From the NCBI RefSeq assembly GCF_013170845.1, contig NZ_CP033367.1, positions 1,364,001 to 1,428,000 of the forward strand: DNA of 64,000 nucleotides. Direction: 5' to 3'. Both the position numbers and the translations under genes were made by a program. Of this stretch, positions 1-64,000 are shown one piece after another (within the stretch, counting starts at the first letter, position 1; every line of letters starts with the position of its first letter). The stretch is from Mesorhizobium loti R88b (lineage in GTDB: Bacteria > Pseudomonadota > Alphaproteobacteria > Rhizobiales > Rhizobiaceae). The notes beneath the pieces were generated by a model. That model searched no databases and was not told the DNA's origin. It saw nothing but the letters and a program-made list of their open reading frames with translations.

Positions 1-1336
1 AACGCGCCGGCTCACCGAGGTCGAGATCGGCGGGCGTGGTGCGCAGTGTGCCTTGTTTCGTAAGGAACGAATCGATGCCGGCGATCTCGCCTTGCCGCAG
101 CGGATCGTCAACCATATCAGGCGTCCCTTTGAGGAAAGCGCTGTAGAGATCCTCGCCTTCGAGCGGGTCGAGCGAACAATTGGAAAAGACGATCCGTCCG
201 CCGGGTTTGACCAGCGTGACCGCACGGGCAAGCAGCCGCCTTTGCAGGTCGGCGAGCTTTTCGACATCGGCCGCCGTCTTGGTCCATGGCACGTCGGGAT
301 GCCGGCGTACCGTGCCGGTGGACGAGCACGGCGCATCAAGCAGCACGGCGTCGAACAGTTCTTCCGGCTCGTATTTTAGGAGGTCGGCCTGGGCGATGTC
401 GGCGGAGAGGCCAAGGCGGTCGAGATTCTGTGTCAGCCGTGCCAGCCGGTTCTTCGAGGTGTCGACGGCGGTGACCCTGGCGCCGGCAAGGATCAACTGG
501 GCGGTCTTGCCGCCGGGTGCGGCGCAGAGGTCGGCAACACGCAATCCCCTGACATCGCCGAGCAGCCGTGTCGGCAGGCTGGCCGCCGCATCCTGGACCC
601 ACCAGGCACCCTCCGCGAAGCCGGGCAGTTCGGTGACGGCGCCGGCAAGATTTTCCACGCGCACCGTGCCGGTCGGCAGCACGATGCCGCCGAGTTTTTC
701 GGCCCAGAGTTCGGGATCGGCCTTGACCGAGAAGTCGACTGGCGCCTCAACGCGATGGGCTTCGAGAATTAGCTTCGCCTTATCGGCGCCGTAGGTGTTC
801 TTCAGCCGATCGGAAAACCATTTTGGCGCTTCGTCGGTGGCGGCAAGGGCCGCAGGCAGCTCGGTTTCCTTGGCGCGCGCGAGCGTGCGCAGCACGCCGT
901 TGACGAGGCCGGAGAAGCGCTGCGTGCGCGGATCGGACTTTGCGTGGGTGACCGCCAGGTCGACAGCGGCGCTGTCGGGAATGTCGAGGAACAGGATTTG
1001 CGCTGCCGCCACATGCAGTATGTGGGACAAAGCGGTGGCATTGGGCGGTAGCGGCTTTTCCAGCCTGCGCGCCAGCAGCCCCGTGATGGTCATGCGGAAG
1101 CGTAGTGCGGTGACCAGGATGGCGCGCACCAGGCCACGGTCGCGCAGATCGAGCGCCTTGTATTGGGGGTGGCCGTTCTCGTGGTCGGTCAGTCCGTCCA
1201 AAGGCGTCCTGGCGTCGATGACGGCGGCAAGCAGGCGTGCCGCTGCCTTACGGGCTGCGAGACCGGCAACGAATTCGCCGCCGTCCTTGTGGTCCTGATC
1301 GCCTGAGCCTGTGCGTCGAGGATCTCCCACGCTCAC
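1..1336 (-). CDS. rsmB: 16S rRNA (cytosine-C5)-methyltransferase RsmB, partial (3' end outside window)
   Basis: About 445 codons are visible; the C-terminus lies beyond base 1. The protein begins with an RNA-binding NusB-like all-alpha region (roughly residues 30-160) and continues into a Rossmann SAM methyltransferase of the RsmB/Sun family, which makes m5C967 in 16S rRNA. Visible motifs are the SAM-binding [12 protein letters not shown] (near residue 272), DAPCSSTGT (near 334) and [11 protein letters not shown] (near 385); the last two carry the two family cysteines, the nucleophile and the release cysteine. The start is taken as the GTG whose last three bases with the next A form GTGA, a 4-base overlap with the htpX stop, which implies translational coupling. 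The alternative GTG two codons later is less attractive. Family assignment is firm. Confidence 0.93.
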
Positions 1337-2355
1337 GACCACCGGCCCTTGGGCCCGGTCGGGTTGCGACCCCACGGATTGGGCTTGGGCTTGGCCGGTT
1401 CCGCCGACTGTTCAGGCTGCGGAGCCTGGCCCCACGGGCCGGACTGCTGTTGTTCCTCGGCCTGCCGCTGCGCGGGTGCTTGGCGCGGAGCGGTCTTGAT
1501 GGTCCCGTCCTCCATGTCACGTGCCATCGCCTGAAGCGCGGCGATGCGGTTGTCGGTGCTCGGGTGGGTGGAGAACAGGCTGTCCATACGCTCGCCGTGC
1601 AGGGGATTGATGATGAAGAGATGCGCCATCGCCGGATTGCGCTCGGCATCAGGGTTGGGGATGCGTTCTGCTCCACGGGCGATCTTGTCAAGGGCGGACG
1701 CCAGCCACAGCGGGTGTCCACAGATTTCGGCGCCGCGCCGGTCGGCCTCGTATTCGCGGGTGCGGCTGACCGCCATCTGCACGATCATGGCGGCAAAGGG
1801 CGCCACGATCATCGCCGCCAGCACGCCGACAAAGCCGAACGGGCTGTTGTTGTTGCGGTTGCCGCCGAGGAAAAAGGCGAAATTGCCCAGCATCGAGATG
1901 GCGCCGGCAAAGGTGGCGACGATGGTCATGGTCAGCGTGTCGCGATGCTGGACATGGGCGAGCTCGTGCGCCATCACCGCCGCGACCTCTTCATGGGTCA
2001 GTCGCTGCAACAGGCCGGTGGAGGCGGCGACCGCCGCATTCTGCGGGTTGCGGCCGGTGGCAAAGGCGTTCGGCTGCGGATTGTCGATCAGATAGGTCCT
2101 GGGCATCGGCAGGCCGGCCTGCTTGGCCAATGCCTGGACGATGGCGTAATATTCCGGCGCGTTCTTCTCGTCGACCTCGACGGCATGGTTCATCGACAGC
2201 ACCATCTTGTCGGCATTCCAGTAGCTGAACAGATTGGTGCCGGCGGCGATCACCAGAGCGATCATCATGCCGCCCGAGCCGCCGATCAGGAAGCCGACGC
2301 CCATGAACAGTGCCGTCATGGCGGCCAGAAGCATGGCGGTGCGAATGGTGTTCAT
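1333..2355 (-). CDS. htpX: Heat-shock membrane zinc metalloprotease HtpX
   Basis: 340 residues, a normal length. HtpX is an inner-membrane M48 endopeptidase for quality control of membrane proteins. The zinc motif HELAH is at residues 130-134, and a third ligand Glu is seen in [15 protein letters not shown]. Two N-terminal hydrophobic segments (about 5-26 and 28-46) and two more after the active site (about 145-165 and 172-195) fit the four-helix topology. The C-terminal 50 residues are Pro/Gln/Ala-rich and low in complexity, ending at a position that overlaps the rsmB start by four bases, so htpX-rsmB are probably co-transcribed. The DUF1674 gene diverges from it. Confidence 0.95.
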
Positions 2356-2460
2356 CGTCTGCTCCTGTCCAGATAGCTGTGAAAAGGGGTCGATCGTCCT
2401 GGGTTCATGGCTATATGATGGGAAACGCCTGCCCCTGTTTCAATCTGCGGGGAATATCGC

Positions 2461-2682
2461 ATGACCGATGAAACCAGTAAAACGCCCGCCGGCTCGGATG
2501 ACGACGCGTTGCCAAAAGAGCTGACACCTGCCGCCCGTCGCGCGCTGGCCGAGGCCGAGGCACGGCGCACCGCATACCGCGAGAAAGAAGCCACGCTGCC
2601 GAAGGAGATCGGCGGCCGTGGCGGCAAGGAGCCCGGCCGCTATGGCGACTGGGAAGTCAAAGGCCTTACCAGCGATTTTTAG
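2461..2682 (+). CDS. SDHAF4-like succinate dehydrogenase assembly factor (DUF1674)
   Basis: 73 residues. The N-terminal half is charged and Ala-rich; the C-terminal signature EIGGRGGKEPGRYGDWEVKG followed by LTSDF is the hallmark of the DUF1674/SDHAF4 family. In eukaryotes the family protects FAD-loaded SdhA before assembly; a role in bacteria is inferred by homology. It is divergent from htpX, with 105 bases between them. Start ATG is the first in frame. No export signal is seen, so the protein is expected in the cytosol. Confidence 0.85.
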   Translation: MTDETSKTPAGSDDDALPKELTPAARRALAEAEARRTAYREKEATLPKEIGGRGGKEPGRYGDWEVKGLTSDF

Positions 2683-2690
2683 GGATTGAT

Positions 2691-3356
2691 CTAGGCGGCA
2701 TTGCGCCGAGGCTCCAGTGCAAGCCAGCCGCGCTCATCCACGGTGATGCCAACATTGTCGTAACCCGCAATCGCGGGATGCGGCGTCGCGATTGGATGCT
2801 GGTGCGTGGCGTTGATCACCATGACCGAAGCTTGCGCCGCCTCGGCCGCCGCGATGCCGGCCAGAGCATCCTCGAACACCAGGCAGTCGCGCGCGTCGAC
2901 GCCCAGCTGTTTTGCACCAAGCTGGAAGCAGTCCGGCGCCGGCTTGCCGCGCGAAACATCTTCCGCGGCAACGAGCACTGCGGGGACGGGAATGCCGGCA
3001 ACCTTCATGCGTGCAAGCGCCAGCGAGCGCGGCGCCGAGGTGACGATCGCCCAGCGTTCCGGCGGCAGCGCCTTGAGAAACGCCACGGCACCAGTAATCG
3101 GGAGAATGCCATCCAGATCGGCGGCCTCTGCCTTCAGCAGCACGTCGGCTTCGTGCGCCGGGTCGACGCCTGGGAGGCCAAGGCGGCCGACCGTCTCGAT
3201 CGCGCGCACGCCATGGATGGTCGGCAGGAAGGCGGCGACGTCGAGGCCATGGCGGCGCGCCCAATCGCTCCAGACCCGCTCGGCCGAGGCGATGGAATTG
3301 ATGACGGTGCCGTCCATGTCGAAGAGGAAGGCGGCAAACTTTCTGCCAGCAAACAT
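2691..3356 (-). CDS. HAD-superfamily (subfamily IA) sugar-phosphate phosphatase
   Basis: 221 residues from the ATG preceded by AAGGAAAATC. An open frame extends about 37 codons further upstream, but that part is Arg-rich and out of keeping with the family. HAD motif I is FDMDGT (nucleophile Asp near residue 13), motif II is VTSAPRS, the motif III lysine is in RGKPAPDCF, and motif IV is VFEDALAGI. The order and the small helical cap after motif I match the phosphatases of glycerol phosphate, 2-deoxyglucose phosphate and hexitol phosphate. The exact substrate cannot be read from the sequence. It diverges from the transglutaminase-like gene. Confidence 0.85.
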   Translation of the reverse strand: MFAGRKFAAFLFDMDGTVINSIASAERVWSDWARRHGLDVAAFLPTIHGVRAIETVGRLGLPGVDPAHEADVLLKAEAADLDGILPITGAVAFLKALPPERWAIVTSAPRSLALARMKVAGIPVPAVLVAAEDVSRGKPAPDCFQLGAKQLGVDARDCLVFEDALAGIAAAEAAQASVMVINATHQHPIATPHPAIAGYDNVGITVDERGWLALEPRRNAA

Positions 3357-3519
3357 GATTTTCCTTGAAATAGGGAAGGTGTCGAGGGAGCGCCCAACCG
3401 TAACGTCCAGGCGCTTTAATGGGAAGGCGCGGCCGCGTCTTTTCGACGGTCCAGGGAACCACTGCAAACCTGCGACGTTTGACCAAAACTGTTTTCCTGA
3501 CGATCGAAGGGGACCTGCA

Positions 3520-4389
3520 ATGCTGATCCGGCTCGGCTACGAAATCGCCATTGAATGCACCGAAGCCACTCCTGTGATTTCGCTGCTCGAGATCCACAAG
3601 GACAGGCAGGCCGATATCAAGCGGCAAACGCGCGTTCTGACATCGCCCTCGGTGCCGACGAAGCTCTACCAGGATGTGCACGGCAACGCCTGCCGCCGTT
3701 TTACCGCTCCCGCCGGCGGCTTTCGTATCCTTTATGATGCCGTCGTCGAAGACGGTGGCGAGACGGATGAGGTCAATACGCTCGCCAGGGAAGTACCGGT
3801 GGCGGAGTTGCCCGACGAAGCCCTGATCTATCTCCTGGGCAGCCGCTATTGCGAGACCGATCATCTCAGCGGGATGGCTTGGCAATTGTTCGGTCAAGTT
3901 CCCGCGGGATGGGCGCGGGTGCAGGCGGTCGTCGACTATGTCCATAACCGGCTGTCTTTCGGCTATGGCTACGCGCGCTCGACCCGTACGGCCGCGCAAG
4001 CGCATGAGGAACGGGTTGGTGTGTGCCGTGACTTCGCCCATCTGGCGATCACGCTCTGCCGCTGCATGAACATTCCGGCGCGTTATGTGAACGGCTATCT
4101 CGGCGACATCGGCGTGCCGGCCGATCCGGCGCCGATGGATTTCTCGGCCTGGATGGAGGTCTTCCTCGACGGCAAGTGGTACACGTTCGATCCACGCCAT
4201 AACCAGCCCAGGACCGGCCGCGTCGTCATCGCGCGCGGTCGCGACGCCACCGACGTGCCACTGCTGCACAGCTTTGGCCCGCATCGGCTCAGCCTGTTCA
4301 AGGTCTGGACCTATGAACAGGAAGGCAATCTGTTCAATCCGCCCCATCACGGCATCGACAGGACGGCCAGCGCGCAGATGCTGGCGTAG
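3520..4389 (+). CDS. Transglutaminase-like cysteine protease-fold protein
   Basis: 289 residues from the ATG behind GAAGGGGACCTGCA; the much longer upstream open frame is a shadow of the HAD gene. An N-terminal beta domain (about 1-100) precedes a transglutaminase core with catalytic-type Cys169 in ERVGVCRDFAHLA and Asp224 in WYTFDPRHN. At the place where the catalytic His usually stands (HAW) this protein reads SAW (Ser209), so the triad is not obviously complete; His227 of DPRHN could substitute, but that is speculation. These proteins often sit with circularly permuted ATP-grasp/alpha-E genes; here no such partner is adjacent. Probably cytosolic; substrate unknown. Confidence 0.85.
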   Translation: MLIRLGYEIAIECTEATPVISLLEIHKDRQADIKRQTRVLTSPSVPTKLYQDVHGNACRRFTAPAGGFRILYDAVVEDGGETDEVNTLAREVPVAELPDEALIYLLGSRYCETDHLSGMAWQLFGQVPAGWARVQAVVDYVHNRLSFGYGYARSTRTAAQAHEERVGVCRDFAHLAITLCRCMNIPARYVNGYLGDIGVPADPAPMDFSAWMEVFLDGKWYTFDPRHNQPRTGRVVIARGRDATDVPLLHSFGPHRLSLFKVWTYEQEGNLFNPPHHGIDRTASAQMLA

Positions 4390-4702
4390 TCCTTCGCACC
4401 GTTTAGCGTCCCCGCAATCGCGGGACAGTTGGTCCGCTTCGGCACAGCAGGCCTGTGCCGCAACAGGACGTCGCCGAGCGTTCCGCGATTGCCAGGATTC
4501 GAGCATGGTAAGCGGTTCGTAAACACGGCCGAAGCCGCGTTTCCCCGTTTACCGGTCATTCACCTTTGTAAAGAGCGAAATCCAGTAAAAACAACGGGTT
4601 GAGAACTATGAGCCGGTTCTGGCGCGTTGCGCGCGTCGTCCGGCTGGAATCCTGCATTGCCTTCATTGCGGCGACGAGGCCGAGGCATGCGGAGGCTGTT
4701 GG
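4390..4702. other. Intergenic stretch with no convincing gene
   Basis: This stretch lies between the transglutaminase-like gene and the TadG-like gene. It contains an imperfect hairpin (GTCCCCGC...GCGGGAC near 4408-4426), without a T-run. Several short open frames run through it, but none has a ribosome binding site or recognisable protein. The last bases hold the GGAGG ribosome binding site of the TadG-like gene at 4691-4695. A promoter for that gene probably lies here; I cannot point to its boxes. Confidence 0.5.
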
Positions 4703-6064
4703 ATGCGGAATTACGGGGGTCTTGTTCACGCGGTCGGCGGGTTCGCCAGACACAGCGGTGGAAATTTCGCAATCCTGTTCAGCCTTGCTGCCTCGGTCTT
4801 GGCGCTAACCGCCGGGTTCTCGGTCAACATCGCGCAGCTCTACAACGCCAGATCGAGCCTGCAGGGCGTGGTCGACGCCGCTGTCACGTCAACTGCGCGG
4901 GACTTGACGACTGGTGTCATCAAGGAAGCCGATGCCAACAAGTCGGTGAAGGCTTTCCTTGACGCCAATGACACCGCCGGAATTCTGCAGCCCGGCCAGA
5001 TCGTTCTTGACCAGCTGGTCGTCGACAAGATCGCCAAGACGGTGCAGGTGGACGCCCATGTCGATGTCCCCCTGTTCTTCCCGATTTTCGGTAGCGGCGA
5101 TACGAGGCGCGTCACCGCTTCGACGACTTCGCTTTATTCGGACAAGACCATCGAGGTCGCGATGATGCTCGATGTCACCGGCTCGATGGCCGGTCAGAAA
5201 ATCAAGGACCTGAAGACCGCCGCGGCCAATGCGGTGGACAGTTTCCTGGGCAGCCAGGATCCAAACAAGCCACGGGTTCGTGTTTCCATCGTGCCCTATG
5301 CCAATTCGGTCAATGCGGGTCAGCTTGCGGTCAGCAGCGTTTACGTCGAAGCCAACGCCAGCCAGCGCAAGCAGGCGCCCGGCAATGCAAGCGCGCAGCT
5401 CGCTTCGGCTTCGCCGCGCCCTGACAATTGCGCCACCGAACGCAAGGGGGCCGATCAGTATTCTGACGCGGGTCCTGACTCCAGCATGGTCAATCGTGAC
5501 TTTCTGTTGTCGGGCTTTGCCACGAACACACGCACCGCCGCTTGCCCGGTCGCGGCACTCGTCCCTTTGACGGCCGATGCCGCCACGCTCAAGAATGTCA
5601 TCAGGGATCTTGTCGCTTCAGGCGGAACCGGCGGCCATATCGGCGTCCAGTGGACATGGTACATGCTCTCGGAAAGCTGGGGCAGCGTGCTCAATGCTTC
5701 GCAGCGGCCAGCCAAGTTCGATCCAAAGAAGGTTGGCAAGTACGCGATCCTTATGACGGACGGCGAATTCAACCTGTCCTATTTCGACGCCACCAGCGTT
5801 GGCGAGGTTTACAATGATGCCGGCAAGGAAACGACCCGCGCGGCGGCGACAAAACTCTGTGCTGCCATGCGTGACAAAGGCATAGAGATTTTCACGATCG
5901 GCTTCAAACTCGATGAGCCGAATGCCGCTTCGACACTCCAGAGTTGCGCCAGCCCCGATACCGGTTCGGTCAAGCACTTCTACCAAGCCGCCGACGGCGG
6001 CGAACTGGATGCCGCCTTTCAGACGATCGCCCGCAACATCGAAACCCTTGCGTTGACGAAGTAG
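4703..6064 (+). CDS. TadG-like pilus-associated protein with von Willebrand factor A domain
   Basis: 453 residues, start supported by GGAGG seven bases upstream. One hydrophobic segment (about residues 22-45, NFAILFSLAASVLALTAGFS) is followed by the helical TadE/TadG-type stretch NIAQLYNARSSLQGVVDAA. From about residue 150 a VWA domain begins with LDVTGSMAGQK, a MIDAS variant in which the first Ser of DxSxS is Thr, as is common in TadG proteins. Expected topology is one membrane helix with the VWA domain outside. TadG proteins act with Flp/Tad pili; no tad genes are adjacent, so this is an orphan copy or its partners lie elsewhere. Confidence 0.85.
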   Translation: MRNYGGLVHAVGGFARHSGGNFAILFSLAASVLALTAGFSVNIAQLYNARSSLQGVVDAAVTSTARDLTTGVIKEADANKSVKAFLDANDTAGILQPGQIVLDQLVVDKIAKTVQVDAHVDVPLFFPIFGSGDTRRVTASTTSLYSDKTIEVAMMLDVTGSMAGQKIKDLKTAAANAVDSFLGSQDPNKPRVRVSIVPYANSVNAGQLAVSSVYVEANASQRKQAPGNASAQLASASPRPDNCATERKGADQYSDAGPDSSMVNRDFLLSGFATNTRTAACPVAALVPLTADAATLKNVIRDLVASGGTGGHIGVQWTWYMLSESWGSVLNASQRPAKFDPKKVGKYAILMTDGEFNLSYFDATSVGEVYNDAGKETTRAAATKLCAAMRDKGIEIFTIGFKLDEPNAASTLQSCASPDTGSVKHFYQAADGGELDAAFQTIARNIETLALTK

Positions 6065-6073
6065 GACTTAGCA

Positions 6074-6115
6074 CAAAAGGAAAAGGCCGCCGCTTCTTTC
6101 GAAGCTGGCGGCCTT
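6074..6115 (-). terminator. Strong intrinsic terminator read on the minus strand
   Basis: Arms AAGGCCGCC+GCTTC (6083-6096) and GAAGC+GGCGGCCTT (6101-6115) pair over 14 bp with one bulged base and a 4-base loop. On the minus strand the stem is followed by TTTTCCTTTTG, a proper terminator tail; on the plus strand there is no U-run after the stem. It should therefore end the minus-strand micro-gene at 6185-6256 and may also stop the TadG-like transcript weakly. Confidence 0.75.
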
Positions 6116-6184
6116 CCGTGTTTCCGTCCGTGGCGCGGCCTGTGGCTGCAACCCCTTGGGGTTACCCGCCGCGCATCTCGCGCC

Positions 6185-6256
6185 TTAACGGGAAGACTGC
6201 TTCCCGAAAGTGCAATCCTGCGAGGCCACGTTCTGGAAAACGAAATCACTCGACAT
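6185..6256 (-). CDS. Candidate 23-residue small protein with consensus ribosome binding site
   Basis: An ATG is preceded, one base away, by AAAGGAGGTGATCC, the complete complement of the 16S rRNA 3' end, with the GGAGG core 7 bases from the start. The frame encodes a 23-residue peptide starting MSSDFVFQ, with one Cys (DCTFG) and a TAA stop. After the stop come about 70 bases rich in self-complementary runs (AACCCCAAGGGGTT near 6150) and then the intrinsic terminator at 6074-6115. Together these give the shape of a real, short, highly translated or dual-function transcript. I do not recognise the peptide. The alternative is a structured small RNA in which the Shine-Dalgarno-like stretch has another role. 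Confidence 0.5.
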   Translation of the reverse strand: MSSDFVFQNVASQDCTFGKQSSR

Positions 6257-6441
6257 CGGATCACCTCCTTTCGATTTGTTGAACACACAGACATGATGGG
6301 GTGCGTCGCAGCAAATGACAAGTGCCATGCAAAAAAAGGCACCCCGCCCGGAAAAGGAGCCCTCCCAGATCCGCGTGCTTCGGCTTGCGGTCCACGGCTC
6401 AAACGGACAAGATTGCACCCTTGGGCCGTGGGGGAAGGGGC

Positions 6442-7704
6442 ATGGACGCCACCGAAAGAGCAGCGCGCATCGTCCGAACGGTGATCGAGGCCCTGAAGCC
6501 GGGCTTTGCCGTCAGGCTGTGGACCGGGGAGCGGATCGGTCCCGCTGGCGGTCCGGTGCTTGCCATCAACGATCAGGACATCGTCTGGCAGCTGGCCCGC
6601 CGGCCGAATTTCTCGACGCTGCTCGAGATGTGGATTTCCAAGACGATCGACGTCGAGGACGGATCGCTGTTCGATCTCTACGCCTTGCCTTCGAAGGGAA
6701 AGCTGCGGTTGAAGGCATTGCCGAAGCTGGCGATCCTGCGCGACCTGCCCGCCGTGCTGTTCTCGCGACGACAGATGACGAAACGGGCCGATCTTGCCGG
6801 CCGCAATCCCTTCGTTAGCGGTTCCAACAAGCAGGCGATCGAACATCACTACGACATTTCGAACGCCTTCTACCGGCTCTTCCTCGATGAGCGCATGGTC
6901 TACACCTGCGCCTATTTCACCGATTTCGCCAACGGCATCGACCAGGCGCAGAAAGACAAGCTCGACCATATCTGCCGCAAGCTCAGGCTGAAGCCGGGCG
7001 ACCGGCTGCTCGACATAGGCTGCGGCTGGGGCGCGATGCTGATCCATGCCGCCAAGCACTATGGCGCCATCGGCCATGGCGTCTCGCTGTCGGAGGAGCA
7101 GACCCTTCTGGCGCGCGAGCGCATCCGCGCCGAAGGGCTGGAGGACAAGATCACCATCGACATCAAATCCTACACCGAGCTCGACGGCAGCTATGACAAG
7201 ATCTCGTCCATCGGCATGTTCGAGGCCGTTGGCCTCGCCAACCACGCCACCTATTTCTCGACCGTCCACCGGCTGCTGAAGCCGGGCGGCATCTATCTGC
7301 ATCACGCCATCACCCGCCGTGGCAAGGGCGGCACGCGGAAGACGCTGCGCAAGGGCGCGGAATACAAGGCGCTGATCAAATACATCTTCCCCGGCGGCGA
7401 GGTCGACACGATCGGCATGACAACAGGCAATCTCGAGGCGCATGGCTTTCTCATCGCCGACGTCGAGAATCTGCGCGAACACTATGCCCGCACCTGCAGG
7501 CTGTGGGCGGAGCGCCTGCATGCGCGTTTCGACGAGGCCATCGCCGAGGTCGGCGAACCCAAGGCGCGGCTGTGGCTGCTTTACCTGACCGGCTGCTCGA
7601 TCACCTTCGACCGCGGCTCGGCGCAGATTTTCCAGACCGTTGCCACCAAGCGCGCGCGGGGCCTAAGCGGCCTGCCGCCGACGCGCGCGGATTTGTATCG
7701 ATAG
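6442..7704 (+). CDS. cfa: Cyclopropane-fatty-acyl-phospholipid synthase family methyltransferase
   Basis: 420 residues from the ATG after GGGGAAGGGG; the 40-codon upstream extension is low-quality sequence and is left out. The N-terminal lipid-binding region is followed by the CFA-synthase core: EHHYDISNAFYRLFLDERMVYTCAYF, the SAM motif LLDIGCGWG (near residue 192), GVSLSEEQ, and MFEAVG. It transfers a methylene group from SAM to the double bond of unsaturated phospholipid acyl chains at the membrane. A small hairpin (GAGGCA...TGCCTC, 7706-7723) spans the gap to the convergent downstream gene. Rhizobia often carry several CFA paralogs, so the symbol is a family-level one. Confidence 0.88.
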   Translation: MDATERAARIVRTVIEALKPGFAVRLWTGERIGPAGGPVLAINDQDIVWQLARRPNFSTLLEMWISKTIDVEDGSLFDLYALPSKGKLRLKALPKLAILRDLPAVLFSRRQMTKRADLAGRNPFVSGSNKQAIEHHYDISNAFYRLFLDERMVYTCAYFTDFANGIDQAQKDKLDHICRKLRLKPGDRLLDIGCGWGAMLIHAAKHYGAIGHGVSLSEEQTLLARERIRAEGLEDKITIDIKSYTELDGSYDKISSIGMFEAVGLANHATYFSTVHRLLKPGGIYLHHAITRRGKGGTRKTLRKGAEYKALIKYIFPGGEVDTIGMTTGNLEAHGFLIADVENLREHYARTCRLWAERLHARFDEAIAEVGEPKARLWLLYLTGCSITFDRGSAQIFQTVATKRARGLSGLPPTRADLYR

Positions 7705-7721
7705 CGAGGCAGGCTAGTGCC

Positions 7722-8540
7722 TCACTCTGCAATGCCGAGCGAAGCGAGATAGGCCGCCGAAGCGGGGATCTTCGACTTGTCCTTGATCTCGATGATGAGG
7801 CGCGGATTGCTTTCGAGCTTGGCAAGCGCGGCAAAGACCGAGCGCCATGGCAGCGTGCCTTCACCCAGGCTCCAATGGCGATCGGCATAGCCGTCGGCAT
7901 CCTGCAAATGGACGTGACGCAGGCGGTTGCCGGCGGCATGCACATAGTAGTCCACCGGCGGAGCACCGGTCGAGCCATGGGCGTAATAGGCATGGCCGGT
8001 ATCAATCGACACGGCGACCGCAGGCGACTTGAAACTATCCGCCAACGCCACGCGGATGTGCGGGTCCTTGTCCTCGATGTTTTCCAGGACCATTGTGCAG
8101 CCGATGTTCTCGGCCTGCCTGACGGCATCGCGCAGCGTCAGATGGCAATACTCGATGATCTTCTCCCGCTCGCCGGGATTGTTGTCGAGATTGTTATAGG
8201 ACCAGGTCGTGTAAGGGCTGTGAACGACCATATGCGTTGCGCCGATGGCGGCGCAAACCTCGATACCCTGGACCAGGCGTTTGCTCACGACATCGCGAAT
8301 ATCGGGGTCCTGCGAGGCAATGGTGAAGCCCCAGAAAGGCCCGTGAATGCCGAGCCGCCCTTCATGTCCGTCGAGAAGCTTGTTGGCGCGGGTGGCGAGC
8401 GGTGCCCAGTCGCCATTGAGGACATCAGCGTCGGCGAAGCTCTGCAGTTCCAGGTCGCGCTGCTTTTCGAGAAGCCAGCCACGGTGGGTTTCGACGTCGG
8501 CCAGCGTCATGGCGGCGCCAAGAATGGGTAGGGAGGTCAT
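7722..8540 (-). CDS. Sugar phosphate isomerase/epimerase (AP-endonuclease-2-type TIM barrel)
   Basis: 272 residues, start ATG at the CAT before GACCTCCC. The pattern of a xylose-isomerase-like TIM barrel is seen: HGPFWGF, MVVHSPYTTW, LENIEDKDP, SIDTGHAYY, HVHLQDADGYADRHWSLGEG and LIIEIKD. The His/Glu/Asp residues in these strands are those that bind the divalent metal in this superfamily. Substrate unknown; no sugar operon adjoins it. Convergent with cfa. Confidence 0.82.
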   Translation of the reverse strand: MTSLPILGAAMTLADVETHRGWLLEKQRDLELQSFADADVLNGDWAPLATRANKLLDGHEGRLGIHGPFWGFTIASQDPDIRDVVSKRLVQGIEVCAAIGATHMVVHSPYTTWSYNNLDNNPGEREKIIEYCHLTLRDAVRQAENIGCTMVLENIEDKDPHIRVALADSFKSPAVAVSIDTGHAYYAHGSTGAPPVDYYVHAAGNRLRHVHLQDADGYADRHWSLGEGTLPWRSVFAALAKLESNPRLIIEIKDKSKIPASAAYLASLGIAE

Positions 8541-8702
8541 CGGGACTCCGGTTGGTGAGATTTCAAGGTGTCGGGCAGCAAGACAGATCGCACCAGGTCT
8601 GTATGACGCCGTTTTCTGTCATGCGTATTACACGCTGCGCCAAGCTTGCAACGAGGTGCGCGGGGATCATGCCGCCACGCAGCCTGGTCTGAGAAGTAAG
8701 AT

Positions 8703-9443
8703 CTAGACGAACCGCATCGGCGCGCCGATCTCAACGCTGGCCGGCCTGTCCACCGTGCAGTAAACGCCGAGATTATGCGCGTTGTGGCGGACCAGGTTGC
8801 GCAGGATGCCGGGATCGTGTTCGAAGCCGTCCTGGCTGATGATGGTGAAGCCGCAGCGGCGGCACGGTTCGGAGACGGTCACCAGCAGGTCGCCAATGGC
8901 GAGCTTGCGGCCGATCCATTCGGTCTCGGGAAACGAACCTTCGACCGCCGCCATGTCGACGACGATGTTGGGCCGGAAGCGGCGCGGATCGGGGACGCCT
9001 TCAGGGTGCAGCGCCTTCAAGCGTGCCAGCGATGCGGTGGTCAAGAGGTGGATCGGCGCCTTGGTATAGCGGGCCGCGGTGACCGGACCGGCATAGGTCG
9101 GCGGCGCATTATCCCGGCCGAACGGCCGGATCGAGGCGGCAAAACCGAGATAGGCCGAAACGGCGCTGTCGCATTCGGCGCCGGGTGCGCTCAGCCAGTC
9201 GCCATCGGGGACGGCGATCTCCAATTCCCGGTCGTTGGCCAGTCGGGTGCGGATGCGCGGCACCTTGTGCCATTTCACGTCGCGATCCGGCCGCGCGATC
9301 TCATTGTCCGAGACATCGACGAGGCCGAACAGGCGATCGCCTTCGATGCCCGCGTGTCCGACGAGGATGGCGTCCTGACGCTCTCCGGCAAGCGAACTTG
9401 CTGGATAGCGCCAGAGTTCGGTAACCGCCCCCACTGCAGCCAT
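8703..9443 (-). CDS. MOSC domain protein with N-terminal MOSC beta-barrel
   Basis: 246 residues from the ATG (a TTG one codon earlier is possible). The N-terminal TELWRYPASSLAGERQD and GIEGDRLFGLVD belong to the MOSC_N barrel; the C-terminal MOSC core has FRPNIVVD, SEPCRRCGFTIISQDG and GVYCTVDRPASVEIG. In this family a Cys in the MOSC core (here in PCRRC) is the candidate ligand of the molybdenum cofactor, as in mARC/YcbX-type reductases, although this protein lacks the YcbX ferredoxin domain. It lies eight bases downstream of acs on the same strand and is probably co-transcribed. Confidence 0.82.
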   Translation of the reverse strand: MAAVGAVTELWRYPASSLAGERQDAILVGHAGIEGDRLFGLVDVSDNEIARPDRDVKWHKVPRIRTRLANDRELEIAVPDGDWLSAPGAECDSAVSAYLGFAASIRPFGRDNAPPTYAGPVTAARYTKAPIHLLTTASLARLKALHPEGVPDPRRFRPNIVVDMAAVEGSFPETEWIGRKLAIGDLLVTVSEPCRRCGFTIISQDGFEHDPGILRNLVRHNAHNLGVYCTVDRPASVEIGAPMRFV

Positions 9444-9451
9444 CAAACGGG

Positions 9452-11407
<1,956 letters not shown>

Positions 11408-11710
11408 TCCTGACTTTCCTCCCGAACCTGTACGCCGGCTTGAAACGCCGGCGGGATCACGGCGACGCAGCCGCGAATTCGGCGGCATTATTACCAGTTC
11501 CGCCGTGACGGCAACATTAGACGTTGGGTTTGCGTGGCGGGATGCCGCAGGGGCATCGCCAAGTGCTGTCAGCACTCGGCCTAGCTCGCTGCTAACTGTA
11601 TGTTTTCGCGTCGAAAAGCCTGTTTCGATCAGGAAAAATCAATAGACAGTTAAGCAACGGCGCGCACAATCTGACGTTGGGAGGAAAGGAGACTCAACCT
11701 GGGGACCGCC
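11408..11710. other. Divergent acs/usg intergenic region
   Basis: Non-coding stretch between two divergently transcribed genes. The part next to acs is GC-rich and could be read as a short N-terminal extension, but the acs ribosome binding site argues against it. Near usg is the segment GGGAGGAAAGGAG (11679-11691), which is purine-rich like a ribosome binding site but about 20 bases from the ATG. No convincing sigma-70 boxes or palindrome were seen. Confidence 0.5.
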
Positions 11711-11983
11711 ATGCGCGACCATTCCGAAATGGACCTGATGCTCAAAGGCTATGGCCTGACCACGGCCAAGATTCTCTATCATTTTCCCGATCATCCGCAC
11801 CTGCTGCAGAGCTTCATCTGGCAGGATTACGACCTGGCGCCGAAGTTTCCGGTACTGATCCGTTTCATCGAATTCTGGAAGGCCAAGCTCGACGGGCCGC
11901 TGCACTCGGTCAGCTACACGCACCAGAAGCTGATCGCGCCGAATGAATGGCGCAAGGTGGATGGCGAGTTCGTGCTGCACTGA
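11711..11983 (+). CDS. usg: Usg family protein
   Basis: 90 residues. The sequence LMLKGYGLTTAKILYHFPDHP, the segment QSFIWQDYDLAPKFPVL and the run RFIEFWKAKLDGPLHSVSY are the signature of the Usg family, first described beside the Caulobacter trpFBA operon. Function is unknown; some annotators suggest an aspartate-semialdehyde-dehydrogenase link that is not supported by the fold. No trp genes are nearby here. The start ATG encodes MRDHSEMDLM; a second Met at residue 7 is an alternative start. The protein looks cytosolic. Confidence 0.85.
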   Translation: MRDHSEMDLMLKGYGLTTAKILYHFPDHPHLLQSFIWQDYDLAPKFPVLIRFIEFWKAKLDGPLHSVSYTHQKLIAPNEWRKVDGEFVLH

Positions 11984-12108
11984 ACGCGGCCGCAGACGGT
12001 CTGTTTCCATTCTCGCGCGGCGACAGCAAGGCGGCTGTCGGCTATCTTCAACCGGCGGCGCGGCAAGGCAGAGTGCCCAAAGCGGCGTCCGCGATCGGGA
12101 GAACGGAC

Positions 12109-12501
12109 ATGACCGCTTTCGACTATGCCGCGCTGCTGCTTCGGGTCAGCGTCGGCGGCCTGTTTCTTGCCCATGCCTATCTGAAATACTTCGTCTTCAC
12201 GCCAAAGGGCACGACCGACTATTTCCAGTCGCTCGGCGTACCCGGCTATTTCGGCTTGATCGCCATTGCCGCCGAAACGGCTGGCGGGCTTGGCCTGATC
12301 TCCGGCGTCGCCACGCGGCTGGCGGCCATCCTGCTCATTCCCCTGATGGCGGGCACGATCGTGCTCGTCCACGGCAAGAACGGGTTCTGGTTCACCAATG
12401 CGGGCGGTGGCTGGGAATATCCGGCGTTATGGATCGTCTGCCTGATCGTTATCGCCCTGATCGGCAGCGGCCAGGCGGCACTTTGGCCGATCTGGGGATA
12501 G
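12109..12501 (+). CDS. DoxX family membrane protein
   Basis: 130 residues with four hydrophobic segments (about 6-22, 47-66, 72-92 and 103-125), the DoxX four-helix layout; the N-terminal LLLRVSVGGLFLAHAYLKY and the AAETAGGLGLISGVATR motif are typical. The start is the ATG behind CGGGAGAACGGAC. DoxX proteins are linked to thiol stress or quinone/oxygen chemistry in several bacteria, but this member cannot be assigned. It is convergent with the downstream aldo/keto reductase gene. Confidence 0.8.
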   Translation: MTAFDYAALLLRVSVGGLFLAHAYLKYFVFTPKGTTDYFQSLGVPGYFGLIAIAAETAGGLGLISGVATRLAAILLIPLMAGTIVLVHGKNGFWFTNAGGGWEYPALWIVCLIVIALIGSGQAALWPIWG

Positions 12502-12513
12502 GCTGTTTCCGGG

Positions 12514-12544
12514 CGCCCGGGTCGCGCGTCACGCGGCCCGGGCG
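12514..12544. terminator. GC-rich hairpin between convergent genes
   Basis: Arms CGCCCGGG (12514-12521) and CCCGGGCG (12537-12544) enclose a smaller CGCG/CGCG pairing. It lies between the ends of the DoxX gene and the aldo/keto reductase gene. There is no U-run on either strand, so it may be a transcript-end stabiliser or a rho-assisted site and not a classical terminator. Confidence 0.35.
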
Positions 12545-12552
12545 AGGAGATG

Positions 12553-13587
12553 TCACACCGCTGGCGGGCTCAGCCGGGCAAAGCCTTCCTGGCGGCGATA
12601 GGGGAAATACGGGTAGGGCGCGGTGACTTCGCTTGCCGCGTCGAGCTTTTTCACCTGCTCCGGTGTCAGCGACCAGCCGACCGCACCGAGGTTCTGCCGC
12701 AGCTGCTCCTCATTACGGGCGCCGATGATCACGGAAGAAACAGTCGGGCGCTGCAACAGCCAGTTGATGGCGATCTGCGGCACGGTCTTGCCGGTTTCCT
12801 CGGCGACTGCGTCAAGCGCGTCCATCACCCGGTAGAGATGCTCGTCCGCGACCGGCGGCCCGAAATCTGCCGTGTCATGCAGCCGGCTCTTGTCCGGCAG
12901 CGGCTGGCCACGGCGGATCTTGCCGGTCAGCCGGCCCCAGCCGAGCGGGCTCCACACCAGCGCGCCAACGCCCTGGTCGAGGCCGAGCGGCATCAGTTCC
13001 CACTCGTAGTCGCGGCCAACTAGCGAGTAGTAGACCTGATGGGCAGCGTAGCGCGGGTAGCCGTGCTTGTCGGCTTCGGCCAGCGACTTCATCACCTGCC
13101 AGCCGGAAAAATTGGAGACGCCGACATAGCGCAGCTTGCCTGCGCGCACGAGATCGTCCAGCGTCGACAACACCTCCTCGATCGGCGTGCCGGCGTCGAA
13201 GGCGTGCAGCTGCAACAGGTCGATGTAATCGGTGCCGAGGCGCTTCAGGGCGGCGTCCACGGATTTGATCAGCCGCGAGCGGGAAGAACCGTAGTCGGCC
13301 GGCCCGTCGCCCATCGGCAGCGAGGTCTTGGTCGAGATCAGCACGGCGTCGCGGCGGCCCTTGATGGCTTCGCCGAGCACCTCTTCGGACGCGCCGTTCG
13401 AATAAACATCGGCCGTGTCGAACAGATTGACGCCAGCCTCCAGGCAGATGTCGATCAGCCGCCGTGCTTCCTTGGCGTCGCTGTTGCCCCAGGCGCCGAA
13501 CAGCGGACCCGAGCCGCCGAAGGTACCGGCGCCGAAGGAGAGTGCGGGCACTTTCAGGCCCGATGCACCGAGACGTCGATAGTCCAT
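12553..13587 (-). CDS. Aldo/keto reductase
   Basis: 344 residues. NAD(P)H-dependent oxidoreductase of the (beta/alpha)8 AKR superfamily. The tetrad is visible: Asp and Tyr in FDTADVYSNG (near residues 56-60), Lys in VLISTKTS (near 86) and His in DLLQLHAFD (near 127). The cofactor phosphate loop region SSVIIGARNEEQLRQNLGAV is near residue 285. It resembles the AKR11/12-like reductases that rhizobia hold in many copies. A second paralog is at 17246-18295, about 35-40% alike by eye. Physiological substrate not readable from sequence. Confidence 0.88.
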   Translation of the reverse strand: MDYRRLGASGLKVPALSFGAGTFGGSGPLFGAWGNSDAKEARRLIDICLEAGVNLFDTADVYSNGASEEVLGEAIKGRRDAVLISTKTSLPMGDGPADYGSSRSRLIKSVDAALKRLGTDYIDLLQLHAFDAGTPIEEVLSTLDDLVRAGKLRYVGVSNFSGWQVMKSLAEADKHGYPRYAAHQVYYSLVGRDYEWELMPLGLDQGVGALVWSPLGWGRLTGKIRRGQPLPDKSRLHDTADFGPPVADEHLYRVMDALDAVAEETGKTVPQIAINWLLQRPTVSSVIIGARNEEQLRQNLGAVGWSLTPEQVKKLDAASEVTAPYPYFPYRRQEGFARLSPPAV

Positions 13588-13648
13588 TTTCTTACTCCTG
13601 GTGGTGTGAAAGGGAGGGTGTCGAAAGCAAACCGGTTTGCGGAAGGCG

Positions 13649-14830
13649 TCAGGACCGGACGGAGACAGGCGCGCCGAGCGCGTTGGTACGGTCCAGGCGT
13701 AGCGCCAGTCCCGCCACGCCGAGTGCCGCGACCGGCAGCAAGGCGGCGACCCAGGTGAGCGAACTCAGGCCAAGGCCATGGGCGATGACCGCGCCGCCAA
13801 GCCAGGCGCCGGCGGCGTTGCCGAGATTGAAGGCGGCGATGTTGAACGAGGAGGCGAGGCTCTGGCCGGCCCCTTGTGCCTTCTCCAGCACCCACATCTG
13901 CAGCGGCGCCACGGTGGCGAAGGCGGCGGCACCGAGCAGGCCGACATAGATGACGGCCATGATTTGGCTGTGGATGGCGAAGCTCATGGTTGCCAGCACC
14001 AGCGCCAGCACCACGAGGCTGCCGAGCACCGCCGGCACCAGCCAGCGGTCGGCAATCTTGCCGCCGGCGAGATTGCCGGCGATGAGGCCGCCGCCGAAGA
14101 CGAGCAGGATCGGCGACACGGCCGTTTCCTTGAAGCCGCTTATCTCGGTCAGCAAGGGAGCGATGTAGGTGAAGACGGCAAAGACGCCGGCATAGCCGAG
14201 CACGGTGGTGGCAAGGCCGAGCAGGACCGGCGTGCGGCGCAGTACGGCGAGATCGGCGCGCAGGTCGCTCTTCTCGGGCGCTGCCTGGCTGCGCGGCACC
14301 AGGAGAAGGATGACGGCGAAGGCGGCAAGGCCGACCGCTGTCACCGCCCAGAAGGTGGCGCGCCAGCCGAAAGCCTGGCCGAGCCAGGTGCCGAAGGGCA
14401 CGCCGAGTATGTTGGCGATGGTCAGGCCGGTGAACATCAGCGCAATCGCCGAAGCCTTCTTGTTGGGCGCGACCAGGCCGGTGGCGACCACCGAGCCTAC
14501 GCCGAAGAAGGTGCCATGGGCGAAGGCGGTGATGATGCGCGCGCCCATCAGCGTCCAGTAATCAGGCGCCAGCGCACAGGCGAGATTGCCAACGGTGAAA
14601 ATCGCCATCAGCGCCAGAAGCACCGTCTTGCGCGGCCAGTTGCCGGTGGCGATGGTGAGCAGCGGCGCGCCGATGACGACGCCCAGCGCATAGCCCGAAA
14701 TGAGCTGGCCGGCGGCCGAGATCGAGACACCGAGATCCTTGCTGACATCGAGCAGCAGACCCATGATGACGAATTCGGTGACACCGATGCCGAAGGCACC
14801 GGCGGCGAGGGCGTAGAGAGCAAGAGGCAT
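13649..14830 (-). CDS. MFS transporter, drug:H+ antiporter-1-like
   Basis: 393 residues from the ATG giving MPLALYALAAGAFGIGVTEF; the frame extends 34 codons upstream, but that N-terminus is not membrane-like and overlaps the promoter region. Twelve hydrophobic segments can be counted. The N-terminal ALAAGAFGIGVTEFVIMGLL, the run LISGYALGVVIGAPLL and the loop GNWPRKTVLL are typical of the AraJ/YdhP-type efflux permeases. It is divergent from the LysR regulator at 14957-15862, with a palindrome between them, so it is the likely regulatory target. Confidence 0.85.
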   Translation of the reverse strand: MPLALYALAAGAFGIGVTEFVIMGLLLDVSKDLGVSISAAGQLISGYALGVVIGAPLLTIATGNWPRKTVLLALMAIFTVGNLACALAPDYWTLMGARIITAFAHGTFFGVGSVVATGLVAPNKKASAIALMFTGLTIANILGVPFGTWLGQAFGWRATFWAVTAVGLAAFAVILLLVPRSQAAPEKSDLRADLAVLRRTPVLLGLATTVLGYAGVFAVFTYIAPLLTEISGFKETAVSPILLVFGGGLIAGNLAGGKIADRWLVPAVLGSLVVLALVLATMSFAIHSQIMAVIYVGLLGAAAFATVAPLQMWVLEKAQGAGQSLASSFNIAAFNLGNAAGAWLGGAVIAHGLGLSSLTWVAALLPVAALGVAGLALRLDRTNALGAPVSVRS

Positions 14831-14936
14831 GGCGGTTTCCACTTCGGCGACGAAGAGCGCCTTGTCCAAACCCGCGCCCCGACCCCAGAGATCGTGTCGT
14901 CGTGCGCTGTGAACCAGACTTGCGCTGGGCACATTT

Positions 14937-14957
14937 TCTGTGAAATAGATTCACAGA
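14937..14957. promoter_or_regulatory. Perfect palindrome, candidate LysR-type operator
   Basis: Arms TCTGTGAA (14937-14944) and TTCACAGA (14950-14957) are exact inverted repeats around a 5-base spacer, ATAGA. It matches the T-N11-A form expected for LysR-type regulators (outer bases of TGTGAA-N5-TTCACA). The right arm runs into the first base of the LysR gene's ATG, which suggests autorepression, while the site sits 107 bases upstream of the MFS start. Confidence 0.6.
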
Positions 14958-15862
14958 TGGCCAGATCCGACGTCAATCGTTCCGGCGAGATCGAAGTGTT
15001 TGTCCGCGTCGTCGAAGCGGGCAGCTTCTCGGCTGCGGCGCGTGCGTTGCGCATGACGCCGTCGGCGGTCAGTAAGCTGATCGCGCGACTGGAGGCGCGG
15101 CTCGGCGCGCGGCTGGTCAACCGCTCGACGCGCAAGCTGCAGCTGACGCCGGAAGGGTCGGCTTTCTATGACAGCGGGCTGCGCATCCTGGCCGACATGG
15201 CGGCGGCCGAGCGCGAGGCGGCTGCGGGCGCAGCACCGCGCGGGCGGCTGCGCGTCAACACCTATGTGCCGTTCGGGGTGCACCGGCTGATCCCGCTTTT
15301 GCCGCGCTTCCTCGAACGCTACCCCGAGATTTCGATCGAACTGGTGCTGACCGACAGCATCATAGACCTGATGGCGGAACGCGCCGATGTCGCCATCCGG
15401 GCCGGGCCGCTCGGCGAATCACGGCTCGTGGCGCGCAAGCTCGGTCAGAGCCCTATCGTGGTCGTTGCGGCTCCGTCTTATCTCAAGACGCGTGGCACAC
15501 CGCTGAGACCGGCCGCTCTCGACAGCCACAACCGCCTGGGCTTCGGCTTCGTGCGGCATGTCGACGGCTGGTCGTTTGTCGACGCGGCTGGCAACCCCCT
15601 CATGGTGCCGATCATCGGCAACACGCTGGTCAGTGACGGTGAGGCAATGCGGCTGATGACGCTGGCCGGAGCCGGTATTTCCCGGCTGGCGCGCTGGCAC
15701 GTTGCGGCCGATATCGCCGCCGGGCGGCTGGTGCCGCTGCTGGAGGATTTCAACCCGGGCGACGAGGAGGCCACCCACGCCGTCTATGTCGGGCAGGGCC
15801 GGCATCTGCCGGCGCGGGTGCGCGCCTTTCTCGATTTCCTGGCCGAGACCGTGCGGCTCTGA
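14957..15862 (+). CDS. LysR family transcriptional regulator
   Basis: 301 residues from the ATG overlapping the palindrome; the long upstream open frame is a shadow of the MFS gene. The N-terminal winged helix-turn-helix contains SGEIEVFVRVVEAGSFSAAA and the recognition-helix region MTPSAVSKLIARLEARLGARL (about 15-60), then the LTPEGSAFYDSG linker helix. From about residue 92 the periplasmic-binding-like effector domain begins (GRLRVNTYVPFGVHRLIPLL). It most likely controls the divergent MFS gene and itself. Effector unknown. Confidence 0.92.
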   Translation: MARSDVNRSGEIEVFVRVVEAGSFSAAARALRMTPSAVSKLIARLEARLGARLVNRSTRKLQLTPEGSAFYDSGLRILADMAAAEREAAAGAAPRGRLRVNTYVPFGVHRLIPLLPRFLERYPEISIELVLTDSIIDLMAERADVAIRAGPLGESRLVARKLGQSPIVVVAAPSYLKTRGTPLRPAALDSHNRLGFGFVRHVDGWSFVDAAGNPLMVPIIGNTLVSDGEAMRLMTLAGAGISRLARWHVAADIAAGRLVPLLEDFNPGDEEATHAVYVGQGRHLPARVRAFLDFLAETVRL

Positions 15863-16022
15863 CGAAGCACGGACCGCGCCTCCGGCATGCGGAGCGACCA
15901 ACGCGCCATCCAGCCCAAGGTCGGTTCGACAACCCGGCGGGGGCAGGATATGAAATCCCATCCGTCATAGCAGGCGCCTCGCACCCAGGCACCTCGAGCG
16001 TTGACGATTCAGGAGGCGTGAA

Positions 16023-16748
16023 TTGGTCCGCTTGTCCTTTGTCGTGGCTTCGCTGGTTGCCATCGCGATAGGGTTACATGCCCCAACGATCTCCGAGGCG
16101 GCCGCGGTCTCGAAAGCAGCCGTGCCTGCTGCAAGCGCTCAACAGGATGACGTAAAACAGCTCCTTTCCGTGGTGCTGGCGGAAACCGAGGATTTCTGGG
16201 GCGCTACCTTCAAAGCGGATGGATCGACCTATGAGGAGCCCAAGCTGGTGCTGTTCACCGGCCTCATCGCTACCGCATGCGGTCCTGTTTCAGGGACATT
16301 GTACTGTGCGGCAGACCACAAGATTTATATCGATCCGGCGTTCCCCGAGCTTCAACAGATCGGCTTGACCGGCGATTTCGCCAAGGCGTTGATGGTGGCC
16401 CGAGAGGTTGGGCATCATGTGCAGACCATCTCGGCCGTTCCGCACGCTGATGTCACCGACGGTGACCTCGAAGCCGCCATCATCCGATCGGAACAGGTTG
16501 AGCTCCAGGCCGATTGTTTTGCCGGCCTGTGGAGCCGCTATGTCTGGGACAAGGGGTTGCTTGAAGACACCGATCTGACGGAGGCCAGGCAACTGCTTCG
16601 ATCTCTCGGAGACGATCAGGCCGCCAATGCCTCCAAAGATTCGACGGCAACGCGGTACGGAACCTCAGAACAGAGGATCCGCTGGTATGATCGGGGCCTT
16701 GCCGGAAAAGCGATCGCGGACTGCAACACCTCAGACAATCCGCTTTGA
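16023..16748 (+). CDS. Secreted neutral zinc metallopeptidase-like protein (YpfJ family), active site altered
   Basis: 241 residues with TTG start, chosen because AGGAGG lies six bases upstream and no in-frame ATG fits. An N-terminal signal peptide (VRLSFVVASLVAIAIGLHAP) leads to a periplasmic protein. The family landmarks are present: AETEDFWGATF, ATACGPVSGTLYCAADHKIYID, and VELQADCFAGLW with a candidate third-ligand Glu. The zinc motif, usually HEVGHH, reads REVGHH here (Arg127, Glu128, His131), through codon CGA, two substitutions from a His codon. The reading frame is otherwise intact and shows no decay, so it may be a pseudoenzyme rather than a pseudogene. Confidence 0.8.
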   Translation: MVRLSFVVASLVAIAIGLHAPTISEAAAVSKAAVPAASAQQDDVKQLLSVVLAETEDFWGATFKADGSTYEEPKLVLFTGLIATACGPVSGTLYCAADHKIYIDPAFPELQQIGLTGDFAKALMVAREVGHHVQTISAVPHADVTDGDLEAAIIRSEQVELQADCFAGLWSRYVWDKGLLEDTDLTEARQLLRSLGDDQAANASKDSTATRYGTSEQRIRWYDRGLAGKAIADCNTSDNPL

Positions 16749-16756
16749 TGCCGGGC

Positions 16757-17101
16757 CTATCCATCGCCCTGTCGGGCACCATATTGGCCGATGGACTTCA
16801 ATGCTGTTCTGATCTTTTCAACGACGGTGCCGATGTCCGACCGACCGGAGGTGTATTCGCCATCCGGGTCGTAATATGCGTCTCGCAGCCGCTCCAAGCG
16901 CGCAATGACGGCGGCTCCGTAGTCATGCGCCGTACCAGCGACGGCGACCTTTTCGAATTCGCCTTGCGCGGCACTAACCGCACCGACGCAGACTTTCCAA
17001 TCGTAAGGGCTGGCGGAAGCCGCGGCTTGGCGATCAGCAATGATCGCGACGATCCTGTCTCGAAAATCCTCGGCGGATGGTGCCATCATCGCCCCTGACA
17101 T
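16757..17101 (-). CDS. Hypothetical protein, 114 residues
   Basis: Not recognised. The protein is acidic to neutral, without membrane segment or signal peptide; helical patterns run through AEDFRDRIVAIIADRQAAAS and AAVIARLERLRDAYYD. The composition and codon use look coding. The plus-strand frame through the same bases is poorer. The start may be the ATG at 17101 or one of two ATGs 12-15 bases later, after CAGGGGCG. It is convergent with the metallopeptidase-like gene, with 8 bases between stops. Confidence 0.55.
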   Translation of the reverse strand: MSGAMMAPSAEDFRDRIVAIIADRQAAASASPYDWKVCVGAVSAAQGEFEKVAVAGTAHDYGAAVIARLERLRDAYYDPDGEYTSGRSDIGTVVEKIRTALKSIGQYGARQGDG

Positions 17102-17184
17102 CCCGGTATGCTGCTCGGATGATGACGATGCTAGCCACGAAACCGTGTCCGGTACAAGGCGACCTTGCGGCCCTGATGAAGCGC

Positions 17185-17216
17185 AAAAAGCCGCGCGCCC
17201 GGAGGGACGCGCGGCT
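17185..17216 (-). terminator. Intrinsic terminator of the downstream aldo/keto reductase gene
   Basis: Arms AGCCGCGCG (17189-17197) and CGCGCGGCT (17208-17216) pair perfectly around a 10-base loop. Read on the minus strand, the stem is followed by a U-run (AAAAA at 17185-17189 on the plus strand). It lies 30 bases past the stop of the reductase gene at 17246-18295. Confidence 0.75.
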
Positions 17217-17245
17217 GTCCGAAAATCGCGTCGCGTTGGGACGGA

Positions 17246-18295
17246 TCAGGCCTTCGGCGTGAACGGCGCCGGGCGCCGGCCGGCACTTTGACGCTCAAGC
17301 ATCCAGCCGGGATATTCGGCCGGCAGTGCGCTCACCTCGTCGAGACGGACGAGATCCTCGGTGTCGAGCTTCAGTTGGGTCGCGGCAAGGTTCTGTTCGA
17401 GTTGATCCATGCGGCTGGCGCCGATAATCACGCTCATCACGAAAGGCTTGGCCAGGACATAACCGAGCGCCACGGTGGCAACGCTAACATCATGCTTCTT
17501 GGCGATCTCGCGCATGACGGCGACAGCCGCCCAGGCGCGATCCTCGTTGACCGGCGGAAAGTTGAATGACGCGCGGCGGCCCTCGCCATTGCCGGGCGCG
17601 CCGGGACCGTATTTGCCGGAGAGCAAGCCGCCGGCCATTGGCGACCACACCATCAGGCCGAGTTTCTCCTCGTTGATGAGCGGCACGATCTCGCGCTCGA
17701 GATCGCGGCCGGCGATCGAATAATAGGACTGGATGGTCTCGAAGCGGGCAAAGCCCTTGCGGTCGGCGATACCGAGCGCCTTGGCGACGCGCCACGCCGC
17801 CCAGTTGGAGACGCCGACGTAACGGACCTTGCCGCTGGCGACAAGATCGTCGAGCGCCCGCAGCGTCTCGTCGATCGGTGTCACCGTGTCGGTGCCGTGC
17901 AGCTGATAGAGGTCGATATGGTCGAGCTGCAGCCGTTCGAGGCTGGCATCGACCGAATCCATGATGTGGCCGCGCGAGGAGCCGCGCTGGTTCGGGCCAT
18001 CGCCCATGGCGCCATGGACCTTGGTGGCGATGACCACGCTGGACCTGGCAACGCCGAGATCCCGGAGCGACTGGCCGAGCAGTTTTTCAGATTCACCAAA
18101 CGAGTAAACGTCCGCCGTATCGAAGAAATTGACGCCGGCGGCGATCGAGCGGCCGACGATCTCGTTGACGCCCTTCTGGTCGAGGCTGGCGATCAGGCCC
18201 CATTGGGCATTCTGCCCGGCGGCGCCGAAGGTCATGGTGCCGAGGCACAGTTCGGAGACGAACATCCCCGTATTTCCAAGCTGGTTGTAACGCAT
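17246..18295 (-). CDS. Aldo/keto reductase
   Basis: 349 residues from the ATG giving MRYNQLGNTGMFVSELCLGT, preceded by CTGGAGCC; the 13-codon upstream extension is omitted. AKR tetrad: Asp/Tyr in FFDTADVYSFGESE, Lys in VVIATKVHG, His in DLYQLHGTD. The cofactor region is SVIIGASRMDQLEQNLAAT. The gene ends in an intrinsic terminator and stands alone. It is a paralog of the reductase at 12553-13587. Members of this group act on a wide range of aldehydes; no specific substrate is supported. Confidence 0.88.
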   Translation of the reverse strand: MRYNQLGNTGMFVSELCLGTMTFGAAGQNAQWGLIASLDQKGVNEIVGRSIAAGVNFFDTADVYSFGESEKLLGQSLRDLGVARSSVVIATKVHGAMGDGPNQRGSSRGHIMDSVDASLERLQLDHIDLYQLHGTDTVTPIDETLRALDDLVASGKVRYVGVSNWAAWRVAKALGIADRKGFARFETIQSYYSIAGRDLEREIVPLINEEKLGLMVWSPMAGGLLSGKYGPGAPGNGEGRRASFNFPPVNEDRAWAAVAVMREIAKKHDVSVATVALGYVLAKPFVMSVIIGASRMDQLEQNLAATQLKLDTEDLVRLDEVSALPAEYPGWMLERQSAGRRPAPFTPKA

Positions 18296-18442
18296 GGCGA
18301 AGGCTCCAGAAAAATTTGTGATGGCACAAAACATATAGGAACGGTACGTTTCGTTTCCAGTGGTGGTGCAATGAACCTTTCAGCCTGGACCATCCTCGGT
18401 CGACCGTCACTACCCCTGCATTTACGATGGCAGTGTCAGAAT

Positions 18443-18694
18443 TCAGAGATCGATGCCTCGGATCATCGTGTTTGAGCGGCGATTGACCTCCTCGGCGAAG
18501 TCGTCATCCCACTCGGGACCGGAAAGAAGATAGTCCGCAAGCGAGGGTTTTGCACCGACCAGCGGTTCATAGTCCTCAACAGCCAGCACGACGGCAGCTG
18601 GCTTTCCGCGCACGATGGTTCCCGCCCCTTTTTCTCGCAACTGCGTCAACAGCTTCGAGAGATTGTTCTTTGCGCTCTGAATATCCCAGTTCAT
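18443..18694 (-). CDS. Phd/YefM-family antitoxin, apparently without toxin
   Basis: 83 residues. The N-terminal MNWDIQSAKNNLSKLLTQL followed by GAGTIVRGKPAAVVLAVEDYEPL is the Phd/YefM DNA-binding and dimerisation fold; the C-terminal acidic tail (SGPEWDDDFAEEVNRR) would normally wrap a toxin. A toxin (PIN or Doc/RelE) should follow at once on the minus strand, but no such frame exists. After one skipped base just past the stop, the three-base phase reads ILDTAIVNAG, faintly like a PIN-toxin N-terminus, then decays. No good ribosome binding site is seen. It is likely an orphan antitoxin. Confidence 0.75.
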   Translation of the reverse strand: MNWDIQSAKNNLSKLLTQLREKGAGTIVRGKPAAVVLAVEDYEPLVGAKPSLADYLLSGPEWDDDFAEEVNRRSNTMIRGIDL

Positions 18695-18747
18695 GAGGAG
18701 TGCTCGCTGAATAGCTTGGCAAGCATATACCAGACGCTACAGAGAGC

Positions 18748-19410
18748 CTACCGGCTGCCAAAGATCGCCGAGCCGACCCGGACGCTGGTGGCGCCGAAGG
18801 CGATTGCCGTCTCATAGTCGCCGGACATGCCCATCGAGAGCTTTTCGACTCCAGCCTCGCGCCCAAGCTTTTCCAGCAGAGCAAAATGCGGGCCGGGGTT
18901 TTCGTCCGCCGGGGGGATGCACATCAGGCCTTCGATGGCGAGGCCGTGGACATCGCGGCACCGGGCAACGAAAGCGACCGCCTCGCGCGGCTCGATCCCC
19001 GCCTTCTGCGGTTCTGAGCCGGTGTTGACCTGGACGTAGAGTTTTGGGGCGCGGCCTTGCCGGGCAATCTCCTTGGCGAGTTCGGCGGCGATCTTCTCGC
19101 GATCGACGGTCTCGATGACATCGAACAATGCCACCGCTTCCTTGGCTTTATTGGACTGCAAAGGGCCAATCAGATGCAACTCGATGTCGGGAAAAGCCTG
19201 CTTCAGATCAGGCCATTTGCCTTGCGCCTCCTGCACGCGGTTTTCGCCGAAGACGCGCTGGCCGGCCTCGATGACCGGCTGGATCTCGGTGGCGTCAAAG
19301 GTCTTGGAAACCGCCACCAGCGCCACCGCGCCGGCCTCGCGGCGGGCTTCCTGCTCGGCGGCGGCGATCTTCGCCATGACCGCGAAAAACTGCTGAACGG
19401 TGTCACCCAT
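18748..19410 (-). CDS. YggS/PROSC family PLP homeostasis protein
   Basis: 220 residues from ATG (a TTG two codons earlier is also possible). The single-domain alanine-racemase-like TIM barrel shows the PLP-binding lysine in LVAVSKTF (near residue 34), then FGENRVQEAQ, ELHLIGPLQSNKAKEA, LYVQVNTGSEPQKAG, LMCIPP, LSMGMSGDYETAI and VRVGSAIFG. This family buffers pyridoxal phosphate and has no known catalytic turnover. It is divergent from leuS with 155 bases between them. Confidence 0.93.
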   Translation of the reverse strand: MGDTVQQFFAVMAKIAAAEQEARREAGAVALVAVSKTFDATEIQPVIEAGQRVFGENRVQEAQGKWPDLKQAFPDIELHLIGPLQSNKAKEAVALFDVIETVDREKIAAELAKEIARQGRAPKLYVQVNTGSEPQKAGIEPREAVAFVARCRDVHGLAIEGLMCIPPADENPGPHFALLEKLGREAGVEKLSMGMSGDYETAIAFGATSVRVGSAIFGSR

Positions 19411-19565
19411 ATGCAAATCCCGCTGTTTTGACCCGCGTTTTTAGTCGCCGCGATGCCCATATGGTTGACGGGTTTGCCAAACCATGGTGAACACCCGGAC
19501 CACATTCCCTGAACTGCCGAGCTGTCGCCCGCGGTTCGCGCCTGCTTTTAAGTGAAAAACGTCCC

Positions 19566-22190
19566 ATGGCAACCGAACGATACAATCCGCGCGCGTCAGA
19601 GCCCAAATGGCAGAAGGCCTGGGCCGAGAAGAAGCTGTTCGAAGCGCACAATGACGATCCGAAGCCGAAATACTACGTCTTGGAAATGTTCCCCTATCCG
19701 TCGGGGAAGATCCATATCGGCCACACCCGCAACTATACGATGGGCGACGTGGTGGCGCGCTACAAGCGGGCCAAGGGGTTCAACGTGCTGCATCCGATGG
19801 GCTGGGACGCCTTCGGCATGCCGGCCGAAAACGCGGCGATGCAGAACAAGGTCCACCCCAAGGAATGGACCTACCAGAACATCGCCACAATGCGCGAGCA
19901 GCTCAAGGTGATGGGCCTGTCGCTGGACTGGGCGCGCGAATTCGCCACCTGCGACGTCGACTACTACCACCGCCAGCAGATGCTGTTCCTCGATTTCGTC
20001 GAGAAGGGGCTGGTGACGCGCAAATCCTCCAAGGTCAATTGGGACCCGGAGGACATGACCGTGCTCGCCAACGAGCAGGTCATCGACGGGCGCGGCTGGC
20101 GCTCGGGCGCGCTGGTCGAACAGCGCGAACTGACGCAGTGGTTTTTCAAGATCACCGACTTTGCCCAGGACCTGCTGGATTCGCTCGACGGCCTCGACGA
20201 GTGGCCCGAAAAAGTGAAGCTGATGCAGCAGAACTGGATCGGCCGTTCCGAAGGTTTGCTGATCCGCTGGCCCCTGGCCTCGGACATTGCCGTCGAACAT
20301 GAGCTGGAAGTCTACACGACGCGACCCGATACCATTTTCGGCGCCTCCTTCATGGCGATCGCCGCCGACCATCCGCTGGCCAAAAAGGCGGCGGAGACCA
20401 ATCCGGCGCTGGCCAAGTTCATCGAGGAAGTCCGCCATATGGGCACTTCGGTGGCAGCACTGGAGACGGCCGAGAAGAAGGGTTTCGACACCGGCATCCG
20501 TGTCGTCCATCCGTTCGATGACTCGTGGACGCTGCCTGTCTATGTCGCCAATTTCGTTTTGATGGAATACGGCACCGGCGCTATCTTCGGTTGCCCGGCG
20601 CATGACCAGCGCGATCTCGACTTCGCCAACAAATACGGCCTGACGGTGGTGCCGGTGGTGATGCCGGAGGGCGAGAATCAGGCGACCTTCCAGATCATCG
20701 ACGTGGCGTATGGCGACGATGGCGCGATGATCAACTCGCGTTTCCTCGATGGCATGAAGCCGAGCCAGGCGTTCGACGAAGTCGCAAAACTGCTGGAGCA
20801 AAAGACGATCGGCAACCGGCCGATGGCCGAGCGCAAGGTGAATTTCCGCCTGCGCGACTGGGGCATTTCGCGCCAGCGCTACTGGGGCTGCCCGATCCCG
20901 ATGATCCATTGCGAGCATTGCGGCGTGGTGCCGGTGCCGAAGGCCGACCTGCCAGTCAAGCTGCCCGACGATGTCGATTTCGACCGGCCGGGCAACCCGC
21001 TCGACCGTCATCCGACCTGGCGACATGTGCAGTGCCCGCAATGCGGCAGGGATGCGCGCCGCGAGACCGATACGATGGATACGTTCGTCGATTCGTCCTG
21101 GTATTTCGCCCGCTTCACCGCGCCTCATGCGCATGAGCCGACCGATCCCAAGGCGGCCAATGAGTGGCTGCCGGTCGACCAGTATATTGGCGGCATCGAG
21201 CATGCGATCCTGCACCTGCTCTATTCGCGCTTCTTCACCCGTGCCATGCGCGAGACCGGCCATGTCGACCTGGCCGAGCCGTTCAAGGGCCTGTTCACGC
21301 AAGGCATGGTGGTGCACGAAACCTATCGTGTCGGATCGGCATCGAATGGTCGCTGGCTGGCACCCACCGAGGTGCGGCTGGAAGGCGTCGACGGTGAACG
21401 CCGCGCCTTCGACATCGCCACGGGCGAAGACGTGACGATCGGGCCGCTCGAAAAGATGTCGAAGTCCAAGAAGAACACGGTGAGCCCGGAAGACATTACC
21501 GACGGCTACGGCGCGGACACGGCGCGCTGGTTCATGCTGTCGGATTCGCCGCCCGAGCGCGATGTCGAATGGACCGACGATGGTGCTGCCGGCGCGCATC
21601 GCTTCATGCAGCGCATCTGGCGGCTGGCGTCGACAGCGGCCGAGGCACTGGCAGGCGTCAAGCCCGCCGCAGCCGACGCTGGTGAGGCGGGCGCGGTCTC
21701 CAAGGCCACTCACAAGATCCTGAAGGCGGTCGGCGAGGACATCGAGAAACTCGGCTTCAACCGCGCCATTGCACGTATATACGAACTGACCAATGTGCTG
21801 ACCGCGCCGCTCAACGAAGTGGCGGAGGGCAAGGCCGATTCGGCACTGCAGGGCGCCTGCCGGCAGGCGGTGGAGATCCTGGTGCATCTGGTCGCACCTG
21901 TCATGCCGCATCTGGCCGAAGAGTGCTGGGAAGCGCTCGGCGGCACCGATCTGGTCGCCGAACGGCCATGGCCGGTCTTCGATCCGGCGCTGGTCGTCGA
22001 CAATGAAGTGACCTATCCGGTGCAGGTCAACGGCAAGAAGCGAGGGGATTTGACAATTGCCCGCGACGCGGACCAAGGTGCGGTCGAAAAAGCGGTATTG
22101 GCTCTCGACTTCGTGCAGAAAGCACTTGAAGGTAAGGCTCCGCGCAAGGTGATCATCGTGCCGCAGAGGATCGTCAATGTCGTTGCCTGA
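19566..22190 (+). CDS. leuS: Leucyl-tRNA synthetase
   Basis: 874 residues, the usual size. Class I signature HIGHTRNYT is near residue 50 and KMSKSKKNT near residue 631; the CP1 editing domain is seen at about 225-420 ([17 protein letters not shown], then a Thr-rich editing pocket and GCPAHDQRD). Zinc-type cysteines occur in [12 protein letters not shown] and VQCPQCGRD. Charges tRNA-Leu in the cytosol. The last 14 bases overlap the start of lptE, which implies coupling. The long antisense open frame across it is a codon-bias shadow. Confidence 0.97.
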
Positions 22191-22761
22191 TCGGGAAAAG
22201 ACAGAGCGGAGCCAGTTGCTGCGCCGCATCGCGGTTGCCGGGCTCGTCGGCTCGCTGGCGCTGGTTTCGGCCTGCACGGTGCGGCCGCTCTATTCCAACG
22301 CGCCGCTGTCGCCCGGCTCGAACGCTACAGCCAATTCCGAACTGGCGTCGATCGCCATCAAGCCGGTCAAGACGCGCTATGCCCAGCAGGTGCGCAACAA
22401 TCTGATCTTCGGCTTAGGGCGCGGCGCCGGCGAACCGGCTTCGCCGCTCTATTCGCTTGATCTCACCGTGACCGAAGCCGTTGAATCCTCGGCCCTCGTG
22501 CAAATCCAGACCGATGAAGACGAGCCGACCGCAGGTTCAGTGACGTTGACCGCCAGCTATACGCTGACCGATGCGAAAACCGGCGCCGTCGTCACGGTCG
22601 GCAAGCGCGCGATCAGCTCTTCCTTCGACAGGCCGCGGCAGGAATTTGCCTCGTATCGGGCGCAGATCGATGCCGAGAACCGCGCCGCGCGCGAACTGGC
22701 CGAGGCCCTGCAGCTGTCCATCGCCCAGGATCTGGTCCGGCACGGCAAGACGGCTGGCTAA
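22177..22761 (+). CDS. lptE: LPS-assembly lipoprotein LptE
   Basis: 194 residues overlapping the leuS end by 14 bases. The signal sequence [16 protein letters not shown] ends in a lipobox with Cys33; [14 protein letters not shown] follows, as in alphaproteobacterial LptE. LptE plugs the LptD barrel in the outer membrane for LPS insertion. In related genomes holA, the delta subunit of DNA polymerase III, often follows; here a strong terminator at 22803-22840 ends the transcript instead and holA is absent. Confidence 0.87.
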
Positions 22762-22802
22762 AGCAGCTCACGTTTCACGGTAACGCCATCTTGATCCTGG
22801 TG

Positions 22803-22840
22803 CTCGGCCCGCTTTGCGCTGGCCGAGATTTTTTCTTTTT
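22803..22840 (+). terminator. Intrinsic terminator of leuS-lptE
   Basis: Arms CTCGGCC (22803-22809) and GGCCGAG (22821-22827), with inner CGC/GCG pairing around TTT, are followed by ATTTTTTCTTTTT on the plus strand. It lies 42 bases after the lptE stop. The rest of the gap to the translocase gene (22841-23016) has no recognised feature. Confidence 0.85.
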
Positions 22841-23016
22841 GGCCCTGTGCTTGTCGATGAACGGATGATCGTGGGATGACGATCAACGGCTCGAATCCGG
22901 CTCGTGCGCCATCGCTGCGAAAGGCAGATTTCGTTCGCTCCAACGTGCTGACGGGAAGCAACTGTTAACCACTCGCTCCCTATTGCTCAGCAGACGTTTC
23001 AGAGTGAGTCTTGAGA

Positions 23017-25560
23017 ATGGAATCCAAGCGTTTTCCTCGGGTCAATTTGTTGAAGCCAGCTTCGCCCGATGACCCCGATGGAAAGCGTTATGACGGCACT
23101 GGCGGCAAGGCGGATGGCCAGCGTGCCGGCGTAGCCAAGGCCGCCAATTCGCCACCACCCGTCGATCTCGGCGGCAATGAAAGCCCGGCCTGGCAGGACT
23201 ATTTCTTCCTGGCGCCCAATGTGCGGTTCACGCGCACGCCAGATTACGAAGCCAGCACGCATCATCCTCGGCGCGACCAGATTGCGGTCGGGGAAAACGA
23301 GCCGCCGGCGCCGCAAACGATCGCAAAATCTGCAGTGGCGTCGCACGCCGCCTCGCCAGCGCCGGCGAGCAGCCGGAATCCTGCTTTGGATGCTGCCCGA
23401 CCCGGCAACAAAGCCCCGAACCATGAAAGGCAGCCTGCCGTGCCATCCGGTCCAGCCGGGAATACCGGTGAAAAGGCGCGGCCGCTGGCGGGTCCGAGGA
23501 CAGCTGTGACGGCGCGTGCATCGGTAGAGACTACCCAGACAATGGCAGCGCCGGTCAAGGCACCCGGCCGCGAAACCGTGCGCTGGCCCTATCTGTCGGA
23601 CCACGTCTTTTTCGAAGTCATGGCGCCCTACATGATCGAAGCTCCGTCACCGGCGCCGCGCGCGGTTCCGATTGCCCGTGCAGCCGCGCCTGATGTCGCC
23701 CCGCGGGTCGACGTCCGCGCCGCGCCCACGGCCGATCCCACCGCGCTGTTCCGTGTCATCGAGTGCCGTCCGGGCCTGCAAGCTCCGCCCGCCCAGCCGG
23801 ACGTTCGTCCGGCGAACTCAAACGAAGCCGTGGGTCAGCCGGCGGCGAGCAGCGTGCCGCGCCGAGCCCGGGCGGCGGTCGCAATTCCGGCCGTTGCCAG
23901 CAACGCTGTTGTGGCGCAGGCCGTGGAGGGGAACGCGCAGGCTCCGGCCCTGCGCACATCTTCGCCGCTGCCCAAGGTCGGCAAGATCGTGCCGGCCACG
24001 ACTGGCGAGGCGTATGAACTTCCCTCGGAAGAGCTGCTGCAGCAGCCGCCGGAAGGACAAGGCTTCTATATGTCGCAGGAGCGGCTCGAGCAGAATGCCG
24101 ATCTTCTGGAAAGCGTGCTCGAAGATTTCGGCGTGCGCGGCGAAATCATCCATGTTCGCCCCGGCCCGGTCGTCACGCTTTATGAGTTCGAGCCGGCGCC
24201 GGGCGTCAAATCGTCACGCGTCATCGGTCTCGCAGACGATATCGCCCGCTCCATGTCGGCGGTTTCTGCACGCGTCGCTGTCGTACCCGGCCGCAACGTC
24301 ATCGGCATCGAGCTGCCCAACGAAACCCGCGAAACCGTTTATTTCCGCGAGCTGATCGAATCGCAGGGTTTCCGCAACACCAGCTGCAAGCTGGCGCTTT
24401 GCCTCGGCAAGACGATCGGCGGCGAACCGGTCATTGCCGAACTGGCGAAGATGCCGCATCTGCTCGTTGCCGGCACCACCGGCTCCGGCAAGTCGGTTGC
24501 CATCAACACGATGATCCTGTCGCTGCTCTACCGGTTGAAGCCGGAAGAATGCCGGCTGATCATGGTCGATCCCAAGATGCTCGAACTTTCCGTCTATGAC
24601 GGTATCCCGCATCTTCTGACCCCCGTCGTCACGGATCCCAAGAAGGCGGTCACCGCGCTCAAATGGGCGGTGCGCGAGATGGAGGACCGTTACCGCAAGA
24701 TGGCGCGGCTCGGTGTGCGCAACATCGACGGCTACAATGAGCGCGCCGCCGCCGCCCGCGACAAGGGCGAGACGGTCGTCATGACGGTGCAGGCCGGCTT
24801 CGAAAAAGGCACCGGCGAGCCATTGTTCGAGCAACAGGAAATCGATCTGGCGCCAATGCCCTACATCGTCGTCATCGTCGACGAGATGGCCGACCTGATG
24901 ATGGTCGCCGGCAAGGAGATCGAAGGCGCCATCCAGCGCCTGGCGCAGATGGCGCGCGCCGCCGGTATCCATCTCATCATGGCAACGCAACGCCCCTCCG
25001 TCGATGTCATCACCGGCACGATCAAGGCCAACTTCCCGACCCGGATTTCCTTCCAGGTGACCTCCAAGATCGACAGCCGCACGATCCTGGGCGAGCAGGG
25101 TGCCGAACAGCTGCTCGGTCAGGGCGACATGCTGCACATGATGGGTGGCGGGCGCATTTCGCGGGTGCACGGCCCCTTTGTCTCCGACGCGGAGGTCGAG
25201 CATGTCGTGGCGCATCTGAAGGCGCAGGGCCGCCCGGAATATCTGGAGACCGTGACTGCCGACGAGGATGAAGAGGAGGTCGACGACGATCAGGGCGCGG
25301 TCTTCGACAAGGGATCGGTGGCGGCCGAAGACAATGATTCCACTTATGACGAGGCGGTCAAGGTGGTGGTTCGCGACAAGAAGTGCTCGACGTCCTACAT
25401 CCAGCGCCGCCTCGGCATCGGCTACAACCGAGCGGCTTCCCTGGTGGAACGCATGGAAAAGGAAGGTCTGGTCGGCGCGCCCAACCATGTCGGCAAGCGC
25501 GAGATCATCATGGGCCGGCGCCCACAGGCAGCCCTGCCTGACGATGACGGCGCGGATTGA
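23017..25560 (+). CDS. FtsK/SpoIIIE-type DNA translocase without membrane helices
   Basis: 847 residues from ATG (TTG two codons earlier is possible). Residues 1-330 are Pro/Ala-rich and polar, with no hydrophobic segment, unlike classical FtsK with four N-terminal helices. The motor begins near residue 345: [23 protein letters not shown] alpha domain, Walker [15 protein letters not shown] (near 486), Walker [15 protein letters not shown] (near 622), [13 protein letters not shown]. The C-terminal gamma winged helix ([20 protein letters not shown]) is the part that reads KOPS in FtsK. It should pump chromosomal DNA near the terminus, but how it reaches the septum is unclear. Rhizobia commonly have a second, membrane-anchored FtsK. 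Confidence 0.9.
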
Positions 25561-25590
25561 CGGACAGGCTCTCTGTCATCCGCACTGCAT

Positions 25591-25618
25591 AAAAAAGGCC
25601 GGTTAACCCGGCCTTTTT
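25591..25618. terminator. Bidirectional intrinsic terminator
   Basis: AAAAAA, then GGCCGG (25597-25602), loop TTAAC, CCGGCC (25608-25613), then TTTTT. The A-run and T-run flank the stem on both sides, so it should end transcripts from the translocase gene (plus) and the transaldolase gene (minus). Confidence 0.9.
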
Positions 25619-25637
25619 CGTTTGAAGCCGTGCGACC

Positions 25638-26294
25638 TCAGCCGATCTTCTGGCCGGTTTTTGCCCAATCGGCGGCGAACTGGTCCAGGCCCTTGTCCGT
25701 CAGCGGGTGCTTGACCAGCGCCTTCAGCGTCGCCGGCGGTGCGGTCACGACGTCGGCGCCGATGAGGGCCGCCTGCTTGACATGGTTCACCGTGCGCACC
25801 GAAGCGACGAGGATCTCGGTCTGGTAATCGTAATTGTCGTAGATCTGCCGGATCTCCTGGATCAGCTCCATGCCGTCCGAACCGGTGTCATCGACGCGGC
25901 CAACGAAGGGCGAGATGAACGAGGCGCCGGCCTTGGCGGCGAGCAGCGCCTGGTTGGCCGAGAAGCACAGCGTGACGTTGACCATGCGATTCATCTGGGT
26001 GCGGATCGTCTTGCAGGCCCTCAGGCCGTCCAGCGTCAGCGGCACCTTGATGCAGACATTGGGCGCGATCTTGGCCAGCACCTCGGCCTCCACCATCATG
26101 TCCTTGTACTCGCTCGCCACGACTTCGGCCGAAACCGGACCTTCGACGATATCGCAGATCTGCTTGGTGACTTCGGCGATCTTGCCACCGGATTTCAGGA
26201 TGAGCGACGGATTGGTGGTGACGCCGTCGAGCAGGCCCAGATCGTGCAGCTCACGGATGTCCTTGATATCGGCGGTGTCGACAAAAAATTTCAT
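25638..26294 (-). CDS. tal: Transaldolase (short TalC/FSA-type)
   Basis: 218 residues from the ATG preceded by CAGGAGACCCGTC; the longer frame upstream is not family-like. [28 protein letters not shown], the Schiff-base lysine Lys83 in [33 protein letters not shown] and the C-terminal [13 protein letters not shown] define the small transaldolase/fructose-6-phosphate aldolase family. It transfers dihydroxyacetone units in the non-oxidative pentose phosphate pathway. Divergent from priA, with about 90 bases between. Confidence 0.93.
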
Positions 26295-26386
26295 GACGGG
26301 TCTCCTGACGATTTCGTCGTGCTTGGGGAAGGCACGTTCAGCGTTGCTCTTTGATCTAGACCAAAGTCGGGGCAAGGTCACGCCTC

Positions 26387-28570
26387 ATGATCGAAGATTC
26401 GCCCTTTGTCGCGGCCGCACCGGTGCTGGTGCCGATGCCGGCCGAACGCCCCTACACCTATGCAGTGCCGGCCGGCATGCGTGTGGTGCCGGGGTCGATC
26501 GTGCGCGTGCCGCTTGGGCCGCGCCAGGTCGCCGGCATCGTCTGGGATGGCGCGGTCGAGACCGTCGACGCGAAAAAGCTGCGCCCGATCGCACAGGTCT
26601 TCGACTGCCCGCCGATAGACCGGGCCATGCGCCGCTTCGTCGACTGGGTGGCGCAATACACGCTTTCGGCGCCGGGCATGGTGGCGCGAATGCTGCTCAG
26701 GGCGCCTGAGGCTTTCGATCCGGAACCCTGGATAGAGGGCTTGCAGCGCACCCTCATCATTCCGGACCGGATGACGGATGCGCGGGCGCGTGTGCTGGAG
26801 ACGGCTGAGGGTGGCCTTGCCTGGACGCGGTCGGGTCTCGCGCACGCCGCCGGCGTGTCGTCGACGGTGATCGAAGGGCTCAGGGCGCAAGGCGTGTTCG
26901 AGACGGTGATGATCCCGCCGCGCCCGGTGGTGGCAGCGCCTGACTCCAGCTACGCCATACCGGACCTGATGCCGGACCAGAGCGACGCCGCATTGATGCT
27001 GCGCGCCAATGTCGCGGCCGGCGTGTTCAATGTTGCATTGCTCGACGGGGTCACCGGGTCCGGCAAGACGGAAGTCTATTTCGAGGCGGTGGCGGCGGCA
27101 CTCGATCAGGGCAAGCAGGTGTTGATTCTTTTGCCGGAAATCGCGCTGACCCACGCTTTTCTGGAGCGTTTCCAGCAGCGCTTCGGCGCCAAGCCCGGCG
27201 AATGGCATTCCGACCTGCCGCCCCGGATGCGCGAAAAAGTCTGGCGGCAAGTGGCGGAAGGCAGCGTGCGTGTCGTTGCCGGTGCGCGCTCGGCGCTGTT
27301 CCTGCCATTCAAGGAGCTTGGCCTGATCGTCGTCGATGAGGAGCACGACCCCGCCTACAAGCAAGAAGACCGCGTCTTCTACAATGCGCGCGACATGGCG
27401 GTGGTGCGCGGCCATATCGGAGGCTTCCCTGTCGTGCTGGCCTCGGCGACGCCGTCGGTCGAGAGCCGGGTCAATGCGAGCCAGGGCAAATACAACAGAG
27501 CCGTTCTCACTGCCCGTTTCGCGGAGGCAGCACTGCCGCAGCTGAGGTCGATCGACATGCGGCGCGCGCCGCCGGCGCGCGGCGGCTTCCTGTCGCCGGT
27601 GCTGATCGACCATATGCGGAAGACACTGGAACGGAAGGAACAGTCGCTGCTGTTCCTCAACCGGCGCGGCTATGCGCCGCTGACGCTGTGCCGCATCTGC
27701 GGCCATCGCTTCGGCTGTCCGGTCTGCTCGGCCTGGCTGGTCGAGCACCGCTTTCGCGGCCAACTGGTCTGCCATCATTGCGGGCACAATGAGCGCCGCC
27801 CCGAAGCCTGCCCTGAATGCGGCACGCTCGATCATCTGGTCGCGTGTGGCCCGGGCGTCGAGCGCATCGCCGAGGAGGTCGTCACGCATTTCCCAGATGC
27901 GCGCACCATCGTCTTGTCATCCGACCTGATGGGCGGCGTGCGGCGGCTGCGGCTGGAACTGGAGGCGATCGCCGATGGCGAGGCCGACATCGTCATTGGC
28001 ACGCAGCTCGTCGCCAAGGGTCACAACTTCCCCAACATGACCCTGGTCGGCGTCGTCGACGCCGATCTTGGTCTCGCCAATGGCGATCCGCGCGCCGCCG
28101 AGCGCACCTTCCAGCTGCTCAGCCAGGTGACCGGCCGCGCCGGCCGCACTGGCAAGAAGAGCCTTGGCCTGCTGCAGACCTTCCAGCCCGACCATCCGGT
28201 GATGCGGGCGATCGTCTCCGGCGATGCCGAGGCTTTCTACGAGCGCGAGATCGCCGAGCGTGAACGGGCAGCCTTGCCGCCCTTTGGTCGGCTGGCCGGT
28301 GTCATTGTCAGCGCGGTGACGCGCGCCGAAGCGGAGGGTCATGCCCGCGGCCTGCGCCGCGCCGCGCCTGAGGCGTCAGATTTGTTCGTGCTCGGGCCGG
28401 CGGAAGCGCCGCTATCCTTGCTCGGCGGCCGCCACCGCTTCCGCCTGCTGATCCAGGGCGAACGGCGCGCCGACATGCAAGGGTTTATCCGCGCCATGCT
28501 GGCCAATGGGCCGAAGCAGCGCGGCTCGGTCCGAGTGCAGGTCGATATCGATCCGCAGAGCTTTTTGTGA
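26387..28570 (+). CDS. priA: Primosomal replication protein PriA (helicase)
   Basis: 727 residues. The N-terminal 3'-DNA-end-binding domain starts AAPVLVPMPAERPYTYAVP. Helicase motifs: Walker A LLDGVTGSGKTEVYFEA (near 223), DEEH box LIVVDEEHDPAYKQ, ATPSVES, and GTQLVAKGHNFPNMTLVGVV. The zinc-binding cysteines are in CRICGHRFGCPVC and CHHCGHN...CPECG (about 435-482). It reloads the replisome at stalled forks. It precedes the racemase gene and the atp operon, an arrangement often seen in this order. Confidence 0.96.
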   Translation: MIEDSPFVAAAPVLVPMPAERPYTYAVPAGMRVVPGSIVRVPLGPRQVAGIVWDGAVETVDAKKLRPIAQVFDCPPIDRAMRRFVDWVAQYTLSAPGMVARMLLRAPEAFDPEPWIEGLQRTLIIPDRMTDARARVLETAEGGLAWTRSGLAHAAGVSSTVIEGLRAQGVFETVMIPPRPVVAAPDSSYAIPDLMPDQSDAALMLRANVAAGVFNVALLDGVTGSGKTEVYFEAVAAALDQGKQVLILLPEIALTHAFLERFQQRFGAKPGEWHSDLPPRMREKVWRQVAEGSVRVVAGARSALFLPFKELGLIVVDEEHDPAYKQEDRVFYNARDMAVVRGHIGGFPVVLASATPSVESRVNASQGKYNRAVLTARFAEAALPQLRSIDMRRAPPARGGFLSPVLIDHMRKTLERKEQSLLFLNRRGYAPLTLCRICGHRFGCPVCSAWLVEHRFRGQLVCHHCGHNERRPEACPECGTLDHLVACGPGVERIAEEVVTHFPDARTIVLSSDLMGGVRRLRLELEAIADGEADIVIGTQLVAKGHNFPNMTLVGVVDADLGLANGDPRAAERTFQLLSQVTGRAGRTGKKSLGLLQTFQPDHPVMRAIVSGDAEAFYEREIAERERAALPPFGRLAGVIVSAVTRAEAEGHARGLRRAAPEASDLFVLGPAEAPLSLLGGRHRFRLLIQGERRADMQGFIRAMLANGPKQRGSVRVQVDIDPQSFL

Positions 28571-28619
28571 GGTCGCGCTTTCCGCGTTACGCTGCCTGCA
28601 ACGAAAAACGGAAGATCAC

Positions 28620-29315
28620 ATGAAAACCCTTGGCCTTCTCGGCGGCATGAGTTGGGAATCGACAGCCATCTACTATCGCCTGCTCAACGAGATCGTGCGC
28701 GAGCGCCTCGGCGGGCTGCATTCGGCGAAGTTGCTGCTCTGGTCGTTCGACTTCGCCGAGATCGCCGAGCGGCAGCATCATGGCGACTGGGATGGTGCAG
28801 GCGCGCTTCTGGTCGAGGCCGCGCGCAAGCTTGAGGCGGGTGGTGCTGAGGGGCTGCTTTTGTGCACCAACACCATGCACAAGCTGGCCGACCAGGTGCA
28901 GACGTCCGTCTCCATCCCGCTGATCCACATCGCCGACGCCACCGCGGTTGCGGTCAAGCGTGCCGGCATGCAGCGCCCGGCGCTGCTGGCGACGACGTTC
29001 ACCATGGAGCAGGATTTCTACAAGGGCCGGCTGGCCGAGAAATACGGCCTGTCACCCGTGGTGCCCGATGCTGCTGGTCGCGACATGGTGCATCGCGTCA
29101 TCTATGACGAGCTCTGCCAGGGCATCGTTACCGACGCTTCGAAGGCTGCCTACATCGCCGAGGCTGAGCGCCTGCGCCGCGAAGAGGCCGCCGACAGCAT
29201 CATCATGGGCTGTACCGAAATCACCATGCTGATCGGCCAGCGCGATTTCGACATCCCAGTGTTCGACACGACACGCATCCATGCCGAAGCAGCGGTCGAA
29301 TTCGCGCTCGGTTGA
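28620..29315 (+). CDS. Aspartate/glutamate racemase family protein
   Basis: 231 residues from ATG, 49 bases after priA; the frame extending back into priA is omitted. The two-cysteine, cofactor-independent racemase pattern is clear: N-terminal KTLGLLGGMSWESTAIYYRL, Cys82 in LLCTNTMHKLAD, and Cys198 in IIMGCTEITML. This resembles the YgeA/aspartate racemase group. Racemisation of Asp, Glu or another amino acid cannot be told apart. Followed by a small terminator. Confidence 0.9.
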   Translation: MKTLGLLGGMSWESTAIYYRLLNEIVRERLGGLHSAKLLLWSFDFAEIAERQHHGDWDGAGALLVEAARKLEAGGAEGLLLCTNTMHKLADQVQTSVSIPLIHIADATAVAVKRAGMQRPALLATTFTMEQDFYKGRLAEKYGLSPVVPDAAGRDMVHRVIYDELCQGIVTDASKAAYIAEAERLRREEAADSIIMGCTEITMLIGQRDFDIPVFDTTRIHAEAAVEFALG

Positions 29316-29338
29316 TGCGCTGATCCTAAAGTGCCTAG

Positions 29339-29360
29339 AGCCATCTGGCGTGGCTTTTTT
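29339..29360 (+). terminator. Small intrinsic terminator after the racemase gene
   Basis: AGCCA (29339-29343) pairs with TGGCT (29351-29355) across a 7-base loop and is followed by TTTTT(C). The stem is short, so efficiency is uncertain. Confidence 0.5.
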
Positions 29361-29409
29361 CCTTAGCTAGAATGCCTGGAATTCAAAAAAGGCATTTCGA
29401 GGGGACAAG

Positions 29410-29805
29410 ATGGATTTTGCGCTTCCATGGCCGACGAGCCAGGGCGAATGGCTGGCATGGTCGAGCGCGGTGGCCACCGTGCTGCTCGGGCTTCTGTTTT
29501 TCCTGGCGCCGGGCCTTGCCTTCCGCATCCTGCGCCTGCAGGCCAGACCGGACAAGGCGGCGGCAATCGCCGAGGGGCGCGGCCGGATGTCGGGCTTCTA
29601 TCTTGGTGTCGGCCTGTGCTGCATCCTGCTCGCGCAGCCGCTGGTTTACATGGCGCTCGGCTTCTCCTGGCTGTTCACCGCCTTCGGCCGGCTGCTGTCG
29701 ATGATGTCGGATGGCGCCAACACACCTTTCAATTGGGTTTCCATTGTGGTGGAATTGGCTTTGGCGGCATTGCCGCTCGCCTTTGCCTTCGGCTTTGTCC
29801 CATGA
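29410..29805 (+). CDS. Small integral membrane protein of unknown function
   Basis: 131 residues with hydrophobic segments at about 15-38, 61-90 and 107-130, so three or four membrane helices. The GRGRMSGFYLGVGLCC region recalls DUF4345-type membrane proteins, but I am not certain of that family. The start ATG follows CGAGGGGACAAG. It stands alone between the racemase gene and the atp operon. Function unknown. Confidence 0.65.
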   Translation: MDFALPWPTSQGEWLAWSSAVATVLLGLLFFLAPGLAFRILRLQARPDKAAAIAEGRGRMSGFYLGVGLCCILLAQPLVYMALGFSWLFTAFGRLLSMMSDGANTPFNWVSIVVELALAALPLAFAFGFVP

Positions 29806-29887
29806 ATCCAAGGGTATTGCGGGGGCGAAGACGCGAGTCTTTTGCCGGATGCGACAATAGTGCCTGAAAACCATGCGGAACGACGCA

Positions 29888-29915
29888 TTGCGGTCTTAAA
29901 ATGCCTGTGCTAGAC
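29888..29915 (+). promoter_or_regulatory. Candidate promoter of the atp operon
   Basis: TTGCGG (29888-29893) and CTAGAC (29910-29915) are separated by 16 bases and lie about 135 bases before the atpH start. They are a fair but not exact match to alphaproteobacterial housekeeping boxes. No other good pair was seen in the 246-base gap. Confidence 0.3.
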
Positions 29916-30051
29916 GGCAATCGACTTTCGGCCGGGGATAGCGGAAGCCGCGTCTCCGTGCTTGAAAAAATGCAGTAAGGTCAAAGATTTAGCCAGAGTT
30001 ATTGCTCGCGCCAACAATCTGCGGCCTGTCAGACAAGAGAAAAGACGGTCC

Positions 30052-30612
30052 GTGGCCCAATCGTCATCGCCAATCTCAGGTGTCGCAGAACGCTATGCAG
30101 GTTCGTTGTTCGAACTGGCATCGCAGGCAAATTCGGTGGCCAAGGTCGAAGCCGACCTGACCAGTTTCGAGGCAATGCTCGCCGGCAGCGCTGACCTGGC
30201 CCGGCTGATCAACAGTCCGGTGTTCTCCAGCGAGGACCAGGCCAAGGCTATCGCCGCGATCGCCGACAAGGCCGGGATCACCGGTCTCGCCGGCAATTTC
30301 CTGCGCGTCGTCGCCCAGAACCGGCGCTTGTTCGCCATTCCCGGCATGATCAAGGCGTTTCGCCAGATCGCGGCCGAAGCCCGGGGCGAGACCGCTGCCG
30401 AGGTGACGTCGGCCCACGAGCTGACCGCCGCCCAGCAGACTGAACTCAAGGCGGCGCTGAAAAGCGTTGCCGGCAAGGACGTGTCCATCTCCGTCACCGT
30501 CGATCCGTCGCTGCTCGGCGGGCTGGTGGTCAAGATGGGCTCGCGCCAGATCGATACGTCGCTCAAAACCAAACTCAATTCGCTCAAGCTTGCACTGAAA
30601 GAGGTCGGCTGA
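30052..30612 (+). CDS. atpH: F1F0 ATP synthase subunit delta
   Basis: 186 residues from GTG, which is exactly the family length; the upstream in-frame ATG would add a 30-residue basic segment with no homology pattern. [16 protein letters not shown] is the OSCP/delta N-terminal signature, and [29 protein letters not shown] the C-terminal one. It links F1 to the peripheral stalk. First gene of atpHAGDC; the stop TGA shares a base with the atpA ATG. F0 genes are elsewhere, as is usual in alphaproteobacteria. Confidence 0.95.
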
Positions 30613-32141
30613 TGGACATCCGCGCCGCGGAAATTTCCGCAATTCTGAAAGACCAGATCAAGAATTTCGGCAAGGAGGCCGAGGTCTCCGAAGTCGGACA
30701 GGTGCTGTCCGTCGGTGACGGTATCGCCCGCGTCTATGGCCTCGACAATGTCCAGGCCGGCGAAATGGTCGAATTCCCCGGCGGCATCCGCGGCATGGCG
30801 CTCAACCTCGAGGCCGACAATGTCGGCGTCGTCATCTTCGGCGCCGACCGCGACATCAAGGAAGGCGACATCGTCAAGCGCACCGGCGCCATCGTCGACG
30901 TTCCGGTCGGTCCGGGCCTGCTCGGCCGCGTCGTCGACGCGCTCGGCAACCCGATCGACGGCAAAGGTCCGATCAAGGCAGTCGAGCGCAAGCGCGTCGA
31001 CGTCAAGGCGCCCGGCATCATTCCGCGCAAATCGGTGAACGAGCCGATGTCGACCGGCCTCAAGGCCATCGATGCGCTGATCCCGGTCGGCCGCGGCCAG
31101 CGCGAGCTGGTCATCGGCGATCGTCAGACCGGCAAGACCGCCATCATCCTCGACACGATGCTCAACCAGAAGTCGGTGCACGACAACGGCCCCGAGAAGG
31201 AAAAGCTGTACTGCGTCTACGTCGCCGTCGGCCAGAAGCGCTCGACCGTCGCGCAGTTCGTCAAGGTGCTGGAAGAGCGCGGCGCGCTCGAATATTCGAT
31301 CATCGTCGCCGCTACCGCTTCCGATCCTGCGCCGATGCAGTTCCTGGCGCCGTTCGCCGGCGCCACCATGGGCGAGTATTTCCGCGACAACGGCATGCAC
31401 GCGCTGATCAGCTATGACGATCTGTCGAAGCAGGCCGTCGCCTATCGCCAGATGTCGCTGCTGCTGCGCCGCCCGCCGGGCCGCGAAGCCTATCCTGGCG
31501 ACGTCTTCTATCTGCACTCGCGCCTGCTGGAGCGCGCCGCCAAGCTTAACGACGAACTGGGCGGCGGATCGCTGACCGCTCTGCCGATCATCGAAACGCA
31601 GGCCAACGACGTGTCGGCCTATATCCCGACCAACGTGATCTCGATCACCGACGGCCAGATCTTCCTCGAGACCAATTTGTTCTTCCAGGGCATTCGTCCC
31701 GCGGTGAACGTCGGCCTCTCGGTCAGCCGCGTCGGCTCGGCCGCGCAGATCAAGGCGATGAAGCAGGTTGCCGGCTCGATCAAGGGCGAGCTCGCGCAGT
31801 ACCGCGAAATGGCAGCCTTCGCGCAGTTCGGCTCCGATCTCGACGCCGCCACGCAGCGCCTGCTCAACCGCGGATCGCGCCTGACCGAACTCCTGAAGCA
31901 GCCGCAGTTCTCGCCGCTGAAGACTGAAGAGCAGGTCGCGGTGATCTTCGCCGGCGTCAATGGCTATCTCGACAAGCTGCCGGTCAACCAGGTCGGCAAG
32001 TTCGAGCAGGGCCTGCTCAGCCACATGCGTGCGGCGGGCAAGGACGTTCTCGATGCCATCCGCAAGGAAAAGGCGCTGTCGGACGATCTGCGCGCCAAGC
32101 TGAAGGCCGAGATCGACGCTTTCGCCAAGACCTTCGCCTGA
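30612..32141 (+). CDS. atpA: F1F0 ATP synthase subunit alpha
   Basis: 509 residues. The regulatory alpha subunit of F1 with P-loop [10 protein letters not shown] (near residue 170), [32 protein letters not shown], and the C-terminal helical domain. Nucleotide is bound at non-catalytic sites. The start overlaps atpH by one base, so translation is coupled. Very strong codon bias indicates high expression and makes the opposite strand look open. Confidence 0.98.
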
Positions 32142-32172
32142 GCGAAGCGCAAGACGGGATCAGGTTTGAAGC

Positions 32173-34708
<2,536 letters not shown>

Positions 34709-34767
34709 TTTCCTTATCAGCAGCGCGGTACCGCCGCGCTGCTTTCGATCCAAGTTTGTGAGACACC

Positions 34768-35175
34768 ATGGCTGAAGCTTTCAAGTTCGAACTGGTCTCG
34801 CCGGAGCGCCTGCTGGTTTCGGCCGAGGTCGAATCCGTCGTCATTCCGGGCGCAGAGGGCGAGATGACGGTGATGGCGCATCATGCGCCGGTCATGACCA
34901 CCATCAAGCCGGGCGTCGTCACGGTGAAAAATGCCTCCGGCGGCGAGGATCGCTATGTCGTGTTCGGCGGCTTCGCCGATATAGTCCCGGCCGGCTGCAC
35001 GCTGCTGGCGGAATCGGCTGTTGCGGTAAAGGATGTCGACCGCGCCGATCTCGCGCGCCGCATCCAGGAAGCTAGGGAAGATGCGGCCGATGCCAAGGAC
35101 GATCAGTCCCGCAGCAAGGCGGAGCAGTTCCTTAGCCAGCTCACCACGCTGGAAGGCGCGCTTCTGTCGGCGTAA
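34768..35175 (+). CDS. atpC: F1F0 ATP synthase subunit epsilon
   Basis: 135 residues. The N-terminal beta sandwich AEAFKFELVSPERLLVSAEV and VVIPGAEGEMTVMAHHAPVMT are typical; the C-terminal helices (ARRIQEAREDAADAKDDQSR) form the inhibitory arm. Last gene of the operon; a terminator follows 24 bases later. Confidence 0.96.
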   Translation: MAEAFKFELVSPERLLVSAEVESVVIPGAEGEMTVMAHHAPVMTTIKPGVVTVKNASGGEDRYVVFGGFADIVPAGCTLLAESAVAVKDVDRADLARRIQEAREDAADAKDDQSRSKAEQFLSQLTTLEGALLSA

Positions 35176-35198
35176 GGCTTGCTTTCGATGAATGCGTG

Positions 35199-35224
35199 AA
35201 AAGCGGGCTTTGCCTCGCTTTTTT
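35199..35224 (+). terminator. Intrinsic terminator of the atp operon
   Basis: AAAAGCG+GGC, loop TTT, GCC+CGCTTTT with one bulge, then a run of T to 35224. It ends two bases before the stop codon of the convergent uxuB gene. Confidence 0.8.
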
Positions 35225-35226
35225 GT

Positions 35227-36723
35227 TTAGATGCCGAGCGCGGCGAAAGCCAGTGTCGGACCATCGCGCCGCAGGTGCACCAGATGCACGGCCACCAGTT
35301 CAATCAGCGTCTGGCGCTCTGCATGATCCCTGGAGAAGCCGGCCAGGTCGAAGACCGCCGTCACGGTTTCGTTCGCCGGCAACTCCTGGCTCAAAAGCGC
35401 CGTCAGCGGTACGTCGAGCGGATCGGTGAAATGGTTCTCGGGCAAGGTTTTTCCGCGCGCGGCGCAAGCGGCGATCCAGGCCGCCACCACCAATGTGAGA
35501 TGCACGAACTCGGTGCCCGCTTCGAGGCATTCTAGGGCGGACGCGATGATGCGTTGCGGTAGTTTCTGGCTGCCATCATTGGCGATCTGCGCCGTGCGAT
35601 GGGCAAGCGCGGTGTTTGAGAAACGCTCCGCGAGTTCCTCAGTATAGGTCTTCGTATCGAGCCCAGCGTCCTCGGGCAGGGTCGGGATTGCCTCGGCCCA
35701 TAACGCATCGACGAACTGCCGGATTGCCGGATCGGCGAAGGCGCGATCGACCGTGGCGTGGCCGCTGAGCAGGCCGAGATACGCGATTCCCGAATGCGCG
35801 CCGTTGAGAAGCCTGAGCTTCATGTCCTCGAACGGGGCGACATCCCCGACCATGGTGACGCCGAATTTTTCCCAGGCCGGCCGACCCCCCGGGAAATTGT
35901 CTTCGATCACCCATTGGCGGAAGGGCTCCGTCATGACTGGCCAGGCATCCGCGATGCCAAGTTCGTCGGCGATCCGTGCCCGGTCGGTATCCGTGGTTGC
36001 CGGCACTATGCGGTCGACCATGCTCGACGGAAAAGCGACTTCATTGGCGATGTGGCCGGCGATGCCAGTATCGCCCCTCAGGCCAAGTGCGGCATCCCGC
36101 AACGCGGCGAATTCGGTCAGCAGGCGATGCAAGGTGGCGCCGTTGGCCGGCAGGTTGTCGCAGCAAAGCACGGTAAAGGGCGAGGTATCGGCGGCGCGCC
36201 GCCGGGCAAGCGCCTCGGTGAGAAAACCATGCGCCGTCTTCGGCAAATGTGGGTTCGCCAGGTCATGGGCAATGTCCGCGTGGGCAGCGTCCAAGCCGCC
36301 GCCGGCTGCCCTGAGATAGGCCTTTTCGGTGATGGTCAGCGTGACGATCCGGGTGCGCGGATCGGTCAGCGCGGCCAGCACCGCGCTGGGGTCTTCCGGC
36401 GCCACCAGCAGCGAGCCGATCGAGCCGATGACGCGCAGCTCCTCCTTGCCGCTGCTGCGGATCGCCAGCGTGTAGAGCCCGTCCTGCGGCGCCAGCGCAT
36501 CGCGCGTGTCCGCGCTGCGCAAGGAGACGCCGACGATGCCCCAGTCCGTCTCGCCCGCCGCCAGGCAGTCGTCGACATAGGCGGCCTGATGGGCGCGATG
36601 GAAGGCGCCGACGCCCAGATGCACGATGCCCGGGGCGATCTTGCGCCGATCATAGCCTGGGATCGAGACCTTCTCAGCTAGCGACCGTAGCGTGGCGTCG
36701 GACAAATGGCTGCTTGTCATCAT
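35227..36723 (-). CDS. uxuB: Mannitol dehydrogenase family oxidoreductase, probable fructuronate reductase
   Basis: 498 residues. NAD-dependent polyol/uronate dehydrogenase: GIVHLGVGAFHRAHQA is the N-terminal nucleotide-binding signature; the C-terminal domain carries KLRLLNGAHSGIAYLGLLSG with the family active-site Lys/Asn/His region. The divergent neighbour is uronate isomerase, which makes D-fructuronate, so reduction of fructuronate to mannonate is the best guess over mannitol or altronate oxidation. Two ATG codons in a row begin the frame. Confidence 0.82.
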   Translation of the reverse strand: MMTSSHLSDATLRSLAEKVSIPGYDRRKIAPGIVHLGVGAFHRAHQAAYVDDCLAAGETDWGIVGVSLRSADTRDALAPQDGLYTLAIRSSGKEELRVIGSIGSLLVAPEDPSAVLAALTDPRTRIVTLTITEKAYLRAAGGGLDAAHADIAHDLANPHLPKTAHGFLTEALARRRAADTSPFTVLCCDNLPANGATLHRLLTEFAALRDAALGLRGDTGIAGHIANEVAFPSSMVDRIVPATTDTDRARIADELGIADAWPVMTEPFRQWVIEDNFPGGRPAWEKFGVTMVGDVAPFEDMKLRLLNGAHSGIAYLGLLSGHATVDRAFADPAIRQFVDALWAEAIPTLPEDAGLDTKTYTEELAERFSNTALAHRTAQIANDGSQKLPQRIIASALECLEAGTEFVHLTLVVAAWIAACAARGKTLPENHFTDPLDVPLTALLSQELPANETVTAVFDLAGFSRDHAERQTLIELVAVHLVHLRRDGPTLAFAALGI

Positions 36724-36895
36724 ATCACACGGGCTGAGGGCTTCGGATGGTGTGTCATGGAGATATCCCTACGCAGGGATGACAGGCGGCGTAACACCTG
36801 TTTGTGCCTGCCGCAAGGATGCCTGTTTCCGACAGTAAGTTGACTTCGATTCCGCTCGAACGTACCGGTTCAAACCTCGAAGGAGACGCTTTCCC

Positions 36896-38305
36896 ATGGT
36901 CGCACTGACCGATCCGGACCTGCTCTTTCCCCCCGAGGCGCATTCACGCTCACTTGCCCGCGACCTCTACGCCGGCGTCAAGAACCTGCCGATCGTCAGC
37001 CCGCACGGCCATACCGATCCGCGCTGGTATGCGCTGAACGAGCCATTCCCGGATCCGGCGCAACTGCTCATCGTGCCCGACCACTACATCTTCCGCATGC
37101 TGTTCAGCCAGGGCGTGCGGCTGGAGGGCCTCGGCGTGGCGACCTTCGATGGCGCGCCTGTCGAGACCGATGGCAGGACAATCTGGCGCCGCTTTGCCGA
37201 GCACTATTATCTGTTTCGCGGCACGCCGACCCGGCTCTGGTTCGATCATGTGCTGGCCGACCTGTTCGGTATCGAAGAGCCATTGAGTGCAGAGACCGCC
37301 GACCGCCACTACGACACGATCGCAACGCTGCTGCAGTGGGAGAATTTCCGCCCACGCGCTTTGTTCGAACGTTTCAACATCGAGGTCATCGCAACGACCG
37401 AAGGCGCGCTCGACGATCTGAAATGGCACAAAATGATCCGCGACAGCGGTTGGGAAGGGCGCGTCATCACCGCCTATCGGCCGGACGCGGTTGTCGATCC
37501 TGATTTCGAAGGGTTTTCGGCCAATCTCGATCGGCTCGACGAGATGACCGGCTGCGACACAGGCAGCTGGGCCGGCTATCTCGACGCGCATCGCCAACGA
37601 CGCGCTTTCTTCAAGAGCTTTGGCGCGACCTCGTCGGATCATGGCCATCCGACGGCCGAGACCGCCAATCTCTCCGATGCGGCGGCGCAGGAGCTGTTCA
37701 ACCGCATCCGACGCGGTTCTGATGATGAGCGCGAGCGCAAACTGTTCCGCGCCCAGATGCTGACCGAGATGGCCAAGATGAGCCGGGACGACGGGTTGGT
37801 GATGCAGATTCATCCCGGCTCCTGGCGCAACCATTCGGCTGACATTTTCAAGAAGTTCGGCCGCGACAAGGGTTTCGATATTCCGACGCGGACCGACTAT
37901 GTGACGGCGCTGAAGCCGCTGCTCGACTGCGTCGGGCTGGAGCGTGACCTGACCATTGTGCTCTTCACGCTCGACGAGACCAGCTATGCGCGCGAACTGG
38001 CACCGCTGGCCGGTGTCTATCCGGCGCTGAAGCTCGGCCCAGCCTGGTGGTTCCACGACAGTCCCGAAGGCATGCGCCGCTTTCGCGAGATGACCACCGA
38101 GACGGCCGGCTTCTACAACACCGTCGGTTTCAACGACGACACCCGGGCCTTTCCCTCAATCCCGGCGCGTCACGACGTGGCGCGCCGGGTCGACTGCGCG
38201 TTCCTGGCGCGGCTCGTCGCTGAACATCGGCTGCGCGAAAGCGAGGCGCATGAGCTGGCAGCGGAATTGGCCTATACGCTTGCCAAGAAAGCCTATCGGC
38301 TCTGA
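36896..38305 (+). CDS. uxaC: Uronate (glucuronate/galacturonate) isomerase
   Basis: 469 residues. Amidohydrolase-superfamily isomerase: LPIVSPHGHTDPRWYALNEP contains the HxH metal ligands, and DHYIFRMLFSQGVRLEGLG, MQIHPGSWRNHS and FYNTVGFNDDTRAFPSIPARHDVARR are characteristic. It converts D-glucuronate to D-fructuronate (or galacturonate to tagaturonate). The ribosome binding site AAGGAG lies 10 bases before the ATG. Between it and divergent uxuB there is an imperfect inverted repeat TCGAAC-N6-GTTCAA (36856-36873), a possible but weak regulator site. Confidence 0.95.
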   Translation: MVALTDPDLLFPPEAHSRSLARDLYAGVKNLPIVSPHGHTDPRWYALNEPFPDPAQLLIVPDHYIFRMLFSQGVRLEGLGVATFDGAPVETDGRTIWRRFAEHYYLFRGTPTRLWFDHVLADLFGIEEPLSAETADRHYDTIATLLQWENFRPRALFERFNIEVIATTEGALDDLKWHKMIRDSGWEGRVITAYRPDAVVDPDFEGFSANLDRLDEMTGCDTGSWAGYLDAHRQRRAFFKSFGATSSDHGHPTAETANLSDAAAQELFNRIRRGSDDERERKLFRAQMLTEMAKMSRDDGLVMQIHPGSWRNHSADIFKKFGRDKGFDIPTRTDYVTALKPLLDCVGLERDLTIVLFTLDETSYARELAPLAGVYPALKLGPAWWFHDSPEGMRRFREMTTETAGFYNTVGFNDDTRAFPSIPARHDVARRVDCAFLARLVAEHRLRESEAHELAAELAYTLAKKAYRL

Positions 38306-38357
38306 TGCATGCTGATGCGATTACCGTTGGCCAGCCGTCGACGATGAGGAGATGACG

Positions 38358-38690
38358 ATGACAAAGATCTTCGCCCATGCCGGCGAGGGTGACTGGACGC
38401 CGACGCCTGACGGCAATATGCGGCGGGTTCTCCTCTCCACCGATGAGCTGATGCTGGTCGAGTTCGGCTTCGACAAGGGCGGCGTCGGCGCCCTGCATTC
38501 GCATCCTCATGTCCAGTCAAGCTATGTCGCCGAAGGCCGCTTCGAGGTGACGGTAGATGGCCAAACCGAAATCCTCGGGACCGGCGGCAGCTTCATCGTG
38601 CCATCAGGCCTGGTGCATGGCGTCAAGGCGCTGGAAGCGGGGCGGCTGGTCGACAGTTTTACACCGCACAGGGCTGATTTCCTCGCCTGA
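38358..38690 (+). CDS. KdgF-like cupin protein
   Basis: 110 residues from the second ATG, six bases after GAGGAG; the ATG at 38352 would touch that site. Single cupin: metal ligands in GGVGALHSHPHVQSSYVAEGRFEVTV (motif 1) and FIVPSGLVHGVKALEAG (motif 2). In pectin and alginate catabolism KdgF turns 4,5-unsaturated uronate monomers into the linear keto form. Its place 52 bases after uxaC supports a role in uronate use. Confidence 0.82.
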   Translation: MTKIFAHAGEGDWTPTPDGNMRRVLLSTDELMLVEFGFDKGGVGALHSHPHVQSSYVAEGRFEVTVDGQTEILGTGGSFIVPSGLVHGVKALEAGRLVDSFTPHRADFLA

Positions 38691-38745
38691 AAGTAGCGTG
38701 AGATAACCTTGTCGGGCGTCCCCGAAGAGACGCGGGCGAAGCTGG

Positions 38746-40167
38746 TCAGGTGATGTGCCTGAGCAAGGCGAAAAGCCGCTCGAACGTCTTGCCGTAAGGT
38801 GGGTGCAGCATGGCTCCCGCGCTCAGGCGCGACTGCAGGAAAACCGGCTTCTCCTTGCTGAAGGTGCGGAAGCCCCATTGCCCGTGATAGGCGCCCATGC
38901 CGCTGGCGCCGACACCGCCGAAGGGCTGGTTCTCCTGCACAAGATGCAGCATGCAGTCGTTGATGGTGACGCCGCCGGCGACGGTTTCGCGCAGGATGCG
39001 CTGGCGGTTGCCGCTGTCGGTGCCGAACCAGTAGAGCGCCAGTGGCCGGTCGGCCCGGTTCACATGGTCGATGGCGTCGTCGACGGTGGCGTACTCGACG
39101 ATCGGCAGCACCGGTCCGAAAATCTCCTCGCGCATCAACCGCAGGTCTGGGCCGGCATTGCTGACCAGGGTCGGCAGAAGCTTCCGGCTCGTGTCGCCGA
39201 ATTCTTCGCCGGCCGGATTGATTTCGGTGATCTCGGCACCGGCGTCGCGGGCTTCCGCGATCATGGCGCGTAGGCGCTGAAAGTGCCGGTCGCTGATGAT
39301 GGCGGTATAGTCGGGATTGTCGCGCAAAGTGGGGTAGAGCCGCGCCACCGCGGTCGCGAGCCTGGCGGCGACGGTGCCGGCCTGTCCCTTCGGCACCAGC
39401 AGATAATCCGGCGCGATGCAGGTCTGCCCGGCATTGAGCAGCTTGCCATAGGCGATGCTGGCCGCGGCCGCATCGAGATCACACGAGGTATCGAAGATCG
39501 CCGGCGACTTGCCACCGAGTTCCAGCGTGACCGGGGTCAGGTTGGCGGCGGCGGCGATCGCGACCTGGCGGCCGACCGCGGTCGAGCCGGTGAACAGCAG
39601 ATGATCGAACGGCATTGAGACGAAGGCTTTGCCCATTTCGGCATCGCCGGTGATGACGCTCAACTCGTCAGCGGCAAAATGCTCGCCGGCAAGTCTTGCC
39701 AGCAGCTCCGAGAAAGCCGGGGTCAGTTCGGATGGCTTGACCAGCACACGGTTGCCGGCTGCAAGCGCTGCCGTGACAGGCGCGACGGCGAGCTGAAAGG
39801 GGTAATTCCAGGGCGAGACGATGCCGACCACACCGAGCGGCTGCGGTACGAGGCGGTTTTTGCCAGGCAGGAACGGCAAGGTGGTGGCGACGCGACGCTC
39901 CCGCATCCAGCCTTTCAGACGAGACAGCGTGTGACGGATGCCGGCGCGGACGACGAACAGTTCGGCAAGGCGCGTCTCATGCGTTGACCGGCCGCCAAAG
40001 TCGCTGTTGATCGCGGCGCAAATGTCGGCTTCGTGCTGCTCGGTCAGATCCAGCAGGCGCTTCAGGCGGTCTTTCCGCACGCTCAGGTCCGGAAAGGGCT
40101 GCTTGTCGAAGGCCGCGCGTTGCAAGCGGAACCGCTCGCCGAGAGCATCCTGTCTCACCTGCAGCAT
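38746..40167 (-). CDS. calB: Coniferyl aldehyde dehydrogenase
   Basis: 473 residues. Class 3-like aldehyde dehydrogenase: NAD site IVSPWNYPFQLAVAP and FTGSTAVGRQ, catalytic Glu in LELGGKSP and nucleophile Cys in NAGQTCIAPDYLLVP. The NDCMLHLVQENQPFGGVGAS and GAYHGQWGFRTFSKEKPVF segments match enzymes that oxidise coniferyl aldehyde to ferulate. The C-terminus RLFALLRH would be a membrane-proximal helix in ALDH3 relatives. No lignin-degradation genes are beside it, so the physiological aldehyde is uncertain. Confidence 0.82.
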   Translation of the reverse strand: MLQVRQDALGERFRLQRAAFDKQPFPDLSVRKDRLKRLLDLTEQHEADICAAINSDFGGRSTHETRLAELFVVRAGIRHTLSRLKGWMRERRVATTLPFLPGKNRLVPQPLGVVGIVSPWNYPFQLAVAPVTAALAAGNRVLVKPSELTPAFSELLARLAGEHFAADELSVITGDAEMGKAFVSMPFDHLLFTGSTAVGRQVAIAAAANLTPVTLELGGKSPAIFDTSCDLDAAAASIAYGKLLNAGQTCIAPDYLLVPKGQAGTVAARLATAVARLYPTLRDNPDYTAIISDRHFQRLRAMIAEARDAGAEITEINPAGEEFGDTSRKLLPTLVSNAGPDLRLMREEIFGPVLPIVEYATVDDAIDHVNRADRPLALYWFGTDSGNRQRILRETVAGGVTINDCMLHLVQENQPFGGVGASGMGAYHGQWGFRTFSKEKPVFLQSRLSAGAMLHPPYGKTFERLFALLRHIT

Positions 40168-40402
40168 CGTGCCCTCCCTGGCTTGTTGGCCCGAGCTTAC
40201 ATCCTAGCGCGTGAAGGAATCCAGCGGGGGTGCAGGTGTCGCCGGGGAAGGTTCTTGAGACGATGATATCCGTATGATCGGGCAGGTATGAAGTTTCCGC
40301 GGGTTGCCATGGCCTGTTTCGGTTGTCGGCTGATGATGGCTGGGCTACTCCATAGCGTCACGCGGAGAGCATCTTGATCGATTCCCCCATCGTCTCCTGT
40401 CC

Positions 40403-42265
40403 ATGGGAAAACGCTTCCAGTCCGGTGTCCGCCTGATGTTGGCGCAGGCAGCCAGCACTCGGGCCGAGGATCCCAAGCGGCGCGTCCTGAAAGACGTGTT
40501 CGGTTTCGACGATTTCCGTCCCGGCCAGGCTGATGTCATGGATGCGTTGCTCGGCGGGCGCCATGTGCTGGCCGTGATGCCGACGGGGGCGGGCAAATCG
40601 CTCTGCTACCAGGTGCCGGCGCTGGTTCTGGGCTGGCTCACCATCGTCGTGTCGCCGCTGGTGGCGCTGATGCAGGATCAGGTCGCCGCCTTGCGCCTGG
40701 CCGGAGTGGCCGCCGATACGATCAATTCCTCGATCGACCGCGACGCCAATGTCGCCGCCTGGCGGCGCGTGGCTTCCGGCCAGACGCGGCTGCTTTATCT
40801 GGCGCCGGAGCGGCTGATGACCGAGCGCATGCTCGATGCGCTCTCAAGGCTCGACGTCAGCCTGATCGCGATTGACGAAGCGCATTGCATCTCGCAATGG
40901 GGACCGGCGTTCCGGCCTGAGTATGAGGACCTGTCGCGGCTGCGGCACATCTTCCCCAACGTGCCGATCATCGCGGTGACAGCGACGGCCGATGAGAGCA
41001 CGCGCAGCGATATCGCGGCACGGCTGTTCGCCGAGAGGGTCGAAACGCTGGTGCTGGGTTTCGACCGGCCCAACATCAAGCTGGCGATCTCGGCCAAGCA
41101 GGACAGCAAGCGGCAATTGCTCAACTTTATCGAGCGTCATCCAGGCCGCAGCGGCATCGTCTACTGCCTGTCGCGCAAGAAGACGGAAGAGATGGCGGCC
41201 TTTCTCGAGAAGAACGGCGTCACCGCGCTCGCCTATCATGCAGGCATGAGCAAGGAGGCGCGGGAGGCGAACCAGAACAGCTTCATGACGCTGTCCGGCG
41301 TCGTCATGGTGGCAACCATCGCCTTCGGAATGGGCATCGACAAGCCTGATGTCGCCTATGTCTTCCACACCGATATGCCGGGCAGCCTGGAAGCCTATTA
41401 TCAGGAGATCGGGCGTGCGGGGCGCGATGGCCGCGATGCCGAGGCGCATATGCTGTTCGGTCTTGGCGATATCCGCATGCGGCGGTTGTTCATCGACGAC
41501 GAGGACGCATCGGCCGAGCACAAGAAACGATCGCACCAGCGGCTCAACACCTTGATCGGCTATTGCGAGACGGCGCAGTGCCGGCGCCAGGTGCTGCTCG
41601 GCTATTTCGGCGAGGAGGCGCAGCCTTGCGGCAATTGCGACAACTGCCTCGACCAGGTGCCACGCGCCGACGGTTCTGCGGAGGCGGGCATCATCCTGGC
41701 GGCGGTCGCGCAGAGTGGCGAGCGCTTCGGCGCCGCGCACGTCATCGACATCCTGACCGGCCATGAAACCGAAAAGGTGCTGGCCAGGGGCCATGAAAGG
41801 CTCGCCTGCTTCGGCAGCGGCGTGGCGCAGAAGAAGGATTTCTGGATGTCGCTGATCCGGCAGCTGGTCGCCGGCGGTTTCCTCGAGCCGGACCCGAGCG
41901 GCCATGGCGGCCTCGCCATTGCCGAGCAGGGCCATGCCTTTGGCCGGGGCGAGGTGGCGTTCCGCTATCGTGTAGAATTGCGCAGCCGTGCCATGCGCAA
42001 GATGCGAGCGGCCGAGGGTTCAGGCGCCGAAGGCGTTGATGCTTCGCTGCTGGCGACGCTCAAGACACTTCGCCTGCGTCTGGCCAAGGAGCGCCAGGTG
42101 CCGGCCTATGTGGTGTTTTCCGATCGCACGCTGATCGACATGGCCGAACGCTGTCCGCGCGACCTTGATGCCTTCGCTGAAGTGAACGGCGTGGGCGCTG
42201 CCAAACTCAAGGAGTTCGGCCAGGTTTTTCTGAGCGCAATCGCCGCGCACCAATCGGGCGGCTAG
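40403..42265 (+). CDS. recQ: ATP-dependent DNA helicase RecQ
   Basis: 620 residues. Superfamily 2 helicase: AVMPTGAGKSLCYQVPAL (motif I), IDEAHCISQWGPAFRPEY (DEAH and aromatic-rich loop), TIAFGMGIDKPDV and QEIGRAGRDG. The RQC zinc module is CRRQVLLGYFGEEAQPCGNCDNC, and the C-terminal HRDC domain runs from about residue 535 (LKTLRLRLAKERQVPAYVVF). It unwinds DNA in recombination repair. No good ribosome binding site is present before the first ATG; the ATG at 40436 is an alternative. Confidence 0.95.
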   Translation: MGKRFQSGVRLMLAQAASTRAEDPKRRVLKDVFGFDDFRPGQADVMDALLGGRHVLAVMPTGAGKSLCYQVPALVLGWLTIVVSPLVALMQDQVAALRLAGVAADTINSSIDRDANVAAWRRVASGQTRLLYLAPERLMTERMLDALSRLDVSLIAIDEAHCISQWGPAFRPEYEDLSRLRHIFPNVPIIAVTATADESTRSDIAARLFAERVETLVLGFDRPNIKLAISAKQDSKRQLLNFIERHPGRSGIVYCLSRKKTEEMAAFLEKNGVTALAYHAGMSKEAREANQNSFMTLSGVVMVATIAFGMGIDKPDVAYVFHTDMPGSLEAYYQEIGRAGRDGRDAEAHMLFGLGDIRMRRLFIDDEDASAEHKKRSHQRLNTLIGYCETAQCRRQVLLGYFGEEAQPCGNCDNCLDQVPRADGSAEAGIILAAVAQSGERFGAAHVIDILTGHETEKVLARGHERLACFGSGVAQKKDFWMSLIRQLVAGGFLEPDPSGHGGLAIAEQGHAFGRGEVAFRYRVELRSRAMRKMRAAEGSGAEGVDASLLATLKTLRLRLAKERQVPAYVVFSDRTLIDMAERCPRDLDAFAEVNGVGAAKLKEFGQVFLSAIAAHQSGG

Positions 42266-42377
42266 AGCATGATGCCGAAAAGTGTGAAGCGGTTTTCGGA
42301 CGACATCATCCTCTATCTCTTTGATTTAGAGCCGGATTCAAATTTCAGGTCGATTCGACCTGAAATCATCCGGCTCT
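42264..42377. repeat. Two-hairpin intergenic repeat of mesorhizobial type
   Basis: Two dyads lie side by side, starting at the recQ stop. The first has AGAGCATGATG and CATCATCCTCT outer arms around CCGAAAA...TTTTCGG (42264-42315). The second has AGAGCCGGAT (42328-42337) and ATCCGGCTCT (42368-42377) around TTTCAGGTCGA (42343-42353) and TCGACCTGAAA (42355-42365). I recall near-identical elements scattered between genes in Mesorhizobium chromosomes. It also separates two convergent genes and may end both transcripts. Confidence 0.75.
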
Positions 42378-42403
42378 AGGCCTGAAGGCCGGCCCTGCAA
42401 TCT

Positions 42404-43174
42404 TCACATCTGTATCGACATGCCGCCATCGACGGTCAGGACGTGCCCGTTGACGAAGGAGGCCGCGTCGCTGGCAAGAAAAAGCGCGGCGCCCGCGATC
42501 TCTTGCGGCCGCCCCCAACGCTGCAGCGGAACCCTCTGGCGGGCAAAGGCAACCAGATCGGGGTTCGCCGCCATAGCGGCATTGGTCTCGGTGGCGAACA
42601 TTCCCGGCGCGATGGCGTTGCTGGTCACGCCGTGGGCGCCATATTCGACGGCCATGCTGCGCATCAGCCCGGTCAGTCCCTGCTTGGCGGCGGGATAGAT
42701 GGCGTCGCCGGGGCGCGCCATCTCACCGACGATCGAGGTCACCGCGATCAGCCGGCCATGGCCCTGGGCCTTCATGACCTCCGCCGCATCACGTGACAGC
42801 GAGATCGCCGACAAGAGATCCGTCCGCATCAGATCGAGGATGTCTTCGTCGTTGAAGGCGGCGAGCGGCCGCCTGTCGCGGGCACCGACATTGTTGACAA
42901 GGATGTCGAGCCGGCCACGGGTCTTGCGGATGTCGGCGATCATCGCACGGCCCGCCCCGATGTCGGCGACGTCGAAGGCCGCAGCCTGCGCACTGCCGCC
43001 ATTTCCGGTGATGGCGGCGACGGCGGCATCGAGCGTTGCGGCGGTGCGTCCGGTCACCACGACATGGGCTCCGGCTTCGGCAAAGGCGCGCGCGATCTCG
43101 AAACCGAGGCCGCGTCCGCCGCCGGTGATCAAGGCCACTCGCCCCTCCAGGGAAAATTGGTCGAAAATGCTCAC
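42404..43174 (-). CDS. Short-chain dehydrogenase/reductase
   Basis: 256 residues from the GTG giving VSIFDQFSLEGRVALIT; a 14-codon longer version from ATG at 43216 is less family-like. NAD(P) motif TGGGRGLG, NNVG in the fourth strand, and catalytic Ser/Tyr/Lys in VTSIVGEMARPGDAIYPAAK are all present. The C-terminal DAASFVNGHVLTVDGGMSIQM is typical of the gluconate 5-dehydrogenase/3-ketoacyl reductase-like subgroup. Substrate unknown. Confidence 0.9.
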   Translation of the reverse strand: MSIFDQFSLEGRVALITGGGRGLGFEIARAFAEAGAHVVVTGRTAATLDAAVAAITGNGGSAQAAAFDVADIGAGRAMIADIRKTRGRLDILVNNVGARDRRPLAAFNDEDILDLMRTDLLSAISLSRDAAEVMKAQGHGRLIAVTSIVGEMARPGDAIYPAAKQGLTGLMRSMAVEYGAHGVTSNAIAPGMFATETNAAMAANPDLVAFARQRVPLQRWGRPQEIAGAALFLASDAASFVNGHVLTVDGGMSIQM

Positions 43175-43500
43175 AACAGGCGGCCTCTGCACGCATGGGA
43201 CGGGAACCGATCCCATGCGGCAATCGGCGGCTTGTTCTCAAGCCTATCGTTCAATCGAAGCCGGTCAACTGAACTTAATGCGCGCTGGCGAATGCAGCAT
43301 TGCTGCCCAGGCCGGCGTTGCGTCCCGTCTGCCGGCCTATGTGCGGTGTTCCTGCCGCATGCTGATCCGGCAAGGGCGGATGTTTAAAACGCACTCGACC
43401 TGAACTATAATTGAAGTTTTACGGCGTCAGCTTTCATCGGCAAGTGCTCGTACGCCTCGAAGCACCGGCAAAGTGAAGCTCGGTTGCCGAAATGGCGAGG
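43175..43500. other. Intergenic stretch upstream of the SDR gene
   Basis: No supported gene. It separates the end of the amino acid transporter operon from the start of the SDR gene, both on the minus strand, so it should contain the SDR promoter. A short AT-richer part (43394-43440) is the only place resembling a promoter; I could not define boxes. Confidence 0.4.
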
Positions 43501-44316
43501 TCACTTGTTGAAATTCGCGATAAACTGCCCGAATTGCTGGGTGGGGGCGCGCGCGAACATCTCCTTTGGTTCGCCCAGGCAATCCACCTCGCCTTTGTGA
43601 AGGAACATCACCTTGCTCGACACGTCACGGGCAAAACTCATTTCGTGCGTTACCACCAACATGGTGCGCCCTTCCTCCGCCAGCGAGCGCATGACCCGCA
43701 GCACCTCGCCGACCAGTTCCGGATCGAGCGCCGATGTCGGCTCGTCGAACAGCATCACCTTGGGGTTCATCGCCAAAGCGCGCGCTATGGCGGCGCGCTG
43801 TTGCTGGCCGCCCGACATATGCGGGGGATAGTAGTTGCGACGCTCCCATATCCCGACGCGCTTCAGCAATGCCTCGGCCTGCTCCAGGCATTCGGCGCGC
43901 GGCCGCTTGAGCACATGTGTCGGCGCGGCGACAAGGTTCTCGAGCACGGTCATGTGCGACCAGAGATTGAAGCTCTGGAAAACCATGGCGAGGTTGGCGC
44001 GGATACGCTCCACCTGACGGATATCGGCCGGCACCTGATTGCCGTCCCGCCCCGGCTTCATCTTGATGAGTTCACCATCCACACGCACTTCTCCGGAGTC
44101 CGGGGTCTCCAGAAGATTGATGCAACGCAGCAGCGTGCTTTTGCCTGAACCCGACGAGCCGAGGATGGAAATGACGTCGCCCTTGTGGGCCTCGAGCGAA
44201 ATGCCCTTGAGCACTTCGTGATTGCCAAAGCATTTGCGCATATCCTTGACGCTGATGGCCGGCGCCTCGTGGGGGGACGATGCCGCATTCGCGGCAGCGG
44301 CAAGACTTGCCGACAT
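43501..44316 (-). CDS. Polar amino acid ABC transporter, ATP-binding protein
   Basis: 271 residues from the ATG that shares one base with the stop of the preceding permease gene. Walker A is [14 protein letters not shown] (near residue 50), Q-loop [11 protein letters not shown], signature [15 protein letters not shown], Walker [15 protein letters not shown] and the switch VTHEMSF. The 20 extra residues at the N-terminus are Ala-rich. It belongs to the HisP/GlnQ/OccP group and powers the two permeases encoded just upstream. Confidence 0.93.
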
Positions 44317-45053
44317 CACAACACCTCCGGGACGGGTTTGATTTGCTGGGACTGGTCAGGCGCAGGGCGCAGATGCGGCGAAAGCGAATACTCGACCCAG
44401 GCAAACAGCCGGGCAATCGACAGGTTGAGCAGCAGGTAGATCACGCCGGCGCAGGTCAGCACCTCGATCGGCCGAAACGTGTCGTGCTGGATCTTCTGCG
44501 CCGTTCCCATCATCTCCATGATCGTGACCACGGAAGCGAGCGCGGTCGCCTTCGTCATCAGGATGATCTCTGTCGAATAGGCCGGCAAGGCCAGCCGGAG
44601 CGCTATGGGCAATGTCACAATGCGGAACCGTGTGAATGGAGACATGCCGAAAGCCTTGGCGGCCTCGATCTGCCCGACCGGCACGGCGCGGAGTGCGCCG
44701 CGGAAAATCTCGCTCTCATAGGCGGCGGTGTTCAAAGCCATGGCGACGATCGTGCAATACATGGGATCCCGCAGGATCGGCCACAGGATCGGGCTGTGGC
44801 GCACAAAATCGAACTGGGAAAGTCCGAAATAGATCAGATAGAGCTGCACCAGCAGCGGCGACCCACGGAAGACGAAAACGTAGGCGCGGGTGAAATACTC
44901 GCCGGATCTGGAGCCCGAGGCCCGCAGCCAGGTCAGGCCGGTGGCGATGATCAGGCCGAAGGCTATGCCGAAGAACCAGATTTCAAGCGTCAGCGGCAGT
45001 GCCTTCAGCACGCTCCACATGGTCGAAAGGTAGAAGTTGTAATCCACCACCAC
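44316..45053 (-). CDS. Polar amino acid ABC transporter, permease (HisM-like)
   Basis: 245 residues starting at one of three consecutive GTG codons after AAGAG. Five or more hydrophobic segments; the EAA loop [28 protein letters not shown] and [14 protein letters not shown] are the HisMQ-type permease signature. It overlaps the ATPase gene by one base and follows the other permease after three bases, so the two permeases would form the heteromeric channel. Confidence 0.92.
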
Positions 45054-45056
45054 CTC

Positions 45057-45803
45057 TTATTTCGGACGCAGAAAGCTGCGTGAAGTGTAACGCTCGGCCT
45101 TGTCGAAGATCGGCGTCGAGATCGACGTCATCACGAGGTAGAGGATGCCGGCGACAGTGTAGAAAAGCAGCGAATGGTGTGTTGAACGCGCGGCCTTGTT
45201 GGCCGTCAGCATAAGCTCGGCGACGCCGGTGACCGAGATCAAAGCCGAATCCTTGATGGTCAGCTGCCACACATTGCCCAGCCCTGGCACCGCCAGGCGC
45301 AGGACCTGAGGCATGATCACGAGGCGAAAACGCAGCCAGGCCGACATGCCGTAGGCGCGCGCCGCCTCCAGCTCGCCGCGCTGGATCGCCAGAAACGACC
45401 CGCGGAAGACCTCGGCCTGATAGGCGCCCGAAATGATGCCGACCGCGAGCACGCCGCCGAGGAAGCTCGGCATGTTCAAAATGTCGGTCGAACCGATCGA
45501 TCCCGTGGACCGCGCCACCCCGGTCAGGATCTGCGTGCCGCCATAGTAGAAAAGGTAGATGATCAAAAGCTCCGGCTCACCGCGGAACACGGTCGTGTAG
45601 CTTTCGCCGATAAATCTCAGTCCGCCGCGATGCGATAGCTTGGCCGCCGCCACGAGCGATCCCAGCGCAGCGCCGATCAACATCGAAACCATGGTGACGG
45701 CGAGCGTCCAGCCAATGCCCCAGAGCAGCTGCAAACCCCAGCCGGCCGCCAACAGCTCATAGGCCGTCGACAGCTGATCCTTGAGACTGTTGAGAAAGTC
45801 CAC
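45057..45803 (-). CDS. Polar amino acid ABC transporter, permease (HisQ-like)
   Basis: 248 residues from GTG preceded by GGAGGCGTAG. Hydrophobic segments alternate with short loops; the EAA loop is AYQAEVFRGSFLAIQRGELEAARAYGM and is followed by RLAVPGLGNVWQLTIKDSALIS. The length and arrangement match HisQ/OccQ. It is separated from the binding-protein gene by the hairpin at 45860-45887. Confidence 0.92.
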   Translation of the reverse strand: MDFLNSLKDQLSTAYELLAAGWGLQLLWGIGWTLAVTMVSMLIGAALGSLVAAAKLSHRGGLRFIGESYTTVFRGEPELLIIYLFYYGGTQILTGVARSTGSIGSTDILNMPSFLGGVLAVGIISGAYQAEVFRGSFLAIQRGELEAARAYGMSAWLRFRLVIMPQVLRLAVPGLGNVWQLTIKDSALISVTGVAELMLTANKAARSTHHSLLFYTVAGILYLVMTSISTPIFDKAERYTSRSFLRPK

Positions 45804-45859
45804 CTACGCCTCCCCGGGCGTCGAGATACGCATCGACGGGCTGATCCCCCTCAATGCAA

Positions 45860-45887
45860 AACGGGAGCAGCCTTGGCTGCTCCCGTT
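45860..45887 (-). terminator. Perfect hairpin between binding-protein and permease genes
   Basis: Arms AACGGGAGCAGCC (45860-45872) and GGCTGCTCCCGTT (45875-45887) pair completely. On the minus strand it is followed by only a short T-run (GTTTTG). Such hairpins after periplasmic-binding-protein genes lower read-through and protect the upstream message, giving more binding protein than permease. Confidence 0.7.
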
Positions 45888-45893
45888 GCGACA

Positions 45894-46751
45894 TTACTTG
45901 GTAATGTCGATCTTGAACCACTGCATTGAGTATTTCGACACCGAGCCGTCATCGAGAGCGGCCTTGAGCGCCTTGTTGTAGATATCCTGCAGGTCCTTGT
46001 CGGTCTTGCGGAAGGCAGCACCGATGCCCGGTCCAAGGATAGGACCGCCCTTGAACTGCGGTCCGACAAACTCCAGGTCCTTGGCGTCGGGCTTGGCCAG
46101 CGTGCCGAGGAAGTAGGTGGTGTCGGCGAAGGCCACGTCGAGGCGCCCGGCCATCAGGTCGAGGTCATGCTCGTCGGTGGTCTTGTATTCATGGACGTTG
46201 GCGACATCCTTGAGATATTTGTCGGCAAACGTCGCCTCCGTGGTCGAAACCTGCAGGCCGACATTCTTGCCTGTCAGCTCCTTGCGCAGCGTATCGAGCG
46301 CTGCCTTGGACTCGGCGTCATCCTTGGAAAGATCGATCATCTTGCCGCTGTTGGACAGCTGCGCCAGCGGCCCACTCTTGTCGGCAAGGAAAGCCACCGG
46401 CGATGAGGCATAGGGGATCGAGAAGTCGATGGTCTTCAGGCGCTCATCGGTGATCGACATGCCGTCCATGACAACGTCGAACTTGCCCGCGGTGAGGCCG
46501 GGAATAACGCCGTCCCAGTCCTGCGCGACGATGTTGCATTCGAGCTTCGCGCGGGCGCAGACGTCGTTCAGTATGTCCACCTCGAAGCCGACGATCTTGC
46601 CGCTGGCGTCGGTCTGGTTCCACGGGGCGTAGGAGCCCTCCATGGCAACCGTCACGGTCTTCCAGTCCTTGGCCATTGCCGGGGTTGAACAAGTCAGCGC
46701 CAGCGCGGCAAGCGCAATCCAACGTGATGGTGTCACGATACTTTCTCCCAT
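45894..46751 (-). CDS. Polar amino acid ABC transporter, periplasmic substrate-binding protein
   Basis: 285 residues from the ATG giving MGESIVTPSRW; a longer frame upstream lacks a signal-like start. The signal peptide WIALAALALTCSTPAMA precedes KDWKTVTVAMEGSYAPWNQT, then GFEVDILNDVCARAKLEC, WDGVIPGLTAGKFDVVMDGM and SITDERLKTIDFSIPY. This is the family 3 binding-protein fold, closest in pattern to the HisJ/ArgT/octopine- and nopaline-binding group, which suggests a basic amino acid or opine-like ligand. First gene of the transporter operon. Confidence 0.92.
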   Translation of the reverse strand: MGESIVTPSRWIALAALALTCSTPAMAKDWKTVTVAMEGSYAPWNQTDASGKIVGFEVDILNDVCARAKLECNIVAQDWDGVIPGLTAGKFDVVMDGMSITDERLKTIDFSIPYASSPVAFLADKSGPLAQLSNSGKMIDLSKDDAESKAALDTLRKELTGKNVGLQVSTTEATFADKYLKDVANVHEYKTTDEHDLDLMAGRLDVAFADTTYFLGTLAKPDAKDLEFVGPQFKGGPILGPGIGAAFRKTDKDLQDIYNKALKAALDDGSVSKYSMQWFKIDITK

Positions 46752-47338
46752 TTTTGTTCTTAGAGCCCTCAGATACCAATTGCTTAGCCTAGCCCCTATT
46801 CTCCGACAAGGGCTGTTTTCCGCTCGGCATTGAGCGCAATCCTGACGCCGCATGGTGCAAGTTCTGCGGCGCGGGGAAAACACCGGCGCGATGGCGGGGT
46901 CACCTTGCTAAGCTACTGTCTTGCTGGAGTAAGCCATCGCGCGGCGCGGCCCGCCGGCTGTTTACAGCCTTCGTGTGAGCGCCATGGCCGGCGCGATCAG
47001 CGCCAGGCGTGTCATCAAGATATCGTGAACCGGCGAAGTCCGCGAAAGTCACTTTGAAAGCCTCGGGCCCGTTTCAAGGCGAATGGCCCGGCACAGGCTT
47101 CATCGGCGCCGGTCGAGGATCATGCCGGCATGATGCAGGACATCGTCGATGCAGTCGCCATCGGCGGTGAAACCGGTGTCGTCTCAATAGTCGATGTGGT
47201 TGCCCGTGACGCCTTGCGTCGCTCGCCAGCCCACCGATGCTTCGCTCTCCGGGGATCGTCACCTCGGGGTCGCGAACATCGAGCTGACGCGGCCACCGCG
47301 CCGATCGCGGACATCGGGATCTCGCGAAATTAGTAGCA
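46752..47338. other. Long non-coding stretch at the left edge of the accessory region
   Basis: About 590 bases without a supported gene. The first part should hold the promoter of the amino acid transporter. The part at 47100-47300 has open frames on both strands but no protein pattern I recognise and no ribosome binding site; it may be decayed coding DNA. I found no copy of the tRNA-Ser 3' end by eye, so it does not show a clear attachment site. Confidence 0.45.
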
Positions 47339-47356
47339 TTTCACGCTGGTTTCACG
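47339..47356 (+). promoter_or_regulatory. Direct heptamer repeats, candidate SARP operator upstream of heme peroxidase 1
   Basis: TTTCACG (47339-47345), spacer CTGG, TTTCACG (47350-47356): identical heptamers on an 11-bp pitch. SARP-type activators are known to bind such tandem heptamers with 4-base spacers, just upstream of the -10 box. TGGAAT (47364-47369) follows at 7 bases as a possible -10. The same element is present at 53048-53065, and a SARP gene lies between them. Confidence 0.6.
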
Positions 47357-47396
47357 ACACGTATGGAATAGGCGCCAAGGGACGGGGAGAACCGGA

Positions 47397-49142
47397 ATGA
47401 ACGCTCATCGCGGCACGACTACCGCCGGGCTGGCCGTGTCGGGCGATGTTCAAAGCATCGCCGGCACTGCCGATCCGCGCCAAGTGCAGTTTCGCAACTT
47501 CGGCTATGCTGCCGGCGCGGACGAAGCCAAGCTCTATCATGGACTGGAGACGCCCTGGGCCACTCAGTGCCTGTTTGCCAAGCTGCTGCGAAGGATGAGT
47601 GTCGCATCCGCCGGAGGTGACAATACAACCAACGAGCGGATCCCGGCGGGATACACCTATCTTGCTCAGTTCGCCGCACACGACATTATCCGAAATTCCT
47701 CGCTCAGTCCCTTGTTGGCGGCCCGCGAAGCAGAGCGCCGCAACGAACGCGAGGAGGCGCTCCTACTCGACGTGCTTTACGGCGGAGGACCGTTCTCGAA
47801 CCCTGGTTTATATGCTGTGGCCAAGCCTGGCGAAGTCGTCAGGTCGATAATGCGTACCGGGCCGATGGCACCGCCGTCACCGACCGCCGCCATGGCGATG
47901 CCCGCAGGCGCCTGCCCCTTTGCCATGCGCGACTTGCCACGCTTTCAACAGGGCGATCTGAGCGATGGATCCGAAAGTGGCCGGACGGATGTCTTGGTCG
48001 CAGACCAGCGTAGCGACGACAACGCCAACATTGCGCAAATGACGGCGCTTTTCCTGCACCTGCACAATGCCGTGGCCGGCACACTGAGCAGCAGCGGAAT
48101 ACCCAAAAACGACGTCGAACTGCCCGCGGGTGCGTATCTCTTCGACCGGGCACGCCGGGTTACGACGGCGATTTACCGGAATGTGCTGCAAAACGACTTG
48201 CTGCCGCGCCTCATCGCCAAGCCGATCTGGGACCTCTACCATGCGAACGGGTTCAGACCCCTTGTCGACATGCAGCCGCAAGGTGTCCCGATAGAGTTTT
48301 CCCACGCGGCATATCGCTTGGGTCATGCCATGGTCCGGCTTTCCTATGTGTTTAATGACCAGCATCCGGAAGGGGAGGGGCTAGAGAACGTCTTGCTCAA
48401 CCGCTCCTCGTCGCGCCCGCATAAATTCCCGGTCTCCGAACACTGGGTTGCCGATTGGTCGCACTTCTTCCAGATTGCCGGCTCGACGCCGCAGTTCAGT
48501 CGGCGTATCGGGCCGACGATCAACCAAGTGCTGCTTAGTGCCTACAGCATGCCGATCCTTTGCGTTGGCCCTGATTCCAAAGCACTCGACCCCGCTGCGG
48601 CGAGTCAGTTGAGCGAAGCAGACAAGGCTGCTCTGCCCGATCCGAATGCGTCCGGACTGTTGTTCAGCGATCTGGTCCGAGGAGCCATTGGCGGTCTGCT
48701 CAGGCTCGATGCCTTGATCCAACAGCTACCGCAGGCCGTTCTCGCGGTCTCGCCGCTGCTGGGCGATGCCGAGAAACGGCACCAGGCTATTCGGTCCTGG
48801 CTTCAAGGATCGACCGTTGCCTTCACCGCGGCTGAGTCAACTGAGCTGGCAGAAAATCCGCCGTTGTTGCTCTGGCTGTTGTTCGAGGCCGCGATCGAGC
48901 AGGGCGGGCTGTGTTTCGGTACCATCGGATCGGTGATTGTAGGGGATGTCTTCATGGCAAGATTCGCGGCCTCGCGTGCCATGATCGAAGACGATCCAAT
49001 TACGCAAGACCTCGCCGCCAGTTTGTTTCCCACCGGCATCCCGCGAACAATGGCCGACCTGATTCTTTTCGTCGCCAGCGCGCTCAATCTGAGCGACGCC
49101 TGGCCCCGGTTTATCACCCCGTCTACAACTCCTGGAGCGTAA
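47397..49142 (+). CDS. Animal-type heme peroxidase (peroxidase 1), divergent
   Basis: 581 residues, start behind GGGGAGAACCGG. It belongs to the animal heme peroxidase/peroxinectin superfamily: distal His95 in TYLAQFAAHDI, catalytic Arg205 in VADQRSDDNANI and proximal His310 in FSHAAYRLGHAMVRLSY. Two usual residues differ: the Asp before the distal His (heme ester in mammalian enzymes) is Ala94, and the Glu three after Arg is Asp208, so a covalent heme link is unlikely. No signal peptide. The next gene begins one base after its stop, with its ribosome binding site inside this gene. Probable target of the SARP regulator. Confidence 0.85.
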   Translation: MNAHRGTTTAGLAVSGDVQSIAGTADPRQVQFRNFGYAAGADEAKLYHGLETPWATQCLFAKLLRRMSVASAGGDNTTNERIPAGYTYLAQFAAHDIIRNSSLSPLLAAREAERRNEREEALLLDVLYGGGPFSNPGLYAVAKPGEVVRSIMRTGPMAPPSPTAAMAMPAGACPFAMRDLPRFQQGDLSDGSESGRTDVLVADQRSDDNANIAQMTALFLHLHNAVAGTLSSSGIPKNDVELPAGAYLFDRARRVTTAIYRNVLQNDLLPRLIAKPIWDLYHANGFRPLVDMQPQGVPIEFSHAAYRLGHAMVRLSYVFNDQHPEGEGLENVLLNRSSSRPHKFPVSEHWVADWSHFFQIAGSTPQFSRRIGPTINQVLLSAYSMPILCVGPDSKALDPAAASQLSEADKAALPDPNASGLLFSDLVRGAIGGLLRLDALIQQLPQAVLAVSPLLGDAEKRHQAIRSWLQGSTVAFTAAESTELAENPPLLLWLLFEAAIEQGGLCFGTIGSVIVGDVFMARFAASRAMIEDDPITQDLAASLFPTGIPRTMADLILFVASALNLSDAWPRFITPSTTPGA

Positions 49143-49143
49143 A

Positions 49144-49545
49144 ATGGCCGACCCCGTCGATAATTTGGACGTCTTTCCCGAACCGATACAAACCCTCAAC
49201 TTCGAGGCGGCCGGCCGCAAGGTGGTGCAATGGGCACAGGATCCCAGCACCCGTCCGCGTGACTTGGCCGAGTTCAAGGCACAGTTGGATGGACTCGTCG
49301 TCGTGCCCGACCGCTACAAGGAAATTCAGATTGTCCAAGGCTATGACCACGTCTTCTTTCTGCGGCTGCCGCCCAACAACCAGGTGACGCAATCGCAAAA
49401 GAAGCTTCAGACCGAACAGGGCGGCATGACAGATTACGGCATTCCGGATTTCTATTTCGATGCCATTCTCGAGAAGGTGCCGTTCAACCGCGATAGTTTC
49501 TTCTATTCACGCATCGCCGACTACACCATTCGGGGCTGCCGATAG
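49144..49545 (+). CDS. 133-residue protein, candidate RiPP precursor with nitrile-hydratase-like leader
   Basis: Translationally coupled to peroxidase 1 (stop and ATG one base apart; CTGGAG upstream). Residues 42-78 (AEFKAQL, then VVVPDRYKEIQIVQGYDHV and FFLRLPP) resemble the leader of NHLP-type precursors, whose usual form is an EFxxxL helix and a VP...V.V.....LPP strand, but the DPxxAL helix part is missing. A Gly-Gly at 93-94 could be a cleavage site, leaving a 39-residue aromatic-rich tail (MTDYGIPDFYFDAILEKVPF...) ending in Cys132. The nearby YcaO enzyme makes this plausible. It may equally be an unrelated partner of the peroxidase. The last 39 bases overlap the end of the SARP gene. Confidence 0.5.
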   Translation: MADPVDNLDVFPEPIQTLNFEAAGRKVVQWAQDPSTRPRDLAEFKAQLDGLVVVPDRYKEIQIVQGYDHVFFLRLPPNNQVTQSQKKLQTEQGGMTDYGIPDFYFDAILEKVPFNRDSFFYSRIADYTIRGCR

Positions 49546-51573
49546 GCGGGACCCCGGCAACTGTTCATGGCTGACGACTATCCCAGCCCCGGCCAGCCCT
49601 CGGCGCAGTGTCTCGAGGGCCTCTGGACTGCTGATCGGAAAGCTGTCCATGAGCCACGTGCCCACATTGTCCGGCTCCGGAGGGGAATAGCCAAACCACT
49701 CCGTCTTCAGCTGCGCCAAAAATCGGTCGGCCTCTTCGTGCGCGGCCCTCTCGTTGCCGAGCAAGGCGAGAGCCGCAGCCTTCCAGCCGCCGATATAGGA
49801 CACGCTGTCGGCGGCGCGATCGGCCGCTTCGACGCAACCGGCATAGTCGCCAAGCAGGAACCGCACGCCTGCCTGATAGCTCCATTGCAATTGCGAAACC
49901 CCAAGCCCGGTCTGCAACGCCAGAGTAGCTATGCGGCTCGCGTTCTCGCGATCATCGCAATAGGCAAGCCCGAGAGACGCAGAGACCAACGTCCAAGGGT
50001 CGTTGCCATTGAGTTCACAGGCCAGAAGGAAGCTGATGGCCGCCTGCTGCGGAATGCCGTTCATGGCGTACGACCACGCCAGATGCAGTTGGCTTCGAGA
50101 ATCTATCGGATCGATCTGGGTTGCCTGCTTGGCAAAGATCAACGCTTCGGCATGGCGTTCGCGTCGGCGGCCTATGCCGGGAAAGATCAGATGCCGCGAA
50201 TTGATGATGCCGGCCAACCCGGCGTGGGCGGCAGCAAATTGGGGCGACTCCGCGATGATTGATCGGAAGAGCGCCTCGGCCCGTTCCTCGGACTCCGGGC
50301 GCCACTGAAAGATCAGCTCCTGCGCTCTCAGCCAGCGGTCGAACTGCTCCAGCGACAGGTCCGGGATGCTGGCGATCTGAACCAGCCGTTCGGACGACAT
50401 GCTTACACCCAGCGCGACGGCGATGCGGCGGATGAGCCTCTGTTGGGTCTGGTACCACTGGCTGTTCTCGATGACAAACTGCTCGCTCCAGATGTAGCGC
50501 CCGGAGGCAAGCTGCTTGAGCGTCATGCTGACACGAAATGTCGGCCCGTCGAGAAACCCGGTTGCCTCGATGCAATAGGCATTCTCGGTGAGGCGGGGTG
50601 GCTGCCCCTCCCATTCCATCACCGCCCAGTCGCGGAACCGAACCAGGGACGCAACCAGTTCGCTGCGGAAAATACGCACGGCGTTGCGCGCACGGACGGA
50701 ACCGCTCACCAATTCGAAGTCCCGCACGAACAAAAGCACGCCGGCGGCGGGCTCTTGCAGCCGTTGCGCTTGCGACCCGAACGCCTCGGCCGCGATTGCG
50801 GTCACAGCGCCCCTGCCCGCGCTGCCGATCGTGCCGAGCTTGATGTCGCTGACCAGTGCCTGCGTGGCCGCTGAAGGTTCGCTGTCGAACTCTGTTTCAA
50901 GCAGGTCCCAAAGCCCCTTATAAGCCCTCAAGGCCGTTGCCTGATCGCCCATCCGGGCAGACGCTTCCATGACCGCCCGGCACCCGATCTCGTTGGTCGG
51001 ATCGAGATTGAGCAGGGCTTGTCCGGCTCGCTTTAGCGCTGGCCAGTCCGTCGCGGCTTTGGCCATGGCTTCCAGACATGAGATAAATTCGTCCTGAAGA
51101 CATTGCCGCTGGACAAGGACCCAATTGCGAAACGAAGGATCGATGTCGTCCAGGCCATTGAGAAAGCTTTCGGCGACACGCTGCCTCTCCAGAAGGATGG
51201 GAGGAATCCGGCCAGTTTTCAGATCGTGCCTGATCTCACTCACATCCACAGTGACGAGCGACTGCTTCAGCGTCACGTTAAGCCGGTCCCCGAAGAAGAC
51301 CCCTTCGACTTCAGCCAGGCAGTCCTTGAGATCGACCACGGTTTGCCGCAGCGAGGCCCTTGCTCGTGCCTCGTCCGATTCACTCCAGAGCAAGCCGCAG
51401 ATACGCTCGCGTGTCTCAAAGCCATGAGGACTGAGTGCAAGATAGGCAAGGACGGCGCGCGACTTGCGGTTTCTCAAGGCGACGTCCCGCCCAAGCTGGC
51501 TCAGCGCGACCTTGTCAAGTGTCGTGACGCTGATCAGCGGCGCGGTCTTCGTTGGGGGTTTTTGCCCGATCAT
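49507..51573 (-). CDS. SARP/BTAD-type transcriptional activator with TPR region
   Basis: 688 residues. An OmpR-like winged helix (about 15-105; RDVALRNRKSRAVLAYLALS, GLLWSESDEARARASLRQTV) is followed by a bacterial transcriptional activator domain (about 110-245; WPALKRAGQALLNLDPTNEI, ATALRAYKGLWDLLETEFD), a TolB-like middle part (about 275-400) and helical TPR-like repeats (about 415-650). It lies 26 bases after the YcaO gene on the same strand, so the two are probably one operon. It is the likely reader of the repeats at 47339 and 53048. Its end overlaps the convergent candidate precursor gene. Confidence 0.85.
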   Translation of the reverse strand: MIGQKPPTKTAPLISVTTLDKVALSQLGRDVALRNRKSRAVLAYLALSPHGFETRERICGLLWSESDEARARASLRQTVVDLKDCLAEVEGVFFGDRLNVTLKQSLVTVDVSEIRHDLKTGRIPPILLERQRVAESFLNGLDDIDPSFRNWVLVQRQCLQDEFISCLEAMAKAATDWPALKRAGQALLNLDPTNEIGCRAVMEASARMGDQATALRAYKGLWDLLETEFDSEPSAATQALVSDIKLGTIGSAGRGAVTAIAAEAFGSQAQRLQEPAAGVLLFVRDFELVSGSVRARNAVRIFRSELVASLVRFRDWAVMEWEGQPPRLTENAYCIEATGFLDGPTFRVSMTLKQLASGRYIWSEQFVIENSQWYQTQQRLIRRIAVALGVSMSSERLVQIASIPDLSLEQFDRWLRAQELIFQWRPESEERAEALFRSIIAESPQFAAAHAGLAGIINSRHLIFPGIGRRRERHAEALIFAKQATQIDPIDSRSQLHLAWSYAMNGIPQQAAISFLLACELNGNDPWTLVSASLGLAYCDDRENASRIATLALQTGLGVSQLQWSYQAGVRFLLGDYAGCVEAADRAADSVSYIGGWKAAALALLGNERAAHEEADRFLAQLKTEWFGYSPPEPDNVGTWLMDSFPISSPEALETLRRGLAGAGIVVSHEQLPGSRLSAAPNGVVGDA

Positions 51574-51599
51574 CTTGCCCCGCAGCTCCCTGCCTCAAT

Positions 51600-52910
51600 C
51601 TACATAAGATCGGCACGGCCGCTCGGGCCGGCCTGATCGATCAGGGAACGAAGCCGGCGCGACTGGAACGGCGACGGAAAAGGCTGCAGCCCAGGGACGA
51701 AGACTTTGGCAACGGGAATGTCAAACATCGGCGTGGTCAGATCTGCAGCATATATGCGGTATTGCTTTTTAAGCATTTCGCCAACCAAGGATACGAAATT
51801 CAAGCCCTTCTCGGCATTTTTGTCCATCAGCAAGCCACCGGACAGGTGGGAGACGAGGCCAGTGTCGGTTGCGGCAGGGATCTGGGAGCGCTCCGCCTGC
51901 AGGCGCTCGACCTCATCGAGTGTCTCATCTCCCTGCTCCCTGCGCTTCATCGCCGTCAGGTCGAGAGCCAACTCCATCTGGCACATTTCGAGCAGCGCCG
52001 CCTTCAGAGCGCTGCCCGCGTCCAGCCTGCAGGCCAGCCCGACCGCCAGGCCGCCACCATCCGCGTCGAAGGATAGCGCCGCGATCACAGGCGATGGAAA
52101 CTCACCCGATATGTCGAGCAACTGGGTGCATCTGCCGGACTTCTCTTGCCTTATCCGTGCAAGCAGATCGAGTACACCCCAGCCGGCAAGCGCTTCCAGT
52201 CCGATCAGCCGGCCGCCGCGCCTGCTGCGCCACCAGGCGGCAGCAGCATCGCGCTCGATTGTTTCCAGCAGCGCCGAGGTCAGCGCAGCCTCGTGGGTCA
52301 TCCCCGCGGCGCATCCGCAACTGGTCACCCAGGCGCCTCGGGCTGCGCTGCGAATGAAAAGTGTCTCGGGCAAATAGCCCTTTCGGCCGTCGTCCAGCCG
52401 GCGCACGGGCACCCACCGGTCACTTTCACCAAAACCGGATTGCACACGGAAATCGTCCAGGTGATCGGCCAGCCGGGCGTCCTGCCAATGGCTTACTGCA
52501 TCTGCGCTCGAGTGGTTCATCGTCCCCTGCGGCACGTGCCATTCGCTGTGATATTCGATGCCCTCGCCGATGCAGGCCTCGAATGCTCGCCCCGGCGTGA
52601 GGCCGACACCGCTGAAGCTGGCAGAAGTGGCTGAGACAGAATCTCCCCAGTTGCGGTGTACCTGTGCACCAAAGAAGTACAACCCCGGTGCGTGGCGGGC
52701 GTGCAAGCGGAACAGGTTGCCAAAATCTGCCGCTGCTGACAGCAATCCCTGGCGGTTCTTTGTCACGAACAGGCCTGGATCTGTATCACCAGAGTCAAGG
52801 TAGCCGAGAGCACCGAGCAACCCGCGTGCCATTGCAGCCTGCTCGGGCGCCAATTCTTGGGGCCGTGAACAAAATCGCGCTGCCAGTTCAAACGCATTCG
52901 CGGCGGTCAA
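51600..52910 (-). CDS. YcaO-domain protein (ATP-dependent peptide backbone-activating enzyme)
   Basis: 436 residues from TTG, the only possible start in frame (GAGGATGG nine bases upstream, then an in-frame TAG further up). YcaO signatures with intact Mg-ATP ligands: GVGLTPGRAFEACIGEGIEY (Glu116, Glu119), SCGCAAGMTHEAALTSALLE and TIERDA (Glu216, Glu219), LKAALLEMCQMELAL (Glu308, Gln311). The C-terminus AKVFVPGLQPFPSPFQSRRL lacks the final PxPxP of azoline cyclodehydratases. No ThiF/ocin partner or TfuA gene lies in the window. YcaO enzymes make azolines, thioamides or amidines in peptides and proteins; which one applies here is open. Confidence 0.88.
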   Translation of the reverse strand: MTAANAFELAARFCSRPQELAPEQAAMARGLLGALGYLDSGDTDPGLFVTKNRQGLLSAAADFGNLFRLHARHAPGLYFFGAQVHRNWGDSVSATSASFSGVGLTPGRAFEACIGEGIEYHSEWHVPQGTMNHSSADAVSHWQDARLADHLDDFRVQSGFGESDRWVPVRRLDDGRKGYLPETLFIRSAARGAWVTSCGCAAGMTHEAALTSALLETIERDAAAAWWRSRRGGRLIGLEALAGWGVLDLLARIRQEKSGRCTQLLDISGEFPSPVIAALSFDADGGGLAVGLACRLDAGSALKAALLEMCQMELALDLTAMKRREQGDETLDEVERLQAERSQIPAATDTGLVSHLSGGLLMDKNAEKGLNFVSLVGEMLKKQYRIYAADLTTPMFDIPVAKVFVPGLQPFPSPFQSRRLRSLIDQAGPSGRADLM

Positions 52911-53309
52911 ATCACCATCCTCGCTGCTGAAGAAAACCTTTCCCTATTGTCTGCCACTTTCGCCTTACGATTTTGATCGGGTCAACAAAACGTTGCGTGC
53001 AAGAGGGTCCAGGCTCCGCAAAAACACGGGAGCCAAAGATGGTCCCATCTCACGCTGATTTCACGCTGGCTGGTCTAATGGTCAATTCAGAGAGGTCCTC
53101 TCGACCATCGCCGGCCCAGACCACCCGGACCGGACGCATCGAGACGACTGAAGATCGGCGCGAACTCGCATCCTCCCGGAGCGCCGCCGCGGGGCCATGA
53201 CTGGGGCGGGCCGGTCATGTGCCTCGCGGCCGCTGGGAAGCGGCGGAGGCGGATTCTTCAACACAAAGCCATCCTGCAATCGGCAACCGACAAGACAGGG
53301 AGATCAAAA
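52911..53309. other. Divergent control region between YcaO and heme peroxidase 2
   Basis: It carries the SARP-like heptamers (53048-53065) and the TCTAAT box. The stretch from about 53086 to 53309 would be a leader of some 220 bases for the peroxidase 2 message, longer than usual. Short frames there (one of 40 codons from ATG 53078) lack ribosome binding sites. The AT-richer part 52930-52990 probably holds the YcaO promoter. Confidence 0.5.
53048..53079 (+). promoter_or_regulatory. Direct heptamer repeats and -10 box, candidate SARP-controlled promoter of peroxidase 2
   Basis: TCTCACG (53048-53054), spacer CTGA, TTTCACG (53059-53065), spacer CTGG. Exactly eight bases after the second heptamer is TCTAAT (53074-53079), a good -10. 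This is the spacing reported for SARP promoters in actinobacteria. The heptamer and 11-bp pitch are shared with 47339-47356. Confidence 0.6.
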
Positions 53310-54866
53310 ATGGGAACGCATGGCACTCCGCCCCGGGGCATTAATGCGACACGATCGCCGCTGTTCGAAGGCCGCTTCGGCCGCATGTTCCGAAATCTGG
53401 CCCCCGCAGCGTTCGGGGCAACCGACCATGACAACCGGCGTAACCTCAAGGCTCTCGGTGCCGCCATGTCTGCTGAAATTGACGAACCGAAAGATGGGCT
53501 CGATGCCGAAGAAAGCGGGATTCCTGCGCTCTATACCTATTTTGGCCAGTTCGTCGACCACGACATCACCTTCGATCCTGTCAGCACCTTGCGCAAATCG
53601 CTGGATCCCGATGGGCTGACGGATTTCCGCACGCCGAGCTTCAACCTGGACAATGTCTATGGCCGGGGTCCGGCCGACCAGCCCTACATGTACACAAAAG
53701 AGGGACGGTTCCGCCACGGCGATGCAATGACAGGAGCGGGTGGCCAGCACGGACACGATCTGCCGCGCTTCGCCGGACGGGCAATCATCGGCGACCCCCG
53801 TAACGACGAAAACAGTCTGGTGTCGCAGCTGCAAGGGCTGATGCTCAAAGTGCACAACCGGATGATCGATGACAATCCGGGCCTGGGTTTTGAAGCGATC
53901 CAGCAGCTCGTCCGCTTCCACTACCAGTATGTTGTCGTCAATGACCTCCTGGCCAGGATCGTTTCGGCACCAGTCCTTGCCGCGCTCAAGACGGACGGCC
54001 GCTTCGATCGAAAGCAATTGCGGTACTTCCACTGGCGCAACCTGCCGTTCATGCCGGTGGAATTTTCGGTCGCCGCCTACAGGCTTGGCCATTCGATGAT
54101 AAGGCCGGGTTATCGGCTGAACGATCACAAGCTTTTGCCGATCTTTCCACGCGCCGGCAAACCGCATGAAGAGGCACTTACCGGTTTCGAGACAATGAAG
54201 CCGGGTCGCGCCCTGGACTGGGGCCGATTCATCGATATTGACGAACGCGCCGGTGGATCGGCTCCCGAGACTGGAGATCCGGCAAACATGCATCGACTGC
54301 AATTTGCCTACCGGATCGACACATCCCTCGTCGGTTTCCTGCACGATCTGCCGAAAACCGTGGCGGGCGACCCCCCGGCCTCACTGGGCGAGCGAAATCT
54401 GTTGCGGGGCTGGCTCCTCGGCCTGCCGTCCGGCCAGAGCGTCGCACGTGCCATGGGCATCGTTCCAATGGTCGATGCGGAAATCATAATCGGCAAGGCG
54501 GTGGACCCTCCCCCCGAGGCTGGCGACGTCGTAGGCCCCATCATCGATGCCGTCACAGCCAAAGGTGGCGACGGCAATGTCTTCGCCGACAATTGTCCAC
54601 TTTGGACCTATGTCCTTGCCGAAGCGGCAATGAACAAGACAGACATGCCTATCCCGGTAACGGGTGGCGGCATTCGTGCCACGCCGCAGCTTGGACCGGT
54701 GGGCGGACGTATCGTGGCGGAGGTGTTCCTTGGACTGCTGTTCGGCGACGGCATGTCCTACCTGTCGCTCGACCCTTTGTGGCAACCCGTGACCGGGACA
54801 GGCTTCAGACTAAAGGACTTGGTCTCATACGGGCTCGGCACCGGGCCGGCCCTTCACTACCGGTGA
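53310..54866 (+). CDS. Animal-type heme peroxidase (peroxidase 2)
   Basis: 518 residues from the ATG behind AGGGAG; the frame upstream is not family-like. All key residues are kept: Asp83-His84 in YFGQFVDHDITFDP, Arg164 and Glu167 in IGDPRNDENSL, proximal His261 in VAAYRLGHSMIRPGY. FRTPSFNLDNVYGRGPADQPY is typical of bacterial members of the family. No signal peptide. By family it should oxidise halides or aromatic side chains with hydrogen peroxide. It is a distant paralog of peroxidase 1 and the first gene of a long plus-strand series. Confidence 0.92.
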   Translation: MGTHGTPPRGINATRSPLFEGRFGRMFRNLAPAAFGATDHDNRRNLKALGAAMSAEIDEPKDGLDAEESGIPALYTYFGQFVDHDITFDPVSTLRKSLDPDGLTDFRTPSFNLDNVYGRGPADQPYMYTKEGRFRHGDAMTGAGGQHGHDLPRFAGRAIIGDPRNDENSLVSQLQGLMLKVHNRMIDDNPGLGFEAIQQLVRFHYQYVVVNDLLARIVSAPVLAALKTDGRFDRKQLRYFHWRNLPFMPVEFSVAAYRLGHSMIRPGYRLNDHKLLPIFPRAGKPHEEALTGFETMKPGRALDWGRFIDIDERAGGSAPETGDPANMHRLQFAYRIDTSLVGFLHDLPKTVAGDPPASLGERNLLRGWLLGLPSGQSVARAMGIVPMVDAEIIIGKAVDPPPEAGDVVGPIIDAVTAKGGDGNVFADNCPLWTYVLAEAAMNKTDMPIPVTGGGIRATPQLGPVGGRIVAEVFLGLLFGDGMSYLSLDPLWQPVTGTGFRLKDLVSYGLGTGPALHYR

Positions 54867-54963
54867 AACCCACGCCTGGCGGAGGTGATGGGTCATCTCC
54901 TCAAGGGCATTGCCAAGACATCTCCGACCTCGCTGCGCAGTCCAAGTCAATTCTCCTATGTAA

Positions 54964-56097
54964 ATGCGGAGCCAAGACGTGGCCGTCAAAGTTTATTTCG
55001 CGACAAATCGCCAGCCTTACACAGATCCCGGTAGCGGCAGGATCACCCGGTTCGGAGACGATCCCGGACCGGTTGGCGGCCTCAATGTGCGTTACGGCAG
55101 CGCGGATGTGGACGTTGATCTCGACGCGCGCACCAACACGATGGTCGCAGGGTCCCTGCAGGTGGCGGACGAGCAGCTCATTCCCGCTCAAGGCGGTCAG
55201 CCGCAGCTGGGCAGCTCGACGATATTCGACGCCCTGCGCAACGACATGAAAACGTCCCAGCGACCGACCATCGCGTTCATCCATGGGTTCAGCAACAGCT
55301 TTACCGACGCGATTGAGCGCGCAGGCTGGATTTCGGCGTTCTATGGTCTGGATGCCAATATGTTCGTGTTCACCTGGCCGTCGCGAGGTTCGCCACTCGG
55401 CGTTCCCCTACCCTACACTGACTACACGCACGACAGGAAAACCGCTGTTATGTCGGGTCCGGCCGTCGCGCGCACGATCCGACGCCTGCATGATTATGTG
55501 GATTCCTTGCCCCCTGATCTGGCTTGCGACCAGCCGATCCACCTGCTGTGCCACAGCATGGGCAATTACGTCCTTCGCAATGCGCTGCAGGCGCTTATGC
55601 GGCTGCCTGACCCGACGGTGGCCAGTCACTCGGGCGAGGCCGTCTCGGACATGGTGCCTCTGCCGCAGAATGTGCCCGACCCGTCGGTTCTGAGGCGAAC
55701 CTTCGACAAGATCGTGCTGGCCGCAGCCGATGAGGATGCCGACGCTTTTGACGACCCGGCAAAGTTGAAGTTCCTGCCCAGGATCGGCCAGTCGGTTTCC
55801 GTATACCATTCGTTGAAGGACTGGGTTCTGAACACTCTGAGTGACAGGACAAAATTCAACGGGCCGCGGCTGGGAAGCGATGGTCCGGACAATATGGCGA
55901 CGATCAGCGACAAGGTCACCGCAATCGACTGCGCTGATGTGACGTCCTTTGCCAAGGATCCGGAAGAACACCAGTACTACCGGGTGTTTCCCGTGGTCCG
56001 AAACGATATCGTCCAAGTGCTCAGGGGGGTCCCGCAAAACAAGGTCAGAAACCGGGCTGCTGTCTCGCAGGGGCGATACCGCATCAAGCCGGCCTGA
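54964..56097 (+). CDS. DUF900-type alpha/beta hydrolase
   Basis: 377 residues. VKVYFATNRQPYTD, the oxyanion region TIAFIHGFSNSFTDAI (His107-Gly108), and the nucleophile elbow HLLCHSMGNYVLRNAL with Ser198 fit the DUF900/esterase-like hydrolases. The residue before His-Ser is Cys, where Gly is usual. Candidate acid and base residues are in VLAAADEDADAF and SVYHSLKDW. There is no signal peptide and no clear ribosome binding site; a GTG five codons later is an alternative. Function in the cluster is unknown; it could cleave an ester or peptide-linked group. Confidence 0.8.
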   Translation: MRSQDVAVKVYFATNRQPYTDPGSGRITRFGDDPGPVGGLNVRYGSADVDVDLDARTNTMVAGSLQVADEQLIPAQGGQPQLGSSTIFDALRNDMKTSQRPTIAFIHGFSNSFTDAIERAGWISAFYGLDANMFVFTWPSRGSPLGVPLPYTDYTHDRKTAVMSGPAVARTIRRLHDYVDSLPPDLACDQPIHLLCHSMGNYVLRNALQALMRLPDPTVASHSGEAVSDMVPLPQNVPDPSVLRRTFDKIVLAAADEDADAFDDPAKLKFLPRIGQSVSVYHSLKDWVLNTLSDRTKFNGPRLGSDGPDNMATISDKVTAIDCADVTSFAKDPEEHQYYRVFPVVRNDIVQVLRGVPQNKVRNRAAVSQGRYRIKPA

Positions 56098-56193
56098 ACG
56101 GGGAGGGGCGATGGGTGATTCACAGCGCTTTTTCCAATTTGAATGCTGAACAGGAGGAACGCGAGCGTTCCGCAGTGAAGGCCGGGGTGTTGG

Positions 56194-57540
56194 ATGACGA
56201 ACTTGAGGGCTGGTTGCTTTGCTCAGACGCGGATGGTCATGCGTTCGGTCGTTGCGTGGGCGATGTCCATCGCAATGACGCTGTTTGCTGCTGGCTGCGT
56301 TCAAAACTATCCTGACGGTGTCGGTACCAAGCTCAATCCTGGCAACCTGCCGGCGCAGACCGACTTGCAGAATGCCTATGTCGAGGAGATCTGTCAGCAG
56401 GCAGGTCTTCAGCCGACGGCATCCAACGGCGTGACCAGTTGCGGTTCCAGTCCCTACGACGCGGGGACCTGGTGGCTGTTCGTGCAAGCCGGGATGAACG
56501 ACATCGACCAGCGGTGCGATTCGTATTTGGTCTGGCTCGATGACGCGCAGCGTTCACGCGAGCCGGTGCTCGACGAACTGTCGCAGCTCAGCACCACTGC
56601 GCAGACGATCATGCGCTCGACTGGCGTTGGCGCCAATCCGATTACCATCGTTGGTGCGGCGTTCGGGCTGGCGAGCGGTACGTTCACCAACGTCTATTCG
56701 CGCATGATCATCACCATGCCGCACTCGACCATACAGGCCGTTGTCCTCAGCCGGCAGAAGGAGTACCGGGAGCAACTCATCGGCAATTCGACCAACAGGC
56801 CGCAGGTTGCTATCGTCAACCGGCCGGCTGCCCTCTATGCGCTGCGCTCCTATCTGCGTCTGTGCATGCCGATGACGATCGAGACCGAGATCAACAACAC
56901 GATCGCAACCTTCGAGCGCAACGGGGCCGATGGGCTGGAAAAGGACTCGCTGATTTCGGCCCAGAGCGCAGGCGTTCCTTTCACCCCGGCCAGCAAGCCG
57001 CAGAAACCGATACGCGCGCCGGTCGCCTCGCCCCCTCCCGTAGTCGTACAGTTTTTTGCCGAAAAAACCCTCAGCCAGGAGGAAGCGGACTTTACGCTGG
57101 GTGGGCTTTGTATCGAGAACAACAAGGGCACCGAACTGCCCCAGAGAGATCTGATCAAAGCACTGATCGCAATTTATCGTGCAACGCCAGGCTCGCCGAG
57201 TACGACGTCCGGGGACACCATCAGTCGCAACGATCGGCTTGCCATCAACAAGCAATCAAATTGTGGCGCCGCCAGGAACTATTTTGAGAAATTCACCTAC
57301 GCCAATACTGCCCAGCCTGGAAACAACGCCTTCAACCTCGCCGCCTTCACGGATTTGTTGAAACGCTCGCAGGCCGGCCGCGATCTTTCCGGCTCCCCTG
57401 CTCTCGATAGCCAGGTTCTACGCGACAAGATCAGGGCCGCACGTGTTGAGCTGTCCCTCACAGACGTGCCGTCGCCGATGAGTTCGCACGTCACTCCTGC
57501 GCTGATTACGGCCTTGAAAAAGCTCCCGAAACCCAACTGA
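56194..57540 (+). CDS. Predicted lipoprotein of unknown function
   Basis: 448 residues as written; starting at the later ATG 56239 gives a more typical signal (MRSVVAWAMSIAMTLFAAGC) with the lipobox Cys at 20. The mature part is polar, with a Pro-rich linker near 250-265 (FTPASKPQKPIRAPVASPPP) splitting two domains, and several Cys. A weakly hydrophobic helix (NPITIVGAAFGLASGTFTNV) lies near 150. I do not recognise the family. With the following genes it forms a closely spaced plus-strand run (13 bases to the next gene). Confidence 0.7.
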   Translation: MTNLRAGCFAQTRMVMRSVVAWAMSIAMTLFAAGCVQNYPDGVGTKLNPGNLPAQTDLQNAYVEEICQQAGLQPTASNGVTSCGSSPYDAGTWWLFVQAGMNDIDQRCDSYLVWLDDAQRSREPVLDELSQLSTTAQTIMRSTGVGANPITIVGAAFGLASGTFTNVYSRMIITMPHSTIQAVVLSRQKEYREQLIGNSTNRPQVAIVNRPAALYALRSYLRLCMPMTIETEINNTIATFERNGADGLEKDSLISAQSAGVPFTPASKPQKPIRAPVASPPPVVVQFFAEKTLSQEEADFTLGGLCIENNKGTELPQRDLIKALIAIYRATPGSPSTTSGDTISRNDRLAINKQSNCGAARNYFEKFTYANTAQPGNNAFNLAAFTDLLKRSQAGRDLSGSPALDSQVLRDKIRAARVELSLTDVPSPMSSHVTPALITALKKLPKPN

Positions 57541-57553
57541 TTGAAGGTTAGTC

Positions 57554-59434
57554 ATGACTGTCTATCTGGTTAGAGGCTTCCCCGACCTGCTCGACAAGCC
57601 TGGCGGTACGGCTCTCGTCGGCCTCTTCGGAAACATGACGGCTGTCGGTACCGGCAATGTCTCGGGCGACTTTGTCGAGGTAAAGGTCGGAGATCAGACA
57701 GGGTGGGTATCGAAGGACAGTCTGGTCGTAAAAGATCGCGATGTGTTGGACGAGGTGGCTTTCGTGCGCGAAAGCATCATCGCGGAGCGGGCGGTCAATG
57801 CGCTCTCGCAGACCGCGCCCTGGTTTGTTTCAGCTGACTATGTCATCGCCCGGGCGATTTTCGAAAGCCAGGACATCGCACGCAAACTGGTGAATGCCGG
57901 CAACAAGATCCCGGGATCGGACACCGTTGGGCCGTTGCAAATGTCCACCGCCGAATGGCAGACGTTCCTCGCCAATGGTGGCACGCTCGCTGCCGACTTT
58001 GGCACCGCGAGCGTGGATGATTACCTGGCGCAGGCCTGGGGCGCTGCATTCACGATGTTCACCGACGCCAAGGCCATCACCCAAGTGAAACTTGACGCCG
58101 GTCAGGGCAGCAACGCCGATCCGCCGCTACCGAGCTATCTAGAGATATTCCTGGCCTATCTGACCACCAGCCCCAAAGCGGCCACGAGTCTTGCCGCGGC
58201 CGCCGCAACTCCGGCAGACAAGGGTCAAGATGGGGCACAGGCGGGCATCGCCGGGGCAGGCGCCGGGGTTGCGCCGGCCGCGCCAGTGCCCCAGGGCGCA
58301 AGCAAGCTCAATGACTTCCTCAAGAACACCGCTGTCCTGCGCGACGACCAGATCGAGACCTTGTTCAAGGCGCGCCCCGGCCTCACAGGAACGAACGACG
58401 CCAATGCAAAGACGGTGGGCGATTTCGTCAACAGCGTCAGCACGGCGCTTGGTCAAGCGCTCAGAGACGCCGCGGACCTTATTGCCAAGGATGCGCCCGA
58501 AACCGTTGCGGCAATCATTGGGACGGGCGGCGCACCATGGATGACAGTTGCGACGGCTGAGCGAAATAAGGGCATCAAGGAAGGCACTGCGGCCGGCGAT
58601 GCCGAAATTCTCAGCTATTTCCAATCGATCAACATCCAGGCAAAAACCTCGGCGACACCCTGGTGCGCTGCATTCGTCTCGTTTTGCATGAAGACCAGCG
58701 GCAACCAGGTCGCAGCCGATAGCATACCGAAGACCGCTCCGGCGCTGGCGGCAAGCTGGAAGGGCTGGGGCAGTCCATTGCCGGCCAACGCCAGCACCAC
58801 CCCGCAGGGCGCCGTCGTCGTATTGTCACCAACGGAAGACCAGGACGACTCCGGTCACGTCGGCTTCTTCGTCAGCGGCAACACCGACACAATTACGCTA
58901 TTGGGCGGCAACCAGACGAATGCGGTCAAGGAAAGCACCTACGCGCGCTCCCGTGTCGCTGCGATTCGCTGGCTCGACGTGGCGCAGCCGGCCGCTGCCG
59001 GGCCAGTTGCCGCAGGTCCCATCAACCTCAGCCGCTTCAACGCTAAGCAGCAAGCGGCGGCAAAAATCATCATCGATAGATTCGCCGCCAGCGGTTTCGG
59101 CTCGGTGCATCAGATCACCGCGGTCGCCAATGCCTGGAAGGAATCAAGTCTCAATCCAAGCGAGCAAACCCATACGTCGCGCGAAGACAGTATTGGCCTG
59201 TTTCAGCTCAATATGCGCTCGGGCCTCGGCGTCGGGCACCAACTGAACGATCTGCTCGATGCCACCAAAAACACCGACATCATCATCGATACCTGCAAGA
59301 GCGTTCCCGAATTCAAAAACGCGCAAGACCTGGCAGCTGCGGTTACCGCGTTCGTGCGTTTCGTCGAAAAACCAGCCAATCAACCGGCGGAAATCATCGA
59401 TCGGTTGCAGAAGGCAAAATCGCTTGAGGCCTGA
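57554..59434 (+). CDS. Three-module peptidoglycan hydrolase-like protein
   Basis: 626 residues, start after GAAGGTTAGTC. Residues 1-60 look like an SH3-type domain (FVEVKVGDQTGWVSKDSLVV). A first lysozyme-like region has Glu104 in YVIARAIFESQDIAR and GPLQMSTAEWQ. A central CHAP/NlpC-like (TIGR02594-type) amidase has Cys371 in ATPWCAAFVSFCMK and a His near 435 in DDSGHVGFFVSG. The C-terminal region resembles phage-tail lysozyme (ITAVANAWKESSLNPSEQTH with Glu near 529, IGLFQLN). Ala/Gly/Pro-rich linkers join the parts. No signal peptide, so export would need a holin or a secretion machine. Confidence 0.75.
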   Translation: MTVYLVRGFPDLLDKPGGTALVGLFGNMTAVGTGNVSGDFVEVKVGDQTGWVSKDSLVVKDRDVLDEVAFVRESIIAERAVNALSQTAPWFVSADYVIARAIFESQDIARKLVNAGNKIPGSDTVGPLQMSTAEWQTFLANGGTLAADFGTASVDDYLAQAWGAAFTMFTDAKAITQVKLDAGQGSNADPPLPSYLEIFLAYLTTSPKAATSLAAAAATPADKGQDGAQAGIAGAGAGVAPAAPVPQGASKLNDFLKNTAVLRDDQIETLFKARPGLTGTNDANAKTVGDFVNSVSTALGQALRDAADLIAKDAPETVAAIIGTGGAPWMTVATAERNKGIKEGTAAGDAEILSYFQSINIQAKTSATPWCAAFVSFCMKTSGNQVAADSIPKTAPALAASWKGWGSPLPANASTTPQGAVVVLSPTEDQDDSGHVGFFVSGNTDTITLLGGNQTNAVKESTYARSRVAAIRWLDVAQPAAAGPVAAGPINLSRFNAKQQAAAKIIIDRFAASGFGSVHQITAVANAWKESSLNPSEQTHTSREDSIGLFQLNMRSGLGVGHQLNDLLDATKNTDIIIDTCKSVPEFKNAQDLAAAVTAFVRFVEKPANQPAEIIDRLQKAKSLEA

Positions 59435-59461
59435 AGCAGGCCAGCTTTACAGGAGGGACAA

Positions 59462-60166
59462 ATGGCGCAAATCCTCGATTCCTTGACAAACGGCGGCTTG
59501 CCAAATCTCGTCAATCTCATCACGGCTGTTGGCGCGCTGGGCGGCGCGGCCATGGGGCTGGTCGATACGACCAAGCTGTTTGGTGGCGGTCCATCCAACT
59601 TCGGATTCGGTTACATCGAGCAAGCGCTCTCCCCGTTCCTGAGCGCTCTTGCGTCCAGTTCCACTCCTTACGGAAAACACGCGATCTTGCGGACGCTAAG
59701 AGCGGACTGGTTGAACGGCGTCGCCAAGGATGACCAAAAGGCCAAGGCCAAGTCGCTCATTCAACTCAGCCTTTCGCAGATCGATGCGACGGCCCTGGCC
59801 AATGTTGCCGCCGTCGATCCAGCTGCGTTGCAATCGGCGGTGCAGAAGAAAGCCAGCAGCCAGGCTGCCGCTCCCGAGGAAGCAAGCGCTCTCGGGCAAT
59901 TCGAGGCCGTGCTAGGCGCTGTGATCGATACAGCCTACGAGCGCGGTGACCAGGAATATCGCAATGCCTCGAAATTCCTTGCCATGCTGACATCTGTCGC
60001 GCTTGGAGCCGCAGGCGGTTCGATCGTCTTTTATCCTATCGGGCACGGCGATCTGCTGTTTTGCGTGCTCGCGGGCCTCATCGCGACGCCAGTGGCGCCT
60101 GTCGCCAAGGACCTGGCAAGCGCGCTTCAGACAGCAGTCGCCGCCGCCAGCGCACTCAAGAAATGA
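59462..60166 (+). CDS. Predicted membrane protein, possibly holin-like
   Basis: 234 residues, start after AGGAGGGACAA. Hydrophobic segments lie near 15-35 (NLITAVGALGGAAMGLVDTT) and 165-205 (SVALGAAGGSIVFYP, LLFCVLAGLIATPVAP), with a helical Ala/Ser-rich middle. No family recognised. It follows the hydrolase gene by 27 bases, and the pairing of a wall hydrolase with a small membrane protein is reminiscent of lysis or release cassettes; that link is inference only. Confidence 0.65.
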   Translation: MAQILDSLTNGGLPNLVNLITAVGALGGAAMGLVDTTKLFGGGPSNFGFGYIEQALSPFLSALASSSTPYGKHAILRTLRADWLNGVAKDDQKAKAKSLIQLSLSQIDATALANVAAVDPAALQSAVQKKASSQAAAPEEASALGQFEAVLGAVIDTAYERGDQEYRNASKFLAMLTSVALGAAGGSIVFYPIGHGDLLFCVLAGLIATPVAPVAKDLASALQTAVAAASALKK

Positions 60167-60259
60167 CAAGGTCCGCCCGCGCAAATATCAAGCCGAGCTC
60201 GCCGCGACTGAAGCGCGAGTCGGGCTCAAACTGCAGGCAAGAGTGGGGAGGGGAAGACC

Positions 60260-60985
60260 GTGACCAATCGCGTCGCAAGCTTTCTTGCAGCGCTAACAAT
60301 TGCCAGCGCATGCGCATTGCTTCTTGAGGTCAACTACACTTTTGCGCAAGAGCGTGTGGATAGATTTGAAGGGACCCTGGTACTTCGCGACTACAGCGGC
60401 AGCGAATCAAAAAAGTTCGAACTCGATTCAGATCTCAAGTACGTCGATCCGAATGGCCGGGAGTGGTACGCTTGGAAAGGCTTGATAACTGACGGCGCAT
60501 CGATACCGTGGTTCCTCTGGTCGGTTGTGGGCTCGCCTTTCACTGGGGAGTACAGACGGGCTGCTATCATTCACGACTTCTATTGTGCCCATCACTTCCG
60601 GCAGTGGGAGACCGTATCCAGAGTATTCTATGATGCCATGTTGACAGATGGTGTCAATTCAACAAAAGCATCTCTTATGTATTATGCGGTAGTTAGATTT
60701 GGTCCACGATGGACGATTAAAGAGACAGAGACTTGCCCCAAGTTGCAATTGTGCGCCAATCCCGGGAAATTGGAGGTAAATGTTTCAACGCCATCTGTTT
60801 CAAAAAGCTTTGAGAAGGGCTATTTGGATGAAGTGGAATCGGTAAGAAAATACATCGATGAGAACCATCCGAACTTGGCACAGCTGCAGAGCTTAGCTGC
60901 CTCTAAACCGCCGATACCGCAATCATACTCGGATGAAAACATCATTGATAACTGGAACGACAATCTCTGGAGAAGTAGGGAGTAG
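60260..60985 (+). CDS. DUF1353 family secreted protein
   Basis: 241 residues from GTG behind GGGGAGGGGAAGACC. A signal peptide (VASFLAALTIASACALLLEV, cleavage near TFA/QE) leads to a DUF1353 domain: WYAWKGLITDGASIPWFLWS, YRRAAIIHDFYCAHHF and VSRVFYDAMLTDGVNSTKA, with conserved Asp, His and Asp that look like a catalytic or metal site. The family is frequent in phages and genomic islands. The 3' half is clearly richer in A and T than the neighbours, a sign of separate origin. It is the last gene before the tRNA. Confidence 0.8.
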   Translation: MTNRVASFLAALTIASACALLLEVNYTFAQERVDRFEGTLVLRDYSGSESKKFELDSDLKYVDPNGREWYAWKGLITDGASIPWFLWSVVGSPFTGEYRRAAIIHDFYCAHHFRQWETVSRVFYDAMLTDGVNSTKASLMYYAVVRFGPRWTIKETETCPKLQLCANPGKLEVNVSTPSVSKSFEKGYLDEVESVRKYIDENHPNLAQLQSLAASKPPIPQSYSDENIIDNWNDNLWRSRE

Positions 60986-61029
60986 ATGTGTCGTCGGCTT
61001 GCCCCGTGAGGTAAGCTGAAACCTAATTT

Positions 61030-61051
61030 TGGGGCACCGACGTGGGGCACC
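61030..61051. repeat. Short direct repeat near the tRNA gene
   Basis: TGGGGCACC occurs at 61030-61038 and again at 61043-61051, 13 bases apart, in the gap between the DUF1353 gene and tRNA-Ser. It could be an integrase arm site or simple chance. No integrase gene is present. Confidence 0.35.
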
Positions 61052-61113
61052 TTGCTTTCGGACCGCCTCAGAAATAGAGGCGAAATCAATATGTTACCGA
61101 TGACTGAGGAAGT

Positions 61114-61203
61114 TGGCGGAGAGGGAGGGATTCGAACCCCCGATGGGCTTGCACCCATGCCGCATTTCGAGTGCGGTGCATTCGACCACTCTGCCACCTC
61201 TCC
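61114..61203 (-). tRNA. tRNA-Ser (anticodon CGA)
   Basis: 90 bases with encoded CCA. Acceptor stem GGAGAGG pairs with CCTCTCC; the anticodon stem CCGCA/TGCGG encloses CTCGAAA with anticodon CGA (codon UCG); a long variable arm (CATGGGTGCAAGCCCATC) and T-loop GGTTCGAATCC are present. Its 3' end points toward the accessory region at 47-61 kb, the usual direction for island insertion at a tRNA. Confidence 0.96.
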
Positions 61204-61340
61204 GCGGTCATGGTCGGCCGTTGCCGGCGCGGCGCACTAGATAACGGCTGAACGGGCAGGTTACAAGGCCAAATCCGCCGATATTTGGCTTGTCATCCGG
61301 CCTGCCGGGCAAGCAGCGGATTCAAGGCGGTGTTTGCCGG

Positions 61341-62435
61341 TCATTGGCCCGGCACGGCATAAGCGGCCTTGGCGGTCATCGCCGCGATGACGCTTTTCTC
61401 CAGGGCGCCGTAGACCTTGCCGTCATTCTCGCCGGAAAAGATCACCACGGCGGCATAGCCGGCCTCGTTGACGAAGAAGAAAGAGCCGCCGGTCTTGGGG
61501 TAGTCGGGCATGTGATGATGCAGGAGGCCATCATGATAGTACTGCGTGCCAACGGCGGTATGCTTCATGCAGACGCCGAGGGCGTAGCTAGGCGTGCCCT
61601 GGAAACGCGGGCAGGGCGCCTGTGTCGGCGGCGATTTCTGCCCCTTGGCATAGCCCGGATCGCCCTGCAGGGCGTCGAGCCATTGGCGTGTCGTCGGGCC
61701 GAGAACCCCGGACTGCTTGTCGAAGGCGTAGAGGAATTTGGCGTAGTCCTGAGCGGAAATATCCCAGCCGCCATTCGGTGCTCGTGCCACCAGCGTGTCG
61801 TCGATGACGCCGGCATTCGCCGGCATGCCAAGTCTGGTGAAGACCTTGCCGCAGGCCGTGCCGTAGGCCTGGTTGCCGAGCACCTGGGCGATATAGCCCA
61901 AAATGAGATAGCCACTGTCGCTGTAGGAGATCGTGCTGCCGGGGGCGAAGTCGAGCATGGCCTGTGCCGCCGACTTGAACGAAGCGCTTACCGAATGGTC
62001 GTTCTTGTCGTCGAAGGCATTCTTGGTCAGGCCGGCGCGATGGGTCAGCAATTCGTCGATGGTGATGGCGGTGAAACGTGGATCCGTCGGCGCGTCGGCG
62101 CCGTTGTTGCGCTTGAAATAGCCTGCCAGCACGCTGCCCAGCGTATCCGCGAACGCCAGGCGCTTGTCATCGACGAGACCGGCGATGCAGACGCCGGTGA
62201 GGGCTTTTGACAGGCTGGCGATCGGGTGCCGTTCGGTCGGTTTCCAGCCATGGTCGTAGGAGCCGACCAAGGTCTGGTGCAGCGCGACGGCAACTTCGGC
62301 GTTGGCGATGTGATGGTCCTTCATCCATGCGGTGACGACGCTGTCGACGCTTTCGGCGACCGGATTCGGTGTAGCCAGCGCGGGCTGCCATGCCAGCAGC
62401 ATCAAACAGAGGCAAAGTCCCGACCAGCCACGCAT
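61341..62435 (-). CDS. Serine hydrolase, class C beta-lactamase/DD-peptidase-like
   Basis: 364 residues from ATG after GGGGGAGGCTAGG; a longer frame upstream is not signal-like. Signal peptide MRGWSGLCLCLMLLAWQPALA precedes the mature protein. The active-site SxxK is in HPIASLSKALTG, and the second motif reads YSDSGY where YxN is usual. The third motif (KTG type) may be YPKTGGSFFFVNE. Periplasmic; it could be an esterase or a peptidase rather than a true beta-lactamase. Confidence 0.85.
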   Translation of the reverse strand: MRGWSGLCLCLMLLAWQPALATPNPVAESVDSVVTAWMKDHHIANAEVAVALHQTLVGSYDHGWKPTERHPIASLSKALTGVCIAGLVDDKRLAFADTLGSVLAGYFKRNNGADAPTDPRFTAITIDELLTHRAGLTKNAFDDKNDHSVSASFKSAAQAMLDFAPGSTISYSDSGYLILGYIAQVLGNQAYGTACGKVFTRLGMPANAGVIDDTLVARAPNGGWDISAQDYAKFLYAFDKQSGVLGPTTRQWLDALQGDPGYAKGQKSPPTQAPCPRFQGTPSYALGVCMKHTAVGTQYYHDGLLHHHMPDYPKTGGSFFFVNEAGYAAVVIFSGENDGKVYGALEKSVIAAMTAKAAYAVPGQ

Positions 62436-62677
62436 CCTAGCCTCCCCCGACTGCAAACGCTGGAGCATGTTGACACGGCCGGCCCGCGCCGGCCAATAAC
62501 AGTCTCGGCAACGGCTGTTTGCCTTGACTCGCACCAAACCTTCGGTTAGGGACAGCGCGCAATCGGCGTGGAGGGTTCTTCCACGCCGCTTGTTTTTTGA
62601 ACCCGCAGACTGACAAAAAGACGGCCGAACTGCCAGAGGCGGTTCATCAAGGCCGACCGAACAGCGAAAGGCAAAAA

Positions 62678-63370
62678 ATGTTCGCAGTCATTAAAACGGG
62701 CGGTAAGCAGTATCGCGTTGCCGCCAACGATCTCCTGAAGATCGAAAAAGTCGAAGCCAATGTCGGCGATATCGTCGAAATCGGCCACGTGCTCGCGCAT
62801 GGCGAGGGCGACAATGTCACGTTCGGCGCGCCGTTCGTCAATGGCGCTCTGGTCACCGCCGAAGTCGTCGAGCAGGGCAAGAACCGCACGGTCATCGCTT
62901 TCAAGAAGCGCCGCCGCCAGAATTCGCGCCGCAAGATCGGCCATCGCCAGCTTTTGACCACCGTGCGGATCTCCGAGATCCTGCTGGATGGCGCAAAGCC
63001 GACGAAGACGGCAGCGGTGAAGGCACCGAAGAAGGAAGCCAAGGCCGAAGTGGCCCCCGAGGCTAAGGCCGAGGCCGCGCCGAAGGAAGCCAAGGCCAAG
63101 AAGGAAGCTGCCCCCAAGGCAGAAGTGACGGCCGAGACGGCCGCTGCTCCGCTGTTCAAGGCGCCGAAGGGCGAGCCGGACGACCTGACCGTGATCAAGG
63201 GCATCGGCCCGGTCGCCGCCAAGGATCTCGCCGAGCAGGGCATCATCACTTTCGCGCAGCTCGCCAAGCTCTCCGACAAGGATGTCGCCAAGATCGACGA
63301 GCACATGCCCTTCAGCGCCGACCAGATCAAGGACTGGCGCGAACAGGCCAAGGAACTGGCGAAGAAGTAA
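62678..63370 (+). CDS. rplU: Ribosomal protein L21 with C-terminal helix-hairpin-helix extension
   Basis: 230 residues, more than twice the usual 103. Residues 1-103 are normal L21 ([37 protein letters not shown]). Residues 105-165 form an Ala/Lys/Glu/Pro linker, and 170-225 a helix-hairpin-helix-like domain ([20 protein letters not shown], then [20 protein letters not shown]). One frame runs through without break, and rpmA follows 98 bases later. Such fused L21 proteins are seen in related rhizobia; the role of the extra domain is unknown. Confidence 0.95.
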
Positions 63371-63468
63371 TTTTTCCGGCGAAACATCAGCCGGATCGGA
63401 CTTGAAACGGAACGCGAACGCGTTCATAAGGCCTTTTAGGCGCCTTGCGGCGCAACGGAGTTAGTTAG

Positions 63469-63738
63469 ATGGCACACAAGAAAGCTGGCGGCTCGTCGCG
63501 CAACGGTCGCGACTCGCATTCCAAGCGTCTGGGCGTGAAGAAGTTCGGCGGCGAAGCCGTCATCCCGGGCAACATCATCATTCGTCAACGCGGCACGACC
63601 TGGCATCCGGGCGTCAATGTCGGCATCGGCACTGATCATACCCTTTTTGCGCTCGAATCCGGCGCCGTGACCTTCAACAAAAAAGCCAATGGCCGAACCT
63701 ACGTATCGGTCAACCCGATCACCAAAGCCGCGGAGTAG
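63469..63738 (+). CDS. rpmA: Ribosomal protein L27
   Basis: 89 residues. [20 protein letters not shown] and [20 protein letters not shown] are unmistakable for L27, whose N-terminal tail reaches the peptidyl transferase centre. The start follows GGAGTTAGTTAG. It forms the usual rplU-rpmA pair and is closed by the terminator at 63809-63837. Confidence 0.98.
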
Positions 63739-63808
63739 CCGGTTCCGCACTAGAACACCGGCGCCCCATCTCGGGAACCGGTGTCTGGAAAAGCCAGAAA
63801 AAGGATCA

Positions 63809-63837
63809 GGGGAGATGGGTTTCCATCTCCCCTTTTT
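63809..63837 (+). terminator. Intrinsic terminator of rplU-rpmA
   Basis: GGGGAGATGG (63809-63818), loop GTTT, CCATCTCCCC (63823-63832), then TTTTT. A perfect 10-bp stem with a U-run. Confidence 0.92.
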
Positions 63838-63857
63838 CTTGCGCCTGGAGAACTCAA

Positions 63858-64000
63858 ATGGTTGCCGAAGCTGAAGACACCGACGACGAAAGTTACGCGA
63901 TAGACTGCCCGGTGCTGGTCACCGAGCGCATGGTGATGCGTGCGCCGTGCGAAGCCGATGTCCCCCAGCTGGTCGAGCTTGCCGACAACCGTCATGTCGC
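63858..64000 (+). CDS. N-terminus of a GNAT-type acetyltransferase (partial)
   Basis: 47 codons are visible before the window ends, from ATG after CTGGAGAACTCAA. CPVLVTERMVMRAPCEADVP followed by QLVELADNRHV is the typical beginning of RimJ/RimL-like GNAT proteins. A GNAT gene after rplU-rpmA is common in rhizobia. Substrate and C-terminal motifs cannot be seen. Confidence 0.75.
   Translation, partial: MVAEAEDTDDESYAIDCPVLVTERMVMRAPCEADVPQLVELADNRHV

Follow-up and report, generated by a model that had tools for sequence, protein, structure and literature searches.

The window, a stretch of 64,000 nucleotides of the Mesorhizobium loti R88b genome, carried on its plus strand the gene for an animal-type protein of the heme peroxidase superfamily of 581 aa (PoxA, 47397..49142; PF03098 51 bits, cut-off 25) and, starting one base past its stop, an ORF for a small protein of 133 aa (P133, 49144..49545). 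Tail-to-tail with the latter, the 3' ends overlapping by 39 bases, lay the minus-strand gene of a BTAD (SARP-type) regulator of 688 aa with a TPR-like C-terminal part (49507..51573; PF03704 49.7 bits, cut-off 22.1), followed on the same strand by that of a YcaO enzyme of 436 aa (51600..52910; PF02624 148.1 bits, cut-off 25.7). Beyond these came a plus-strand series: a second heme peroxidase, PoxB (53217..54866; PF03098 34.3 bits, cut-off 25; QFVDHD and RNDE motifs), a DUF900 alpha/beta hydrolase (54964..56097; PF05990 88.9 bits), a 448-aa protein with no family match, a lipoprotein by reading (56194..57540), a CHAP-domain protein of 626 aa (57554..59434; PF05257 32.2 bits, with a weaker lysozyme-like match to TIGR02594, 81.7 bits), a 234-aa protein matching no Pfam or NCBIfam family (59462..60166) and a DUF1353 protein (60260..60985; PF07087 81.2 bits). 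The two heme peroxidases, the YcaO, the BTAD protein, the 133-aa ORF and the plus-strand series named in the original prediction were all present at their coordinates. PADLOC anti-phage models matched none of ten proteins, nine from the window and one from locus L015.

Searches of genomes with a P133 profile, seeded from loci found via YcaO, gave 30 loci in 29 genomes (class search: alignment A1, E up to 0.01; other searches: A2, E up to 0.001). Some were identical to loci of the YcaO search (L044 = L015, L055 = L003, L071 = L005, L073 = L004), and L015, L003 and L055 were omitted when the families were aligned, since each duplicated another row. The BTAD regulator stood tail-to-tail with P133 in 30/30 loci and a YcaO ORF adjoined in 28/30. 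PoxA was present in 26, and a CxxCH-type protein replaced it in three of the four loci without it. No heme partner was seen in L010, L013, L018 and L046. Carriers were soil and plant-associated bacteria of many genera, with differing flanks; the distribution was patchy (12/119 in the genus, 12/297 in the family, 3/385 in the class and 6/398 in the phylum), and the genome of the window held a second, diverged set of the module. Across the 119 genomes of the genus, YcaO occurred in 12/12 with P133 versus 45/107 of the others, and PoxA-profile matches of at least 518 bits all fell at P133 loci (11/11; next best 269 bits), this profile having been built from 13 rows of P133-linked PoxA, the window genome contributing two of them. 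The closest relatives of the YcaO, 85-87% identical, were in named Mesorhizobium genomes. The divergence of the four core proteins was correlated (r 0.78-0.96; 0/5000 permutations) over the 16 non-redundant loci that remained of 23 four-gene loci once near-duplicates had been removed.

YcaO, BTAD regulator, PoxA and P133 form a conserved four-gene unit. A full-text literature search found no description of such a gene set. PoxB stood beside this core at no more than five distinct loci, every one of them in Mesorhizobium: the window, L003, L004, L005 and L066, to which the eight labelled entries (W, L003, L004, L005, L055, L066, L071 and L073) reduce. The genes past it were DUF900, the 448-aa protein and CHAP in the window, a PG-binding protein and a patatin in L003, and a protein of the 448-aa type with CHAP in L005 and L066. 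PoxB and the hydrolase series, down to the 234-aa and DUF1353 proteins, are variable Mesorhizobium neighbours outside the core. The cluster had originally been proposed as one set; this was supported for the four linked genes and not supported for PoxB and the hydrolase/lipoprotein/CHAP series. The co-occurrence search suggested along with it, in which genes scattered and never together would have spoken against the proposal, found the four core genes together. It is very improbable that the four are mere neighbours on a shared genomic island, without joint chemistry: patchiness and differing flanks would suit such an island, but the same four genes recur amid those flanks in many genera, a fusion and a second diverged copy exist, and PoxA co-occurs with P133.

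By its sequence, the window enzyme is a member of the YcaO superfamily. Six glutamates (E116, E119, E216, E219, E308 and E313), presumably those of the ATP site, were each kept in at least 28/30 aligned YcaOs, in agreement with the intact site noted at the outset; the YcaOs of L013, L017 and L056, being split, partial or deleted, were omitted from the alignment, and those of L068 and L069 matched the Pfam model over no more than positions 76/78 to 325. The best NCBIfam model in all seven YcaOs scanned was the SagD-like, azoline-forming TIGR03604, at 110.6-144.7 bits (window YcaO 122.9), short of its cut-off of 219.25 in every case. The best PDB sequence matches were LynD and TruD. The E. coli-type model NF040716 matched one of the seven, with 16.8 bits against a cut-off of 700. 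The E1/ocin-ThiF-type model TIGR03882 had no match in the whole genome, and none of 14 control genomes passed its cut-off either; TfuA (PF07812) had no match in the window genome. The predicted lack of a ThiF-like or TfuA partner was thus upheld genome-wide with these models. The predicted lack of a dehydrogenase partner was upheld at the locus and not genome-wide, the sole SagB-type gene (TIGR03605, 105.8 bits, cut-off 78.4) being located some 91 kb away from the YcaO of the window. Judged by model scores, neither a SagD-type YcaO over the curated cut-off, nor an E1-type partner, nor a clustered SagB-type dehydrogenase was found.

PoxA falls within the animal heme peroxidase superfamily by its PF03098 match and conserved His/Arg/His, and is a putative peroxidase. 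Q91 (25/25), H95 (25/25), R205 (24/25) and H310 (25/25) were conserved in the alignment, among which we take the distal His, the Arg and the proximal His to lie. The position that we take to be that of the Asp of covalent heme attachment, by an ester, was Asp in 0/25. The peroxidase of L014 was excluded from the set. In one lineage PoxA and P133 were fused (20 proteins). Their catalytic Arg position was not Arg in 19/19 readable sequences, which makes ordinary peroxidase chemistry doubtful there. The predicted model of one fusion protein was closest to animal heme peroxidases (two PDB matches with E up to 0.001, low TM-scores).

P133 belongs to no family in Pfam or NCBIfam. Twelve members run against both gave chance-level matches to unrelated models (best E 0.09), catalogued precursor families (NHLP, Nif11 and others) gave no match, and neither did a fold search of the PDB. 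The AF2 model predicted a folded protein (mean pLDDT 89.1) with a low-confidence end (residues 131-133, mean 67); in both predicted models, the terminal cysteine lay within these last three, low-confidence residues. In the window the protein ends in RIADYTIRGCR. Of 93 P133 sequences, 84 were distinct by their last 60 residues, and the tail motif R-x-[AG]-[DE]-Y-x4-C-x-stop was found in 82 of these, the two homologs without it being P0025 and P0031 (69 aa). Cys at -2 was present in 82/82 motif-bearing sequences, residue -3 was variable, and over the last eleven residues this was the only invariant Cys/Ser/Thr position. The invariance of this C-terminal cysteine raises the likelihood of a modified protein. 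This accords with the modified peptide or protein, outside the standard azole pathway, that had been put forward originally; azole and thioamide partners were not found with the models tried.

The same tail can be seen as a very short core past Tyr127, with the rest of P133 as a long folded leader, the core being modified by YcaO and PoxA, cleaved and exported as a secreted RiPP. Enzyme-precursor fusions do occur in borosins. Structured leaders that present the core to an azoline-forming YcaO are also on record, namely nitrile hydratase-like ones (PMC12455567). However, the P133 tail is conserved rather than diversified, precursor families are unmatched, and no peptidase or immunity-type gene recurred in an all-against-all comparison that took in the ORFs of the window and of 36 loci. 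The sole cluster spanning seven groups consisted of generic-looking ABC-transporter ATPases of differing kinds, 3-7 kb away. A secreted peptide is, on this evidence, an improbable outcome.

The regulator showed four conserved N-terminal residues (R55, W63, R72 and Q77, 32/32) and a TPR_17 match below cut-off (17.5 of 24.4 bits). Winged-helix models were unmatched by the window regulator, and the second-copy regulator matched Trans_reg_C below cut-off. In L005 (= L071) the gene was split in two ORFs, of which one fragment was used. The divergence of the regulator followed that of P133 (r 0.92) and PoxA (r 0.96), with r 0.93 between the latter two. TPR domains that bind C-terminal peptides exist, and the P133 C-terminus, modified or not, may be the ligand of the TPR-like region, so that a redox or heme state is reported to transcription. 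Of all partners the regulator is the most constantly present (30/30), its divergence tracks P133 and PoxA closely, and by reading its counterpart in a parallel cluster, described below, retains the TPR-like region. On the other hand, the TPR match does not reach its cut-off, the correlation is explained by linkage alone, and these bacteria may commonly have regulators built in this way. We think such sensing unlikely as the main explanation.

The terminal cysteine could act unmodified, as a thiol, a ligand or a binding signal. One version of this gives the YcaO another target, for example a host protein, and makes P133 a subunit or chaperone of PoxA, with its terminal cysteine as ligand or redox thiol. 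The fusion of P133 to PoxA would fit, as would L047, where PoxA, P133 with its tail and the regulator are kept without an adjacent YcaO; the other YcaO of that genome (G450) is outside the module's subfamily (82 bits). In L056 the adjacent YcaO has an internal deletion and the P133 tail is kept; its genome (G931) has another YcaO of the module's subfamily (453 bits). The E. coli YcaO, moreover, recognises folded uL16 without an RRE (PMC13063428). Yet the YcaO ORF adjoins P133 in 28/30 loci, the NF040716 score is far from its cut-off (16.8 bits versus 700), and the C-x ending recurs in a second small protein next to a related YcaO. We regard another target as decidedly unlikely.

That second protein belongs to a related YcaO/regulator/heme-protein cluster and has no detectable relationship to P133. 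The C-x ending was found in 17/17 of its fairly close database relatives. By reading, the regulator of this parallel cluster has, besides the TPR-like region, an extra N-terminal cyclase-like stretch. In the same genus, L083 had YcaO, a peroxidase and a TfuA-like gene, the last by reading.

Our preferred reading, to which we give a probability of about one half, is a four-gene protein-modification module in which YcaO modifies the penultimate cysteine of P133 and the heme partner acts on or with the tail. P133 would be a folded carrier protein presenting this cysteine, and the proposed site, the Gly131-Cys132 codons, lies at 49534..49539 on the plus strand. We infer that YcaO would use ATP for activating the backbone amide that immediately precedes Cys132, perhaps leaving a thiazoline ring there. 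The heme partner, PoxA or in some loci the CxxCH protein, would work beside P133, or fused to it in one lineage, and either oxidise the modified tail or rely on it as a cofactor that stays bound. Control of the gene set would fall to the BTAD regulator, which may sense the module product. The 28/30 linkage, the tail motif, the fusions, the SagD-like best model and the recurrent C-x ending speak for modification of P133. Against it stand two of 30 loci without an intact adjacent YcaO, yet with the tail kept, TIGR03604 below cut-off in all seven YcaOs, and E1-like and TfuA partners that were not found. A more specific version is tentative: a C-terminal heterocycle on the carrier may possibly serve the heme enzyme as its working cofactor or as its target for oxidation, and also be the signal for the TPR-type regulator. 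This would amount to a new class of YcaO chemistry, in which the product stays built into the protein as a redox cofactor or sensor and no peptide is released. Two carrier families that show no detectable relationship, with heme partners of two kinds, would have arrived at this logic.

The best-known work of YcaO enzymes is the making of peptide natural products and, to our knowledge, only a few folded proteins have been identified as targets. The module, if read correctly, would bring in a YcaO substrate of a new kind and, perhaps, a new cofactor derived from a protein. It points to a precise candidate site, Cys132, and suggests a role for the P133 family, which has neither annotation nor a relative of solved structure. 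Four findings go beyond the original prediction: the C-terminal motif, the second genomic copy, the fusion of PoxA with P133 in one lineage, and the CxxCH protein that takes the place of PoxA in some loci.

Several known systems share features with the module. Like azol(in)e-forming YcaOs (TOMM/LAP/cyanobactins: SagD, LynD, TruD), the YcaO has TIGR03604 as best model, LynD and TruD as PDB matches and a proposed cysteine target. The module differs in having, as substrate candidate, a long folded protein whose end bears one cysteine, in a score below the SagD cut-off, and in that an E1-like partner was not found and the SagB-type gene is unlinked. YcaO-TfuA thioamidated RiPPs likewise have YcaO proteins in related bacteria, but here TfuA was unmatched. 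PoxA resembles animal heme peroxidases in its Pfam match, distal His, Arg and proximal His, and differs from them in lacking the covalent-heme Asp and, in the fused forms, the Arg. The thiazoline-forming YcaO of bottromycin works without an E1 partner. It is one of two YcaO proteins of that pathway and turns cysteine into thiazoline (PMC8442711); this and the other stand-alone system, streptamidine, differ from the module in their origin in Actinobacteria and Firmicutes and in making peptide natural products. The E. coli YcaO thioamidates uL16, a folded protein, and together with DVU2210 (YcaO-TPR) it is alike in its folded-protein target and TPR association (PMC13063428, PMC7774982); there the TPR is inside the YcaO protein, and by model scores the module YcaO is of a different subfamily. 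Nitrile hydratase-like leader precursors such as MprE are long and folded, with the C-terminal part modified by YcaO (PMC12455567). P133 differs from these in matching no model, in an end that is not diversified and in its heme partner; it is likewise long and predicted to be folded, with its candidate site at the C-terminus.

The open reading frames and domains of the original prediction, a SARP-controlled YcaO/heme-peroxidase peptide-modification cluster, were all found in the window as stated. From left to right, these are the An_peroxidase protein PoxA, the 133-aa protein P133 without an assigned family, a BTAD regulator, YcaO, the second An_peroxidase, PoxB, and then a plus-strand series of DUF900, a 448-aa protein, CHAP, a 234-aa protein and DUF1353. 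The regulator gene lies on the strand opposite to P133, with a 39-base overlap of their 3' ends, and the YcaO gene is located immediately upstream of the regulator in the same orientation. The unit, however, is four genes: YcaO, regulator, P133 and PoxA recur together at most of 30 P133 loci, whereas PoxB and the series following it vary. The window genome, a single 7.2-Mb contig, itself contains a second, diverged set of the four at 6.31 Mb (10561-16434 of locus L024, G000:C1:6304000-6323000), where YcaO is divergent from the regulator and P133 ends in RLGDYVMSRCK. The nearest loci (L003, L004 and L005) belong to named Mesorhizobium genomes and have YcaO identities of 85-87%.

A search starting from YcaO gave 17 loci, 15 of which also carried P133 and the regulator; the two others, L012 and L017, lie on short contigs. 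Whole-genome searches with a P133 profile seeded from these loci had matches in 3 of 385 class-level genomes, in 12 of 297 at family level, in 6 of 398 at phylum level and in 12 of 119 within the genus, the window genome being counted in each total. Combined, the P133 searches yielded 30 loci in 29 different genomes, and all 30, the window among them, were inspected. The regulator adjoined P133 in converging orientation in every case, a YcaO ORF stood beside both in 28, and PoxA adjoined P133 in 26. The YcaO ORF was cut by the contig end at L026 and probably at L046. At L047 an adjacent YcaO was absent, and at L056 the YcaO (12205-12894) carried an internal deletion, the remaining three ORFs being of full length. 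The L056 genome holds a further YcaO of the same subfamily (L077, 7107-8489). In the L047 genome, another YcaO (82 bits to the window-type family) sits beside a related regulator (194 bits; L076, 5290-8982), which suggests that the YcaO-regulator pairing extends beyond the four-gene module.

Pairwise distances of the four proteins correlated over 16 non-redundant loci (r = 0.78 to 0.96), and none of 5000 label permutations matched any of these values. Since shared descent of linked genes suffices for such a correlation, it speaks for joint inheritance and not for contact. In the 119 genus genomes, a PoxA profile gave 11 matches of at least 518 bits, all at P133 loci, the next best reaching 269 bits; the profile was built on 13 PoxA proteins encoded at P133 loci, of which the window genome supplied two, and favours P133-linked matches. 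YcaO was present in 57 of these genomes, in 12 of 12 with P133 and in 45 of 107 without it. No fifth gene common to most groups emerged when ORFs from 36 loci plus the window were compared. The widest extra ORF cluster covered seven groups at 3-7 kb distance and resembled ABC-transporter ATPases of different kinds. A protein of 380-529 aa was shared near the unit by three genera (L014 1507-3096, L015 16396-17538, L048 2184-3716); two scanned members had no Pfam match.

PoxB stood beside the four-gene unit at five distinct loci, in Mesorhizobium. In the window it is followed by DUF900, the 448-aa protein and CHAP, in L005 and L066 by a 448-aa-type protein and CHAP, and in L003 (3248-7738) by peptidoglycan-binding and patatin-like proteins. 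We read PoxB and the genes after it as strain-variable neighbours. A minus-strand tRNA gene at 61117-61203 of the window lies close to where the variable series stops and may be the border of an island.

P133 itself is poorly conserved, with a mean identity of about 28% over 16 loci. Its C-terminal motif R-x-[AG]-[DE]-Y-x-x-x-x-C-x was nevertheless found in 82 of 84 distinct sequences, the exceptions being P0025 and P0031 (69 aa). The arginine (-11), tyrosine (-7) and cysteine (-2) were each kept in all 82, and positions -3 and -4 varied. Comparison with Pfam, NCBIfam and PDB sequences gave chance-level matches only, and Foldseek found no structural relative in the PDB (best E 5.8). AlphaFold2 predicted a mostly helical, confident fold (mean pLDDT 89.1, pTM 0.81) with a final helix stopping at residue 128; residues 131-133, including the cysteine, averaged 67.

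In some relatives, PoxA and P133 form a single ORF. A database search restricted to long proteins, with only the P133 portion scored, found 20 fusions. Each has the C-terminal tail; 19 measure 640-668 aa and the remaining one 423 aa, and three carriers are named (Amaricoccus sp. twice and one Rhodobacteraceae bacterium). One fusion was modelled with a mean pLDDT of 76.2, with values below 50 for the last three residues. Given the low confidence of the tail in both models, the invariant cysteine would probably sit at a loose end and not be needed for folding. Two PDB matches of the fusion model had E <=0.001, a cyanobacterial peroxidase and lactoperoxidase, followed by DUOX, alpha-dioxygenase and COX-2, all with low TM-scores.

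PoxA was missing from four of the 30 P133 loci (L048, L068, L069 and L046). At L048 its place was taken by a one-CxxCH-motif protein on the same strand, at L068 by a relative on the opposite strand, and the L069 protein was 78% identical to that of L068; on the short contig of L046 neither kind was seen. Proteins of this type at the PoxA position measured 558-646 aa (L014 12847-14787, L016 3763-5457 and L048 10013-11782, minus strand; L068 10422-12098, plus strand), and the three scanned had no Pfam match. Fusion to PoxA and exchange of PoxA for a CxxCH protein argue that P133 works beside a heme-type protein.

A parallel cluster was reached through weaker peroxidase matches near a YcaO (L084 6041-12053, L085 5838-11798) or through a related YcaO match (L086 1614-8145). 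It comprises a cyclase-like plus BTAD-type regulator, YcaO, a small protein and a partner of the PoxA-like or CxxCH kind. Its YcaO scored about 230 bits against the window-type profile and its regulator 583-601 bits, with an additional N-terminal stretch that we read as a nucleotide cyclase. The heme partner was PoxA-like at L084 and L085 (170 and 183 bits); L086 had instead a CNGCH-motif protein, in our reading of the CxxCH kind. L085 followed the gene order of the P133 sets, its small protein being tail-to-tail with the regulator, and at L084 and L086 the three genes run in series on a single strand. The small protein was not recognised by the P133 profile (profile comparison probability 0.1). 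A C-x ending, LLTRCR, was found in the L086 protein and 17 database relatives (48-99% identical), and likewise at L084; the L085 protein, just 29% identical, ends in MLRRCR. No match appeared in 297 genomes of the family, so either the small protein is rare or this sample was wrong for it. In the same genus, L083 (3657-11648) carries a cyclase-TPR-like protein, YcaO, a protein we read as TfuA-like and a heme peroxidase, along with small ORFs; it may be a thioamide-type relative of these clusters.

The presumed ATP-site glutamates of YcaO are kept in the family alignment. Its best PDB sequence matches were LynD and TruD, and the top NCBIfam model for seven scanned YcaOs was SagD-like azoline-forming (110.6 to 144.7 bits, below the cut-off of 219.25). 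The window genome had no TfuA and no TIGR03882 match; a SagB-type dehydrogenase gene (TIGR03605, above cut-off) lies at G000:C1:1323910-1324413, at a distance of about 91 kb from the YcaO gene of the window. The residues that we take to be the distal Gln and His and the proximal His were present in 25 of 25 aligned PoxA and the Arg in 24, and the Asp presumed to link heme covalently in none. PoxB carries QFVDHD and RNDE. In fused PoxA-P133, the Arg position was occupied by another residue in 19 of 19 readable sequences.

The likely target is the C-terminal cysteine of P133, Cys132. ATP-dependent closure by YcaO is the simplest chemistry that fits: with ATP, YcaO would close Cys132 onto the preceding amide, leaving a thiazoline followed by one residue, and the heme partner would have the same tail as its target or work together with it. 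We give about an even chance (roughly 0.5) to YcaO acting at Cys132 and the heme partner working on the tail it modifies. The weak points of this reading are L047 and L056, without an intact adjacent YcaO, and, for the heme partner, L010, L013, L018 and L046, where none was recognised. The idea of a modified peptide or protein is partly supported and sharpened to four genes and one cysteine, PoxB and the plus-strand series dropping out as strain-variable neighbours.

No paper on such a YcaO/heme-peroxidase/SARP/P133-type gene set was among the full-text matches listed by a YcaO-centred literature search, and the set is, by those matches, apparently undescribed. Parts of the proposed mechanism have precedents. 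Folded leaders engaging azoline-forming YcaO enzymes are known (PMC12455567), and recognition of a folded protein by E. coli YcaO is described (PMC13063428). In bottromycin, a YcaO forms a thiazoline from cysteine (PMC8442711), as proposed here for Cys132.
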